In this document: positions 1-64,000 of the stretch, one piece after another
Layout: the number at the start of each line of letters is the position of its first letter
Position numbering within the stretch: the stretch's first letter is position 1
Origin: Muricea muricata
Taxonomy: Eukaryota; Cnidaria; Anthozoa; Malacalcyonacea; Plexauridae
Direction of reading: 5' to 3'
NCBI GenBank assembly: GCA_963855995.1
Contig: OY979716.1
Location: 37,721,624 to 37,785,623 of the forward strand
Length of the DNA stretch: 64,000 nt
Notes under the pieces: generated by a model
What the model was told of the DNA's origin: nothing
Seen by the model: the letters and a program-made list of their open reading frames with translations, nothing else
The model's database searches: none
Program-made: the position numbers and the translations under genes

Positions 1-827
1 CCCCTCTGCATGACATTTAGCTTTGAGAAGGTTGTTGAATTCTTTCCTTAACCTGGTAGCTTCAGATTGGATTGACACTTTGTATTCTATAAATTGTTTA
101 ACGAGGTTTGGTCATATTTTGAAAAGTCACCTATCAACAGGGAATAATACTGGTAACTTACGGTGGGTTGGACATTCCTTTATTGGTCTTGCCACTGCCT
201 TTTCACCACCATGGGCCTTTGGATAAACAACAAGCCATTGATCACTTCCTTGCTTTGTCTTAGCTTGTTTTCTGGCAGAATTCTCATTATAATGAAGGTT
301 CGAGCAAAAAAGCCTGCATGAAAAGATCAATGTTTGAAAAGATAGGTTTTGTGACTTTGTTGGCAGGCTTAGTAAATCTGCTATGGCGGTTAGCAACTTT
401 TTCTTGCTTTGTTTGTGGCTGCTTGCCTTCAAGATACTTTTTAACCAAAGAGCAAGGCTCTTTTGGAAGCAGCCCCTCTGCATGACATTTAGCTTTGAGA
501 AGGTTGTTGAATTCTTTCCTTAACCTGGGAGCTTCAGATTGGATTGACACTATGTATTCTATAAATTGTTTAACGAGGTTTGGTCATATTTTGAAAAGTC
601 ACCTATCAACAGGGAATAATACTGGTAACTTACGGTGGGTTGGACATTCCTTTATTGGTCTTGCCACTGCCTTTTCACCACCATGGGCCTTTGGATAAAC
701 AACAAGCCATTGATCACTTCCTTGCTTTGTCTTAGCTTGTTTTCTGGCAGAATTCTCATTATAATGAAGGTTCGAGCAAAAAAGCCTGCATGAAAAGATC
801 AATGTTTGAAAAGATAGGTTTTGTATT
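1..827. repeat. Tandem duplication, 472-bp unit, within a Kolobok-like transposase remnant
   Basis: Bases 473-827 repeat bases 1-355 almost exactly; the only differences I see are a few substitutions, such as GTAGC versus GGGAGC near 57/529. The unit is therefore 472 bp and the copies are recent. The first copy begins at or before the window edge. On the minus strand both copies encode the same peptide segment, with a NENSARKQA stretch followed by a basic, gly-rich stretch. That arrangement resembles the C-terminal part of THAP-containing Kolobok-like transposases, which ties the repeat to the transposon remnant at 2.2-4.3 kb. Confidence 0.85.
127..820 (-). pseudogene. C-terminal fragment of THAP/Kolobok-like transposase (duplicated)
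   Basis: Minus-strand frames across both repeat copies read HYNENSARKQAKTKQG, then a stop, then a frame ending in KEFNNLLKAKCHAEG. In Kolobok-like THAP transposases a similar HFNEN.NR.QA.T..G segment lies close to the C-terminus, so this is probably the tail of the same transposon seen at 2,262-4,062. The reading frame is broken by stops and by the tandem duplication, so no product is expected. The family assignment is from memory of motif similarity and is only moderate. Confidence 0.4.
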
Positions 828-2261
828 ATATATGTATTCTAAACAATGCTTTTATAATGAATTGTCATGGCAATTTAACAAACCTTGCCATCAGTGAGCG
901 GTAAGGGTAAAATTTTTTTTTGGTGCAAACTGGTTATCCAGTGAATGTTTAGCCTCCAGTGCCGATGTTTGGTGATAGTTAGATACTTTACGAATTGCGG
1001 AGATGAACCGTGGTCTAGTGAGAATTTGTTTCAATTTCTTAAATGCTGCTGAGCCTAAGAAGACATGGACATTCATTGTTCAGTTAAACTGTGTTACATT
1101 ATTAACCATTGTAGCAACTGAATCATGGACTGCAGAGTCACAGCATACCACTGCAAAGCGTCATTTCAGGGAATGCCCCACCCCCACTTTTGAATACCCT
1201 CCGCAGGCCCTGATTCAGTTGGTACAATGGTTAATAAGGTAACACACAGAATTACTTGCTGACAGCATTAGCATTTTAGCTATGCTATTGTAACTGCATG
1301 AAAAAAAAGATTTAGCTGCTACCATCCATTCTCTTTCTATAACCTCATGAGTGCACTATCTAAAAATTTTGTTTTCCTTATGGCAGTGTATGTTAACAAT
1401 ATGATTTAGAAGACTTAGCCACTTCTCTTTCTTTGGGTGATGTGCTTGATATTGCAACCCTGTAAATGTTGATGATAGACTATGAAAGAAGAAAACATTT
1501 CTATGTAGCATTTATGATGATATACATTTATTGATGATATACATGTAATCTAAAATAAAACATTTTTTCTGCCAAATTTTACCCCTATCCAAGGCTTTAT
1601 AGCACAAAATTTCATTGTTTTAGTCACTTTCAGAAGCCGCTTTTTCTTTCCTGTGAACAAACTAAGAAATAAATGCATTACATGAAAAGCTGTTATCCTG
1701 TGTCTGCAGGGATAAGCAAGGTTACAACTAAATGTGGCAATAGTATTACCCACTAAACCTCATAAATTATTCGAAATTTAGTTCGATATTTATATTACAG
1801 TTACCCCTAGCCAAATGCCAAACATCTTATGCATGGTCAATATCAGGATTTTCTTCTGCCAATTAAGAAGTAACCTGCGTATGTCTGTCTGTTATAACTT
1901 TGGAGATGTTACTATTAGCATCATGCAGGTAAGCAAGTTGCCTTTTTAATGCCTCCAATTCCATTGCATTGGAATTTTTTACTTCTGTGTTCTGAAGCAG
2001 TAAATTAAGGTAATTTTATATTTATTGTACAATAATGTTAATCCCTTATTGGTTATGGATAATTACTAATTAGAATAAAAGACTAATTAGAATTTTTAAT
2101 GAAAAAATCAACAGAACTAAATTAAAATTGGTGCAGACCTTTATTACTTGAGTGTCAAGAATCACATTCCTATCAACATCCAACGTGCTTCCAGATCCAA
2201 AAACTCCACAGTGCCCTGGACTGTCTACCCTCATGTCAGAAGCTATGCAAATTGGCGTATC

Positions 2262-2690
2262 TTAAATGCCATCCAGTAAAGAATCTTCTTCTTTTTCCCA
2301 CACGTTAAAAATTGCAGGGATGACATACGCACTTTGAAGATTTGAAAATTCTCTTGGCTTGATGGTCAAAATGTTTAACGAATCCATAAATTGCAGAACT
2401 TTGCTAGGCTCCATGCCAGTGCTAACAATGCTGGATGCAATCATCAAATTAAGTATGGGAAGACGATTAGACACCGGCCTAGTTGTCCAAGAGAAATTGT
2501 GCTCAGGATTAAATGGACACAAGACTGAAATCTTACAATAAGTTCCGATTTTGCTCTTGAGTATTATCGTACAAAGCCCATGACACTTGAAGCAAAACTG
2601 AAAATCATTTGCAATTGATTCTTCCCAAATTTGATCTTTGTATGACTTATCACTCGTCAATGTCGTTTGCTTTTCTTCTAACTGGATGTA
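2262..2690 (-). pseudogene. Kolobok-like transposase, central exon
   Basis: This minus-strand open stretch of about 130 codons contains FCFKCHGLCTII, a NPEHNFSWTTRP segment and GMEPSKVLQFMDSLNIL. The pattern (Cys pair, histidine plus W.SQP-like core, then a small-hydrophobic stretch ending in F...LNI) is typical of THAP-containing transposases of the Kolobok type. A THAP domain lies upstream at 3.75-4.06 kb in the same orientation, with a linker exon between, so these are exons of one gene. The downstream catalytic part is missing or too decayed to recognise between 830 and 2,260. An alternative is another THAP-bearing family. Confidence 0.5.
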
Positions 2691-3160
2691 TTTTGCTTCA
2701 TCTTAGTCACTCTCGTCTTCCCTTTCATCTTGGACCAGGTAATCCTCGTCAGTCTTGTCAATGGAAAATCCATCTGATGGAAGCGCTCGATTGGATCAGA
2801 GGGCAACTGCTGGCTATTGTCAAAACCGTGTTCACTTAAAGGAGATGCTTTTTGGTTTGGTACTACTTCCCTGTTGACTTTCGTGACGATATTGCTCAAA
2901 TTATCTTCGCATTCACCTACAGTCCCTGGACCCTCTCCAATGTCTGAAGCATCTGTTTAGGTCGCGGATGTTACTGTTGTAATTGCTGGCACATGTATAC
3001 CGTAATTGCTAGTGTCTGAGTACAGATTGACTTCTCGAATAGTTGCTGGTTATACGAGTTGTCGGACATTTCCTCGGGCATTTCTTCATGCGGTGAAAGT
3101 TTTGGTGTTTCGACATTTTCTTTGTTTTCTTCGAGAATGCGTTCCACCTCCTAAAAAAGA
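2678..3160 (-). pseudogene. Linker region of THAP transposase gene
   Basis: The minus strand reads an acidic low-complexity segment (EVERILEENKENVETP, then HEEMPEEMSDNSYNQQ) from about 3,152 to 2,960. It then continues, after a stop, into a Ser/Pro-rich stretch (ERFHQMDFPLT) that abuts the FCFKCHG exon. It matches the poorly conserved region between the THAP zinc finger and the transposase core. No domain is visible. Stops interrupt it, so it is a remnant. Confidence 0.35.
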
Positions 3161-3345
3161 CTACTTGTTCAAAATGCCAAAATTACACTTATTAAATAAA
3201 AAGCAAATGCTTTTATTTTTTAATTCTTGAATAATAATCAAGATAATTTTCAAATCTTAATTCTATTTATTTGCAAAGTATCAGATCAAACTGTCTGAAA
3301 CGTTGCAAATAAATAATATAAAGCTTTGAAAACTATCCTGATTAG

Positions 3346-3596
3346 GGACTGGTCATAAAGTATGGGGGGGGGGGCTATAAAAATTTAATTATTAAACGGC
3401 TAATTTTTTGTGGCCCACCCCTGATTTTCCTACAAAATATACATGACCCACCCCCTATTTGGTACTAGAAATCCTTCAATATCCCGCCAGTATATCCTTA
3501 AAATTTTCATGACCCACCCCTATTTGTGACTTGAAAAATTCATGACCCACCCCTCAATTTTCATAGCCCCCCCCCCCTATACTTTATGACCAGCCC
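3346..3596. mobile_element. 251-bp inverted-repeat element (MITE-like) with CCCACCCC repeats
   Basis: The ends are inverted copies of about 38 bp: GGACTGGTCATAAAGTATG followed by a G-run and CTATRAAAATT on the left, and the reverse complement on the right with a C-run. The flanking tetranucleotide TTAG occurs on both sides (3,342-3,345 and 3,597-3,600) and is a plausible target duplication. The interior consists of three or four imperfect repeats of CATGACCCACCCC, so on the other strand it is very G-rich. There is no coding capacity. The superfamily is not recognised. Confidence 0.7.
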
Positions 3597-3749
3597 TTAG
3601 TATTCAAGAATTAAAAAATCGAACTACAAGGATGAGCGTTTTAGGAAAAGAATTTAAGAATTAGCAAATGTTTAGTCATTTGCATCGATCAAAATCACAG
3701 CTGGTAAACAGAGCGGTCTAGCATATATATTGCAACTTACTTTCTTCCT

Positions 3750-4062
3750 AGCAAGTATTCCTGTTGCTCTTTTCTTAGATTCAGAACCAATTTCTTTATC
3801 CAAAGGTTTTTTTTCTGTTGGTATAGCATCTGCCTTCAACAGAACTTTATACTTTTTTGAAAAGCCAATAGCTTCTAAAAATGCTGGGGAATGCGAAATG
3901 GGGTAAGCGTCTGAGAAAAAATGAAGTGAGCATATATAAAATGCTTTCGTCGGTTCAAAAAATTCTATCCATTTCTTTCGACGTTTGTTGTCCTTCAGGA
4001 ACTCAAAAAATTTAGTTTTTGTTGGCTTCTTTGGCTGTCACTTGTACAGCCATAAACAGAAC
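3750..4062 (-). pseudogene. THAP zinc-finger N-terminus of the Kolobok-like transposase
   Basis: From an ATG at about 4,062 the minus strand reads MYCSVYGCTSD, then KLNF, then after a one-base frame change near 4,013 FEFLKDNKRRKKWIEFF and CSLHFFSDAYP. This is the C2CH signature of a THAP DNA-binding domain (Cys...Cys, Trp, Cys..His-Phe). The exon closes with LARKK at a GTAAGT donor near 3,743. The frame change breaks the gene. THAP domains bind the ends of P and Kolobok transposons, so the domain would have served end recognition. Just upstream, AGGGATATGACA next to TTAA at 4,330-4,333 may be the element's terminus. Confidence 0.65.
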
Positions 4063-4726
4063 AATACATCGTGCTTGTTTCATTTGTTTGTAAAATTTTA
4101 AAATTCGCACGACAGTGTTTCTCTGGGTGTGACGTCACGATTTGGCTATTTGCATAAATTAGCATATCGAAAAAAATTCCAGATGGCGGCGTTATCAGGA
4201 AATTGTGATGAAAACAGGACAGATTTGTGAGGTAATAAAAGGCTGACAAGTCATTATTTCATTTTTTTGTAAGTGTGTACAATACAAAAACTACATTAAA
4301 CTAAAAATATATATATTGTCATATCCCTTTAATTAACGCGAATGGATGATGTCTTTTAATTGATTGATGTAAAACAGGATGTCGATTTGTTCATAGCACT
4401 AAACTTGTTCATGATTTGTCAATGTATGTATGTATTTATGTGTGTCTATCTATCCATCTGTAATCGTTTCTGTTACCCTGGATTGATATGATGGCATTGC
4501 AGAAACTTTATGCAGTTCCAAAAAACATTTTCATTGTTCTTCTCTCTTTACAACAAGCACATTCGAAGTACTTTCTATAAATGTATTGGTAAATTGTAAT
4601 TAATTTATAATGGTAAATTAATTTCTAGCTAGTTTTTGGTTATTAACAAAAATACTTATCACACAAACCTGATAGTAACTAGAAGATGAAATATAAATCA
4701 TATTTTAGACACTCTATACACCCTGT

Positions 4727-4975
4727 TGTGCGTTGTGCATAAACGCTGCAACGGCGCTATCATTTCTCAGTTATCCTCGCCTGTTGCACATAATCACATG
4801 CAACAGCGCTATAATTTCTCAGTTATCCTCACCAGTTGTGCATAATCGCATGCAAAGGCATTATCATTTCTCAGTTATGTTCACCTGTTGCGCATAATCG
4901 CATGCAACAGTGCTATCATTTCTCAGTTATCCTCGCCTGATGCGCATAATTGCATGCAACGGCACTATAAATATC
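4727..4975. repeat. Minisatellite, 52-bp period, about 4.8 copies
   Basis: The phrase CCTGTTGCGCATAATCGCAT recurs with starts at 4,780, 4,832, 4,884 and 4,936, an exact 52-bp spacing, with an earlier degenerate copy from about 4,727. Every copy also contains GCAACAGCGCTATCATTTCT and CAGTTATCCTC. The first half of each unit is a near-palindrome (TTGCGCAT...GCATGCAA). The tract is non-coding and lies just downstream of the Ig-like exon on the minus strand. Confidence 0.9.
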
Positions 4976-5051
4976 TCACTTATTTATCATTTTCATAACA
5001 GTGCTACCAATACAACGTAACTTTCTCCATTTTTACCCTTCTTATATGCAT

Positions 5052-5290
5052 GTAACCATACAACTGTCTGAGTTCATAATTTGACCATCTGCAAATGTTA
5101 CATGACAAAAGTATGTACCAGCATTATCTTCTTTCAACAAGAAATTGTGTGTTAGTTCACTAAAAACGCTCATACTTTTATCGATCCATTCAAATTTCAT
5201 GGGCTTCTCTCAAGTAAATGAGCAGCAAATCGTGACCATCTGACCCATAACTTTTGTGTAGGTTGTGGGAACAATACAATTTTTATGGTA
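5052..5290 (-). pseudogene. Immunoglobulin-like domain exon
   Basis: The minus strand reads YTKVMGQMVTICCSFT, a TGA stop, then KPMKFEWIDKSMSVFSE, then KEDNAGTYFCHVTFADGQIM. This follows an Ig fold: B-strand Cys, C-strand Trp, then the D.G.Y.C motif of strand F. One in-frame stop lies between the first Cys and the Trp. No signal peptide or membrane segment is seen nearby, so it is an isolated exon, probably a degenerate copy. It lies directly downstream of the Ulp1-like remnant in the same orientation, which looks accidental. Confidence is limited by the stop and the short length. Confidence 0.45.
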
Positions 5291-5339
5291 TTTTTTCAGA
5301 ATTGGAGAGGTAATTAACTTTCCTTGCAGAAGTTCAAAT

Positions 5340-6210
5340 GCAATTATTGGTTGTGATAATGACTTCACTACATGGCATTCCATTGAATAAATCTAATTGG
5401 TACCTCGCATATGATGATATGTAAACAACACAGCAAATAAAATCTTCTTGTATCAGAAATCTATCCTCCCAAAAAATTTTAAATTCTGATACGAACTTTT
5501 TACCGTTTAATCCTACATTGTAAAATTGATATTGGAACAATTCTCTACAATGTTTGATCATCTCTAGTAAAAATACCCTCTGGATGCCACGTTGCGGTGG
5601 ATCATAGAAGAAGATAAGTTGTTATCTTGGATCAATTATAATTATACACTAGTGACGCCCATCGCCCGCGTTTATTGGTATGATCATTGCATCTAACATA
5701 TCGAATGATACATGACGATAATACCCGGATATCATTTAAAATCATCTTCTTTGGTGGGCAACCCAACGGACCGAAGTTTGGTAATAAACTGCATATTAAA
5801 TGCAAAACATTTTATTCCCATGTTAACACATTCCTTTTCTAACAAGGACAGGTATACATTAATTATTTTATCATTAAGCCAGCCTGGATTTTCCAATACG
5901 TATGACTTGTTTGATTTCTTTTCCACCAATGGTTCAAAGGTTTTAGAATCTCTCCCATACAGATTGTATTGCTGCTTGTCTTGTGTGCATACACGTTTAT
6001 TTTGAAGTGATGCATAACACAGATGGTAAAATTGGGTTTTTATCATTTCAATATCATCGGGTAAAAGTGAAACGTTCTAATCTAATTCACTTGTTTCTGA
6101 CTTTAGCGATTCACCGTCAGTTACTATTATGCAATTGATGTGGTCCAGTTGTGGGCAAGGAGGATTGCTGCCGTCCATTTCAAATTTAATTTCAGTTTTC
6201 TTTTTGACTA
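5340..6210 (-). pseudogene. Ulp1-like (C48) cysteine protease domain, fused behind a USP domain
   Basis: The minus strand carries the hallmarks of a SUMO-protease-type fold in order. First is VLENPGWLNDKIINVYLSLL, the WLND...IN.Y start motif, near 5,885. Then IIPINAGDGRH followed by a TAG stop exactly where the conserved Trp of the HW box is expected, near 5,655. Then a FFYDPP strand, and finally EDFICCVVYISSYARYQ, matching the D-C-G-V...C box with Ile and Cys replacing Asp and Gly, near 5,430. Such proteases cleave SUMO or ubiquitin-like modifiers. Frame changes and stops make it non-functional. It follows the USP domain with only a frame change between them, so the ancestor was probably one fused protein. 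Confidence 0.6.
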
Positions 6211-6284
6211 AAGAATAGAATGCTACATACACATGAGACGAACAATATTTTTCCAAGAAAATGAGATATTTTTCATGTTGGCGT

Positions 6285-7000
6285 CACTGATTTCTTGAAC
6301 CTCGTAACCCTTGAAAACAACAGCACTATAATGACCACTCTCTAATTGTAAACCATAATGAAGTCCACACGAAGATAACGTGTGTCTGTGACTAACATTT
6401 GAAGATGAAATGTCAAAATATCTTGAACATTTGTATTACATTTCTGCCGAACATTGCCAGTGTTCACAAATCATTTGAAAACTATAATCATAATTTGAGG
6501 CATGGAATTAAAGAGTGCAAATCGAACATGTGGTGTTTGCAACGCGCAGTTGTCACAGTATTGGTCTACACAGTCTGTTAGACTGCCCTCTATGCTTGCA
6601 ACTAGATCCATGACTTCGCAATCCAATGCTGCAAAAATTGAATTGAAAGTCTCTGGATGAACAACTTCCTTTTTGTTGCACTCCACACATGCTTTTGTAT
6701 ACTGATATACACCTATAAATTTCTCGGTGACTTCTTTGTGTGTGTTTTGGGATAACAAACTTGTGTAACTCTCATGTATGTCATGCTGGTGTCCTTTTTC
6801 ATATCCAAAATGACTTCTAAAAACATTAAGAAGCTCCTGTGGATAAAAAAGACTTTTAATGTCACTATTCAATTTCTTTAAAGCAGACTTTAAGGCAGAT
6901 GCCACCACGTCACTCGTGTTTTCAGGTATCACAATATATAGTGGGTTGATGCACTGAATCAGACTGTTCAGCTAGCAGTCGTTACTTTTCTTCTTCAAAC
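6285..7000 (-). pseudogene. USP-family (C19) deubiquitinase domain
   Basis: All USP boxes can be read on the minus strand. The Cys box is SNDC-stop-LNSLIQC near 6,975, where the Trp of the usual N.CWLNSL.QC is a TAG. Then comes KGHQHDIHESYTSLL, equivalent to the QQDAHEFL box. Two zinc-binding CxxC knuckles (KACVECNKK; CDNCALQ) follow. The last piece is YGLQLESGHYSAVVFKGYE, the catalytic His box near 6,320. The domain removes ubiquitin from substrates in active relatives. The stop in the Cys box and later frame changes indicate a pseudogene. The length of about 240 codons is compact for a USP. It continues into the Ulp1-like domain. Confidence 0.65.
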
Positions 7001-7317
7001 CTTTTATAACGTTACCAACTTAAGCTATTGAATTTTTCGGATTTTTGGTGTTACTTCTACTCACATTCTTTTGTTCACACTTATCTTCTTTGATTGTATA
7101 AAAATGTGATTTTCTCTTTCGTTTCAAGCCCTCCATCTCCTTTGCTTTACTTTGAAATTTCTTTTTATCTTCCATTGGTACGTTGTGCCATAACTTGCCA
7201 GCCTCTTTTTCTAAATCAGTTAATTTACGTCTCCCTTTCGTTCAATTTTTTTTATCACCGTTATGCAAAAATTGGAAAAATGCCAAAGAGTGACCGCTCT
7301 TGTTTTTCTTCTTTATA

Positions 7318-7870
7318 TTAGGTGTTTTGCTTAGTGGAACACTGTTGGAATTGACCTAACTTGGGACTTCTCTCTGTGGTGTTTGGATCTTTCTTTCCCC
7401 ATGTTCCCTGTGCATTTGAATATTCATCAACATCGATAACACTTGTTACCTTCGCATCATCTTTGTCATCATTGAAACAAATATCAATTTCTGTAGGAAT
7501 GCAATCAACCAATTTTTTGTAATACGGTTTAAAGTTTTACTTCTATTTAGTTGTGCATCTTTCATAGTTTCATCATCTTTTAATAAACCCAAGTCTCTTG
7601 TTATTCAAATAATTTTTTCTAGGCTCACTTTTTATAGGATCTTTATTGGCATGTAGAATTTCTTCTTTCTCTGTGCTGCTGCTTTGAGCTACCTTCACTT
7701 TGTTGGCGCGATCTTTTTGCTTCTTATTTTTTTTACTATCGATCCTGTTGGAAAAATCATTTAATTTTCGTCTCATCCTTGGATAGTTTTCAAGCACAAA
7801 TGCATCTGCTCTTAACCGTCTCCTTCCCGGAAAGTCTTCTTGCTTCAAATTTCGCATCATGCCTTCCATA
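7318..7870 (-). pseudogene. Charged linker region between PHD fingers and USP domain
   Basis: Two minus-strand stretches are open. One (7,869-7,573) is very basic, with RRRLRADAFVLENYPRMRRK and a KKNKKQKDRANKVK run, and could be a nuclear-localisation or DNA-binding segment. The other (7,512-7,318) is acidic and then Ser/Thr-rich. No family is recognised. Orientation and position suggest they belong to the same decayed PHD-USP-Ulp1 gene, either as separate exons or as one frameshifted exon. Confidence 0.3.
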
Positions 7871-8177
7871 TAGCCTTCGGTCCTAGCGTTTTACAATTTG
7901 AATGGTAAGTATGGGTAATTATCAAAATTGTCGTATTCTGATAAGCTTACGTTGACCTTTCGATCCAATGAGCCTAAAAGTACGCTAGACCACAAAGGCA
8001 ACTTGCCATATATGTTTTGTTTTTACCATTTATGGCAACTTTGTTTCAAATCTTGCCTGTGCAAAATTGAATTGCGTGTACAAATAATTTTAATTTAAAA
8101 ATGTTTTCAATAAAAAATTGAAATAGCAAAGCTGCATTGCTTGGAGTTTTATTGTTTTGAGTGAAAAATTAGATCTG

Positions 8178-8620
8178 TTATTTACCAGCAGCATCTGTCC
8201 AGATAGAAAATGGTTTTGAAAATGGTTCACATTTTCTCGACACACCATCAGAGCATCCATGACAACTTTCGCTTTCTAATTCGCAGGACAAACACTCCAT
8301 GTTTTCCATGGCATAATTTCTAAGCCCATTGCCGGTAGAGTGTTTATCAAATGAGTCTCTGTCAAAATCGTTATTTTCTGCAATACTCCCAACCTTTGAT
8401 GAATTTTCAGAACTATCACTATCAGTGTAATGCCTAATGAAAAAATCATCGTTTTGTTTGCATTTATCACCCAATCTGTTTTTGTGTATATTTAAAGATT
8501 GTTTATCAGATAAATCACTTTTAGAATTGCCACCTAAACTGCTAAAGTTTCCAAAATCCCCAATTTGTGATGAATTCTCAGATCTGAAATGGTTGATTAG
8601 AAAATCGTAGTTTTGTCACA
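8178..8620 (-). pseudogene. Acidic Ser/Asp-rich repeats of the PHD-USP gene
   Basis: The minus strand shows two related acidic segments. One contains SENSSQIGDFGN and DLSDKQSLNIHK; the next contains SENSSKVGSIAENND, preceded by KCKQNDDFFIRHY. The second looks like a duplicate of the first, so the protein had an internal repeat rich in Ser, Asp and Asn. It ends with a Cys-rich bit (ECLSCELESESCHGC). No enzymatic domain is visible. It lies between the PHD-like fingers and the protease domains. Confidence 0.3.
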
Positions 8621-8625
8621 TTTTT

Positions 8626-9027
8626 TCACGTACATCTGTTGAATTTTGAAAGCGAAACATATGTATCACTGCCATTTTCACTCTTATCAGATATGCTATT
8701 ATCTTTGTTGCTATGTAAATTTGAATTATCAGCACATTTAGGACAGTCAATTTTTTCTCCAACAACATCGGTTATTTTATGCTTGGTCTTCGAAATTGAC
8801 AATGTATCTTTGCTATTGTACCACTGTTTGCAACTAACTTTACCAGCACAAAGTGGATAAATATAAGATTTCCCATCTGAACAGTTACTGTAATTGTCGC
8901 AATCACTGGATGACTTCAGATGACCTAAACCTACACAAGCTGGATGGTAAAACTCTAAACATCCCGGCTTTTTCAGATCACATAGGATGTAAAAACCCTT
9001 GTCTTCCTGTTGACACAAGCACCACAC
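8626..9027 (-). pseudogene. PHD-like zinc finger (second of two)
   Basis: The minus-strand stretch reads VWCLCQQEDKGFYILCD, then CLEFYHPACVGLG, giving the C-x-C ... C-D ... C ... H-x2-C spacing of a PHD finger. Further cysteines (PLCAGKVSC, and later CPKCADN) may complete the second zinc site. PHD fingers usually read histone tails, and they occur as accessory domains in several transposon proteins. There is no convincing ATG, because the stretch opens with GTG, so this is an exon or a truncated frame. A related finger lies upstream at 9,430-9,545. Confidence 0.5.
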
Positions 9028-9429
9028 TTTTTGTTATTGCTTTCTGGAGTAAAACCTTTGGTATGCATCTTTGTCATTTTGAATGTCTGCTTTCCTCCTC
9101 AGTTTTTAAATCCATATTTTTCAAGGAATTTTGCAATTGTAATTTTTCGTTGCTAATAGGAACACTCATGAGATTTTCATCGTTATTGATCGTGTTGTAA
9201 TTTGAATTTTCAACAACAGCATGCAAAGTGCCAGCATCGAAGGAATTTGAATCTGGAAATTCATCTACGGGACTGTTGCTTATACTTCCCTCTGGAACGA
9301 CTTTTTATTTTGATATAAAGGGAATTCTTCACTCATGATGCTACTATTATCACTGTTGTCATCTGAGGACACACATATGATATTCTGTCAGCACAATTCG
9401 AGAATTTCTTAGCAACTTCTATACTTTTA

Positions 9430-9620
9430 ATTTTTTTCTAACCCAACACATTCAGTATGGTAATATTTTAAACGCCGGGATGACTGGACACTTCATGTGA
9501 TATACCAATGATATGCTTCCTTCTGGCACAAACAAAATCGTTTTTTCATGTTGCTATCTGGGCTAAATGTTTTTCCTGTGCTTGTCTTTTTATCTGATAA
9601 ATTATCATTGTCTGGCTGCT
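9430..9620 (-). pseudogene. PHD-like zinc finger (first of two)
   Basis: The minus strand reads KKRFCLCQKEAYHWYIT, a stop or frame change, then RLKYYHTECVGLEKN. The second half closely matches the FYHPACVGLG motif of the finger at 8.9-9.0 kb, so the gene held two tandem PHD-like fingers. It is preceded by an acidic segment (DISDESQEEQPDNDN). The frame is broken in the middle of the finger. Confidence 0.4.
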
Positions 9621-9824
9621 CTTCTTGATCACTTTCTGATTCAGAGTACGTACGTAATATCACTTGAACTAGTCACCTACATAAACAATATCAAGAGTAT
9701 GTTGTGCTGACTAAAGCAAAATGAGTTTTTAGACTGACGGACGAAAGCAGAGATCATTTTGCCTGAAAATGGTTTTTATTTTTAGAATTCTTCCTAATTT
9801 TATACCCACAGCTTTTAACTATGC

Positions 9825-11705
9825 TTACACCTGTCGAGGGGTGTGCTTGGATGTCGCCCCTCCTACACATTTGGTTTGGTTTAGGTTGTTGGTCAGTAAA
9901 TAAAAGAATGGAATAGTCGCTTGCAGCTTGAAGTTAAATAGAAATAATTGTCTGACAAATTTTAACCGCATGCCATCAAAATTTAAACCTAAGAATTGCA
10001 TATGAAATCTCGTTGTGACAAATGACTGAGACAACTTGCTCGACACTTTCTCCATGGAAGAAAGATTGCCACTATCTTTAGAAATAACGGAAGACAGAGG
10101 TTCAATTTTCTTACTGGTCACAGATGGGACATAGTCAAACCAATTGATCATGATTTCTCTATGTTGCCACAGTATATCTTTAAGTCCTTGCTTTAATTTT
10201 CTGTTGAGAGTACGATTTAGGCAAGGGTTAAGGTCAATGGTACCATCTTCTGTGGCTAATTTGCAATGTTCCATGTTGCATACATGACTTATGAACGACT
10301 TGAATCCTTCCACCCCTTATTCTTCAAGATCTCCTTCATTTATGATGGTTTGTCATGTTGCCTTTCACCACATAGCAAAGTGATGATATTCTCTAAATCA
10401 AGACATGTCAACATTTTGCACATGGCTGGCATACATAGATCGCATCTTCTGCCCAACGATTCCAATGTATCTTTGACAAATATCTTAAAGCTTGTCTGAC
10501 AATCATCAATGTCTCTTGCTTCCCAATAGCAGTTGGTTTCATCTTGAGATGCTAGTTTCCATCCTTGCACTAATTCCTGGCCCTTGAAGGTTCCTCCCAT
10601 TATTTCCTCAATGTGCTTCTTCAGGATGGGCATAGACTCTCTCAGATCAATTAACCTCGTCCATAAGACTTTCCAGCAATTCTTTCACACGGGGCCACCA
10701 TATGCATATTTTCCAGCATGGGCAGCACAATCCTTGAACAGCAATCAAGTCGACAACACTTTTCATGGAATCACATATACTACATAGGTCTAACACACAA
10801 AGTCAGTCCCAAGAATGTCATATTCTTTCATTTCATTGAAGCCATAGCTTCTAGCTGTATAGGCTGTACAGGCTTTGTAGCTCTGAATGATGGAGTTGAA
10901 TTCCTTGCACTGCAATGACCAAAATCTTGTAGCACAATTGCCTCTTGTCATCTTTGGCTCAAGGTTCTCAGAATGTGTGAGTGCTATAACATTGCTGAGC
11001 ATCTTTCCTCTTTGGAATGTTGAATGGATATTCTTCGACCTCTTCATAAGAGATGCCAGGAAGTCAGATAATGAACCAATCTTTGATATCGAGTATGGGA
11101 AGATTTATCCAACGCGATTGGTCCCAAACTACCACTGAAAACTCAGGATCAATTGGGACACCAAGCTCTTGATAAACTGTGGTCTTAAATCCATCAGCTT
11201 GATACTGCCTGTCACAACAGGTACCTCGCCAAACTTCTTTTAGATCGAAGCTTTCAGAATCACCACAGGCTTCTTTAATGGCTTTGACAACTTGTTTTGC
11301 AAGCTGATTGGCACATACCCCGGAAATGCCATCTGCATTCAGTGAATCTACTGAACACACTTCAGGAGCATTTACCAGAATTGCAACATGCTTCCCACTA
11401 ACAACTGGACATATCATGATGGTGTGGTCGGGGATCCGATGAGGAGTGCTTTTATGACAAGAAACATAGAAGTGATGTTGAAAGCCTGTTGAAGGCAATG
11501 GTTTTGCAATTTGTTTGGCTGTTTGTTTGGCTGGCTGTTTGTTTGGCTGGCTGTTTGTTTGTTTATCAAGCCACACAATGACCGCGGACAGGATTTCATT
11601 GAAGTGGTTTCTGCTATGACCTAGATCACCCATATCACTAACGGTAGCAATATGTGCCGTGATTTTGTGCTCAAATTGCTGAGCTGCTGATTTTGACTTC
11701 ACCAA
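9825..11705 (-). pseudogene. Unclassified DNA transposase remnant
   Basis: Four minus-strand open pieces follow one another with frame changes: 11,705-11,064, 11,047-10,790, 10,633-10,340 and 10,313-9,825. Recognisable motifs are WRGTCCDRQYQADGF, then VVVWDQSRWINLPILDIKD, then MTRGNCATRFWSLQCKEF, then GGTFKGQELVQGW. The first two resemble acidic catalytic segments of RNase-H-fold transposases, and the third recalls the C.TRW element of hAT-like enzymes. I recall related proteins in coral genomes but cannot place the superfamily. A coding microsatellite (TTTGTTTGGCTG, 11,507-11,560) gives an N-Q-P-A-K repeat. At least three frame breaks make it inactive. Confidence 0.4.
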
Positions 11706-12185
11706 TGCCTATTCATATTAGGTTTTTAGTTACTTCCAATCCTCTAGACCTCCTCTTTTTCAGTGTTGCTGCATACTGGAGAGCGTCAAAGTGAAGTTGA
11801 GGATGTTCTCCATCGCACGAAGTATGTTGTTTAATTGCATTCTTTATTCCGTACCAGTAATTATTACCTCCCTTGATTGTACACTCTTTTTTCTGAAGAT
11901 AAGAGAAGCCCAGATGACAACGATCCAGCGTATTTTCCTATTCCTCTGAGTGCAGTTTTCTGTGGATCTGCCGCGGGATTCATTCCTGTCAACCTGCTTG
12001 AAAGCAGCTGAAAGCATGTTTCAGATCTCAAAACGGAAGGACTATTCTCATGATTTCCACCATAGAATTTTATTTGTGGAATTGATTATGTCAAGTTAAT
12101 GATGTTATTCATATTATTCCAGTCTGTCACTTCATAGTTTTGAAGACCAAGGTATGATGAAATAACAGGTTTACCTGGAGCCGGA

Positions 12186-12763
12186 CTAGATGTTTTGATT
12201 TTTAACTCCCTCACTGTTAATTAATTCATCCATTTTGGAATTCAATGAGCTACAATTCTGCTCACATCTACAAGAATGACTATGATATGGAACTGAACCT
12301 TTGCAATCGGCACAAGCAAGTTTACCACCTGTTGTTGGTTTGGTAAATGCTATCTCTTCCTCTAAACCAGCATCATGGCATGTGATGTTGTCGTCTTTTT
12401 CATCTACACATTCCTGAACAGTTAGCATGTCTCTTGTTGGACTTGTTGGTACACTATACTTTATTTCATTGCTTCTGTTTGTATCCTTTTTTTGTTGTGG
12501 ATAAATCCGGCAAAGCTTTGTTTAACAGGATAAACTGAATAGAAATTCATCAATGTTCCCTGAGTTTTAGAACTGTTTCTCTTACATACACTATTGTTGC
12601 TGATTGCAAAATACTTTTCCCAGGCAGTACAGAGTTCTTTACCATTTGCATCAAAGTTTACAATTCTAATTTGAAACAATGCTGATTCAGGGTGTTGTTG
12701 CAAAACATGCCTATTCTTTGTAGGGGTGTCCCTTCTGCTCATAACATATATATTTGGTTCCAT
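12186..12763 (-). pseudogene. Possible N-terminal part of the unclassified transposase
   Basis: Two adjacent minus-strand open pieces are seen: 12,763-12,461, with CTAWEKYFAISNNS, and 12,428-12,186, with a Cys/His-rich motif (LACADCKGSVPYHSHSCRCEQNC). The Cys/His cluster could be a zinc-binding fold. Orientation and distance suggest an N-terminal, DNA-binding part of the transposase remnant downstream. I do not recognise a family. Confidence 0.25.
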
Positions 12764-13329
12764 ACCATTATTGAAGCATGTTAGGCATACACAATGGCTT
12801 TTCCATTCATTTTTTTTCAGTTTGCTTTGTGGGATTTGGAACTTTGTGCTTTAGCTCTTGTGAACTAGATGGATACACAATGCTTCAAGAGGATGTTTTC
12901 TTTGCAAGTGGCTCTGCTGCACAGTTATTACACATTGAATGGCCCCAGCCTTCTTCACCATTAATTTTCCAACAGATGACATGTACATTTTTTGTTGACA
13001 TGATGAACATGAATGAGCACCTGATGACTCCAGTTGACAATGCAACAAGAGGTCATTGTCGATGATTGATTATGGGTCAGAACAATTGTTTCTAAATCAA
13101 GATGTGTTGATATCACAATAGACAATTTGCATGTTACACTAAACGTGGATTCAAGAAAAATAACGAAATCCATCACAACGGCTAAAAAGAGCAGTTTAAC
13201 ATCTGCAGAGATGGTTAGGAAACTCGTTAGAATTACAATACAGGTAATTATCTATGTTTTGTTCTGGTTTTTTAAGTCTACACATTTACATACAAAATTA
13301 CAAACTTTTAGAACATTTGGTAAATGGTA

Positions 13330-14320
13330 ATCAATCTTTGGATTTTTTATTAATGTTAAGATGATCTTTTTAGCTGTTGTGATAGATTTTGTTGTTCTTA
13401 CATTGATCTAAGTTTAGTCTGACATACAAATAGACCTTAAGTTATAATGATGTCATTTTAATTAAGTGAGTAAAACTATTTAAAAGTGGCTATATTATTA
13501 AATTGTACTTAGGTTTCTATCTCGGTAATCTGGCCAGAACATTAAATGAAACAAATAATTTAAGATATTTATTTCACAAATAACTTTTTTGTTACTTAAA
13601 TTATATTGCCATATTCAAATAGTTTTGCTTACTTAACAACTAAATAACATCATTATACGTATAGTCTTATTGTCCATTAAATATAATAAATTAATGTGAC
13701 TACATTCTATTGTGATATAAAGCATGAAATTCTCGGGAAGTAATGCAAGGAATTAGTATGTCACATTGTACGGGGGCGTGTGAGCATGTCTTGTCCTTTA
13801 CAAACAAAAAATATAAATTGTTCTTGTAGTGATTTAAAATGTAAGTAGCGAGTAAAATACATCGTATTAAATTCATGTTGTTTATTAAACATTGTGATTT
13901 GTTTGAAAAACTTGTCATTAGAGACCCAAAATTTACGAGTAAATAAAATACATAGATGCTTTTGAAAGGTTATGTTCGTTTTAAATGTTGTTGATTTAGA
14001 AATGTAACTTACTAAACTTAATACATGAATGATTCATAAACATAATGTAGCAATAAATCACAAAAATTCTACGCCTGCAGACTCCAAGGTATCTACAGAC
14101 TACAGTTTATGTACAAAAGTGCAAACTATATTTATACATAGACTATAGTATTCAATATTTGAATACTGTAAGTCTAAAGTCTGTAATCAAACATGAATTA
14201 TTCTTAAGTATATTTTCACATACCTCAAAATCTGCATATCGGCCATTTTTCCTTTCACGTCATGCCAGCGCAGTGCCGTAACACTGCCAAAATCAGCGTG
14301 TTAGATAAAATTTACGCCAA
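13330..14320. other. AT-rich DNA without recognised genes
   Basis: I see no coding segment with a family signature. Short palindromes occur, for example AGTATTCAATATTTGAATACT at 14,147-14,167. The rest is ordinary AT-rich intergenic or old repeat DNA. Confidence 0.5.
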
Positions 14321-14329
14321 AATATCCCA

Positions 14330-14515
14330 CCACATCTCAGTAGAAATGTTTTTCCCGCCAAAGATCCTTGGCGAGAGGAACCTGGAATGCAGTCAGGTCA
14401 ATAACGAATGTATTGCATTTTTTAAATACCGTAAACTGATCCTTAAAAGCACCATTTTGTCTTTCTAACCCATTGTTGGTCCCAACATTCACAAGGTGCT
14501 CCTGTCAAGATATCC
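14330..14515 (-). pseudogene. Possible MULE/SWIM-type transposase scrap
   Basis: The minus strand reads HLVNVGTNNGLERQNGAFKD followed by a KKCNTFVIDL segment in one frame. This recalls the TNNG.E..N..LK motif near the end of Mutator-like or SWIM-domain transposases and their relatives. It is only about 55 codons, with stops on both sides and no partner exons seen nearby, so it is a weak call. Confidence 0.25.
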
Positions 14516-14948
14516 AAACCCACCTCTACAAAAAAGATACTGTATCGTGTTTTTATTGATTAATTTATTATTATTGCACATGATGTGTATCATTCATGTG
14601 CAAGTATAATTGCCTACTTCCTGAACAAGACACGGTTAATCCAGTAAAAAATGCTGCATCATGGAGTTTAATACATTAATAATAAAATACCCTTATGTAC
14701 TATTAGGTAATCAAGAACATACTGTGCTTAATAAATGGTTGGTGTAGGTAGAAAATATTTAAAAGTTTTGGCAATGTTCTGTAGTTCATTTGTTTCAGAT
14801 GGCATAACTCCTTAACCAGTAAGGAACAACAGTACTGTGTCCAGGTAAACTTTCTCTCCTCTGTTTAATTTTAGAACCATCGTCAGAGATATGAAAAACT
14901 AGACTCATATTAATCTGACACTGCAGAGAACAACGACAAATTTGTTGT

Positions 14949-15016
14949 CTCAAGAGGGATTCGAACTCGCATCGTCTGGTTTCTAGACCGCCGCTCTACC
15001 AATTGAGCAATCAAGT
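14949..15016 (-). repeat. tRNA-like segment of the SINE (copy 1)
   Basis: A D-arm-like sequence (GCTC...GAGC) and a T-arm with GAGTTCGAATCCCTC are clear. The anticodon loop AGAAACC does not have the usual U33/purine-37 pattern and its stem pairs poorly. The block also sits inside a repeated unit, so it is a tRNA-derived Pol III promoter rather than a tRNA gene. Confidence 0.7.
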
Positions 15017-15528
15017 CAACTGGGATTGGTAGCAAGTCTTATCCAATTTAAGTGCACGACATATTTTTGTGACGACTTAACGCTTGTCTTTGAGGACGCG
15101 CAGTGTTTCAATTCTATTAGTTTCAATTTAAGCCATGTATTTTTTAAATTTCAAGGGCCCTTGTAAACACTTTTTGTGAACATGTTGTACACTGGACACA
15201 TCTGTCCAGTGCTCCCAGGCTTGTTTGTGATGGAAGTCACAAACAAACACCTTGCATTCTAAATGAAAAAAGCCCAACTCAAACACCTGACGCATGTTAA
15301 ATATTGCTTCTGCTAGTCTAAACTGGCAATACATAAATGAACAACTTAATGCACCCAGCCACAGTGCAATTTATGTATCTTTTTAACTTACAATACCTGA
15401 AAAGAGAATTTATCTCTTTACAGGTATCAGCCATAAAATTACGTGGCTGCCAGTTAGGATTTAACTCTTTTAATATGGGCAGATTCATATTAATCTAACA
15501 CCACAGAGAACAACGAAAAATTTGTTGC

Positions 15529-15596
15529 CTCAAGCAGGATTCGAACTTGCATCTTCGGGTTACTAGACCGCCGCTTTACCAATTGAGCTATCAAGT
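15529..15596 (-). repeat. tRNA-like segment of the SINE (copy 2)
   Basis: It has the same layout as copy 1 with several substitutions (GCTCAATTGGTAAAGCGGCG and GCAAGTTCGAATCC). The D-arm stem is weakened by GAGC to AAGC. It lies about 580 bp from copy 1, within the second direct unit of the composite repeat. Confidence 0.65.
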
Positions 15597-15999
15597 CAAC
15601 TGGGATTGGTAGCGAGTCTTATCCAATTTAACTGCACGAAATTTTTTCATGACGATTTAAAGCTGGTCTTTAAGGGCGCGCAATGTTTCAGTTCTATTCC
15701 TTGATGGCAGATGCGAGTTCAAATCTCACTTGACACAACAAATTTTTCATTGTTCTCTGCAGTGTCAGATTAATATTAATCTAGTTTTTCATTTCTCTAA
15801 GGATGGTTCTGAAATAATATGGACAGTGCTTCAGAAATACTCTTTGTAGTCTCATCCTGCACCACACGTGAACCAACAATTATTTAATCTGTATTTGTTT
15901 TAACAGCAACAAAAATAAAGGTAGTGAGTATTTTGTTGTTTTATATGCTGTATCTAAGAAAGCAAGATCCTGTCCATAGTGTAGTAACAGTTTAGATTG

Positions 16000-17560
16000 C
16001 TATTCAGTCTGGTGAACAAACAGAAGCCTTTCCTGTTGTTTTTTCTATTTGGTTTTTGTATCAGCAAATGCAGATATATTGTTATTGTGTGCGTGCTGTT
16101 AGCTGTTAGCTTGTAGCTTATCACCGAATGCGTAAGTTAAAAATAGCCAATAGTCGAGAATACAACACTAAAATGACCTACTACTTAGTGACCATTTTGA
16201 AAATAGTATGATAACTGGAGTGATATTCCAAATTCCAAAATGGTGTGTGCCAACACTGTTAAAGAGTGAGGAGTTAAGCGTAACTGGACAAGGACTGCTG
16301 AGGTTTATTGAACTGAAGACGTTTCGTAGCGTGACTGGATATTCTACTTCTATTGTAAATATATCTAAGCAAGATGATGGTTTGATAACTGGGGAAATAT
16401 TGCATCGGTTGGATTATCCATCTGTTTACAACAGTTAACAAACCGATTTGACAGAGATACAATGATAATAAAGGTACAATAACAACATCGACAACATGTA
16501 CGTAATTTTTAGGAGTCTAGTTAACTTGCTTAAAACAGTTTTTAGTATACTGTATGTTTTGATGGATGGACTTGTTGTTTTTATTATGTGCATTGTGTGT
16601 CAGTTTCACTAGTTGTGCTTGCAGTGTACACTTGCATTATCTAGTATTTGTCTGTGATTGCACTTATTTGGTACACACCTTATGCTTGTACACAATTTCT
16701 TGAACTTCTTGTTCTTTTGAATAATCAGTCAATTCATCAATTTGAGTATTTTTTCTCTGATTTAATTTTAAATGTATATATTATGTATAGAAACTGTGTA
16801 CCAGCACTTAGTAGTACTCATGCTCAAAGTCTATTAATGCTTAGATCTGAAATCTGAATAATAGGCCGACATTTTCCCTTGGGTAGTAATATCAGCTTGA
16901 GTCGCCTTATTTGTTAAATCTGAATCACAAGCAATTGCATTAAAACAAAAATATATTCATATGAGACAAAGCTAATTTTGCATGAGTGATTGATGTTAAA
17001 TTGATCACAGTTAATCTGCTGCGATCTGTTGCATTAATTTGATAGTTCAGAATGACTCGATTCGAAGGTCACTTAACAGATTTAATTCGTTCTAATTTTG
17101 AATACACCTTGAATATCTTTAACAATATAATGAATTACAAATTCACATTTTTGTACAGCCTGTTTTGTTTGCTGAAGTTATTCTAACTTGTCCGATATTT
17201 ATACAATCATGCATTTCTACACATGTATTAATTCGACCAAATTAAAAAGCATTCCAAAGGGTCTACTTTTTTATACATTCTGTAAGTAAACCATATTTGT
17301 AAAACTAAAGTTATTTGATTTATGCATTGTATACTCGACATGCACTTTTATATCGATTTTTGAAAATAACAATTAATAGCCATTAATATCCATGCAAATT
17401 TGGTTCCAACAATTGTGATAAATGTTAAAATATTTTAAGTATTTACCTCTGAAATGATACTGTTATCCAAATTTTATGTTATAATCATTTCACATGTTTT
17501 TATTAAAAAGTTTATATTATACAGTAATCATTTCAAACACATTGGACTATTTATTTCAAT
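16000..17560. other. AT-rich DNA without recognised genes
   Basis: No family motif, splice pattern or inverted-repeat element stands out. A few short open frames (for example 16,208-16,438 and 16,648-16,857) have no recognisable composition and look like chance. Confidence 0.45.
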
Positions 17561-17571
17561 ATTTATTGCAA

Positions 17572-17826
17572 TCATTCTACTACATATTTATGCTGTGCGC
17601 AGCTACCTGTACGTGTAGCGTACTTTTCTTTCGCAGATACATGTACGCATAGCGTGCCTATTTTTATCTCATCAGTATTTTCACCATCTTCCTTATCATC
17701 TGGTAAAGCTTGGTATACTTTCAAAATTTTCTCCACTGCTTTCTTTATATTGTTTAAAGTAAAACTTGTCAGCTGACTGCTTTTGTTTTCATTTGTAACA
17801 AGCAGTTCCACATTGTCTCTATCCAT
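17572..17826 (-). CDS. Unknown 84-codon open frame
   Basis: This minus-strand frame opens with ATG (MDRDNVELLVTNENK) and runs to TAG without interruption. It contains an amphipathic, lysine-rich stretch (LNNIKKAVEKILKVYQALP) and then an acidic turn. I do not recognise it, and no promoter or splice context is evident. It may be an exon of a host gene or chance. Confidence 0.2.
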   Translation of the reverse strand: MDRDNVELLVTNENKSSQLTSFTLNNIKKAVEKILKVYQALPDDKEDGENTDEIKIGTLCVHVSAKEKYATRTGSCAQHKYVVE

Positions 17827-17988
17827 TACAGAAAGTCTGGTCCCTCACTGTAGCACTATACATGATTTTTTATTGTTTCCGGTTTAGGAAAATATTTGCG
17901 ATTGTTTCTTGCCTCGGAATGAGTCATGTTTAACATAAATTTTCAGATACCTCTTCATTTTTCCAACATTGAAAACCCCTACACCAAC

Positions 17989-18110
17989 CCAGATTGGAAA
18001 GTTTGTAGTGTGCAGGCGTGAAATCGCCCGCACAGTTTTGATGTCTTATATATATTTTGTATTAAATTTTGTCAATGTCGCCTGCACATTTTACAAACTT
18101 TCCAATCTGG
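17989..18110. mobile_element. 122-bp MITE with 8-bp target duplication (hAT-type)
   Basis: The ends are perfect inverted repeats starting CCAGATTGGAAAGTTTGTA, and the inner arms continue with GTGCAGGCG-like sequence. The octamer ACACCAAC stands immediately outside both ends (17,981-17,988 and 18,111-18,118). An 8-bp duplication with a CAG-like terminus fits the hAT superfamily. The element is too short to code. Confidence 0.8.
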
Positions 18111-18521
18111 ACACCAACAAGTTTGTTCATTTTAGCAATGAATTGCTCATTCAACCTCTGCACAATACTGCCATGCTAAAAAGTAGATACAACTCAATAA
18201 AAAATTTACATCAAACAGGGGAAGAGGTTGACTGTCCCCAGTTACAAACAAAGGAAATATTTCATTTAATTACTCTAATTTACCTGTCCATGTTGTGTTC
18301 ATTTGGTTTGGGAAACATATAAGTGCAGCACTCAAATCTTAAAGACTCTTTATGCATATCTGCTCTTATTTCAGCTGTGTCAGTGTGTCACATTTTCTCT
18401 TTTTTAAATCAATTGAAATCTACAAAATGCGTCCCAGTGCACTGTAATTCTTTTTGCGCTTATCTAATGCTTATTGGTTAATATGATGTACAAACACGCA
18501 AAACAAAATGCTGAAAAATAG

Positions 18522-18968
18522 TAGGCCGTATTCTGTAACACCAAAGTATCTCAGAAAGTGATTTTCGCTGCCATCAATTTACATCTAATTTTTTTCTTTA
18601 TGAATCTATAGATTTTTATATGCTGAGTCCGAATTTTCATGTTGTCACTTCTAAAAACCTGCAAGTTTTTTGTAATTTATGATTACACATCGTACTTTTC
18701 ATTTAATTTTCTGCCATTTTGGTTAGGAAACGTCATCTTATTTGCAATTATTGCACTAGTCCAAGTTTCTTAGCAGGGGGGTTTCATGTGGTTACATGAA
18801 ATTTTGTATTGTTTTGATCAGAGGGTTCATTTGAAACCATACCATTTAAACAAAAAATAGATACAAAGACACAGAAACGTCAGCTTTTTGAGAATGTTGG
18901 CATATACCTGTTAAAATATCAAGGAATTATCATCTGCATTTGCAAAGATTCTTCAATATGACTGGCTT
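18522..18968 (+). repeat. Left terminal inverted repeat of the Harbinger element
   Basis: It matches the reverse complement of 25,560-25,997 over its whole length with many substitutions and small indels. Shared blocks include GCATATACCT, TCAAGGAATTATC and GTTCATTTRAAACCAT. The divergence shows that the insertion is old. Confidence 0.75.
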
Positions 18969-19792
18969 CCTAAGTTTTATAGTTATTTTAATAATATATA
19001 ATTTTAGCAGTAACAGTATGTTTGGTAACAAGTATGTTGTTTTATATTTATAAGGAAATTGTACACATCAGCTTCACCACTACATGTAATATCCACACAG
19101 CCCATGTGAATAAGCTTTGAAAATGTCTAACCTATCAGACAAAAAGATTAAAGTGCAGATTCAAAATACTCCTTAAAATTTGGAACTTTTTACCTTAACC
19201 TCCACAAATATGACAAATGTTAAGTGAAGCTAAAAACCAGAACCCCCGTGAAGTTTTTTCGAGAAACCCTCAGAAAACTTCATCCAAGGGAAACATAATG
19301 GAAGGCTACCTGCTGAATGTTCTGCTATGGAATCCATATGACCTTATTTTCCCAGTATGCTGTCAGTCATAATTTGTTCTCAATACTCTGAATAATAACC
19401 AGAAGCATTTTACTTAAATTTTCAATTAATATTTAAATGTCTACAAAAACTAATCAATCTGAGTCATAATCAATGCCACACTAAGTGGCATATGATAACT
19501 CTCCATCAGTATAACTGGTAGAGATGTTCAGTATTTCGGTATACTAAAACTATCGGTATTTGGATCCCTTATCGGTATATCGATGACTTTTTCACTTGTC
19601 GTAGTCATCATTCATCAATTTTTGTAATGGCTAAAAATTGGCCAAAGAGGACTGCAACTCTTTCCTAAACTCAAGTCACTTAATTTGAACCATTACTACA
19701 CTGTGTTTTTACTTTACAAATTTGGCATAACAGAGACTGTGCACTTAAGGTATATAAACTTGTCTATTGTTCAATTGTCACGCACTCACTGC

Positions 19793-22600
19793 TTTAATTG
19801 TCCTGTTCTTCAATTTCCTGAATTCTATGACGAGCTGCTACTGCCGCATCTCTGGTAGGTCTGAATGGTGGTACGTGGGGGTTAAGTTGGGTATTGTCTT
19901 GGACCATGTCCCTGTCACATGACAACTTTAAAGGGTACAAGTGATGAGGAGGTCTTTATAAGAATTTCTTGCCAGCTCGAAGTCTAATGGCTCTCACGAA
20001 ATCGTCATGCCCCGGATATAATTCGTCTACGATACCGAGTGACCAACTTGGTCTGTTTCGTTCGTCCGATTTTATGATGACCACTTCGCCTTTACCCAGC
20101 TTAAATTCCCTTGTACCATTCTTTTGATTATGTCGCTCACGTAGCCCCCGGAGGTATTCCATTGACCATTTTTGCCACACTGCATCTTTGCAACAGGATA
20201 AGAATTTGGCATGTTTACGTAAATCTGCTTCTTCTTGGTGATGAGCCTCCAGTCCTGGTGTTGCGATGCATCCAACAAACAACATCGAGTTGGGTGAAAG
20301 GGCTGGCATATGAATATCGTCCTCTAAATACTGGAGTGGTCTATTGTTCAATGCAATCTCAACATCCAAGAGAACTTCCTGCAGTTCCTTCCACATCAGA
20401 CATCCCATTTTCAATGGTTTTGTAGAATGAACATTTTACCAACCCAATCAAATGGTAAAACTGCCCACCCCACCACGGAGCACGACTCAAGTTGAATTGG
20501 CAGTGGATTTTGCACATACTAAGAATGTTCTAAATCTCTCGTCTGCTTGCACTGTACTCAACCATTTCACAGCAGCTACGAACGTTTTTCCAATATCAGA
20601 ATATATTTTTTCAGGTTGTCCTGCTCTCGTGATAAATTGTTTAAGACTTTGGAGATTCTCTTGGGTGTTTAGAGACAACAACAGCTCGAAGTAAACAGCC
20701 CTGGTCAAACTACAAGCATACAACACGACGTATGCCTTTCCCTCCGTTTTCTTGTTTTTCTTGTACTTCAGTGGTCCAGCAAAGTCTACTCCAACTGCTT
20801 GGAATGGTCGACTTCCTTCGGTTCTCTCAGTTGGAAGATTTCCGGGTGTTGGTTGGTTCAACGCTTTCGCTCGAAATCGTCAACATCCATAGCAGTTCTT
20901 TACTGCTTTACGGGTTAACTGTCGTAGTCTCGGGATTCAGTATTTGCTTCATATGTGTGTCATAGTCATACCAATTCCCCCGTGAAGAGTGCGCAAGTGA
21001 GAATCTTGTACCAACTTTTCTGCCAATAGACTGGTATCAGGAACGTAAACAGGATAGTGTCCTTGAATTCCCCCTCGACATACTAAGACACCGTTCCTGT
21101 TAGCTTGTAGGTTCAGTTGCAGCCAATCTTCTTCTAAGTTACAGCTGGATTGGGCACGCTTTATCCAGAGGAGACGCTGGGTCACAATCTCAGGCGTTGT
21201 GAATGGACCATGACATTTCTGGTTAGGACTACAGCAGTTGAACGTGAATCTTGCTATCCACGAACAGATTCTCAGCGTCTTCCACAGGTCAAACTTGGTT
21301 AATAACCCCTCAACTTCGATGGTTTCTTCTACTGTCGCTGTGAAAATCTTCCGAATCACTTTGGTTTCAGCATCGCTTTCTTTTGTTGATGAGGTGACGA
21401 TATCACATGGCCAGTCCTTCGATCAGCTAGCCATTCAGGACCTTTCCACCACAGTTGATTTCCTTGCATCGGTCCACCTCTGCTCCGCAAGTCAGCTGGA
21501 TTCTCTTTGGTAGGTATGTAACGCCATTCAAGCTGGGTGTTGGATTTGATTTTTGCCACTCAATTCGCGACGAGCTGCTTCAAATTTCCCCCACCATTTA
21601 TCCAGTGAAGGGCAACGATGCTGTCCAGCCACACTTGCAATACAGTTACAGGAAATCCTTCGAGAGCCCTTTGGACGTTTTCAACTACATTGGCTGCCAC
21701 ATGAGCAGACACAAGCTCGAGGCACAGAATTCTCAATCCTTGTTTTTTTCCAATCTTGCTTTTGCTGCAATGAGACCTTGACTTGCACCCGATGGTTGAC
21801 GGACAACTACGTAAGCAACACTGGAGACACCCTCGCAACTTGCATCACCGAATGTATGGAGCTCTATGGACGGGATAACTTCACGAAATGTTACCAATTA
21901 ACATGGCGTGTTAACTTGTTTTGGAAGGCTTTGTTCCCATCGAAACCACTTTTGCTTGGGATCGTTTTCGATTGGCGCATCCCATCCGAGTTTCCTCTGG
22001 CACATTTCACGATAAACTAACTTCTCTTGTAGGGTCTGAGGTAACCACAAGGGATCGTATATCTTAGCATGTTTTTGCAATGTTCCTCGTTTGGTGATGG
22101 TAGAAGCCTTGGATGGAATGATGACGCTGATTATGTCAGCTCTTTTATTCCAAGGTAGACCAAGGATACTGGATTCTCCCCCGTCCGCAGTTCCAAGTTG
22201 TTGCTTTGAGAATGTTAGTTCTTTAGTTATATTGGTATCAGTCTCTTCCAATTCGGGTGCATTGAGTGCCACTTGTGCGTAAAGGTTGCGTCGTCAAATA
22301 TCTCAATCGCTCTTTTCTTTAAGCACTGTGCTTCAGCTACGGTCATCTTTCTGCTAATAAGATCATCTTCCCACGACTTCAGGTGATGTTCAATTACTCC
22401 CCCGAGTAAAAAGGGTGAACATGTTAGTCCAAACAGCACACAAGTAAACCGTAAAGTTTCGACTTTAGCATCATCGTGTGGCTTCCAATGAAAGCGGAGT
22501 ACATCTCTCTCAGCTTCTTTAATTCGCACTTGAATAAAAGCTAAATGGTTGCATTTGCGGATCAACAGAATCTGGTCAATTCCTAAATGGTCCACGTGTA
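19793..22600 (-). pseudogene. BEL/Pao retrotransposon pol fragment (RT, RNase H, integrase)
   Basis: The minus strand carries pol segments in order. RT is first (AFIQVRIKEAERDVLRFHW; CVLFGLTCSPFLLGG), then a degenerate catalytic box read as SWEDDLIS where BEL elements have Y-x-D-D. Next come the RNase H region (PTKENPADLRSRGG), the integrase zinc region (SHLRTLHGGIGMTMTH), the integrase core (FQAVGVDFAGPLKY; KQFITRAGQPEKIYSD) and the C-terminal BEL-specific domain, which ends VAARHRIQEIEEQDN near 19,793. Frame changes separate all of these. The 5' part (gag, protease, start of RT) is missing and the fragment joins Harbinger sequence at about 22,600. No LTRs are evident. Confidence 0.8.
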
Positions 22601-22605
22601 TTTAA

Positions 22606-23514
22606 AAATGAAGACGAAAAAGATGAAGATCAGAAAGACGAGGATGAACTACTTAATTTAACGAATAAGAAGAAAAAGAAAAATACCGGACGAAGATCAT
22701 TGTGGGACGCCGACTATATCGATGATATGGTTGACATTACTACAAACAGTGCAAATTTTAAGCGAAAGCTCATTTTTACCAATAACAAGAAGGGCGACAA
22801 ATGGTGAAGTTTATAAGCTTGTCTTGAAAGAGCTTATCAAACGGCACTCCTTTCCCTTTACCATACAACAAATGTGAAACAAATTCAAGTGGTGTGTTAG
22901 CATGTGCAAGACAGTGGCTTTAACCATACAAACAGCCACAGGCATTAAAAGATTTGTAGAGGATAAAGGTTTCAGCAAGTGGTTTGAGCTCCTTTTTCCA
23001 TTGATCAAGAGCAGGAATTCTTGCCAGCCAGAACCAGCAATTGAACCATCAACAAGCAGGCCAAGCAGTTCAGCCTCATATTCTAGTGGAAGTAGCAGAA
23101 CAGCTTCAAGCAAACCATCAGACGAGGTTGAAAATGAGGAAGAGAAGGAAGAAGAGGGAGCCAAAGCCAATTTATTTGTTCCAATTAGAAAAAAACACCA
23201 ACAATAAATCAGAAACCATTGGAAAAATGTTAAAAATAATGGAAACAATAGTTGAAAATGGTCCAAAAAAAGATCTTTAAAGTTCATGAAAGATGATGCA
23301 GAGAGGTAGCGAAACTGAACTGGAACTTTTGAGACAGTGCAAGGTCAACAACCACCTATTCCCCAAGCCTCACAACAAGCAATGCAGCAATTTGTGCAGC
23401 AGCACCAATATTATCAAGGTCCACCACAACAATGCTGGGGACTCCCCAAACCACTCTGGAAAGAAACATGACACGCCATGCACCTGCTTTTCATGAAGCA
23501 GGAAAAACATATAC
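22606..23514 (+). pseudogene. Harbinger partner protein, Myb/MADF-like DNA-binding gene
   Basis: The plus strand reads GRRSLWDADYIDDMVDI, then a frame change, then CKTVALTIQTATGIKRFVED and GFSKWFELLFPLI. This matches the trihelix/Myb-like accessory protein of animal Harbinger elements (W...D...F..K followed by C...A.TIKTATGIK.F), which helps the transposase reach the nucleus and bind the element ends. An acidic, Ser-rich tail follows (EVENEEEKEEEGAK). The N-terminus is cut off by the junction with the BEL fragment, and at least one frame change lies near 22,805. Confidence 0.65.
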
Positions 23515-23659
23515 AAAACTTTGAGTGAATGTTATAATGGTTTATATTACTGCATATTTTCAGTGCTTGTTTTTAGTCTGTAAGTTGCATTTTTCATGAA
23601 AAATGACATTCGATTCTAAAATGAGTAATTACAGTTATAACAAAGATTTAGTACTTTAA

Positions 23660-24177
23660 AGGGAAATGGCAACAAATTTTTTTATCGTCTCATTTAAAAG
23701 AGACTCCAAAACAATATATGGAAGTCTATTACAGAGTTTTCATATCTGCCTTATTTCGTGAAATATTTTCATTTGAAATCTTTAGTTGTCCGCCATCTTG
23801 GATATTTGTGGATATGCATGATACGTCACAACTGGGGTCACGCAATTTTTTCTTCTCACGACACAATGATTAATATGCTCCCATAACCGCATGTACGGGA
23901 AGTGTTACGGATTTCAGCACGGACTGAGAAGATTCAAAGAATATTTGATTGTTGGTAGGTATTTAGGAGCAGCTTTAAATGGCTTATCCCTGTTGTGACG
24001 TCACCAAAACATTGTTAATGAGGTTAAAAATTAATCCAAGATGGTGGACAGTCCATTGATTTAGATGAGAATATCTCCCGAAGTGAAACAGATATAAAAT
24101 TTTAGTAATAAACTTCTATATATTGTTTTAGAGTCTCTTTCAAATGAGACAATAAAATTTTTTGTTGCCATTTCCCT
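23660..24177. mobile_element. 518-bp MITE flanked by TTAA (Kolobok- or piggyBac-type)
   Basis: Both ends are inverted copies of about 80 bp beginning AGGGAAATGGCAACAAAT. TTAA flanks each end (23,656-23,659 and 24,178-24,181). TTAA duplication is shared by Kolobok and piggyBac. The A-G-G-G start and the interior motifs (CCGCCATCTTGG, TACGTCAC, ATATGCAT) resemble sequence near the THAP/Kolobok-like remnant at 4.1-4.3 kb, so Kolobok is preferred. There is no coding capacity. Confidence 0.75.
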
Positions 24178-24710
24178 TTAATGGTATCATTAATATTGTA
24201 TACATATTCAAATAAAAAGAAGAAAAAAACCTATTTTAGTTTTTCAAGTCAACCTTCTGAATGAACTTGCCTAGCAACTGCACCATGTTGCTAAACTATT
24301 AGATGACTGAACTGTAATCGCAGGCACAGATTTTTGTAACCAGAAATAAATATAATGATAAAAGGTTCTCTGACTTAGTTAAGTCAGAGAACATTTTGTT
24401 TTTAAGTTATGTCAAAAACCAAGCTGGCCATCTGTATGTATAACTAAACATATATAAAACAGGCCTAATGTTTCTTAAGCTAAATTTTTAGGAATGTCAG
24501 ATGGTAAGTGCAAACTGTGGACAGGTTGTCATAACCTAACTGCCCTTGGACTCTAAACTGTATAGAAATTACAATTGTTAAATTTCAAGTGTTTTTGTTG
24601 TTTTTTTTTATTTACCTTAAAACCCAATGTTCTACATAAAGTGCATTTATTTTTTTTAACCAAATACAACTTCATTACTATATTTACATGAGTAGGCAAT
24701 GTTAAAAATG

Positions 24711-25555
24711 TCAGCTTACTCCATGTCCTTGTTTTTCCTTCCAAACGTTTTCTTTTAATGCTTCCCGGACTTTGCTAGCCTGGACAGAGGTATCTTTGAC
24801 TTTTGGGCAGCTACGCATGTTTAACAGTTCACAGACAGTTTTCCTATTTCTGCATTCCTCTGTGTTATTGATCAGATCTAACTGCATTGGAAAAGCTTCA
24901 TCATACTCAATACAAATATTGTGAAGCACAATACATGCCAGTGTTATTGCTTTCATCGTATCTTCATTGCATTCAGTTTTTCTGTACAATACTCTAAACC
25001 TCCATTTTAATTGACCGTATGCACATTCAGTGACCATCCTTGCACGAGACAAACGGTATTTAAAACACGTTTCTTCTGGAGTGAGAATTGTACAGGTATA
25101 AGGTTTCATTAACCATGTAGAAAATGGAAAAGCAGAATCTGCAACCACAAGTGGGCCAATCTGGACTTTACCAATCTTTTTTGAAATTGCAGGAATTGCT
25201 TCATTTTCATTAATGTCTTTCCACAGTTGGGTGGCTTGCAAAATCATGGAGTCATGAGTATTTCCTGGAAAACCAGCACTCGCCCATACAAAACGATATT
25301 TTGCATCTATCATACCATTAGCACAATAGAATAAAAATTCTTAAAGCTATGATACTTGTTTGCAGCTTCACCACCACCAGCCGGACATTTTACAGGAATG
25401 TGGCAGCCATCAAGTGCTGACCAACAGCAAGGAAATTGCCATCTTTCCTATATATCTATAATTTTTTCCTTCACCTGTTCTTCTGATGTGGGAAAATGGA
25501 CAGAAACAAAAGACGACCAAAGGCTATGAACAATTGCCTCGCAAACAAATAAAAA
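24711..25555 (-). pseudogene. PIF/Harbinger DDE transposase
   Basis: The minus strand encodes a DDE_4-type nuclease. The first catalytic Asp lies in SALDGCHIPVKCPAGG (near 25,410), the second in VVADSAFPFSTWL (near 25,130), and the Glu in VTECAYGQLKWRFRVL (near 25,030). CIVLHNICIEYDEAF, the usual C-terminal helix, follows. There are two lesions: an in-frame TAG between the DI and ERW residues upstream of the first motif (near 25,450), and a one-base frame change just after NFYSIVLM (near 25,313). The N-terminal helix-turn-helix region is missing. All three catalytic residues survive, so decay is moderate. Confidence 0.85.
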
Positions 25556-25559
25556 TATC

Positions 25560-25997
25560 ACAAAGCCGGTCATATTGAAGAATCTTTGCAAATACAGATA
25601 ATTCCTTGATATTTATATAGGTATATGCCAACATTCTCAAAAAGCTGACATTTCCCATGTTTTTATACCAATTTTTGTTTAAATGTATGATGGTTTTAAA
25701 TGAACCCTTTGATCAAAACAATACAAACATTCATGTACTCGCATGAAACCCCCTGCCAAGAGACTTGGACTAGTACAATAATTGCAAATAACACAACGTT
25801 TCCTCAACAAAATGGCAGAAGTTTAAGTGAAAAGTATTGATTTTTAATCGTAAATTACAAAAAAAAAACTGCAGGTTTTTAGAAAAGGCAACATGAAAAT
25901 TAGGACATGAAAAAATCTATAGATTCATAAAGAAAAAAATTAGATGTAAACCAATGGCAGCAAAGCTGAACGCAAATCGGCCACAGATTACGGCCTA
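25560..25997 (-). repeat. Right terminal inverted repeat of the Harbinger element
   Basis: This is the inverted partner of 18,522-18,968. Its inner edge coincides with the upstream end of the recognisable transposase reading frame, so any N-terminal exon must lie in or across the repeat or has been lost. Confidence 0.75.
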
Positions 25998-26009
25998 TAG
26001 GTACAACAG

Positions 26010-26940
26010 AACTTCTTGTCTAATAATCAATAAATTTTACAACTTCCTTTGTATGAATAAGAGTGGCACGGATTAATTTTTTGCATCATGTTTCGAAAAG
26101 CACCTTTTCCAGAACGCAAAATTTCCATCCTAAAAATCATTTTCTATTTACATACTCTATACCCAATATTAATAGTAAATGTTTGACAATTTAACTCATT
26201 GAGCTGTAATGCATCTAAGTGCACTTCATTTTGCTTGAATTGTGCAACTGCATATGAAAGACTATACAAAAAATGTTTGATATCCAATCTGACTTGTTTT
26301 TAGCAACATGTAAATAAAGTAATGTTTGTAATTATTGTACCAGCCGAGTAGATTGGTCATTATTGTTATTTAACGAAGCTTTTCACATCCATTGACTCAA
26401 TCCAGTATTGAACCATGGTGTGTGTGTGCATCGAAAGAACTAACAATTTGCTGTTCGTTTAGTTTAATTACATAGTTAATGATGTTATCAAACATTAAAA
26501 GAACGTAGCTTATAAATAGTTTGCTTTTTTAAAATAGGTGGCATTCTTCTGTCAAAATGTTAAGAATAAAAATCTTTACCATTTTTGGAGTGTCTATTGT
26601 TTTGTGCTTTAGCAACATATTTATTTCTGTTATAAATCTAGCTTGTCAGAAGATGAAGAAATTTTGCTTTACCTTCTGTTACTGCAAAGAAGACAAAGAT
26701 GCTTAAGAGGCGGCTAATCATAAGACGTGGGTAAAATCTTGGGTTTCACGCCGCCAAGCACAAGGGGCATGTTCAAATATTGTTTGTAAATTAAATTGCA
26801 AAGATCCCGAAAAGTTGAGACAATATAACTAATTGGACAGAGTATCTTTTCAAGAAATTTTAACATTGATATGATTATTAATCGTAAAGAAAAGTCAACT
26901 GTATTGTGCTTTAAAGCCCATCAAACGACTCAATGAAGTA
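26010..26940. other. AT-rich DNA without recognised genes
   Basis: I see no family motif or terminal repeat between the Harbinger right end and the start of the hAT element at about 26,943. Confidence 0.4.
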
Positions 26941-27457
26941 ATCAGTGGCGTAGCTAGCGGTCCCGCTACTCCCGCCGGGCGGGAGTAAAAATTTCTCAAA
27001 AAAAATTATTTATACTGAAATCTGAATAACAGCTTTGCTGATATCAAAAATGAAATATTGATTGTAGTAATTCTGCTATTCTGGGTGCTATTTATGTTTT
27101 TCGCAACAATTTCCAGGTTCTTATGCAATTTTTTAGTCTGCTTAATGTTTCCTAGCAACTGAAACTTGGTATTACCTAATTTTCACGCTTCTAGAACTTG
27201 TGTGGCTCGTGTTTTCTAATTGCATAATGCGTATCCTGCTCAAATTTAGAGGGCGGAATATGCCATACAATCTTATAGATGAAAGCTTTTAGAAAGCTGA
27301 TTTCTGGTTGGATGATCAGCGCAGAGCATGCTCCAAACGGCTGTTTTTTACACCAAAGTCCTGCTATTTCAAATGAGTGGAGCTTGTTAATATTCAACCT
27401 TTTTGTGCGAGGCTTTCTGGGTGAGTAGGCAAAAGCTCAACAAATCTAGGTCATTAT

Positions 27458-27950
27458 CAGGGTTGGTAGGTCCTGCGCATGCTTGGAGCCAAATAGCTAT
27501 GCAAAAAGAGGCCAAAATCTACCAAAAGAGGCCAAACTACAATTTTTCTAACGCAGCCAAATAAATGCTAAAAAGCCCAAATTTATCGCAAACTCATTCC
27601 TAATAGTTTTGGGTATTTACACTGTTCAGCTTTTCTTTTACAACCAGTGCGATGTCTAGTGTACTGCGTAGCACAACTAATTTATTCCATGAATACTAAA
27701 TAATCCTCATATACTAAAAGTCCTCATGAATATTAAATGCCTTTAATATCACAATTACTATACCTACATTATTATGACGATTAAACATATATAATCAAAC
27801 TAAGATTGAAACATTTTCCGAGCATTACTTTGAAATAGAAAGAGGCCAAAAAGTAGCCAAAAAGACAAACTTTTTTTTTGAGGCCAAGCACGAAAAAAAG
27901 AAGCCAAAATCGAGTTATTTGGCCTCTAATAGGCCAAACTACCAACCCTG
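27458..27950. mobile_element. 493-bp hAT MITE with 8-bp target duplication
   Basis: The terminal inverted repeats CAGGGTTGGTAG / CTACCAACCCTG are perfect. The octamer GTCATTAT occurs on both sides (27,450-27,457 and 27,951-27,958). Both features are classic for hAT. The interior repeats AGAGGCCAAA-like words near both ends, which may be subterminal transposase-binding sites. It has no coding capacity and is inserted in the 5' region of the larger hAT element. Confidence 0.85.
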
Positions 27951-27990
27951 GTCATTATCATATTTGATATTATCATTGTAATTTTATTCA

Positions 27991-28967
27991 ATGGCTTCAA
28001 CAAGCATGACGAATCCAGTCACTGTCGAGACCGATGTTGTAAGTGCTTTATTGATAAAGCCCTTTTCTGTTCGATCAATTGCCGAACAAAATGTTATAGT
28101 TAAAAAATGACCGACCCCAAATTTAACCATCAAGAATAGGGGGAGATCATTTCAGAAGGAGTGGTATTGTAAGAAGGATTGGCTCTGTAGCTGCTCTGCA
28201 TTGGAAAAGTTGTTCTGTTGGCCTTGTCTTTTGTTCTCTCCTGGTACGTCACCAATGTGGACGAAGAATGGATACAACGACATGCGGAGTTTAATGTCAA
28301 ATGGCAAAAAGCATGAGAAAGGTAAGTCGCACTTATCTGCTTTTAAAACATGGAAAACGTATGGGGCAAATGTTCGGGTGGATTCCCTCCCTTCTTTCAC
28401 AAGCTAGAAGAGATGAAATTCAGCGTCATAATGAAGAGGTAAGGCAAAACCGTGAAATTTTAAAAACAGTTACTGAAGCTGTGTTGTATTTGTCCAAACA
28501 AGAGTTGGCTTTTAGGGGTCACGACGAATCAGAAGACAGCCTGAATAAAGGAAATTATAGAGAGTTACTTGAGTTTTTTGCCAAGTTTGATTCTGTATTT
28601 GAACGGCAGTTGCATGGTAGATTAGCTGAATCTGAACAGGGTAGGGATGGGCATTTTACTGGGGTCTCTCCTGATATTCAAAATGATTTAATCAGTTGCC
28701 TTGATTATTGATGATGAAATCATGAAGGAAATAACTGATTGTAGCTTTTTGAGTGTCCAGGTTGATGAGACATCTGATGTTTCAACCAAAGAACAGGTAA
28801 GTGTGATTGCCTGTTTAGATAAAGGTAGTGAGATTTTTGAAAGACAATTGGGATTTGTGGATGTAAGTATGAATAGAAATGCAGCTGCAATCTCCCAGGT
28901 TGTCAAGGATAAACTAGGTCAGTATTCTAACATCAAGGACAAACTTATTCACTGGGGTGGGGATTAG
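27991..28967 (+). pseudogene. hAT transposase (DUF4371 / ZMYM1-like), truncated
   Basis: From ATG (MASTSMTNPVTVETD) the plus strand reads a TTF-type zinc-finger region (WYCKKDW; KLFCWPCLLFS; KKHEKGKSHLSAFKTW). Then come NREILKTVTEAVLYLSKQELAFRGH and, after another frame change, LSVQVDETSDVSTKEQVSV, which holds the first Asp of the catalytic RNase-H fold. Stops and frame changes occur near 28,107, 28,150, 28,400 and 28,710. The rest of the catalytic domain and the dimerisation region are absent because the gene is cut at the BEL boundary. Confidence 0.75.
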
Positions 28968-29017
28968 TTATTTATTTTATTTTATTTAACAGATTTATCG
29001 GGAAAACCCAATGGTAG

Positions 29018-29105
29018 GAATGTACTGGGATGCAGTCTTTTACCATACAATGTGAATATTCAACCACAATGTCAACCTATTACAAATCTGAAAACATGTT
29101 TCAAC
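29018..29105 (-). repeat. Putative BEL 3' LTR segment
   Basis: It matches 33,351-33,436 almost exactly (TGTACTGGGATGCAGTC, then TTTTACCATACAATGTGA, then CAACCTATTACAAATCT). Farther inward similarity fades. The LTR may extend to about 29,285, where a pyrimidine-rich tract begins. Confidence 0.6.
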
Positions 29106-29524
29106 ACGACATATAATAACGACTTTATTTAAACCTTAAAACGTTTACTTGCATAAACTTCCTTTACTAGTAAATTTTAGAAAGGTTTATAACTTGCAAT
29201 AGTCGATAACATACATAAAACTCGTCTAAATATCGCTAAAATATGGATCGGTAAAACACTGTTTCAGGATACGGCTGTAATGGCCGCTCTCTTTCGTCTC
29301 TCCCTCACGTAATATTGTCCCTCGCGCGATCGCTCAAGACGTCCACACAGAATCATATTATACTAATACACCGGGAGGGGGAGGGTCGAAGCGATCGCAT
29401 TAAACAAATGTCAGTATTTATCAACAGCCAACAACAGTTCATGCAATCGCATGCACAGTTTCTTCATTTACCTTTTTCAAGTTTTTCTTCATATTCCACC
29501 AGTACCAAAAGGGCTAAAAACAAT

Positions 29525-30410
29525 GGACACTTCGTGATACGACCACTTCTTCTCCCGCCGTATACTCGTGATTCCTTTCACCAGCTTCATAATTCTTGTA
29601 CTCAACCAACTCACTTTGCACTTTACCATCTTTACTGGGACGAACATCTTGGATTATTCAGAGGTGGTAATCTCCCTTTAGCGAAGTCTTGTCGGCTATC
29701 AGGACGACATCTCCGGGTCTCACGCTGCGACTGGATGTGGTCCTCTTGTAACTGGTCACCAACATTGGTGCACATAATTCGATCCATTTGCTACAAAATT
29801 CTTTCATGAATGCTTGTACCAGATGATAGCAATTGGATATGTTCTGTCGATCAGGTTGCCAGTTTCCAGGGTTCTTGGTGCATGCACGTTCTAACAAAAG
29901 TGCATTCGGTGTTAGAACGTTCAGATAAGAATCCACACCAGGGAGTGTACTAATTGGTCGTTCCTTGAGCAGATTGGCCACTTCATAACATATCATGAGG
30001 AATTCAGGTACAGAAAGGCGACTTTTGTGCACGGCAAAATGAATTGCTCTTTTGGCGACTTTGACCATTGACTCAACTTTGCCTTGATTCCATGGACTAT
30101 CAGCGGGTCTGAATAACCATATCAGTCCCTTCTGTGCACCGTCCTTATGCATTAACCCCTCACGAATTCTTCCATAATCAACTAAGGAAGGACTAACTGT
30201 TGCTGTGGATGCACTGTGTAACTTCTTTTCGCCAGGAAGACACTCTTCCTTCTGGAATCCAAACTTTAGACCCCATTCCTCTACCAGCTGGTAAAGAATT
30301 GCTGGACCATTCCACCACTCGGATTCTTCATCAATATCTTGCGGTGATCGTCCTTTTGTCAACCAGTCTGCTATATTGCCCTTGCCAGATATCCATGCCC
30401 AGCAACTCAT
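29525..30410 (-). pseudogene. BEL pol 3' part: RNase H tail joined to integrase C-terminal half
   Basis: The minus-strand stretch begins with the end of RNase H (WISGKGNIADWLTKGRSP). It then passes directly into the last third of the integrase core (FRPADSPWNQGKVESMVK, holding the catalytic Glu) and into the BEL-specific C-terminal domain (RSVRPGDVVLIADKTSLKGD). The integrase zinc finger and the segments with both catalytic Asp residues are absent. The frame runs across the junction without a stop, so this is an in-frame internal deletion. After about 29,658 the last part continues after a stop (IQDVRPSKDGK...SELVEYKN). Confidence 0.75.
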
Positions 30411-30766
30411 ATCTCCATCAGTGGCAGCTTGTATTTCTCCTAATCAAACGCCCTCGTATACGTTGAATCTTGTGCTTGTTTTGTTTATCATGTGCAAGAC
30501 TGTTTTGAGTTAACAATCTGCAGGACACGCTTGAACTGAAATTTCGCCTCTTGCTCTATAACTTTTCTTTCTCTCTTTGACATCCATGACACTCCATCTG
30601 CTGAGTTGATAACTTGTTCACCAGGGCTCCCGACACTTTGCCATGATTAATCGGCACCAGAACTACCGTCTCCCAGCAGCCATCGGATATACACCACAAA
30701 CCCGTAGGCGACGTCGCTGCCATCACTGAGTATCACCAACCAGGGGTCACCTACAGCGTTGGGAGG

Positions 30767-31700
30767 TCAAAGACATCGTGGCAAATTCAACTTTTCCAAC
30801 TGGAATAAGGAGATGAAGAATTTGATCCACTTTGCGCGTAGATCAACGGGAAGTTGGTCCTCCCATCCCAGATTACGGGCCAAAGTTTCTCGAAGGTATA
30901 TCTTTCCAATTAGGGTAAACGGACTCACCAATCCGAGGGGGTCATAGATATTCATCACTTGAAGAATGATCCGTTTGGTAAGTATATCAGGTAGTGCTTG
31001 GGGTAAATCAGTGAGCATCAGGTTGGGTCCATTCGTACTCCACGTCTCTTACTAAAGTTCAGAACAACCTCAAACACAATGACATCTTCTTTTGGTCCCC
31101 ACTCTACGCCCAGGACATGAAAATTTACATCAGATCCTTTCAGCAACGAACGTTCTCGCGAAAGGTTGCTTGGCTCCTGTTCCAGGTCCATGTTATTGTG
31201 CATGTCTCCACCGGAACGCGTTTTCTCTTCGCTGCTAAATTGCCAGCCCTTGAGGAAAAAACCACCTTTGCGGAGCATGTTCTCTGCGTCTTGTGCCAGT
31301 TTCAACCCAACGGCCTTGGTAGGTCGGGAATCAATTAGATCATCAGCATAGCTGGACTTTCATAACAGCTCGGCTGCTTCTGGGCTTTCATCTTCAAACA
31401 AGGTCGTTGTTTTGTAAACGGCCTCCGTGCTAATGGCTGGCGCTGGTGAGTCACCCATATTGACTTGCTCCATCACCTAGATGTCTGGCTCACGTTCGGT
31501 GTCCATGTCTCGCCATAAAAACCGATGACAGTGTTGCTCCAACAACTTTAGGTGAATGGAGTTAAACATCTTTTTCAACTCGCCAACAAAAGCAACGTAC
31601 TCTTCTCTCCAACGGAGTAAAATTCCGACCAAGTTGTTAATGTAAGCATCTGGGCCTTTGGCCAGGCATGAATTCAAGGACACTCCATGATGGCTTTGAC
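30767..31700 (-). pseudogene. BEL reverse transcriptase and connection region
   Basis: Minus-strand segments in order are SLNSCLAKGPDAYINNLVGI (RT palm/fingers), a SSYADDLIDS catalytic box near 31,345 with both Asp residues kept (YADD), LKLAQDAENMLRKGGFFLKG, and MNIYDPLGLVSPFTLIGKI of the peptidase-A17/RT-connection region. Stops and frame changes separate the pieces. The polymerase box itself is intact, unlike the fragment at 22.4 kb. Confidence 0.75.
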
Positions 31701-31705
31701 TCGAT

Positions 31706-33090
31706 TCAAACCGGTGTTGACTTTAAACGAGGATTGACCACAGCAAGGTGAGAAATATAGAACAACGGGCCATTCCACTGTTGCTCTTGAGTTGTTAATT
31801 TACGGGCTACATGACGATCCACCATATCTTTCATTTGCTCTTCATATGTCTCAGCCCTTTTTGGATCTTTCGATAAGATTTGTTCAGTGTTTTGCACGGT
31901 GGCCAAGGCATTGTTGCAGTTGTTGGGGAGACTGTTCGAGTCCACTGTCCAAGGGTAACTTGTCAGCCAACACTGATTTTTCTCATCGTATTCCAAATTT
32001 TTTTGTATCATTTTCAGCTCTTGTTCCTCTCTAAAGGAATAGGTATGCCCTACGATTGGACATTTGTTACAATCACAACCACCACATCGAGGTGACGTTT
32101 CTGTGCCTAACGCTTCGCCTCGGATAAAATTCGCTACTGGACTGTCCGTTTCTCGATCATTTGTGGACTTAATACCATGTGACAAACAATGGAACACATC
32201 AATGCTTTGATTTGGACTTTCAGCCGACGCAACTTGACGGGTGAACTTTGGGTGATCACCAATACGAGCAAAATATAGGTTTTTGTGTCGAATATCATGG
32301 ATTGTCTTTGCTAGCTTCGTGTCATAGCGTGTTTCTTCCTTGAGGTCTGGATGGGATCCTTGCTGGCAAATACCAAGTTCCCCGCTCATTATGCTTAGAT
32401 TCTCACCAGACTGTGCTTCTTCTTTCTTCGGATGAAGTCCGAAATTATCACACCCGAGTAACACATCGACGTTGAAGACTTCCTTTGTAGAGACTGCGGG
32501 TCATAATCAGGAAACAATTGAACTAACACATCAGGATCGAGTTTGCTAACAGGTCCTGTTATTCTTTCCATACCGAATGCGTTGACAGTGACTTTTTTGC
32601 CAGTTCTTGTTCGAATCGTGAATTGGTATTCACATGTGCTGTAAGACTTCTCTATATTGCCAATGTGGTTACATCGAAAGTCAACAGGCATTGATGTTGA
32701 GCTACTTGCTTGGGTTTGGGTATGGCTGACTACAGATGTTGTCATTGTACTGGAAATACTTTCTGTGTTTGTAGCAGACAGGTTATCATTTAGCAAGGTT
32801 ACAGCTACTTTAGGATTCTGTTTTGACCACAAACACAAATTAGCATTTCTTAAAGTATTGTAAGCCGACTCAATGATTACCTCTACATCATCTTGTAGCT
32901 GGGTATATTGTATTACAATTAGTCTAGCTACTTTATCACAAATCTCATCCAATAGCTTTTCCATATCACCCCTGTCCATATGCAAGCTATCATTTTTGGG
33001 AGTCGCTTTTGATAAATTGTCCTCAACGGCAGAGATGATAATTTTCAATCTGCTCATGTCTCTTTTTATGACTATTGTTAGAGGAGCCAT
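31706..33090 (-). pseudogene. BEL gag, protease and start of RT
   Basis: The stretch 33,090-32,395 holds a gag-like segment, then a Ser/Thr-rich linker and the region of the retropepsin-like domain (TVNAFGMERITGPV). The overlapping frame 32,464-31,706 starts with LLGCDNFGLHPKKE, the end of the DUF1758-type aspartic protease. It continues with a zinc-like CGGCDCNKCPIVGH and the N-terminal RT extension (NQCWLTSYPWTVD; DRHVARKLTTQEQQWNGP). A frame change near 32,460 separates them. Confidence 0.65.
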
Positions 33091-33124
33091 GTCACATTTT
33101 GCTGAGATTTGTCATTCTCACACT

Positions 33125-33316
33125 TTAATTGAATGTAAACATCTCTTGCTTCTTCATAAGTTTGTTTAACGTTCGTATTGTAGATTTTAGGTCATCTCCG
33201 TTGACCACCCAGTGTTCGGCAAACTTTTCATCTGTAACTAATAATTCATACTCTTCACTAGTTACACAAAAATCATCGTATACATTTTCTACCGGCCAAT
33301 ACACCTGCAAATACAC
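33125..33316 (-). pseudogene. BEL gag N-terminal piece
   Basis: A 63-codon minus-strand frame (VYWPVENVYDDFCVTSEEYE) lies between the putative 5' LTR and the long gag/protease frame in the same orientation. Its acidic, helical composition fits a gag N-terminus, but the family signature is weak. Confidence 0.35.
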
Positions 33317-33350
33317 AGAACTTTCGTAGATGTCTAAAACCAGTGTTTTA

Positions 33351-33436
33351 CTGTACTGGGATGCAGTCTTTTACCATACAATGTGAGTATTCAACCACAA
33401 CGTCAACCTATTACAAATCTTAAATACATATGCCAA
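33351..33436 (-). repeat. Putative BEL 5' LTR segment
   Basis: This is the direct copy of the repeat at 29,018. It lies just upstream (in minus orientation) of the gag-like frame at 33,316-33,125, in the position expected for the end of the 5' LTR. Confidence 0.6.
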
Positions 33437-33865
33437 TTGTCTGAAACACTAAAATTAGAAAATAAACTCTGACTAGTTTATGACAATCATAAAACTACAA
33501 CAAACACAACGGTTATCTTAAAATCCACCTACTGTTTCAATTTTTCAAACATTGCCACAAGTATATTTTTGCACTGTAAGCTACATATATCCAGGCTATA
33601 TGACAAAAACAACTATGAGATAAGCTTAGTGCAGGTCTTATCTACATCAAAACAACAATTAAGTAAATGTAAATATGTTCGATTTAAAAAAGATGTAAAC
33701 ATTAAGATAAGCACAATATGGTGGAAGAATGACGACTTAAAAGTACTTGTTTTACAGCACGGGACCTCAAGGATTGACTGTGGCCAGCAAAGGACACAAT
33801 GTCAAGAACATTGACATCGTAAATAGTATCAATCGATTGCCTTAATCCTCTATCTCTTTATCATA

Positions 33866-34084
33866 TTATAGAGGTAAAAGTTTTAGGACCAGGGGTCGAT
33901 CTTTATACTGTACTTCACTTTTCCTTGTCTGGAGTATCCACCTAGTCAGTCTTCTTTGTATTCTTTTCAAGATGATCTTAAAGTTACTATGAGTCGGAGA
34001 CCATATTTCTATTGCATAGGAGAGTTGGGATTTATTGAGAAATAGAGCACGTTGAGCATTACGATACTTTAGTAAGGGGCACAT
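33866..34084 (-). pseudogene. LINE reverse-transcriptase C-terminal scrap
   Basis: The minus strand reads LSYAIEIWSPTHSNFK, then LKRIQRRLTRWILQTRK, then VLKLLPL. This is the thumb-region motif (Y..E.W.P......E..QRR.T..I........Y..RL..L.L..L) found at the end of many non-LTR retrotransposon RT domains. Nothing else of the element is visible, so it is a 5'-truncated remnant. Confidence 0.6.
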
Positions 34085-34206
34085 GTTCTTTAAAGCAACT
34101 GAGGATTACATAGGAATAAGAAAGGAAAGTGACCTGTTTCACCACCAATAAATACCCGATCTTCAAATCACATGACTATACTTAAATTAACTTACGCACG
34201 CAAAGC

Positions 34207-35189
34207 TCAAGTCCAGTTGTTCATGATTATAATTTGCAACTTGTTCATTGCTGTAATATATCCTGATAGCATCTTTAATTCTGCTAAATTTGAAATGTGC
34301 GATGGCTGACGAGATAAAAGGACTTCCCAGTCCTCAGTTGTTGATTCACCTTTGCGAAGATGTAACAATAAAACTCGGAACATGATTTGTTCAGGACTTA
34401 TGCCTTGCAGCCGTTGATTAACAAGTTTGACAACTTTGTCAAACATTTGGTAAGTCTGATAACCTTGTTCACCAACTGCACATGATGGTTTGGCATGGTA
34501 AAGAGGCTTGTCTGCCACATGTGGCAACTGGTCTAGATCGCCAGTTAAAATGAAAGACTTTCCCCCAAAAACTTTGTCAAAACAGGCTGTTGCTTGTTTG
34601 CAATGTCGATCTATCCATCCAAAGGCAACTTGACCAAGCATTGAGTATTCATCAACAATAATGTAATCAATTTCCTTCACATTTTCCTGCAACCTGCACA
34701 AGCTCTCACCTGTAAGATCTTTTTACCTCAAGACCCAATGGACAGTTTTAACCAAGAATGCACTGTTACACCTTTGATATTATAAGCTGCTTTGCCTGTT
34801 GTAGCAGTAACTGTGCATTTGCCTTGTAAAAGGTTTATGATGGCGTTAATAAGGTAACTTTTGCCAGTACCTACCACACCAATAACTATAAGACACAATG
34901 ACTCTTTTTCAGATGCAGGAGAGCTGTCATAAAAATGAGACTTAATGTCATATGCCAGTTTTTGCATCTCACTAAAACTGATTTCATCCACAACTGCATA
35001 GTACTCTTGAATTGTATGACTTTCTTTTAGGTTTTTTATCCACAAGGGCATTTCACTAATTTGTTGGTCAGAATACTTGGCCCTCTTCTGTTGCCAGTTG
35101 TGTGTTAACTCTGACGTTTCTGCAGAGTTTTGAAACAGGATGTTGAGGCCAGACAAAATCATCCATTCTTCAAGGGTGTTATCTTGCAC
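34207..35189 (-). pseudogene. Helitron Pif1-like helicase, N-terminal half
   Basis: Motif I (Walker A) is LIVIGVVGTGKSYLINAI near 34,865. It is followed by VTATTGKAAYNIKGVTVHSW (motif Ia), then after a frame change DYIIVDEYSMLGQVAF (Walker B, DE) near 34,650, and GGKSFILTGDLDQLPHV (motif III with the Gln sensor). Motifs IV-VI are missing. The protein unwinds DNA during rolling-circle transposition in active elements. Confidence 0.8.
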
Positions 35190-35377
35190 TTCACAAGTTT
35201 GTACATCTGGCTCTTGTTGACTATGAATGACAGATTGCAGTTTGTTAAACCACTTCGGAACACGAGTCTATCCATAAGGAATCTGTAAAAACTCTTTCCA
35301 TTTGGCTATCAAAACCCCATCAGTTAATTCCTGGTCACCCTATGCATTGTTTTGGGTTATTGTCCAGGGCTTATATC

Positions 35378-35647
35378 TCAATAGTTGATATTTGCAATAA
35401 AGGCCATAATTTGGACTGTTGGGATTGGGGGAGTATGTTGGGAATATTTGTATTTTGAAACAAATTGAACAAAATTAATATTTATCATATCATTTGAACT
35501 GTCATACTGATGGCGGTTGGCATACACATCAAGTAATGAATTATCAGTGCATGATTCACCCTCTTCAACACATAGTGTGTCACAGAGTCGCCGGAAACCA
35601 TTTAGACTCACTGGCATCACTTCAAGGAGCTGATTACATGATCCCAT
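35378..35647 (-). pseudogene. Helitron linker between Rep and helicase
   Basis: The minus-strand frame MGSCNQLLEVMPVSLNGFRR followed by VDVYANR-type residues matches the variable region that precedes the helicase in fish- and cnidarian-type Helitron proteins. It is separated from the flanking pieces by stops. Confidence 0.45.
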
Positions 35648-35934
35648 TTACCCGAGATTAAATGAAGCAAAAAATGATTTTGAGGTATTGAAAAAAGTCA
35701 TTTTATGAAGTACAAAACAACCAAAGTTAGAATGCCTTCAGTATTGATCAATGAAAAAGATATATTTTACAAAAATTTATGCCAGACACTATTTTGTTTA
35801 TTTCATATTTCAGCAAAACAAAAATCTCAAGCAATCAGGAATTACACATTTTTTATATCATAAACTATGACTCATTTCAATACATCAAAATCATGTTACG
35901 CTTCATTTGATTCCGGGTAAGCGAGATCATATAA

Positions 35935-36303
35935 TCAGAACCTAAATGACGAGCTATGATGTTTAAGAGACATCAAATGATGCATTGTTTCTTGAGCTGC
36001 ATAATCTCTTTCACCAAGAGTTTTCATTACAACCTTTTTTAAAGCTCTACGAGGCTCACTATGATTGTCTACATTCTGAACAATAAATAATAAATTGAAT
36101 GCTTGCTTTAAGATGGATGACCTTGGTTCACCTTTAGCTGCATACTTTGTGAGATACTCAACACAAACATAGTGATCAATAACAACTTGAATGTCACAGT
36201 TGGCTCTCCATCCTTGGAGTTGAAGTTGTTGATGGTTATTAAACCTAGCATCATTTCTTTTAGATACAATTCTTGCTTTATAAGTGGGAGGTTGAACCAA
36301 CAT
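35935..36303 (-). pseudogene. Helitron Rep domain, second half
   Basis: The minus strand reads NNHQQLQLQGWRANCDIQVV and then DHYVCVEYLTKYAAKGEPRS. The Y..KY..K segment is the catalytic tyrosine region of the Helitron Rep nuclease, with two tyrosines kept (YVCVEYLTKY). The enzyme nicks and joins single strands via Tyr. The upstream metal-binding HUH motif is missing (see 36,499-36,849). Confidence 0.65.
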
Positions 36304-36498
36304 TTCATTTCTGTTTCATTTGATTTGTTTCTGAGACAATAGCTTTGTACTACAATGGGTGTGTTGTTGAACCATATTTAAAAGATCTACATAATCTGAT
36401 TCAACTTTGTTATCAGAAGTTTTATTATGACATGGGTGAGTTTCAGGGCTTATCCACATGTCTTCCTCCAGTGGATTTGGATTGACAGTTAATAACAA

Positions 36499-36849
36499 CT
36501 AATCAACATACCGACATACTGTGTCAGCTGCTTTTTGACCAGCTTCGATGTCCTGGTCTAATTCAATTGTGTCACAGCAATCATTCTCATCTTTAATTTT
36601 TTGTGCTAAGAAAGCTTTCAAAGCTGTCTGAGTAAGTTCACGCAAACCTGGGTCATTGTTTAATTTAGCAGTACCTTGATATTCATATCGAAACCAGTGC
36701 CATTTTGCACCAAGTGTATCATAAAGCCAATGTTGCACAAAGCTTTCTAAACTTTGGGTAAAAAACCAATCTACAATATGGGAATTGTTAATCACATAAT
36801 CAAGCCCTATAATCAAAGCCCTATAGGAAAATCTAGGGTGGTTGATCAT
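36499..36849 (-). pseudogene. Helitron Rep domain, first half, HUH motif deleted
   Basis: The minus strand reads [20 protein letters not shown], then [23 protein letters not shown] in one open frame. In Helitron proteins about eight residues holding two metal-binding histidines (the H-U-H motif) are expected between the YEYQ and G.AKL segments. Here the two segments are joined directly near 36,678. The loss is in frame, so the stretch stays open although the active site is gone. Confidence 0.7.
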
Positions 36850-36863
36850 ATTTCAAAAGATGC

Positions 36864-37600
36864 TTAACTCGTTCTTGCATCATTCTCGTTCAGAGAAACA
36901 TCTCTCTGGAGAGCTAGATTAGGGGGATCACCTTTCCCATCAGGAAATAATGTAGGAAATGCCATAGTGGCCAGATGTGTTATCTCATGGTCGTTTATGG
37001 GCTCATTTTCAATTGTGGGCCAAGGCATTCGTTCATTATCAGAAAGCTGGTTTCTAACAGCTTTTAACTCTCGTTCCTGTTGTTCACCAACAGGTAAAAA
37101 AATATTCATTTCAGTAGAGTCATACACACTGTTTTCCAAGGGATTACTGGTAAGGAGGACCTACATCGGACATAACACTATCCTGTGAAAGTATTTTATC
37201 CTCAGTTTCAAGAGTTAAGAGATCTACTGGGATATTATTTTCAGGCAAAGAATTCAATGCTACTTCATTAATTGTTGCTTCAAAATAATGTGGATTGTGT
37301 TGTATCAGCCACAATAAAGCATCATGAACTTTTTGTCTTCTGACATTCACATGCTTAAATGTGTTGTCTCTACCTTTTACTTTTACAATAATAACAGCTA
37401 AGTTTTTATGTTATCTTGGCAGATACCTGGCTGATTCTGTAACATTTTGAGGCAAGTTAATACAATGTCCCAAATAACCATGCTGGCCATCTGGTTTGAT
37501 ATAAACTTGCATAATTGGCAAAGCATGAGCAATTACCATTTCCTCAACCTGTGTCAGATTTTTTAATTCCTGAGGAACACATCATTGAATTTTGGTCTAA
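36864..37600 (-). pseudogene. Helitron N-terminal conserved domain
   Basis: The minus strand reads [20 protein letters not shown] near 37,500, then VKGRDNTFKHVNVRRQKVHDALLWL (given as two adjoining motifs), and later NDHEITHLATMAFPTLFPDG near 36,980. This order is typical for the region ahead of the Rep domain in animal Helitrons. Frame changes occur near 37,410 and 37,140. Confidence 0.65.
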
Positions 37601-37879
37601 AAACTTTTTAGGAGACTTCTTATCTTTAGAGCAACATGAACACATGCAACTATGTAAGGATTTAGGTTGTGACTTCAATGGCTATGCCTCTTTACAAACA
37701 CAGCATTGATATATACAATACTCAGTGTTTTTAGCAATTTTTTTTACATTACTAATTTGCTTTAGCCCAGGTTTGTTTATGAAGACAACCATTTTTGGCA
37801 ACATCAAATTCTTTCAGATATTGTTCTTGGTTTACTACATTTACTACAGTTTCAGACAGGTTCTCCTCTTTATATCTAG

Positions 37880-38150
37880 GTTGTGTTTTTGCATTCTGAT
37901 GATGCCTTTTCATGTTTTGCCCATTCTATTCAAGCCTCATTTGCCTCTCTAGATCAGTTTCTAATGAGTGTTTCCTATTCATATAGAGCTTTGCATTTTC
38001 AGGCCTAGTTTGCCTTTCTACATCATTTTCTAATGAAAGTTTTCTGCTAATGATATGTTTTGCATTTTTAAGTCTAGCTTGTTTTTGTTCCACAGTTTCT
38101 TTTGAGCGAGATTCATTTAAATACTCTCTGCTTTTGCCCTTTTAATTAGC
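37880..38150 (-). pseudogene. Helitron N-terminal charged repeats
   Basis: The minus strand encodes three related units of about 25 codons (KQARLKNAKHIISRKLSLEN; RQTRPENAKLYMNRKHSLET; RQMRLE...), rich in Arg, Lys and Glu. Such tandem R..RL..A......S.E segments are common at the N-terminus of fish and invertebrate Helitron proteins. One unit is broken by a stop. Confidence 0.5.
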
Positions 38151-38311
38151 TGTTGGGCTTCTGCTTCTGCCATAGCATTCTCAAGTTGCAAATTACTTTC
38201 ACTCATGCTACAATCATGACAGGCATGGTTCAATTGCAAACTCAACAGGTGTAATCTCAAATGCATTTCGTTTTAAAATACATGACGAGGAGTGCAAATG
38301 GTACTCTAAAT

Positions 38312-38455
38312 CATCAATATAGCTATGCCATTGGGATTAGGTATCCCACGCTTGTCTCTGCCATGCAAGTCAGATACATCAATCATCAATATAGCTATGC
38401 CATTGGGATTTGGTATCCTATGCTTGTCTTTGCCATGCAAGTCAAATACATAAAA
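38312..38455. repeat. Tandem duplication, about 72-bp unit
   Basis: The phrase ATCAATATAGCTATGCCATT occurs twice about 72 bp apart, followed each time by GGGATTWGGTATCC and TGCCATGCAAGTCA. The copies differ by a few substitutions. On the minus strand the unit codes for DLHGKDKHRIPNPNG / DLHGRDKRGIPNPNG, so it may derive from a coding repeat, but the family is not recognised. Confidence 0.75.
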
Positions 38456-38869
38456 GATAGAGGCTATTCCAAAAATAATACCTATCATATAGCCTTGCAA
38501 TATCAACATAGCATATTTATATTGTGAAAAGGTGTCCATCAACGCTGAATCCAGTGTAACATAAGGAGTGTCAACAGTCTTAACTCCATCATTGTTTTGC
38601 AATGAAACCTTACAAGTACTGTACATGTTTAACATGCCAAATTTGGCTGTCTTTTTGTGCTACAATGAGCTCTGCCTCAATAGGTAGATTGGTATTTTGC
38701 AAAATAGCAGTTATGCTATTTTTGGCCACAATGGGCTCTACTCTTTGGGTAGATCATTACCTTGTACAAAATCATGTAGGGTGCTTTTCATATGCAAGCA
38801 ACCAGCATCAATGCCAGTGCCATATATGGTGTGATCATAGTTTGAATGGATCGTCTGAATAGTCGTATT

Positions 38870-39880
38870 ACTGGTACTTAGTACTGTCAAAATGCATCTA
38901 AAATCTATTTCACATCAAAGTACACTTGGTAATTTGGTTGCTGACAAAAGTTCCGTGCTTGGGATAAGTTGATTTTTAAGGGTATGAAGGTACATGCGAT
39001 CTCCAAGTGACAAAATGTTATCGACAGTTCCACTCACACATGGGAATTGTTTGTTCAACAAACAGAACTATTAGACTAATAAATGAGCACTGTTTTCCAC
39101 GAGAATCGTCACTAAAACGTTGACCACCTTGATGGACACTTCCATTGGTAAAAAGCATTTTCCACCATTAAAGTAATATTATGGTTTAGCGCTCTATCAA
39201 AAAGACACACATTGAAAACATCAAATCGAAATTTGCCAGCACTTTACATAGTTTGCGGAAGGAGACTGGACACTCTCTTGTGGGAGGCAGCAATGATGAA
39301 TTAACATAACTAATTATTATTACAATGACCTAAAGTGAAAGTGTGTGAAGATATACTTTCAAAACAGGCATAAATATACTGCAGTCTAAAGATAAAATAT
39401 TCAACGATTATTAAAGGTAAATGTGACCAGACTGTTATTAAAAGTCATCTGTGGCTTGAAACTAAGCAGGAAGACGAACTTGATTCACGCGAATTTGTTT
39501 GTTGAAAGTTGAACACAAGTGGGCTTCCAGGCAGTGAACGTAATGAAATAGATTAAACTGGAGATTTGGGAAGTTGTCTTGCATCTTCTATCGATTCCCC
39601 CTATTCTTTCTCAAGGGCAGAGCAAACAATCACTTTTCCAATGCTGTTGGAAATGTTCTCCTTGTATTGATAAGTGATTCTGTTATGATAGCTTTGTAAA
39701 CTTGTCACACTTTTTTGGGTTATTTTCATAATTTATCACTCGTTAAATTCTGCTGCATTCAAGATTTCAATGGCAGTAGATCTCAGACAATGGTTGGTGT
39801 GGATTTTATTTACTTGAATAGACATATATTTCATCATGTTTTTCACTGACAGGAGCTCAGAAATACCATATATTTTCATC
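38870..39880. other. No recognised gene
   Basis: Only short chance frames are seen. No terminal repeats or family motifs stand out between the 72-bp repeat and the Crypton-like remnant. Confidence 0.4.
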
Positions 39881-39885
39881 AATAC

Positions 39886-40640
39886 TTAAATGGCTTTCTC
39901 ACAGTCTTTGCCAAAGAGCATCAAGGTCAGGATGAAGTTTTGAAATGTACTTTTCAAAAGTTTTGACAGGACAAAAGTCAGATTGAAGGTTTTCATACAT
40001 CCTTCCTTTGCCAATTGTGGTGTTTTCATCACAGTTTTCCTGATGATTTTTGTCCATTTCGTCGACTGTTTGAATAACAAATTGTTTGCTGACAGCATCA
40101 ACTTTGATTTCAAAAGTGTTCTTTGTCATATGCCATACGTTTTCTCAGCCACAGCGAATGAGGTACAGCATTATATCCACCAAAACGTTCTGCTAAAGAC
40201 CTGGGTGTTGTAATCTGAGAACTATCATACAGTTTTGTTAAGTCTTTTTCGTTAACTGGTTGTTTATGCTTGGTTGCTCCCTTAGCTCGACAAGCTGAGC
40301 ACAAAACACATCATTAGCTGTATTGAAAACTGGGTTTTCGATAATGTCTATGTTTCTTTCTTTAGGTGTCAAGCAATACCTTCATGAATACAATTTAATG
40401 ATGACTTCTCATAAAGTTCTCCCCCTTTTTCATAACTTCAGCATAAAAAATCTCAACTTTTCAGCAAGCTCTTCCGTGGGAAATTTTTCGAAACATTCTG
40501 TTGTTTGTTGCTCAATGCAGCAGCTTCTAAAAATATTTAGGGCTGATTTGGTTGCACTCTTTCATATCTAACAGTGTTTTCAAATCATCTTCTGTTTTTT
40601 TAACCCAAAAACGTGGTCTTTATTTGACTGGCTCCATCAT
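39886..40640 (-). pseudogene. Crypton-like tyrosine recombinase remnant (DUF3504-type)
   Basis: The minus strand reads RFWVKKTEDDLKTLLDMKEC, then fragments of the N-terminal core-binding domain (ELYEKSSLNCIHEGIA; NPVFNTANDVFCAQLVEL). ATKHKQPVNEKDLTKLYDSS follows, then the start of the catalytic domain (KQFVIQTVDEMDKNHQENCD) and CPVKTFEKYISKLHPDLDALWQ. These match animal Crypton-derived proteins such as KIAA1958/QRICH1/ZMYM-type. The final R..H..Y catalytic segment lies beyond and is not seen. Frame changes interrupt it at least four times. Confidence 0.65.
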
Positions 40641-40649
40641 GTTTAAAAT

Positions 40650-42060
40650 AAAAATAAATTAGCAAACAACAACTGTCCAATATGCTCCTGTCTGACTTCG
40701 TGAAATGTCAGGCAGGCACATAACCCCATTAAAGATAGTCAATTGCACCTGAGTGTATAATGTATGATAAAAACCAAAAGAAAATCTTTATTGAAACATT
40801 TTCAAAACGTTTCTGATACTTACAGGCATTGATTAAGATAAAACTGTTGTGCCAAAATTTTTTATGTGAAAAATCTCATTAAATTGTTGGAATTTAATCT
40901 GTAAGGGTCAGTAATAACCTGTACAATATACAAATAACATCAGCAAGCAATGTCACACACATGCTTGAACAAGTTACCAACAGATATTGTAATTAATTTC
41001 AGGATTCTGAAAGAGCACAACTTAAGCCACCAAATGAGAGAAATCTACGCCTAGCATGGAATTTTGTTGATTTAATAAACAATTTTTGCGAAGCACTTTA
41101 AGTGCAAGTGCGCACACATGCGATCCAACGTCCCACTCTATATGAGACCCAATCATACGAGTCTGCACCAAAAAACATGTTTTGGATGGAATCCAGGCTA
41201 CAAATAAGAATGTTTCTAATAGACAAACTATCATCTAACCGAGGCAATGTGTTTGTTTGGTTGCAGTGTATCACCTGTATATTACATTTCACAGAGCAAA
41301 GAAATTGTTTCGAATCAACCTTTCTGGACATTTAACATGAGGAACCTACATCTGAGCTAGAAAAAAAAGACTTAAGTGCTAAGCTCAAACTTATGATGCA
41401 TCTCAGAAATAATCACATAAATAACCAGATAATGTACAATGTTTGTAAAAACCTATAGTATAATTATACGTTAATACAACTGTTGCAATAGGACATATGT
41501 GAATTCAACCAAAAGCTATTGTCTTCACCACGAAGTCTCACTTTGATGTAAAGAGAACATAAAGGTCAATATGAGGCTTTGTGGTGAGGAGAATAGCCTT
41601 AGGAAAAACCCACATGTGTGCTATTGGAAAATGACACCGTTTTCAAATTATTCTAGCAGGATTGAGCAGCGACTTAAGGAGCAACTTGATCATTCCTCAT
41701 TTGAATTATTTCCACTTAACGGGGTCCTTGACATTAGCGGACTTGATGTTAAACTTGATTTTACACATTGATCACATGTGCATTCAGGACAATTATCAGG
41801 CATTACTTGAGATGAAGGTGCTCCTACAATCCTTGGCAGTGTCCGGTTTCTTATTAGTTCCGGTGAACTTTCCAAATGGCCTTTGCCTAATCTTCACTTG
41901 AACCTCTTTAATTCATTACTTTGCCGTGTAAGAGGCCTTAACAATATATTGCTTAGTTTTGTATAGTGGCTCGCTTTCAGCTCATTTTCGCTAGACATAT
42001 ATTCCATCCTCTTTGCCTTCACTACTTTTATGGGCGGCCGTCACCACCAAAAATATGACA
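40650..42060. other. No recognised gene
   Basis: Several 60-85-codon frames on both strands (for example 41,098-41,331) lack family motifs. The segment 41,690-41,875 has a Cys cluster (CPECTCDQC) on the minus strand that I could not place. Confidence 0.4.
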
Positions 42061-42084
42061 CATGTGAAATGAATGGACGTAAAC

Positions 42085-42480
42085 ATGCACGATTCATCAT
42101 GAACACAAATGATTCATTGAGTTCAGAGATGAAACAGCATAGCTTAGTGATATGACTGGACAAGTTGTGAAGTGATCCATCTAAAGTAAACGTAGTTTAT
42201 TCGACCCTGATCTAATTCAATTTGCTTTTTGAACTCGTTCAACTAAATGTGAAATGATTCAGCGGGCCCAAGTGGAACCTTTCAATTCAATGCGAAATGA
42301 TTCCATATGAATTGAAATCATCCACCTAAATTAGAAATTATTTATCTAAACATGAAATGACTCGACCAAATGTCAAGTGATTCTACTATATGTGAAGTGT
42401 TTCAATTCATTAGCTTGAAGCAATGCCAAATCATTCAACTAAATGTCCAATGATGTGATGTCATTTGAAATGGTTCAATG
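42085..42480. repeat. Degenerate satellite of a 20-21-bp motif
   Basis: Words of the type TCAACTAAATGTGAAATGAT recur many times with heavy divergence (AATTCAATGCGAAATGATTC, TCTAAACATGAAATGACTCG, ACCAAATGTCAAGTGATTCT). It is non-coding and probably an old tandem array. Confidence 0.6.
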
Positions 42481-42719
42481 CATTTTAAAATAACGTAATT
42501 TGAAGACATAGATAACTGGTATTCAACAGCAACTCATTATGCAAAGTGTGACCTAAATTAGCCGACAAAACAAAAAATTCAAACTGAAATATCTCATCAA
42601 CAAAATGTTGCAGCACAAAAGTTTAAAAGAACTTGTATTACAGTTTTAAATACTCTTTCACATCATGTAATAAAAATTTTGGTGTCATGGGCACTTTAAA
42701 GGTTAAAAGGAACATTATG

Positions 42720-42743
42720 GTATATATATATATATATATATAT
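42720..42743. repeat. (TA)n microsatellite
   Basis: This is an uninterrupted TA dinucleotide run of about 24 bases next to the MITE at 42.86 kb. Confidence 0.9.
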
Positions 42744-42857
42744 GTTGTGATATTTAAGAAATATAAAACATTTTATTTTATGCGAAGCCCGACTCCCACA
42801 TGAGCGCGGATGTTACACACAGGCGTTCTTTATCAGTGCCTGCGATCAGGCAGAAGG

Positions 42858-43183
42858 GGTGATTACAAGACTATACTGATTGAGGCGAAATGAATATAGC
42901 GAGGGGCCCGCCACGGGGGAAATCTCTTACACTCTACTAAGAAATTCTAGGAGACTTCTTTATTCATATTTTGTGGGGGGGGGGTCACAAATTTTGAACC
43001 CACGGCCTACTGCCATAACGTTATGCCACTGTTTTCCATGAGAAATGATCAAATTAACATTAAACTTCGCAATGTGTTAGAAATCACGAAATCAGGAAAT
43101 CAAGTTAGAAATCACCTGATTTTGAAATCTTGTGCGCTTTCAAACCCGTGGCGGGCCCCTCGAAATATAGGCTTGTAATCACC
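42858..43183. mobile_element. 326-bp MITE with GC-rich inverted arms
   Basis: The outer arms GGTGATTACAAG...TATA and the inner arms CGAGGGGCCCGCCACGGG are inverted on the two sides (42,858-42,920 and 43,145-43,183). An extra segment of about 20 bp separates the two arm blocks on the left only. The interior has a G-run and a GGGTTCAAAAT word that faintly recalls a tRNA B box. No clear target duplication was found. Confidence 0.6.
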
Positions 43184-43443
43184 AAGCCTGAGGTGTTTAA
43201 TTGTTTTAGTATAAGTTTCCAGGTGTTTATAAATAATAATCAACAAAACTTCACAGAAATTCACTTCAAATTTATTACTGTAAAAAAGTTATAGTTACGG
43301 TTGCTGGTCAGTGACTATCACTTCACGGACAGTGTATCTTGACCTGGAAATTTATACTAAAGACATATAGATGACATCATGCAATGGAACTATGACATAT
43401 ACACATCATTGCACATTTTTATAAATATTAAATAATTTTCTAG

Positions 43444-43695
43444 AGCAACGTAAATAACACCAGTAGAAGTGAGGCAATGCAGTTATTAAGAGTTGCAGTT
43501 GGTAACCTCCAATCTGGCATCAACAACCAGTCAGAAACTGCAACAAGCATACCTGTTGAACAACAACCAGTGAACCAAGTACACCAACCAGTCCCAGTGA
43601 CTGCGACTACCACTGAAAACACGAATGTAGTGCCTGCATCCATTCCACAACATGCAGCTATTCAAGAGCACAGAAGGACTTTTAATTGCCAATCA
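43444..43695 (+). CDS. Outer HECT gene, N-terminal exon
   Basis: It is preceded by a TTTTCTAG acceptor and followed by a GTATGT donor. It is open throughout in one frame. It starts SNVNNTSRSEAMQLLRVAVG, continues with a Gln/Pro/Val/Thr-rich linker and ends AAIQEHRRTFNC. The EHRR.F motif is shared with the N-terminal exon of the HECT gene inside the IS3EU element (AINEHRRLFGY). Confidence 0.6.
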
Positions 43696-44661
43696 GTATG
43701 TCAAACATTTCATGTATTCAATATTTTTATTTTACAATAAGTAATGTGCTTTAGTGTCTATTGCATTTTCACCTAGTAGCTTTGTTTTCATGCCTCCCAC
43801 CATCTTGCCGAAGAAATCTTTTATGAATGCTATTCATGCCCTCTAAAAGTAACCACATGAAAAAAGGCTATTGGGTAAAAAAGGCAAAAAAAAATGGTAA
43901 AGGGTATTGATCAAATACATGGAAAAGCTTCTTATTCCAATTGAGTAGCATCAGCCTGTCTTAAATATTTTTTGATGAACAATTTCATCACAGAAAATTT
44001 CTGTCCTAGTTTTTAGTCAATGTTTGTTGAATTTCTGATGTTGAGAAAATTCAACCCTACAGAAATAGGAGAGCATCTCGACAGGTTCATGGCACTTCCA
44101 GCAGAGGTATGGTTGAAGCAATCAAATCTACTAGTGATGCTGTATTTTAGTACTACTTCTTGAGCTAACAAATATCTTTAAATGTTAGAAAGAACAATAA
44201 CAAGAAACATATTTTCCTGTGTGACAGAAACCAAACTCATGTGTTTTCATCTGCAGAAAAATTAGAGGTAATGGAAAATGGCTGGGTGAAATGCAAATTT
44301 CATTTCCAATATCTGCCACAAATGTTGCTGTGAGAGATTTATTGTTTCGGTGCTGTATTTTGTAGATTTCTGGTTTCAGTAGTCATCCATGCCCATGAAG
44401 AAGCACAAAGGGTCTCAAAGAAATAGTGCATGATTTTTTCATGAAAAACTGAACTATGCAGTGGGTATTTTTTCATCAAGCCCACATCTCACCCAACATG
44501 CCTACATTTCTGGAAAATTATATAGACAGTGATCCAGCAGAGCAAACTGATGTCCCCCCTAGTGATTACATTTATGCCACTGTCCATAAAGCTTTAAAGA
44601 TTGAGATTGCTAAAATGGCTTATAGTAACATATACTTTATGTGGTTGTGTAATTGTTTTAG

Positions 44662-44714
44662 GGCATATCGTCATTTAAAAGAAACTGGAGGTTTTCAGGT
44701 TCTCTTAAGTAAAG
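44662..44714 (+). CDS. Outer HECT gene, exon split by the P-like element (left part)
   Basis: After a GTTTTAG acceptor it reads AYRHLKETGGFQVLLSK. The frame is cut by the transposon start at 44,715 and picks up exactly after the second copy of the 7-bp duplication, at 50,152. Confidence 0.6.
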
Positions 44715-44826
44715 CACAGTTAATCGAAATAAGACGGTTAGGCTAGATGTACCACGTGACAAAATATGTTATTGTCCACTTTTTATTCTGGCCACGTGAC
44801 CAATAAGCGGTATCAACGCCGAAGCG
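44715..44826 (+). repeat. Left terminal inverted repeat of the P-like element
   Basis: It pairs with the reverse complement of 50,030-50,144. CACGTGAC occurs twice in the left end and once in the right end, and is a candidate binding motif for the THAP domain or an E-box. It ends near GGTATCAACG, about 110 bp ahead of the transposase ATG. Confidence 0.75.
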
Positions 44827-44936
44827 CATATATATTTACACTAGGAGTCTAGGAGTGGCAACCGCAAATACTGCGATTTATTTTGAACTATACTACACTT
44901 GAAATAAATAATCATTTGCGAGGAGTTTTGGTGGAT

Positions 44937-47798
44937 ATGGGTGGTGGAAACTGCGCCTTTTTTGGCTGTCCGACATGCGGAAAGCACAAAATTTCGCTTT
45001 TCCGAGTCCCTTCAGTCGCAGCTTCTGATGGAGAACATACGAAGGAAATGAAGCTAAAAGCGCGTAAAGAATGGCTTCGTTTGGTCTTAAGGACACGCGA
45101 ATTGACCCCAGAACTCAAGAAGAGAATTGAGGCAAATAATATATTCATCTGCGAGCGGCATTTTAGATCTGAATGCATCTTAACTGGTAAGCGTTTCACA
45201 TGTAACGCAGTCGTCTATTGTGTAATTAAACACGAACAATTTACATACACGGCGAAACATCATGAATATTTTATTTTTGTTATATATTGGACTATGTCTA
45301 AACAGAATTTAATTTGTATCTCTCCAGGCAAAAGAAAGACATTGGTTACAGGGAGCGTTCCTACAGAGAATTTGCCTGAGAAAAGTCACGAAGCGCCTAA
45401 ACGTGAACGCCTACCGCTTGTGAGGAAAGTTGACACTCCTGACATTGGCGAGCCTTCAACATCATCTCAGCCTGGGTGGTCTGAGCCACGATTTTTAAAT
45501 ATGGTGGATTTTACAATGCAGCTCGAGCAAGAAACAATTCATCCATGGAAAATTAATAAATCGTACGAAGGTGAATTACGAATTGAATTGGACGACAAAA
45601 TTCATAGTACTCCCAAGTACTCTGTTGTTGTGAGTTTGTCCATGGAATTCACTGTATTTATATTCAACTGGCCAGTGCCTGACCATCATCCTATTTATAA
45701 GGAACGAAAACGTTCTGTCCAGAATTCAGACATTGCTGAACTATTGCAAACGCTTTGCAATTCCAGACTTTGCGAAGGATTGACAGAGGATGAAGATATA
45801 TTGTCTGTTGCTTGTGATCCAACTGGAAATCCAGATTCGAACCCAAATACCATTGTTCGTCATAGTGTGCCAAAAACCATTCAAGTAGATGAGGCTCACT
45901 TTGAAGTGACACTTGCATATCGGTCAACTTCTTGTGACATGCTTGTTGAAGGTGACCCTTCAAAAGAACTGTGTAAAACATGTTTAAGTGCCTTCAACAC
46001 AATAAAGAGAGCAACAAGGAAGAAAAGTAAAGCATCTGAAACCTCAGCAAAACCTAAAGCTGCATTAGCTTCATGCGGAGCAGACAAATTAAGAGCAACA
46101 GTAAAGTCCACCCGAATCCAGGTGAAAGATCTGGAGGGTCGCTTAAAAGAGTTGCAGCTAAAGATTGAACAGCAAGGGATTAGCATTAGCGAAGGTCTTG
46201 AAAAAGATATTCTAAAGATCATGGGTGGACAAAGCCTGGAAGCAACACCACATATGAAGTTTTTTTGGCAAGAACAAATGAAACTTCTACAGTCAGCCAA
46301 AATGGGTAGAAGGTACCACCCAAAAGTGATTCGCTTTGCTCTTTCCATACATAGCAAATCTCCTTCAGCTTATAGAGAATTACAAGACAGTGGTGCACTC
46401 ATTCTCCCAAGTGAACGAGTTCTGCGGGACTATAGGAACTACTTTAAACCGAAAGCTGGCATCAACAAAGAAAATGTTGAAATGTTACGAGCAAAGACCT
46501 CATCATTCACTCCTGTACAGAGATGGGTTGCAGTTGTTATGGATGAAATGAAGATCCAGTCAAACCTTGTGTTTGATAAAGTGTCTGGAGATCTGATTGG
46601 TTTTATTGATTTAGGTGATCCAATGACCAACTTTGCCAATCTCAGTGACGATGATCCTATTGCCACCCATGCCCTGGCATTTCTTGTGAGGGGATTATGC
46701 ACTGATTTGAAACATATCATTGCATATTTCTTCACAGGAAATGTTACATCATTCCAACTTATGCAACGTTTTTGGAGAACTGTAGCTGTTTTAGATGCAT
46801 CACTTAATCTACATGTGTGTGCTGCTATGAATGATGGTGCTTCCCCAAACCGAAAGTTTTTCCGCCTACATTCCAAGCTGGCCAAGGAAGTGAATTGTGA
46901 TGTTGTGTATAAAACACCAAACATTTTTGCACCATCACGATTCATTTTCTTTTTTGCAGATTCCCCTCATCTTATGAAGACAGCTCGTAACTGCCTTTAC
47001 AATTCTGGCTCTGGAAGTCATAGTCGTTTAATGTGGAATGATGGGCAGTATCTGGTGTTCCGGCACATAGCTGACCTCTTTTACGGTGACCAAGAGTTTG
47101 CTCTCCACACCCTCCCTAAACTCACCTTGGACCACATTGTCCTGACTTCCTACAGTAAAATGAAAGTCAATCTTGCTGTCCAGGTCTTAAGCAAGTCAGT
47201 GTCCCTTGCCCTGCGAGAAAGTGGTAAACAGGATGTGGCTGGTACAGCAGAGTTCTGTGAAATGATGAATGGATTCTTTGACTGTACAAATGTGAGGTCT
47301 CTGACTGAGCACACCAGGAGGAAGAATCCATTCATCAGGCCATACGAATCTCTTGACGATGAGCGATTGACATGGCTGAAAGATGTCTTCCTTGCATACC
47401 TGCAAAGATGGAAACAGAGCACCCTGACGTGTGAAGGTAATTACACTGCTGATGCCAGACAGAGGATGTTCCTTTCTGGTCAAACCTATGAAGGCTTTGT
47501 GATTTCTGTTCACTCCCATGTAGATGTCATCAAATTCCTGTTGTCAGAAGGATTTAAGTATGTACTCACCGAGAGATTCATGCAGGATGTGCTAGAGGAC
47601 TACTTTGGCCACCAAAGAGAGAAAGGAAGAAGATCAGACAATCCAACTGCTCAGCAGTTTGGATACAATGACCTTACCATTTCTTGCCAACAAGATATTG
47701 CTCCAGTAATTCGTGGAAATGTTGGTGGACGATATGGCAAAGTTAAATGGCACCAGGTCAGTGATGAACCAGTGCAAAAACGCAAAAAGGAAAAATAA
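44937..47798 (+). CDS. P/THAP9-like transposase
   Basis: The start is the ATG of MGGGNCAFFGCPTC. The frame is open farther upstream only through a TTG. Exon 1 (44,937-45,186) encodes a THAP finger: Cys6, Cys11, Trp in KEWLRL, and ICERHF. An intron of 141 bp (GTAAGC...CTCCAG, 45,187-45,327) has no stop and is a multiple of three. Exon 2 gives a coiled-coil-like segment (KVKDLEGRLKELQLKIEQQG written in part) and then the RNase-H-fold catalytic core: VVMDEMKIQSNLVFD, AMNDGASPNRKFF, FADSPHLMKTARN. It closes with NPTAQQFGYNDL and a lysine-rich tail. Spliced length is about 906 residues, close to THAP9 and P transposases. There are no frame lesions. The usual C-terminal YIAGY segment is not in this protein but in the neighbouring gene. 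Confidence 0.9.
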   Translation: MGGGNCAFFGCPTCGKHKISLFRVPSVAASDGEHTKEMKLKARKEWLRLVLRTRELTPELKKRIEANNIFICERHFRSECILTGKRFTCNAVVYCVIKHEQFTYTAKHHEYFIFVIYWTMSKQNLICISPGKRKTLVTGSVPTENLPEKSHEAPKRERLPLVRKVDTPDIGEPSTSSQPGWSEPRFLNMVDFTMQLEQETIHPWKINKSYEGELRIELDDKIHSTPKYSVVVSLSMEFTVFIFNWPVPDHHPIYKERKRSVQNSDIAELLQTLCNSRLCEGLTEDEDILSVACDPTGNPDSNPNTIVRHSVPKTIQVDEAHFEVTLAYRSTSCDMLVEGDPSKELCKTCLSAFNTIKRATRKKSKASETSAKPKAALASCGADKLRATVKSTRIQVKDLEGRLKELQLKIEQQGISISEGLEKDILKIMGGQSLEATPHMKFFWQEQMKLLQSAKMGRRYHPKVIRFALSIHSKSPSAYRELQDSGALILPSERVLRDYRNYFKPKAGINKENVEMLRAKTSSFTPVQRWVAVVMDEMKIQSNLVFDKVSGDLIGFIDLGDPMTNFANLSDDDPIATHALAFLVRGLCTDLKHIIAYFFTGNVTSFQLMQRFWRTVAVLDASLNLHVCAAMNDGASPNRKFFRLHSKLAKEVNCDVVYKTPNIFAPSRFIFFFADSPHLMKTARNCLYNSGSGSHSRLMWNDGQYLVFRHIADLFYGDQEFALHTLPKLTLDHIVLTSYSKMKVNLAVQVLSKSVSLALRESGKQDVAGTAEFCEMMNGFFDCTNVRSLTEHTRRKNPFIRPYESLDDERLTWLKDVFLAYLQRWKQSTLTCEGNYTADARQRMFLSGQTYEGFVISVHSHVDVIKFLLSEGFKYVLTERFMQDVLEDYFGHQREKGRRSDNPTAQQFGYNDLTISCQQDIAPVIRGNVGGRYGKVKWHQVSDEPVQKRKKEK
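45187..45327 (+). other. Intron of the P-like transposase, open and in phase
   Basis: The donor is G|GTAAGC and the acceptor CTCTCCAG|G. Splicing joins LTG to KRKTLVTG without a frame change. Length is 47 codons exactly with no stop, so a retained form would add a hydrophobic, Tyr/Phe-rich insert after the THAP finger. Confidence 0.65.
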
Positions 47799-48256
47799 CT
47801 ATTAAAAACTGTGTATTTATATTAACTAGTAAAAAACATCTTTTAGTGATTTAATGTAACATTAGCATTACATGTTAAGATATGGTCAAGCTCATTCTGC
47901 ACATAACAAAATTTTTAGCATGAGAATTATAACAGGAGAATTTTAATTAGTTAAATTAAAGTAACAGGTGAAGTTCATTCAGAAACATTGTTATGAACAG
48001 AAAAATGTAAAGAGCAGACTTGACCAACTCTTAAATTTGGATAATTCCTCATCACATCAGTATTGTATTTTACCATTTAGAATACTAACTGTGGTTATGA
48101 GTGCTAACATATCTACTCAAGAACCAATATTTGCATTTAAAACTATAAAAATAATTTCTACAGGACAATGGACAATTTGCATGTTGAATGATCTTTCGGG
48201 CTGTGGAGACTTTGTTCTTCTTGCCTGAATCAAAGTTTAACATTAGTTGCAATGGC

Positions 48257-48394
48257 AAAGCCACCCCAACTATCTAGTCCTGCTATGCTAATTTTTGAAC
48301 ATATTATTTACTCAAATTGTTAGAAATTAATTGTTGTTGAAGTATGTATACATGATAAATTAACATAGCAGGACTAAAGATTGGGCTGGTTTTT
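48257..48394. repeat. Inverted repeat between the convergent genes of the P-like element
   Basis: The arms CCTGCTATG-TAAT and their complement (48,258-48,292 and 48,360-48,392) share AGTCCTGCTATG and CCAACTATCT-like blocks with a spacer of about 70 bp. It could be a tiny nested MITE or an RNA hairpin in the overlapping 3' regions. Confidence 0.55.
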
Positions 48395-48448
48395 CCACTG
48401 ATTAGTTGTACTGTGTTTTCAGCAAAGTTTCCAAACCATGTATACAAT

Positions 48449-48491
48449 GTTAGCTCTTCATACAATTTTACTTATTGTATGAAGAGCTAAC
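48449..48491. repeat. Perfect 17-18-bp hairpin
   Basis: GTTAGCTCTTCATACAAT and its exact complement are separated by a short AT loop. It lies between two convergent 3' ends and may help 3'-end formation or be a relic. Confidence 0.75.
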
Positions 48492-48773
48492 CTACTAACG
48501 ACCAATGAAAACATAGAGTTATAAACATGTACATAGATCAGTAACTTGTTCAAAGTAACATACATATTTTCATAGCAATATCAACATGATAATGGTTTTA
48601 CATGGTTGCACCTTTGTTCATAAATGTTGTTAATATTTCAGAGTTCAAATCAATCTTAAAAATATATATACTATTTCTCAGTATCTAAATGATTTTATTT
48701 TTAATTGTCTTTGCTTCGTTTTAAGTCCTTTCTTAGTGACTTACTCTTTGCATATTTTTCCTTTATTTTGTAT

Positions 48774-49943
48774 TTAGTAATATAATCCCTTGCATATGAA
48801 AATGAGCGAACCCGTACATACAATTTGATTATATTTTCTAAACACAACTTGTGGGTAGAACGAACTTGATTCCTCAATGCCTGATTCCAACACAATGTTT
48901 TCCCAAAGTGATTTGACCACTGGAGAGTTTAAGGTTTTTTCACAGATATTTTCAACAGGTATATTATGCAAAACATGTTCACCTTCGCCAATATTTTTCC
49001 TGAATAAGATCTCGGCTTCTTCAACAATGCCCATAAGGTGATGACTAGGAGCCACAAGACCTCCTCTGCTACGAGCAAGAATAAAATTATTGTCTGATTC
49101 GGTCGACTTTAAAGACTGCAACAGGGTGTTTAATTCCTCACTGCAGTTATTCTTGCTTTTTCTAGACTTTTGGTAAAGTTTAGATACCATGTATCCTGCG
49201 ATGTAGGAAAGAGGACCACGTTCCACCGGGTCAAGTTTTAAATCACACGCGGTCGTGGTTCTTGCCTCGTCGCGGTTTTGGCAAAGTTTGAAAAACGCAA
49301 CTAAACGATCTGGTATCTCGATCATGATCACATTGGCGGCATGAGAGTGTGGACAGTTTAAATATGTGCTGGCATCGAGAATCAATCCGTAGATTTCTTC
49401 AAGTAGTCTGTCTTGGTTTTTCTTGCGGCAAAATTTTTCATATAATGGCAGCACAGCATCAAACAAAGCTTTGCTGCAGGAGGCAATCTTAACGGCAGCA
49501 ATCAATTCAGTTCCATATAAATTGTCAGTACACAAAAACTTGTTTTAATTGCTTCGACAATGCCAGCGAGTCTTTCAAACGTTAGGCGACTCTTTTCGTT
49601 GTCTTCGAGTGAATCAACGGTAGCTTTGCGGTGTTTAGAATTCGTGTGTCTTGTCAAGCCACCCTTTGACTTACAAACTTTGGTGCAATTGGGGCAAGGG
49701 AATGATTTTTTGCCTTCAATTTCAGTTAGGGCTTTAACAAACTCAGTATCGACTTCGTCAGTCTCTGTGTCTAAAATATCGAGCGATAGATTTAGATTAA
49801 AGTCCGTAAATCTATCGCCTCGCGACTCACTATCAGTTTCGGAATCCAACACATTTTCGCCAATGTTTTCATCTTCTTCACATCCAAGATTCTCCTCACG
49901 AAAATCTTGAACGACGCCAATATCAATGCCTTTCTCGCTCTCC
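48774..49943 (-). CDS. Second gene of the P-like element: C2H2 finger plus P-transposase C-terminal-like domain
   Basis: The minus strand starts at MESEKGIDIGVVQDF (about 49,943). It continues with an acidic region and then a C2H2 finger (FPCPNCTKVCKSKGGLTRHT, ending SKH). After a one-base frame change at a T-run near 49,542 it goes on with DNLYGTELIAAVKIASC, DPVERGPLSYIAGYMVSKLY and a Ser/Thr-rich tail. The GPLSYIAGYM motif is the C-terminal LEYIAGYV.RK segment normally found at the end of P/THAP9 transposases. Here it is encoded apart, in the opposite orientation, with its own DNA-binding finger. The frame change (AGTTTTTGTG) could be a real lesion, a sequencing error or frameshift translation. 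An upstream in-frame start at MKYDTCLELG (49,999) is also possible. Confidence 0.65.
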
Positions 49944-50029
49944 ATCTTGTAAACTTCAAAGAGGAAATATTTCCCAAGTTCCAAACATGTATCATATTTC
50001 ACGCCATCGTTTTACATCAACACTCCTCG

Positions 50030-50144
50030 CTGCTTGATACCGCTTATTGATCACGTGACAAAATAAAAAGTGGTTCCCGACATCATTTTCCGAATCCTTT
50101 GAAGTTTGCTGGCTAGCCTAACCATCTTATTTCGATTAACTGTG
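50030..50144 (-). repeat. Right terminal inverted repeat of the P-like element
   Basis: It is the inverted partner of the left end (CTTATTTCGATTAACTGTG at the tip). The second gene of the element starts about 90 bp inside it, so each end probably carries a promoter. Confidence 0.75.
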
Positions 50145-50151
50145 AGTAAAG

Positions 50152-50376
50152 CAAAGAAAAGAGGAGAGATTGAAGTAGTGTGTCATGGAAGCTGCAGCAC
50201 CGAGCAGCTTCGTTGCTTTGGAACTTGCAGAATCTACATAAGACCGTTACAAAAAAGTATTCCGCTAACAAGATCAGTTCATGTGAAACAGGAATTTCAG
50301 GCGTGCCTCTCTTGTGGAGAATTGTTTGGGATTAGCGAGATGCATTGTCATTTGGAAACTTTACACAATCTTTAAC
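50152..50376 (+). CDS. Outer HECT gene, exon split by the P-like element (right part)
   Basis: Continuing the frame of 44,662-44,714 it reads AKKRGEIEVVCHGSCSTEQL, then CRIYIRPLQKSIPLTRSVHV and the zinc-finger motif CLSCGELFGISEMHCHLETLH. That is C-x2-C-x(11)-H-x5-H, similar to UBZ ubiquitin-binding fingers. CRIYIRPLQK corresponds to CKIYVKPLQE of the inner gene. A TAA stop lies three bases ahead of the GTATGT donor in this frame. Confidence 0.6.
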
Positions 50377-51152
50377 GTATGTTTTAATATTTTATCAAGG
50401 GGTATCAATCATCGCAAGAGGACGAAGATGAGGGCAACGATGATTCAAACCTCGTTCGTGACCCTTTTAACAATGAGCCGCCTAGGTTAGTATATTTGTC
50501 CATATCGTTGTGGTTACATATAAGAGTGCATTTCACATTTATGTTTCTTGTAACATGTTTATGGAAAAAACACTGTACGGGTTGCAATATACACAAATTT
50601 TTGAGCTCAATAATCACTTGTACTTCATCGTATTACTAAATAGAAGTGAATTAGAAAAAGGTTAACGTAAAAATTTACTTTCACTTGAGAATTTCTCAAT
50701 GACGCCAGGTTAATAACGGGATATTTAATCCTCCATATTCGCATTTTATAAAACACCTCATCAAATTATCGTGATTTAATTGGCTACTTGCAATCACGTG
50801 ATTCAATGAACATTCATTATTTATACAATAGTTGCTCTTCTGAACTTTCTACATTAAAATATTGCATTTTCAGTTACGATACTGCATATGGATCGAACTT
50901 ATTTGTAACGTAAAATGATATATTTCAGAATTGTGCACACTCCACGCACGGATTTTCACTACCATGTCGTTATCCATTTGTCTTAGGGACAACGCTGTTA
51001 TAGAGATTGTCGACACTGAGCATAACGAAAATAATGATGTAAGTGTGTGTGGAGACAAGCCTTTGTAAGGGACCCTGTGTCCTATTGCTTGTTTCCCGTG
51101 ATTGTTGTCACAAATGTCATAAATAAAAAGATCATGTGCACGAACACGAACC

Positions 51153-51580
51153 TATGGCGTCAGATTTCCGCCAATATTCATGTTTGTTGTCTAGCAACAT
51201 GTTTTCGTATCGAAGCTAAAATAAGAAATGAAGTTGTGACTTTCTGCACGTTCCCGAAATCGAACTTACAATAATTTTGACAAGTTTCTAAATTTAACAA
51301 AAAAGAGAGATGAAGTCTTTTGTAAAATGAACATCTCTCGAAATGTAACGCTTCAAATATATCAAATCACACTTGAACTTATATCGTGGTACTAGAATAT
51401 GCAAAGCTGAAGTTTTAAAATATGTTGAATCAAGATCGTACTACTCGAATATAACAACTTCAATATCAAAATATGTTGAATTATGGCACAACGTAAAATT
51501 TCCGCCAATACTAATTAGCGTCGCGGTAAACCATCCCCTCGTCAAGAATTACTAGCGCCCAGTCTCGCCTGGCTGCTTTC
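51153..51580 (+). repeat. Left terminal inverted repeat of the IS3EU element
   Basis: It matches the reverse complement of 62,143-62,570 with only scattered substitutions. The transposase ATG (51,598) follows within 20 bp, so the repeat must hold the promoter and 5' leader. Confidence 0.9.
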
Positions 51581-52106
51581 TCTCCTCCAAATTAAACATG
51601 GCGGCAACTGATATAAATATGAATGATGAAATCATTGCTTGTTTGACCATTATTGAGGATTTAATTCCACGTTTGAACAGTCTTAGCGATCCAGACTACG
51701 TTGTGGGTATGGCTCTAAGATGTGAAGTTTTAAAGAGGCATTTTGTAAACATTGGATTTGATGATACTACCGTGCAATTAATAGACAGTGTTTGCCAAAG
51801 TTTAAACCAATTTGGCCAGCGCTCAGGAGCCCCTAACAACTTAGCGTTTCCAGCACAGGTGCACACTGGATGTCGTGGTAAACCATCATATAACATAGAT
51901 GAAGAACAGTTAAATTTTTTGTTGGAACAAGGGTTCAAAGTTTGTGAAGTGAGTGAGATGATGGGCGTAAGCGAACGAACAATACAACGACGAATGCGCT
52001 CATTTGGTATAAGTGTGGCAGGTAATGACAAGGACTATTAGTGAAATGATATATTACACACTTGATATATAATATACGTAACATAAAATATAGTATTGGA
52101 AATCCT

Positions 52107-52497
52107 ATTACCGTATTTATTCTAATAAACCCCCCGGGCGTTTATTGAAAAATACTTCAGAAGGGGGCGATTATTAGGGAGAGGCGTTTGTTAGAGAGAG
52201 GCTTTTTATTTCGAAAGTTCATAATTATAATCTCAGAAGTCAAGTTCTTCAAGAGACAAGTACACTCATTTTGAAAACACGAACAGTCATTGCTCTACCA
52301 AGTTCTTAAATTAGTTAAAGTGATTGTAAATAAAATATGTTTAAATTTGACATGTTGACTTTGTCATTTTATTTTCTCAGGGGGGGGGGATTTATAAGGC
52401 AGGGGTGTTTATTGCAAATTTCAGTAGGTTGAGGGGGCGTTTGTTGGAGTGGGGCATTTATTAGATAGAGGGTGTTCATTAGAATATATACGGTAAT
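52107..52497. mobile_element. 391-bp MITE in intron 1 of the IS3EU transposase
   Basis: The ends are inverted repeats of about 30 bp starting ATTACCGTATWTATTCTAAT. The interior is made of diverged words such as GGGGGCGTTTRTTRGAG, with a G-run near 52,380. It is non-coding. No certain target duplication was found. Confidence 0.75.
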
Positions 52498-53302
52498 CAA
52501 TTTAAACTGTACAAATTCTATTTACTGCAGGCTTTAATATTCCTACCGGTATGGGTAATTAGGGGGAGGGGGAGGGTAAATATGCTCACGGATTGGCAGA
52601 TTTAAGCAAATAACTTGTTTGGATTTTTGCTGAATCTTCATAAATTTTATCCCAAACATTTCAGGATTCGGTAAAGATTTTTTGCGGATTATCGAATTTG
52701 CCTAAGCCTATCCCCCCCCCTTTCGCAAGGTGACAGACATTACATTCGCAAAGTATTTTTGCACAAATTGCTCTGCAATTTTTTTATATGATATGAAATA
52801 TTTATGTTGGCTTGGAATTACATACTAGATGTACAAAAACATTCCAGTTTGCTTGTAGGCTGTAGCCTCAATAATCAAGATAAAACATATAATGCAACAA
52901 AAAACTGTAGAAGAGCAAGTTATTTCTACCTTGACTTTCTGAAGCCTGATGCATTATATACTGGTTTAATTTGTAGCAACTTATAGTGACATCAGTGATA
53001 ACAATCTTGCTCAACTTGTTACGGAAGCTCAACGCATGAATCCTATGATAGGTATTAGGTTAACCAAAGGTTTTCTTGTCGCCAAAGGATACAAAGTGCA
53101 ACTGGATAGGATAAGAGAATCTTTAATGTGCACCGACCCTATTGGCTTAGTTGAACGTCATACACAAACTGTAGTCAGAAGGAGATATCAAGTGCATGGC
53201 CCACTAAGTTTATGGCATATTGATGGAAATCATAAACTTATAAGGTATTAGTAAAGGTATATGCATAATCAGCTTCAAATGATGCATAAATTCTATATAT
53301 GA

Positions 53303-53474
53303 GTGTAACTAAAGTGTTAATTGTGAGGGGGGGGGGGGGTTATTCATATTTTTGCATTCTGCCCAATGAATTTCTTATGAAGTCCAACTGATTTCAAAAG
53401 AAATTTATCGAGCTGAAATTTAGAATGCGAAAATATGAATAAATACCCCTCTCCCAATTAATGCTTTAGTTACC
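53303..53474. mobile_element. 172-bp hairpin MITE in intron 2 of the IS3EU transposase
   Basis: Inverted arms of about 50 bp start GTGTAACTAAAGTGTTAATTG, then a run of about 13 G, then TTATTCATATTTTTGCATTC. The right arm carries the complement with CCCCTCTCCC in place of the C-run. Confidence 0.75.
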
Positions 53475-53684
53475 ACCGTGATCTTATAGAATCTGATATA
53501 CAATCAACAACTATGATGTGCAAAACAAACATTAAAGAAAAAAATGGTGTTGGACTATTAATTTTGTGCATTTGAGTCAGTGACTTGTCTGCTTGTGTTT
53601 GTGTCTGTATTGAAAACTGACAGTTTTGATTAATACCATTCATATGATGCGTTATCCAGGTGGAGGATTGTTGTTCATGGGGCC

Positions 53685-54214
53685 ATAATAACCATGCATA
53701 GCAAACGTAGAAAATTTTAACAGCGATTAGCTAATGATCAATTTTAGTCCTATTCCTAACATATCCAATGAAAGTGGTTACAGTGTAAGACCCGTTTATA
53801 CGATACTCGATCAGCACGGTCATGACATTGAGTTCTGGCAGTATGCGGTCGTATTTTCACTTACCACTTTTTCTACGATTAATTGCTATGGAATTCTGTA
53901 ATATTGTCACAAACCTAAGAGTCACACTCGTTTTTAAACTGAGGTATAAATGTATCACGCATGTATGCACAAATAGAAGTGCTAACCTTTTGCATTCTCG
54001 TCCAACTCTCTTCTTCGTTTAAGAATAACGTTATAAATAACCAGCCCTTGGGTAATAATTTTTTTGTCGCATTGCAACATGCCCGGGTCTAGGCCTGCCT
54101 CATATATATACGAAGTTAACAACTCTCTTAGTTCGGAAGGCAATTGTGCATCAATAGGCAGGTTTTCGAGCTAAAACAAAAAATGTACATAATGTTTTAA
54201 GTTTTTCGACAAAT
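53685..54214. repeat. 530-bp duplicate of a HECT-gene segment inserted in transposase exon 3
   Basis: It matches 56,417-56,954 closely from ATAATAACCATGCATAGC to TTTYGACAAAT, in the same orientation. The source contains a HECT exon on the minus strand (PSELRELLTPYIYEAGLDPG). The copy still encodes that exon nearly intact, but it lies in the middle of the transposase exon. No transposon ends are seen, so it is an ectopic or template-switch duplication. Confidence 0.8.
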
Positions 54215-55750
54215 GATGGCTTTTCCTGAATACCAGTTCACCTGGTAGCTTCAAATAATAATAAAGCAGATACTGTTTTGACAGCATTTATGAGTGCTGT
54301 TGAAATCTATGGCTTACCATCACGTGTGAGAAGTGACAAAGGGGGAGAAAATGTTCAAGTTGCATGGTACATGCTAAATCATACACAACGAGGACCTGGT
54401 ATAGGGAGCTTCATAACAGGTTTTTACCAAAAATATCCAGTTATAATTTATATTAATTGACACTACACACTGTTGACAAATTCTTTTTTTAAGTGAACAT
54501 CTCTATGTAGCATTCACTAATTTCTACCTGGAAAGCTTTTCCAAGGATTGGCATGGCCAAACTTGGCTATTTGCTACCATTTTCACGTTGAATGGAAGCT
54601 AATTTGTTCCCTTTATGTTATCTGTAGGCAAAAGTGTTCACAATCAGCGGATTGAGAGGCTTTGGCGCGATGTTTTTCAGGACTGCATTTGTGTATTCCA
54701 CAACCTATTTTTCGAAATGGAAAGACTAGGCATTCTTGATCCAGACAGTGAGGTCCATCTGTGGTGTCTTCATTTAGTTTTTCTCCCATTAATCAACATG
54801 AATCTTACTTGTTGGAAAAATGGATGGATACAACACCCACTTCGGTCCGAGCAGAATAAGTCTCCCATGCAGCTTTGGATCCAAGGACTTAATGCAATTT
54901 CTGAGTCAGAGTCTACCATTGCAAGGGAAATTTTCCAAGACTGTTCATAATATATCAATACGTACGGTAATGAATACTTTCTGCAGAACAACTACACAAG
55001 AAGTATTGACTTCCTATGCAATAGGATAAATTTTTAAAATACGTATTCGATTTTTAGGGAAAGGAGGACATGCAAAATTATGGCATAGATTGGGAAGAAA
55101 TTGCAGAAGACGAGCCAGATGTTGTAGAAGTGCCACAGACAACAAGCTGTCTATGTGAAGATCAGGTCAACACAATTATGACACAAATGCCAGAAAACAT
55201 AACAATTAACAACGCTGTTGAGGCTTTCATTAACATTTTAAATTTAACTATGACATACTCTCCAAGTGAATAATTCCTAATTAGGTCAAACAAAAACGTT
55301 GTGTTTTGGGTAACCAGATGGACCCCAATTTTTTCTTTAAATCTAAATTGCTGAAACTGAGAAGTATTTGTATTTAATGTTTAAAATACTCCAATTCTAA
55401 ACATGCAAAATTTCTTTATCATGCGACTTCTCCAAGAATGCACGTGGCAATGATTTGAATATTTAAGTACAAGTTATGGAAATGTTGTATACAAAATTAC
55501 ATACTAGAGAGTAGAGGCGTGGAGTTGAAACCAAAAATACCAATAAATTATTTTTTAAGCTCACCACAAATGTTTCTTACCAGAAACATGAAAAATTATT
55601 TTGTTTGACCTAACAGTCTTTTGAAATTCAAAAACAAAAATGTTTCTCCACAATATGTATGTCTCCTGAGTCCATCAACAAGAAAATGATTACCCTAATC
55701 ATACTGTACGAAAATCAATAGAACAGAATACTGTGACAAATAATATCCAG

Positions 55751-58700
55751 TTAGGAATGGTGCATGCCCATAGATCCATTACTCATGGCTATGTCCATAA
55801 ACCGTTCAAACTCCTCGCACGACTTATGCACTGTTGGTAGTGTAATTGAAAAGAAGCATGTCTCAGCAAAGGGAAAGACATTTTGCTCTTCGTGGAACTT
55901 TACAAGTAACGAAGCTCTTGGTGGTAGGTTGTTTGACGTAGTCCAGAAGCAGCATAAATCTGTGAGGGATGGTTTTTCTGGAAATAAAAACATGAACGAT
56001 TAAATTAACCTTAAATCGCAGCAAAACAAACCGTAAAAAGCGTAAACGTAAATGAATTTTACAATTACAATTTTTACAAATTTTTTTGAAACTCAAGTCA
56101 TGTGATTGTATTTTACTTTGTCAAAAATTCGGTTTCTTCACTTTTTTGGAGGCAGAAAATTAGAACAAATATTAAGTTAGCTTTGGTATACCTGCTTCGT
56201 ATTTTTCCAATTGATAAAGATATTGGAAAAAAGCATGATCGTTTCTTCGTTTTTGGAACTTTCTTCAAAAACCATAGCCGCTTTTATTTGTTCTGCTGTA
56301 ATATTTTCTTTTCCATTTTTGGAAACAGAAGTTCCAAAGTTTCAGCGGGGCATTTACCAATAATGTGTGGAAATTTACTTCATTCATTCCTACAAATAAA
56401 CGAACACACTACAGCTATAATAACCATGCATAGCAAACGTAGAAAATTGTAACAGCGATTAGCTAATGATCAATTTTAGTCCTATTCCTAACATATCCAA
56501 TGAAAGTGATTACAATGTAAGACCCGTTTATACAATACTCGATCAGCACGGTCATAACATTGAGTTCTGGCAGTATGCAGTCGTATTTTCACTTACCACT
56601 TTTTCTACGATTAATTGCTATTGAATTCTGTAATATTGTCACAAACCTAAGAGTCACACTCGTTTAAAGGTACGTCGAGGTATAAATGTATCACGCATGT
56701 ATGCACAAATAATAGAAGTGCCAACCTTTTGCAATCTCATCCAACTCTCTTCTTCGTTTAAGAATAACGTTATAAATAACCAGCCCTTGGGTAATAATTT
56801 TTTTGTCGCATTGCAACATGCCCGGGTCCAGGCCTGCCTCATATATATACGGAGTTAACAACTCTCTTAGTTCGGAAGGCAATTGTGCATCAATAGGCAG
56901 GTTTTCGAGCTAAAACAAAAAAATGTACATAATGTTTTAAGTTTTTTGACAAATTTAGTTTTATCCTACTTATTGTACTGGTTGCAGAAACCCTGAATGC
57001 CAATGGTCAAGCACAGTAATTAATAACCAAGCAACTGGTAACCAGATGTTACATCAACACTGCCAAGTTGCACACTATATATAAGGAATTACCGTTGTAG
57101 CAAGTAAATGTACCGTCGTAATTTTCTTACGTGTCCGTGTATAGAGGTGGAAAAGAAAGTAATAATCTGTCATCCCTTGCACAATAATCTAATGGTTAAA
57201 ACTTAAATTTAAAATCACCCGAGTGATATAATCTCTCAGATCAGTATCTGGAATGTCTTCCAAACCCAGTGCGAGACTTTCGAGAGAAGTATCATCGTCG
57301 TTTCCATCGACTGTTAACCTCCAGTATTGAACAACTGCTGGAGACAAACCATAGATAAAAGGGCCTTGGTGTAGAATCGAGTGCCCGATGATTCGACCAA
57401 TAGACCTGAAAGCTCCTGTACACCTGAGCACATGGTTGTCGACCGGTACCTTGTGGTCTTCTTGGCCTTCAAAAAACACAAGTGGTTTTTCTTCTTTATC
57501 GATTCCCTCCTCGATAATTTTCATCGCGCATAGTAAGAACTCTCTTATTGGGCCACTTCCTACTCCCTCCTCGCCTTCAAATTTCACACGGGGCCTTGCT
57601 TTTAAATTTATCTGCGAGTTTTTGTAGCAGCCAAGGATGTCTTTTTTAAGGTCGTCCAACCCGTCCTCCCTGGATACGATGAACCTCTGCCTAGGTGAAG
57701 ATTCGTCCACATTGTCTTCACGGAACCATTGTATAGTCAAGGGCTGGTCGTCCGTTTCGGTATTGCTATTCATCTGGACCTGTTCATTGCTGTTTACTTC
57801 TGTCTCATACACCGTGGTACCTAAAATTTCTACTTCGTCTTCAATATCTTGTAAGCCTAAAAAATGTCGAGACATACACTTGCTGACTAGTATTTATATT
57901 CCCTACACAATATGAAGATTGCAATCAAGTGTTCCTCCAACGAATTTTCTCACTGAATATTACCAAAACTATTATCTATGCAAAGTTTTGTAAAAACCTT
58001 ATCATTCTAAATTACATAATACTTGATTGAATGCAGCTGATATGTAAATTAGGTTGCATCAATTGGCATGTTGTAAAACGCAGACTGGACTCAAATTTGT
58101 AAAACGCGGACTCGAAACAGTGGAAAGCAGCCCTTAAGGCCGGTTTACACTGCACAACTTTGCTTGCAACTGTCGCATGCAATTCGCTTACAACTCGAAT
58201 TGTACAGTGTAAATTAACCCTACAACTCGCTACGGTAGTTCGACACAACACGAAAAAAGTTGTAGCCTTTTGAAATCATGCTTTAAAAGCTTACGACAAT
58301 CGTATGAAAGTCAAACCATATTTGGGCATTTTGCAACAAAAGTCGAAATAGGGAGGGGAGGGCAACGTAATAGTTTTGCAGTTTTGTTTGACAACATGCC
58401 GTCAACGTCGATGACAGCTAAGAAAAATAAAAAAGAGCAAATAGGCTCCTCTTCCGAAGAAGCGGATTCTCTTATCAACCTGTTGGGAAAGGAGGAGGCC
58501 CAGTTCAACTGCCGCCACGAAGAATACTTTAATAATCAGTCCGAAGACGAGCAAAATTGCTTACGATTTTCTTGAGTTGCATGGGTTAAGTTGTATGCGT
58601 GTAAATCTACCGAATTCGAGTTGTAAGCGAATTGCATGCGACAGTTGCAAGCAAAAGTTGTGCAGTGTAAACCGGCCTTTACAGAGCTGCCAGAGTTTTG

Positions 58701-61700
58701 ATTGGGGGAGCATAGTGAAACAGAACAAGCATGGATCTGGTATGCAGTTTCAGTTGTGTGCATCTGACAAGACACGGTAGCAGTTTGCAAAATGGCATCA
58801 TTAAGAAGCTTAAAAGTATGTCTTTCGGTTCACAGACCCGCATCGTATTTTTAGTCCAACCGCGTTTTACAAATTTGAGTCGAGTCTGCGTTTTACAACA
58901 TGCCGCATCAATTGACTTGTCTATTCATAAACATGTACAATGAATATAGGTCTTGCATTGAATCAGTGTAGTATTACAATGCTTCATCATATCGATCTAA
59001 TACCAAGTCCAATTGGGAAGCGAATTAGAGGTACCGCATTAAAAGACTTAAAACATGATTGTGACCAATACAAACCCAATAACTCCTGTGCTGCCTCATC
59101 AGCATCGCCACTGGCATTGTGAAGTGCTGACTCTATCTCATCATTACTTGCTGTGGGAACTAAATCCTGCAGTGCACTTCTAACTTCGTATGATCTAAAA
59201 GATCTAAAGCACTCTGGTCAGTTTTGTATACAGATACTACCAAATACTCAGATATACAGTAACAGACCACAAGTGAATGTGGGTTACATAATTCTTACTG
59301 TGATGTTGAACCTTCACTTGCTTTAGAAGAACTTCACAGAAGGTTTATGATGTAATGCTCCTTTCTCTTCTTTGTCTGTAAGAAATACAGAATACATTGG
59401 TACTAACTTATACTATATTATAAGTATTAGCAATATGTAAAAATTGGTAAATAACGAAATATTAACAAGACGCCTACTAAGGCTTAGGTCAAACGTCGAA
59501 CTTTTCATGCGCCGAACCTAATGCAAATGAGCTGAAACAAAGGCTTTAGATTATTAACATTGGGTTCAGCACATGAAAAGTTTGACGTTTGACCTGGGCC
59601 AAAGGCATTCACTTCACTACACATTTCGTTCTTTTCTTTTTTATAAAATCTAAAGAAGGTTCTCACATTCAGGTAAATACGCAGTCACTACTTAAATTAA
59701 CGTCATGGACTTTATTATTACAATTATTAATGATTTAATTGAATGGGAGATTCAAAATGAGCATAATTTATATGACTGTATATACCTTAGGTTGGCTACC
59801 ATGAACAGCCTGATGATGAGCTTCAATTGTGCTCATTGGTATATCCTTTTCACATATGGTGCAGGCTACCAGAGGCAATAATCCACTATCAGCCTACAGT
59901 AAGAGTAAAATATTTAGTTAAAGTTGTTGAACGTACAGCAGACGCATATCTGACTGGGAACAAACTAGTCACTTTTTTGTTCTTACTACTGGTACATTAT
60001 GACATTGTACTGTGAACAGACAGCAGCAATTGTTATCCATTTGTTAATTAGACCACAAATTTTGTACCTATGCATAGCATGGCAGACATAAACTATTTAT
60101 ACCTGTTGATCATACAGTGCAACTCACTTGTATATCTTCTTCACTATCATCATCTGAGTGTGTCAGATCCTCTTGTAAAGGTTTCACATATATTTTGCAC
60201 TGCCCTACCACTTCTTTCAGTTTTCTGGGCGAGTATGGAGGTTTCAATATACAAAAGGAAGAATTTTGTCCTGCTCTATGACATAGCATCAGCTCATACC
60301 CAGCAGAAGAAAGCTTTAGAAATTTCTTAAGTAACTGTTCATGCAAATGCATGTTATCTCCATCCAGGTTGAATGTTATTGTTGCATCCCCCAGACCTGC
60401 ATTTGCTAAAGCCGTTCTTTCCCTTACTGACAATGGGGGTTTTTCAGGGCAGCAACTTGCCAGGCAAACAAATTTTAAAGTACACATTGGAACAGTGCGC
60501 TTGTTCATACTTTTCTCTTTCTTTAGTTGCTTTCCTTTACCTTTGCCGGTGTAACCAAACAGTCTCCTGTGCTCGTTAATCGCAAAGTTAGGACTAGGCC
60601 ATGTTGAATTTGGCAAATTTTGTGACGTCTCTGGTTGAGACATTGCTTGTTGTGAGGTTCCTGCTTGTGAGGTTCCTGCTTGTACATTTTCATGTATATG
60701 AAAAAAATAAATAATCAGCAGGCACACAAATACCTTCCCTCTAATCCTGGGGAATTTCAAATAAATATTATATAAAATAATTTCTTATGCTGTGCCAGTC
60801 TTACAGTATAAATACAAAACCAAGCATAAAAAAGGAAATCAGCATTGATAGTTACAACAATGTATATACAGTGTATTTTGAGCTCCATGCTAATACAACA
60901 AATTTTATAAATATTAATAGCACTAAATTTTTATTAAATAACAGAAAGCCAAATTTACTGTCTAAACTGTTCAAAAATGTATTATGTATTAAGTATTATG
61001 CATTATGTATTAATTCTGTGATACAAAATTTGTCATCATAGGAAAATGCAACTATTTTTATTTCATTTTAAGATTGTAATAAAATAATTCTACAAAATAG
61101 AAATTGGTGGTAACTAAAATTATTATCCAGCTGAACGACAGCTTACAATACATACAGAAACGTCATTGTTGTTACCATAACAGTAGTTACAATATTTTTT
61201 TTAATTTTTCAACTACTTGGGAAGCCACCTTAAATGATGAAATATCACTATGGACCACTTGCACTGATGTCATAATGCCCCCAGTTGCCTCAATGCAACA
61301 ATATTATGTAAATGCCTGTGCAGCTTAATAAACAAGCAAGGGCTCTTCGATAGTTAATAGTTCAACATTTTGTCAAAATTTAAATTATTTGAAAATTTAT
61401 ACGAATGTTTATTTCTCCTCCAGGTGTCCAGTGTGACGTCATGTGCAAAGGGTGTAGAATCAGCACTTTTGTGATCACGCATGTACAGTAGCGTGTTTTT
61501 ATTATATGAGGGACGTTTATTGGATGATAAAATAAACATGCTATTAAAATGAAGGCAGAGTGTCACCTGCGGAATCATGCAATGATTTATTCACAGTAAA
61601 CTTGTCCACCAATTTTTGTATCTGTGAATGCAGATATTTGTCATGTAATTGTATTTGTTAGCTTGTAGCCAATTAGAGCTCTCATAAAGAATTGTTATAG

Positions 61701-62059
61701 TCTAGCGTGCGCGCGCGCTTGGGCCATCCACGTGTGAGCATTCCAATATATTTTTTAACTTTGTCTCGTTTTGTCCAAAAGGAATTACGAGAAAAAATGG
61801 CTCGTTATGTAACAAAAGTTGGCCAAATTAACTCTGAATCTTTTTAATTCAAATAAATCTTTTAAAAGAATGACAAAAGCGATGATAAAAGTAATTAATA
61901 ATAACGTAGGATACCACTGCTGCACAACAATGAACGTGAATTAACGAATCATGAATCATTCAAATATGTGTACAAGACCATACCTGTGACTTGTTGTCTC
62001 AGTCGCTCTGCTAAATTCAACAACACATTTCTCGTAGAACTTATTTCATCTGGATTCAT
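55751..62059 (-). CDS. UBZ-CUE-HECT ubiquitin ligase gene carried by the IS3EU element
   Basis: Exons read on the minus strand: 62,059-61,984 (start MNPDEISSTRNVLLNLAERL); 60,678-60,128 (NFAINEHRRLFGYTGKG; GLGDATITFNLDGDN; CKIYVKPLQEDL); 59,893-59,786 (CTICEKDIPMSTIEAHHQAVH, a UBZ-like zinc finger); 59,194-59,077 (DLVPTASNDEIESALHNASG, DADEAAQELLG: a CUE/UBA-like ubiquitin-binding helix bundle); 57,856-57,219 (HECT N-lobe start RVKFEGEEGVGSGPIREFL); 56,909-56,726 (PSELRELLTPYIYEAGLDPG); and about 55,993-55,751 (HECT C-lobe with the catalytic Cys in FPFAETCFFSITLPTVHKS). Splice sites are mostly canonical. The region 56,100-56,450 should hold the exon before the C-lobe and looks damaged. The product would attach ubiquitin to a target; its role in transposition is unknown. 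Confidence 0.75.
56417..56954. repeat. Source copy of the duplicated HECT-gene segment
   Basis: It is the in-place version of the segment copied to 53,685-54,214 and includes the HECT exon at 56,726-56,909 with its introns. Identity is high, so the duplication is more recent than the element's fixation or is under little constraint. Confidence 0.8.
57219..57856 (-). CDS. HECT N-lobe exon of the IS3EU ligase gene
   Basis: The exon is fully open for about 212 codons and ends at a GTGATT donor. Motifs are LTIQWFREDNVDESSPRQRF, RVKFEGEEGVGSGPIREFL and RSIGRIIGHSILHQGPFIYG, which form the E2-binding N-lobe of HECT ligases. The lack of stops over this length in an otherwise decayed region argues for recent selection or a young copy. 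Confidence 0.8.
58137..58678. mobile_element. 542-bp Harbinger MITE with 3-bp TTA duplication
   Basis: The ends are inverted repeats of about 65 bp starting AGGCCGGTTTACACTGCACA. TTA flanks both ends (58,134-58,136 and 58,679-58,681), the typical PIF/Harbinger target. The interior keeps a coding remnant (58,397-58,575) of a Myb/MADF-like partner protein, so it is a deletion derivative of an autonomous element. Confidence 0.85.
58397..58575 (+). pseudogene. Myb/MADF-like fragment inside the Harbinger MITE
   Basis: From MPSTSMTAKKNKKEQIGSSS the frame runs into EEADSLINLLGKEEAQFNCR and EEYFNNQSEDEQ. This resembles the start of Harbinger-encoded Myb-like proteins (W..EE...LI.L......L......DY.N......A), with the first Trp replaced. 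The rest of the domain is deleted. Confidence 0.5.
59481..59600. mobile_element. 120-bp palindromic MITE
   Basis: The arms GGTCAAACGTCGAACTTTTC and ATGCGCCGAACC are inverted at 59,563-59,600. It lies in an intron of the IS3EU HECT gene and is non-coding. Confidence 0.7.
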
Positions 62060-62142
62060 TTTTAACAATATCCACAAAAGCGATAAGCGAATGCTTTCCC
62101 TGCTTCGCGTGCACCAAGACCAAAATTTCAGTCAAAACGTTA

Positions 62143-62570
62143 GAAAGCAGCCAGGCAAGACTGGGCGCTAGTAATTCTTGAGGGGGGGACGGTTTACTGC
62201 AACGCTAATTATTATTGGCGGCAATTTTACGTTGTGCCATAATTCAAGATATTTTGATATTGAAGTTGTTATATTCGAGTAGTACGATCTCGATTCAACA
62301 TATTTTAAAACTTCAGCTTTGCATATTCTAGTACCACCATATAAGTTCAAGTGTGATTTGATATATTTGAAGCGTTTACATTTCGAGAGATGTTCATTTT
62401 ACAAAAGACTTCATCTCTTTTTTTGTTAAATTTAGAAACTTGTCAAAATTATTGTAAGTTCGATTTCGGGAACGTGCAGAAAGTCACAACTTCATTTCTT
62501 ATTTTAGCTTCAATACGAAAACATGTTGCTAGACAGCAAACATAAATAGTAGCGGAAATCTGACGCCATA
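62143..62570 (-). repeat. Right terminal inverted repeat of the IS3EU element
   Basis: This is the inverted partner of 51,153-51,580. It is followed by the direct flank CGAACC. The HECT gene start (62,059) lies about 85 bp inside it. Confidence 0.9.
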
Positions 62571-63045
62571 CGAACCTAGTGCTGACTTGGTGAATGAACC
62601 TCCAGCTGGATCTGGCGATCATACTCAAGAAAACCTGGGAGCATGAAAAGCGTAATGGTAGCCAATTTTAACACCTGTACGGAATTTTATGGTTAATTTT
62701 TGTTTTTAGCGATGAACAGCCTAACCGCAGCTACGAGGATCACTTGAATTTCACGATCAGTGGAACATTGTCGAACACTTAAGTGTACATATTTTGATAT
62801 TCTACAGTAACAACATGGTTTATTAAACATTTAGCTGCTAGGGCTGTTAAAATCAAAGCGCTTACAGTATATATACAGTGGCATACCATCTTCGTACCCA
62901 GGCCTTAATGGCGGCCTGCGTTGCCATAAGCCCTGGGACTAATCGAAAGCAGATGTAATTTGATTGATCATTAGAATGCAATGGAATGTAGGAAACTTAG
63001 CGATTAACTAAGAGAGGATAATTTTTTTTACATTTTATTTCTTAG

Positions 63046-63410
63046 AAATGAGAACGACGAACCCGTTAAGGTGTTACGTACGTTTGTTGCTCATTTATTG
63101 CGAGGCAAGAGTGTACTTATAGAGGGTCAAACACCAGAAATATTTGTTTCATGGTGGAATGTCTATGAAGAATGCATGGACAAACTATTGAGTGGCACAA
63201 GCCTCAACTATAGCTTTCCTCTGGAAGTAACATATGTTGGAGAATGTGCTCAAGATATGGGCAGCCCACATAAAGAATTCTTGGGAGCAATGATGCGAGA
63301 AATAAAACTCAAATTATTTACAGAAAAGGATGGCAAAACAACTTATATCTTGCGGGATTATATGGTTTCAGTGAACAGGATGCATTATTCAAGGGCTGGA
63401 ATTGTCTTTG
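63046..63410 (+). CDS. Outer HECT gene, HECT N-lobe exon
   Basis: It is bounded by a TTTCTTAG acceptor and a GTATGC donor. It is open throughout. It reads VLRTFVAHLLRGKSVLIEGQ, then FPLEVTYVGECAQDMGSPHK and FLGAMMREIKL, the V.F.GE...D.GGP..EF start of a HECT domain. HECT ligases form a thioester with ubiquitin on a C-lobe Cys, which here would lie beyond the window. Confidence 0.65.
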
Positions 63411-64000
63411 GTATGCAGACTAACCTAATTATGCTTGGAAGTCAAATCTAAACAGTGTTGCTATTATTTTCTTTTATTACTTTGGATGTGAATAATGCAA
63501 GGTATTATGAACAATACAAAATAACAAACAATGTTTGAAACTTTTGTGTTTAGGTTACAGCATTCTCATAGGTGGTCCTTGCCATTACACTAGTTGAAAA
63601 ACTGTTTAGATTGATGCTATCGGAAGCACTTACTGAAGCTGAACGACAGCTGTGTAATGGCTTGGCAAAATTTGGTTTTTAAAAGGTGGCTGTTGGCACT
63701 AAAATACCTTCTAGACAAATTATGCTGCAGTTTTATAACAATTTAATCAATCACCATAAAAATTGGCACAAAGCAAGTTATTACTAAAATACAATTTTTG
63801 AAAAAGTTAAAATTAATCTACTGATTGGTTGCCATAGTAACAACAGAAAATTGCAATACCAACCAGAACTTGTGGAAGCAATATCTCCCCAGGGAAATGA
63901 GTTATCTTTTTCAAATTTGGTATATTTCTTAGGCCTTGTACTATGGATTACGTAGACAGATTATCATTTCGTCAAATCGTTCAGTCCGAGATGAAAAAAG

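What the first reader, a model, noticed from the sequence alone, without database searches (positions are those of the whole stretch)
51153..62570. IS3EU-type transposon that carries its own UBZ-CUE-HECT ubiquitin ligase
Seen directly: 428-bp inverted repeats, a perfect 6-bp flank CGAACC, a DDE transposase starting inside one repeat and a HECT ligase gene starting inside the other. The HECT protein has a UBZ-like finger, a CUE/UBA-like helix bundle, a HECT N-lobe and a C-lobe with the catalytic Cys still present. Inference: the ligase is part of the mobile unit, not a host gene caught by chance, because its start lies 85 bp from the terminal repeat. It might modify the transposase or host silencing factors, or extend the life of the transposition complex.
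Basis: partly seen in the sequence, partly recalled or inferred. Interest (0 to 1): 0.85.

Follow-up and report, generated by a model that had tools for sequence, protein, structure and literature searches.

The report
Transposon carrying its own ubiquitin ligase
This is a damaged 11.4-kb cut-and-paste transposon that carries, besides its transposase, a gene for a HECT ubiquitin ligase facing it tail to tail; a second, very distant element shows the same pairing, so the ligase looks like part of the transposon's equipment rather than a stray host gene.

Summary
Window 51153-62570 is a DNA transposon with ~430-bp inverted repeats (95.8%), termini TATGG..CCATA and a perfect 6-bp target duplication. 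It encodes a spliced integrase-core transposase (Pfam rva_4, E=1.7e-77) and, tail to tail, a HECT gene. Termini and duplication fit the published IS3EU description; an IS3EU tree could not be made.

This copy is damaged: the transposase holds a stop and a 527-bp near-copy of the element's own HECT exon 7; HECT exons 1-7 are open, exons 8-9 are not in one frame.

Decisive addition: contig G249:C78, a eukaryote-like stretch in a bacterial bin, has a distant IS3EU-type transposase (33-55% identical by segment) and an uninterrupted HECT ORF in the same layout, 185 bp apart (477 here), the only HECT match in that bin. So the pairing is not one chance capture. Against: two sponge-bin transposase loci show no HECT within 518 and 730 bp, so the ligase is not shown to be universal.

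The element sits inside a related gene that a P-like transposon also splits. Targets are unknown; removal of host restraint factors is my leading guess. My searches found no report of a HECT-bearing IS3EU.

The parts
51147..51152 (.). target site duplication CGAACC, left
62571..62576 (.). target site duplication CGAACC, right
51153..51581 (+). left terminal inverted repeat, starts TATGG
   Evidence: 95.8% identity to the right repeat, alignment
62142..62570 (-). right terminal inverted repeat, ends CCATA on +
51598..55273 (+). transposase gene: 51598-52021, 52977-53244, 53660-53687 continuing at 54215-54419, 54628-54948, 55058-55273 (the join between the last two is inferred: no GT at 54949, a stop follows)
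   Evidence: reading frames and splice sites; Pfam rva_4 E=1.7e-77, cut-off passed; presumed D, D and E columns invariant in a 4-sequence alignment
53688..54214 (+). 527-bp insert in the transposase, a near-copy (95%) of the HECT exon-7 region 56414-56954 of the same element, same orientation; an in-frame TGA follows shortly after it
55751..62059 (-). HECT ligase gene, predicted exons 62059-61984, 60675-60128, 59893-59786, 59375-59338, 59194-59076, 57856-57219, 56909-56726 (one open frame, 570 aa), then exon 8 56389-56192 and exon 9 55977-55751 (not in one frame)
   Evidence: frames and GT/AG sites; last exon Pfam HECT E=3e-6
60128..60538 (-). conserved N-terminal domain of the HECT protein ('...KIYVKPLQEDL'), shared with three loci of the sponge-symbiont bin G001
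   Evidence: structure model unusable (mean pLDDT 42.6)
59786..59893 (-).
59076..59194 (-). UBA/CUE-like exon
   Evidence: GIP1_N E=1.7e-4, UBA_At5g58720 E=0.0022, both below cut-off
55754..55975 (-). HECT C-lobe with the TCF..LP motif around the presumed catalytic Cys
43444..51038 (+). 5' part of a surrounding (outer) gene with the same N-terminal domain and a finger: exons about 43444-43695, 44662-44714 continuing at 50152-50372, about 50400-50485 and one ending at about 51038
   Evidence: N-domain 39% identical to G001:C131 over 59 columns, E=2.8e-8 against four sequences; the first, third and last exon are assigned by eye
63046..63410 (+). possible further exon of the outer gene, reads like a HECT N-lobe by motif only
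   Evidence: by eye; no Pfam or PDB match and not beyond shuffles

Best explanation
It is a degenerate copy of a two-gene IS3EU-type cut-and-paste transposon, probably of an animal, with one gene reading inward from each end. Shown: the ends, the target duplication, an integrase-core transposase, and a HECT gene whose 3' end faces the transposase's 3' end; the same pairing and layout in a second, highly diverged element. Inferred: each long inverted repeat supplies a promoter, so transposase and ligase are made from the same kind of end; the ligase is a regular accessory protein of one IS3EU lineage, kept because it helps the element. Most likely role (inference, about 0.3): the ligase uses its UBA-like and finger modules to find ubiquitylated or chromatin-bound proteins and marks host proteins that restrain transposition or its repair. 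This copy no longer works: the transposase was broken by a stop and by a patch of the element's own HECT region, plausibly from template switching during gap repair, and the HECT 3' exons have lost frame.
For: Ends and TSD. IS3EU termini always TA..TA and TSD usually 6 bp: PMC10045372 passages; TAYGG..CCRTA in a set of fungal IS3EU: PMC12730594 passage. Transposase: rva_4 E=1.7e-77. HECT: Pfam E=3e-6; seven exons with GT/AG sites and one frame. Independent pairing: G249:C78 has rva_4 (E=1.4e-75) and HECT (E=1.5e-6, over cut-off) on facing strands, 185 bp between the stops; this HECT ORF also matches AREL1 chains in the PDB (E=3.5e-4) and is the only HECT match at E<=1 in that 2.1-Mb bin. HECT pieces of the two elements are alike: 0 of 500 shuffles reach the score for exons 6+7 (59, highest shuffle 53) and for exon 9 (55, highest 47). 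Self-patch. In fungi, the TET/JBP-carrying IS3EU families also have an alpha-kinase gene opposite to the transposase.
Against: 2 of 4 transposase loci with at least 500 bp beyond the stop lack a visible HECT: G001:C118 (518 bp) and C139 (730 bp, holding a retrotransposon-like ORF by eye); the same scan detected C78 (31.6 bits) and the window (23.4 bits, just under the 23.9 cut-off). C78's HECT-side end lies off the contig, so its HECT is not shown between two ends; its transposase-side end is one of four CC[AG]TA candidates, picked by eye; its animal origin is inferred from introns and gene content. The window's HECT protein (exons 1-7) finds nothing in G249 at E<=0.1, and Pfam HECT finds nothing in G001 although that bin has the N-domain. 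HECT N-domain loci C141, C131, C203 and the outer gene of this window show no IS3EU transposase; C203 shows no IS3EU ends, so such genes may also exist outside IS3EU. The two HECT proteins are only 24% identical and share the N-terminal domain at best marginally (59 of 5000 shuffles reach the score). Nothing here tests ligase activity or targets.
Confidence: 0.72

Rival explanations
1. Chance capture: a host HECT gene was picked up once by this element, as DNA transposons often pick up host fragments, and has no role in transposition.
For: The HECT gene keeps host-like introns; a related gene surrounds the element, so such genes exist nearby; two sponge-bin transposase loci show no HECT; this copy's HECT is broken.
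Against: A nearly full-length gene from an ATG 82 nt from the repeat to a C-lobe, not a fragment; the same tail-to-tail layout in a very diverged element with an uninterrupted HECT ORF. Chance would have to act twice in the same geometry.
Confidence: 0.13
2. Nested elements: the HECT gene belongs to another mobile element or to host DNA that became enclosed between two IS3EU ends (a composite), so that transposase and HECT do not form one unit.
For: The region is full of nested insertions (P-like element 44715-50144; inverted repeats at 58065-58904 in a HECT intron). A 26-nt stretch at 54479-54504, in a transposase intron, is 85% alike to part of both terminal repeats (D5 and I9), which could be a remnant or chance.
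Against: One pair of long, 95.8% identical ends with one perfect 6-bp duplication brackets both genes; apart from that pair, one search lists only short imperfect pairs (22-26 nt) whose arms stand on either side of the HECT gene; C78 repeats the arrangement.
Confidence: 0.07
3. The ligase is part of the element but acts on the transposase itself: it limits transposase level or its time on DNA and so lowers the damage to the host, instead of attacking host factors.
For: Separate gene under its own end allows independent dosage (layout); the ubiquitin pathway controls the life of many DNA-bound complexes (established knowledge, recalled).
Against: No data on targets; TET/JBP genes carried by fungal transposons, IS3EU included, are argued to counter host silencing (PMC12730594, abstract passage).
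Confidence: 0.25

Closest known systems
IS3EU/GingerRoot superfamily DNA transposons (Repbase; PMC10045372, passages)
   Same: TA..TA termini, 6-bp target duplication, integrase-type transposase
   Different: A HECT gene is not among the cargo described in the passages read; inverted repeats of ~430 bp (whether unusual was not tested)
Fungal IS3EU with alpha-kinase and TET/JBP genes (PMC12730594, passages) and 'Intons' (conference report PMC3520738, passage)
   Same: IS3EU with one accessory gene in the opposite orientation to the transposase; enzymes carried as cargo
   Different: Cargo is a HECT ubiquitin ligase, not a kinase or dioxygenase; the host appears to be an animal (inferred)
Helitrons with VTD or OTU deubiquitinase domains (PMC9741609, passages)
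   Same: Transposons that carry a ubiquitin-pathway enzyme, suggested there to help transposition
   Different: There a deubiquitinase within the element's own reading frame in a rolling-circle element; here a ligase as a separate gene in a cut-and-paste element
AREL1 and G2E3-type HECT ligases
   Same: HECT C-lobe with catalytic-Cys motif; AREL1 is the best PDB match (E=0.035 for the window's protein; E=3.5e-4 for C78's)
   Different: Different N-terminal modules; likeness to G2E3 is recalled, not tested. Unclassified repeats of Cottus with a blastx match to G2E3 are reported in PMC5638112 (passage)

Membership tests
IS3EU superfamily | TA..TA termini | tested here: met
   TATGG..CCATA; criterion from PMC10045372
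IS3EU superfamily | target site duplication usually 6 bp | tested here: met
   CGAACC on both sides
IS3EU superfamily | integrase-type DDE transposase | tested here: met
   rva_4 E=1.7e-77; presumed D, D, E columns invariant in A1, 4 sequences. That rva_4 covers IS3EU is my recollection
IS3EU superfamily | groups with IS3EU/GingerRoot transposases in a tree | not testable with these tools
   Repbase and GingerRoot proteins are not held
HECT E3 ligases | C-lobe with catalytic Cys in (T)C..(L)P context | tested here: met
   Pfam HECT E=3e-6, over cut-off; aligned to AREL1, E=0.035
HECT E3 ligases | complete N-lobe | tested here: inconclusive
   Exons 1-7 give no Pfam HECT match up to E=1 and only a weak PDB alignment (SMURF1, E=0.25); the C78 relative's ORF aligns to AREL1 in N- and C-lobe
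HECT E3 ligases | intact reading frame in this copy | tested here: not met
   Exon 8 has stops in all three frames; frame change in exon 9 by eye. Speaks of this copy, not of the lineage
UBZ finger | match to a UBZ profile | tested here: not met
   No Pfam match; the CxxC...H-x4-H pattern is there
UBA/CUE-like domain | match to a UBA-like profile | tested here: inconclusive
   GIP1_N E=1.7e-4, 22.2 bits against a cut-off of 26.4
Two-gene element with HECT as a constant part | HECT beside the transposase in other copies | tested here: inconclusive
   2 of 4 informative loci (window and C78 yes; C118 and C139 not seen)

The most novel reading that the evidence does not exclude
A lineage of animal IS3EU transposons, old enough for its transposases to have diverged to between a third and a little over half identity, carries its own HECT ubiquitin ligase as a standing second gene, and much of the large family of HECT genes with this N-terminal domain in animal genomes (often annotated G2E3-like, recalled) is transposon cargo or its domesticated remains.
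Probability: 0.35. Interest if true: 0.78.

Novelty: new variant of a known kind. Interest (0 to 1): 0.6.

Why it matters
Transposons are reported to carry deubiquitinases, kinases and DNA-demethylating enzymes; a ubiquitin ligase would be a direct tool to remove host proteins that hold a transposon in check, or to tune its own transposase. It makes a testable system for how DNA transposons handle host proteostasis, and it warns that HECT gene counts in invertebrate genomes may be inflated by transposon genes.

Tried and rejected
G001 contigs: blastn at E<=1e-3 shows no DNA shared between the HECT-N contigs (C141, C131, C203) and the transposase contigs C118, C127 and C139; C133, a transposase fragment, shares short repeats with C203, more than 10 kb from C203's HECT piece. 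A TATGGC upstream of the HECT piece of C203 looked like an IS3EU end but has no partner end in the contig and, by eye, lies in retrotransposon-like sequence; dropped. Structure models of the N-domain and of the HECT N-lobe exon are unusable (mean pLDDT 42.6 and 35.2); no fold search was run. The outer gene's exon at 63046-63410 as a HECT N-lobe: not significant (42 of 500 shuffles reach the score against C78, 69 of 500 against the inner gene; no Pfam or PDB match); kept only as a motif-level reading. NCBIfam, two proteins: nothing. Window HECT protein in G249: nothing. Pfam HECT in G001: nothing; in the 14 control genomes it rang in 2, below the cut-off. rva_4: of 311 genomes of the order, 72 matched at E<=0.001, but only G001 and G249 strongly; the other genomes' matches (best 6.7e-10) cover part of the profile and are taken to be bacterial insertion sequences. 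Class and phylum samples of 369 and 398 genomes, G001 among them, gave only G001 at E<=1e-12.
Full report
Observation. The stretch 51153-62570 is bounded by inverted repeats of about 430 bp, 95.8% identical, that start TATGG and end CCATA and are abutted on both sides by CGAACC. This is the anatomy of one insertion event, far beyond chance.

Genes. On the + strand a transposase with exons from 51598 to 55273 matches Pfam rva_4 at E=1.7e-77. On the - strand a HECT gene starts at 62059, 82 nt from the inner edge of the other repeat, and ends at 55751; its first seven predicted exons give one open frame of 570 aa with GT/AG splice sites, and its last exon matches the HECT C-lobe (E=3e-6). The two genes meet tail to tail with 477 bp between the stops. 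Modules: an N-terminal domain ending in '(K/R)xYxxPxQ', a C2H2-type finger without a Pfam match, a UBA-like exon below cut-off, then HECT.

Damage. The transposase is interrupted by 527 bp (53688-54214) that repeat, at 95%, the HECT exon-7 region of the same element; after it comes an in-frame stop. One search lists no inverted repeats within the insert, and passing over it leaves the frame open up to that stop, so a patch copied from within the element during gap repair is the simplest reading (inference). HECT exon 8 has stops in all three frames and exon 9 appears to change frame (by eye). This copy is a fossil for both genes; assembly errors cannot be excluded as a cause of the small lesions.

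Family. IS3EU elements are described as always having TA..TA termini and usually 6-bp duplications (PMC10045372, passages); a set of fungal members ends TAYGG..CCRTA (PMC12730594, passages). Both are met. A transposase tree with Repbase IS3EU was not possible.

Relatives. One scan of GTDB contigs with conserved transposase blocks gave 44 candidate stretches and 3 confirmed loci, all from a Cycloclasticus bin of a poecilosclerid sponge; they carry IS3EU-type transposases (C118, C139, C127) and are taken as sponge DNA. The same bin has three loci with the HECT N-terminal domain (C141, C131, C203), although Pfam HECT itself finds nothing there. A search of 311 held genomes of that order for rva_4 found one more strong bin, G249. 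Its contig C78 (8233 bp) holds the transposase on one strand and, 185 bp away on the other, an uninterrupted HECT ORF. The HECT ORF matches Pfam HECT (1.5e-6) and AREL1 structures (3.5e-4), and it is the only HECT match in the bin; the window's own HECT protein is too far off to find it at E<=0.1. The transposase is 33-55% identical to the window's, depending on the segment; the HECT proteins are 24% identical but score above all of 500 shuffles in two separate parts. Upstream of the transposase the contig has a GCCATA that would fit an IS3EU end; it is one of four CC[AG]TA strings in the stretch that I inspected, chosen by eye. The HECT-side end is beyond the contig. That C78 is eukaryotic, and probably animal, is inferred from its introns and genes.

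Against. C118 has 518 bp and C139 730 bp beyond the transposase without a HECT signal, in a scan of the opposite strand that detects C78 (31.6 bits) and the window (23.4 bits, just under the 23.9 cut-off). C139's stretch contains a retrotransposon-like ORF (by eye), so it may be interrupted; C118 is unexplained and may be a HECT-less family. So 2 of 4 informative transposase loci have the ligase. C127, C133 and G249:C103 are cut off or fragments and were not counted; nor was C144, a weak partial match.

Surroundings. The element lies in a larger + strand gene. Its N-domain exon is split by a P/THAP-like transposon at 44715-50144 (32-nt inverted repeats, 97%, 7-bp duplication AGTAAAG); with the flanks joined the exon reads through and is 39% identical to G001:C131 over 59 columns (E=2.8e-8 against four sequences). 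A later exon at 63046-63410 reads like a HECT N-lobe by motif but fails statistical tests. So the HECT-bearing transposon seems to have landed in an intron of a gene of a related kind. Whether that outer gene is an older IS3EU element or a host gene cannot be told, since its 3' end is beyond the window.

Mechanism. What is shown is gene content and layout. That the repeats act as promoters, that the ligase is active in intact copies and that it helps transposition are inferences. I favour an attack on host restraint or repair factors over self-limitation, by analogy with TET/JBP-carrying fungal transposons (abstract passage) and with transposon deubiquitinases (PMC9741609, passages), with low confidence (about 0.3).

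Print. I searched for IS3EU with HECT (20 of 1,046 listed), HECT with DNA transposons (20 of 61), G2E3 with transposons (20 of 24), IS3EU alone (all 35), HECT with cnidarian gene families (15 of 20), transposon-encoded ubiquitin enzymes (15 of 38, 89: all 13) and phase-specific E3 ligase with transposons (12 of 16,476, hardly informative). No listed title or abstract start reports a HECT-bearing IS3EU. Of papers I saw passages of PMC10045372, PMC12730594, PMC3520738, PMC4455052, PMC9587614, PMC9741609 and PMC5638112 only; PMC12062965 was searched for HECT and IS3EU and has neither; the rest as listings. Subscription journals and Repbase entries are not covered, so a Repbase entry with such a gene is possible. 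[quoted passage not shown]

Noticed in passing
window 44715-50144: P/THAP-like DNA transposon (TNP-like RNase H E=1.8e-23, THAP E=4.6e-6) with a second, convergent gene at about 50011-48774 on - carrying a C2H2 finger (E=8.9e-4, below cut-off): another two-gene, tail-to-tail layout, inserted in the outer gene's N-domain exon with a 7-bp duplication AGTAAAG.
   Followed up: partly
window 53688-54214 and 56414-56954: A 95% self-copy of the HECT exon-7 region placed in the transposase in the same orientation, without obvious mobile-element ends: looks like filler copied during gap repair.
   Followed up: partly
window 58065-58904: Nested inverted repeats (43-45 nt arms, 98-100%) inside a HECT intron, probably a small non-autonomous insertion.
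   Followed up: no
window 6471-11708: Minus-strand pieces with a ubiquitin hydrolase-like segment (UCH E=1.6e-4, below cut-off) and a PHD-like finger (E=0.0067, below cut-off) close together; possibly another element with ubiquitin-pathway cargo.
   Followed up: no
window 34728-35267: PIF1-like helicase ORF (E=7.4e-9).
   Followed up: no
G001 (L001-L003, L011-L016, L026) and G249 (L047): Bacterial reference bins contain eukaryote-like contigs with introns and eukaryotic transposons: contamination that can serve as a source of eukaryotic relatives.
   Followed up: yes
L009 (G001:C141) 2857-3105: Repeated 'EDDATxQQAIYQS' stretches that resemble ubiquitin-interacting motifs between the N-domain and the HECT start (by eye; no Pfam match to such a motif).
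   Followed up: no
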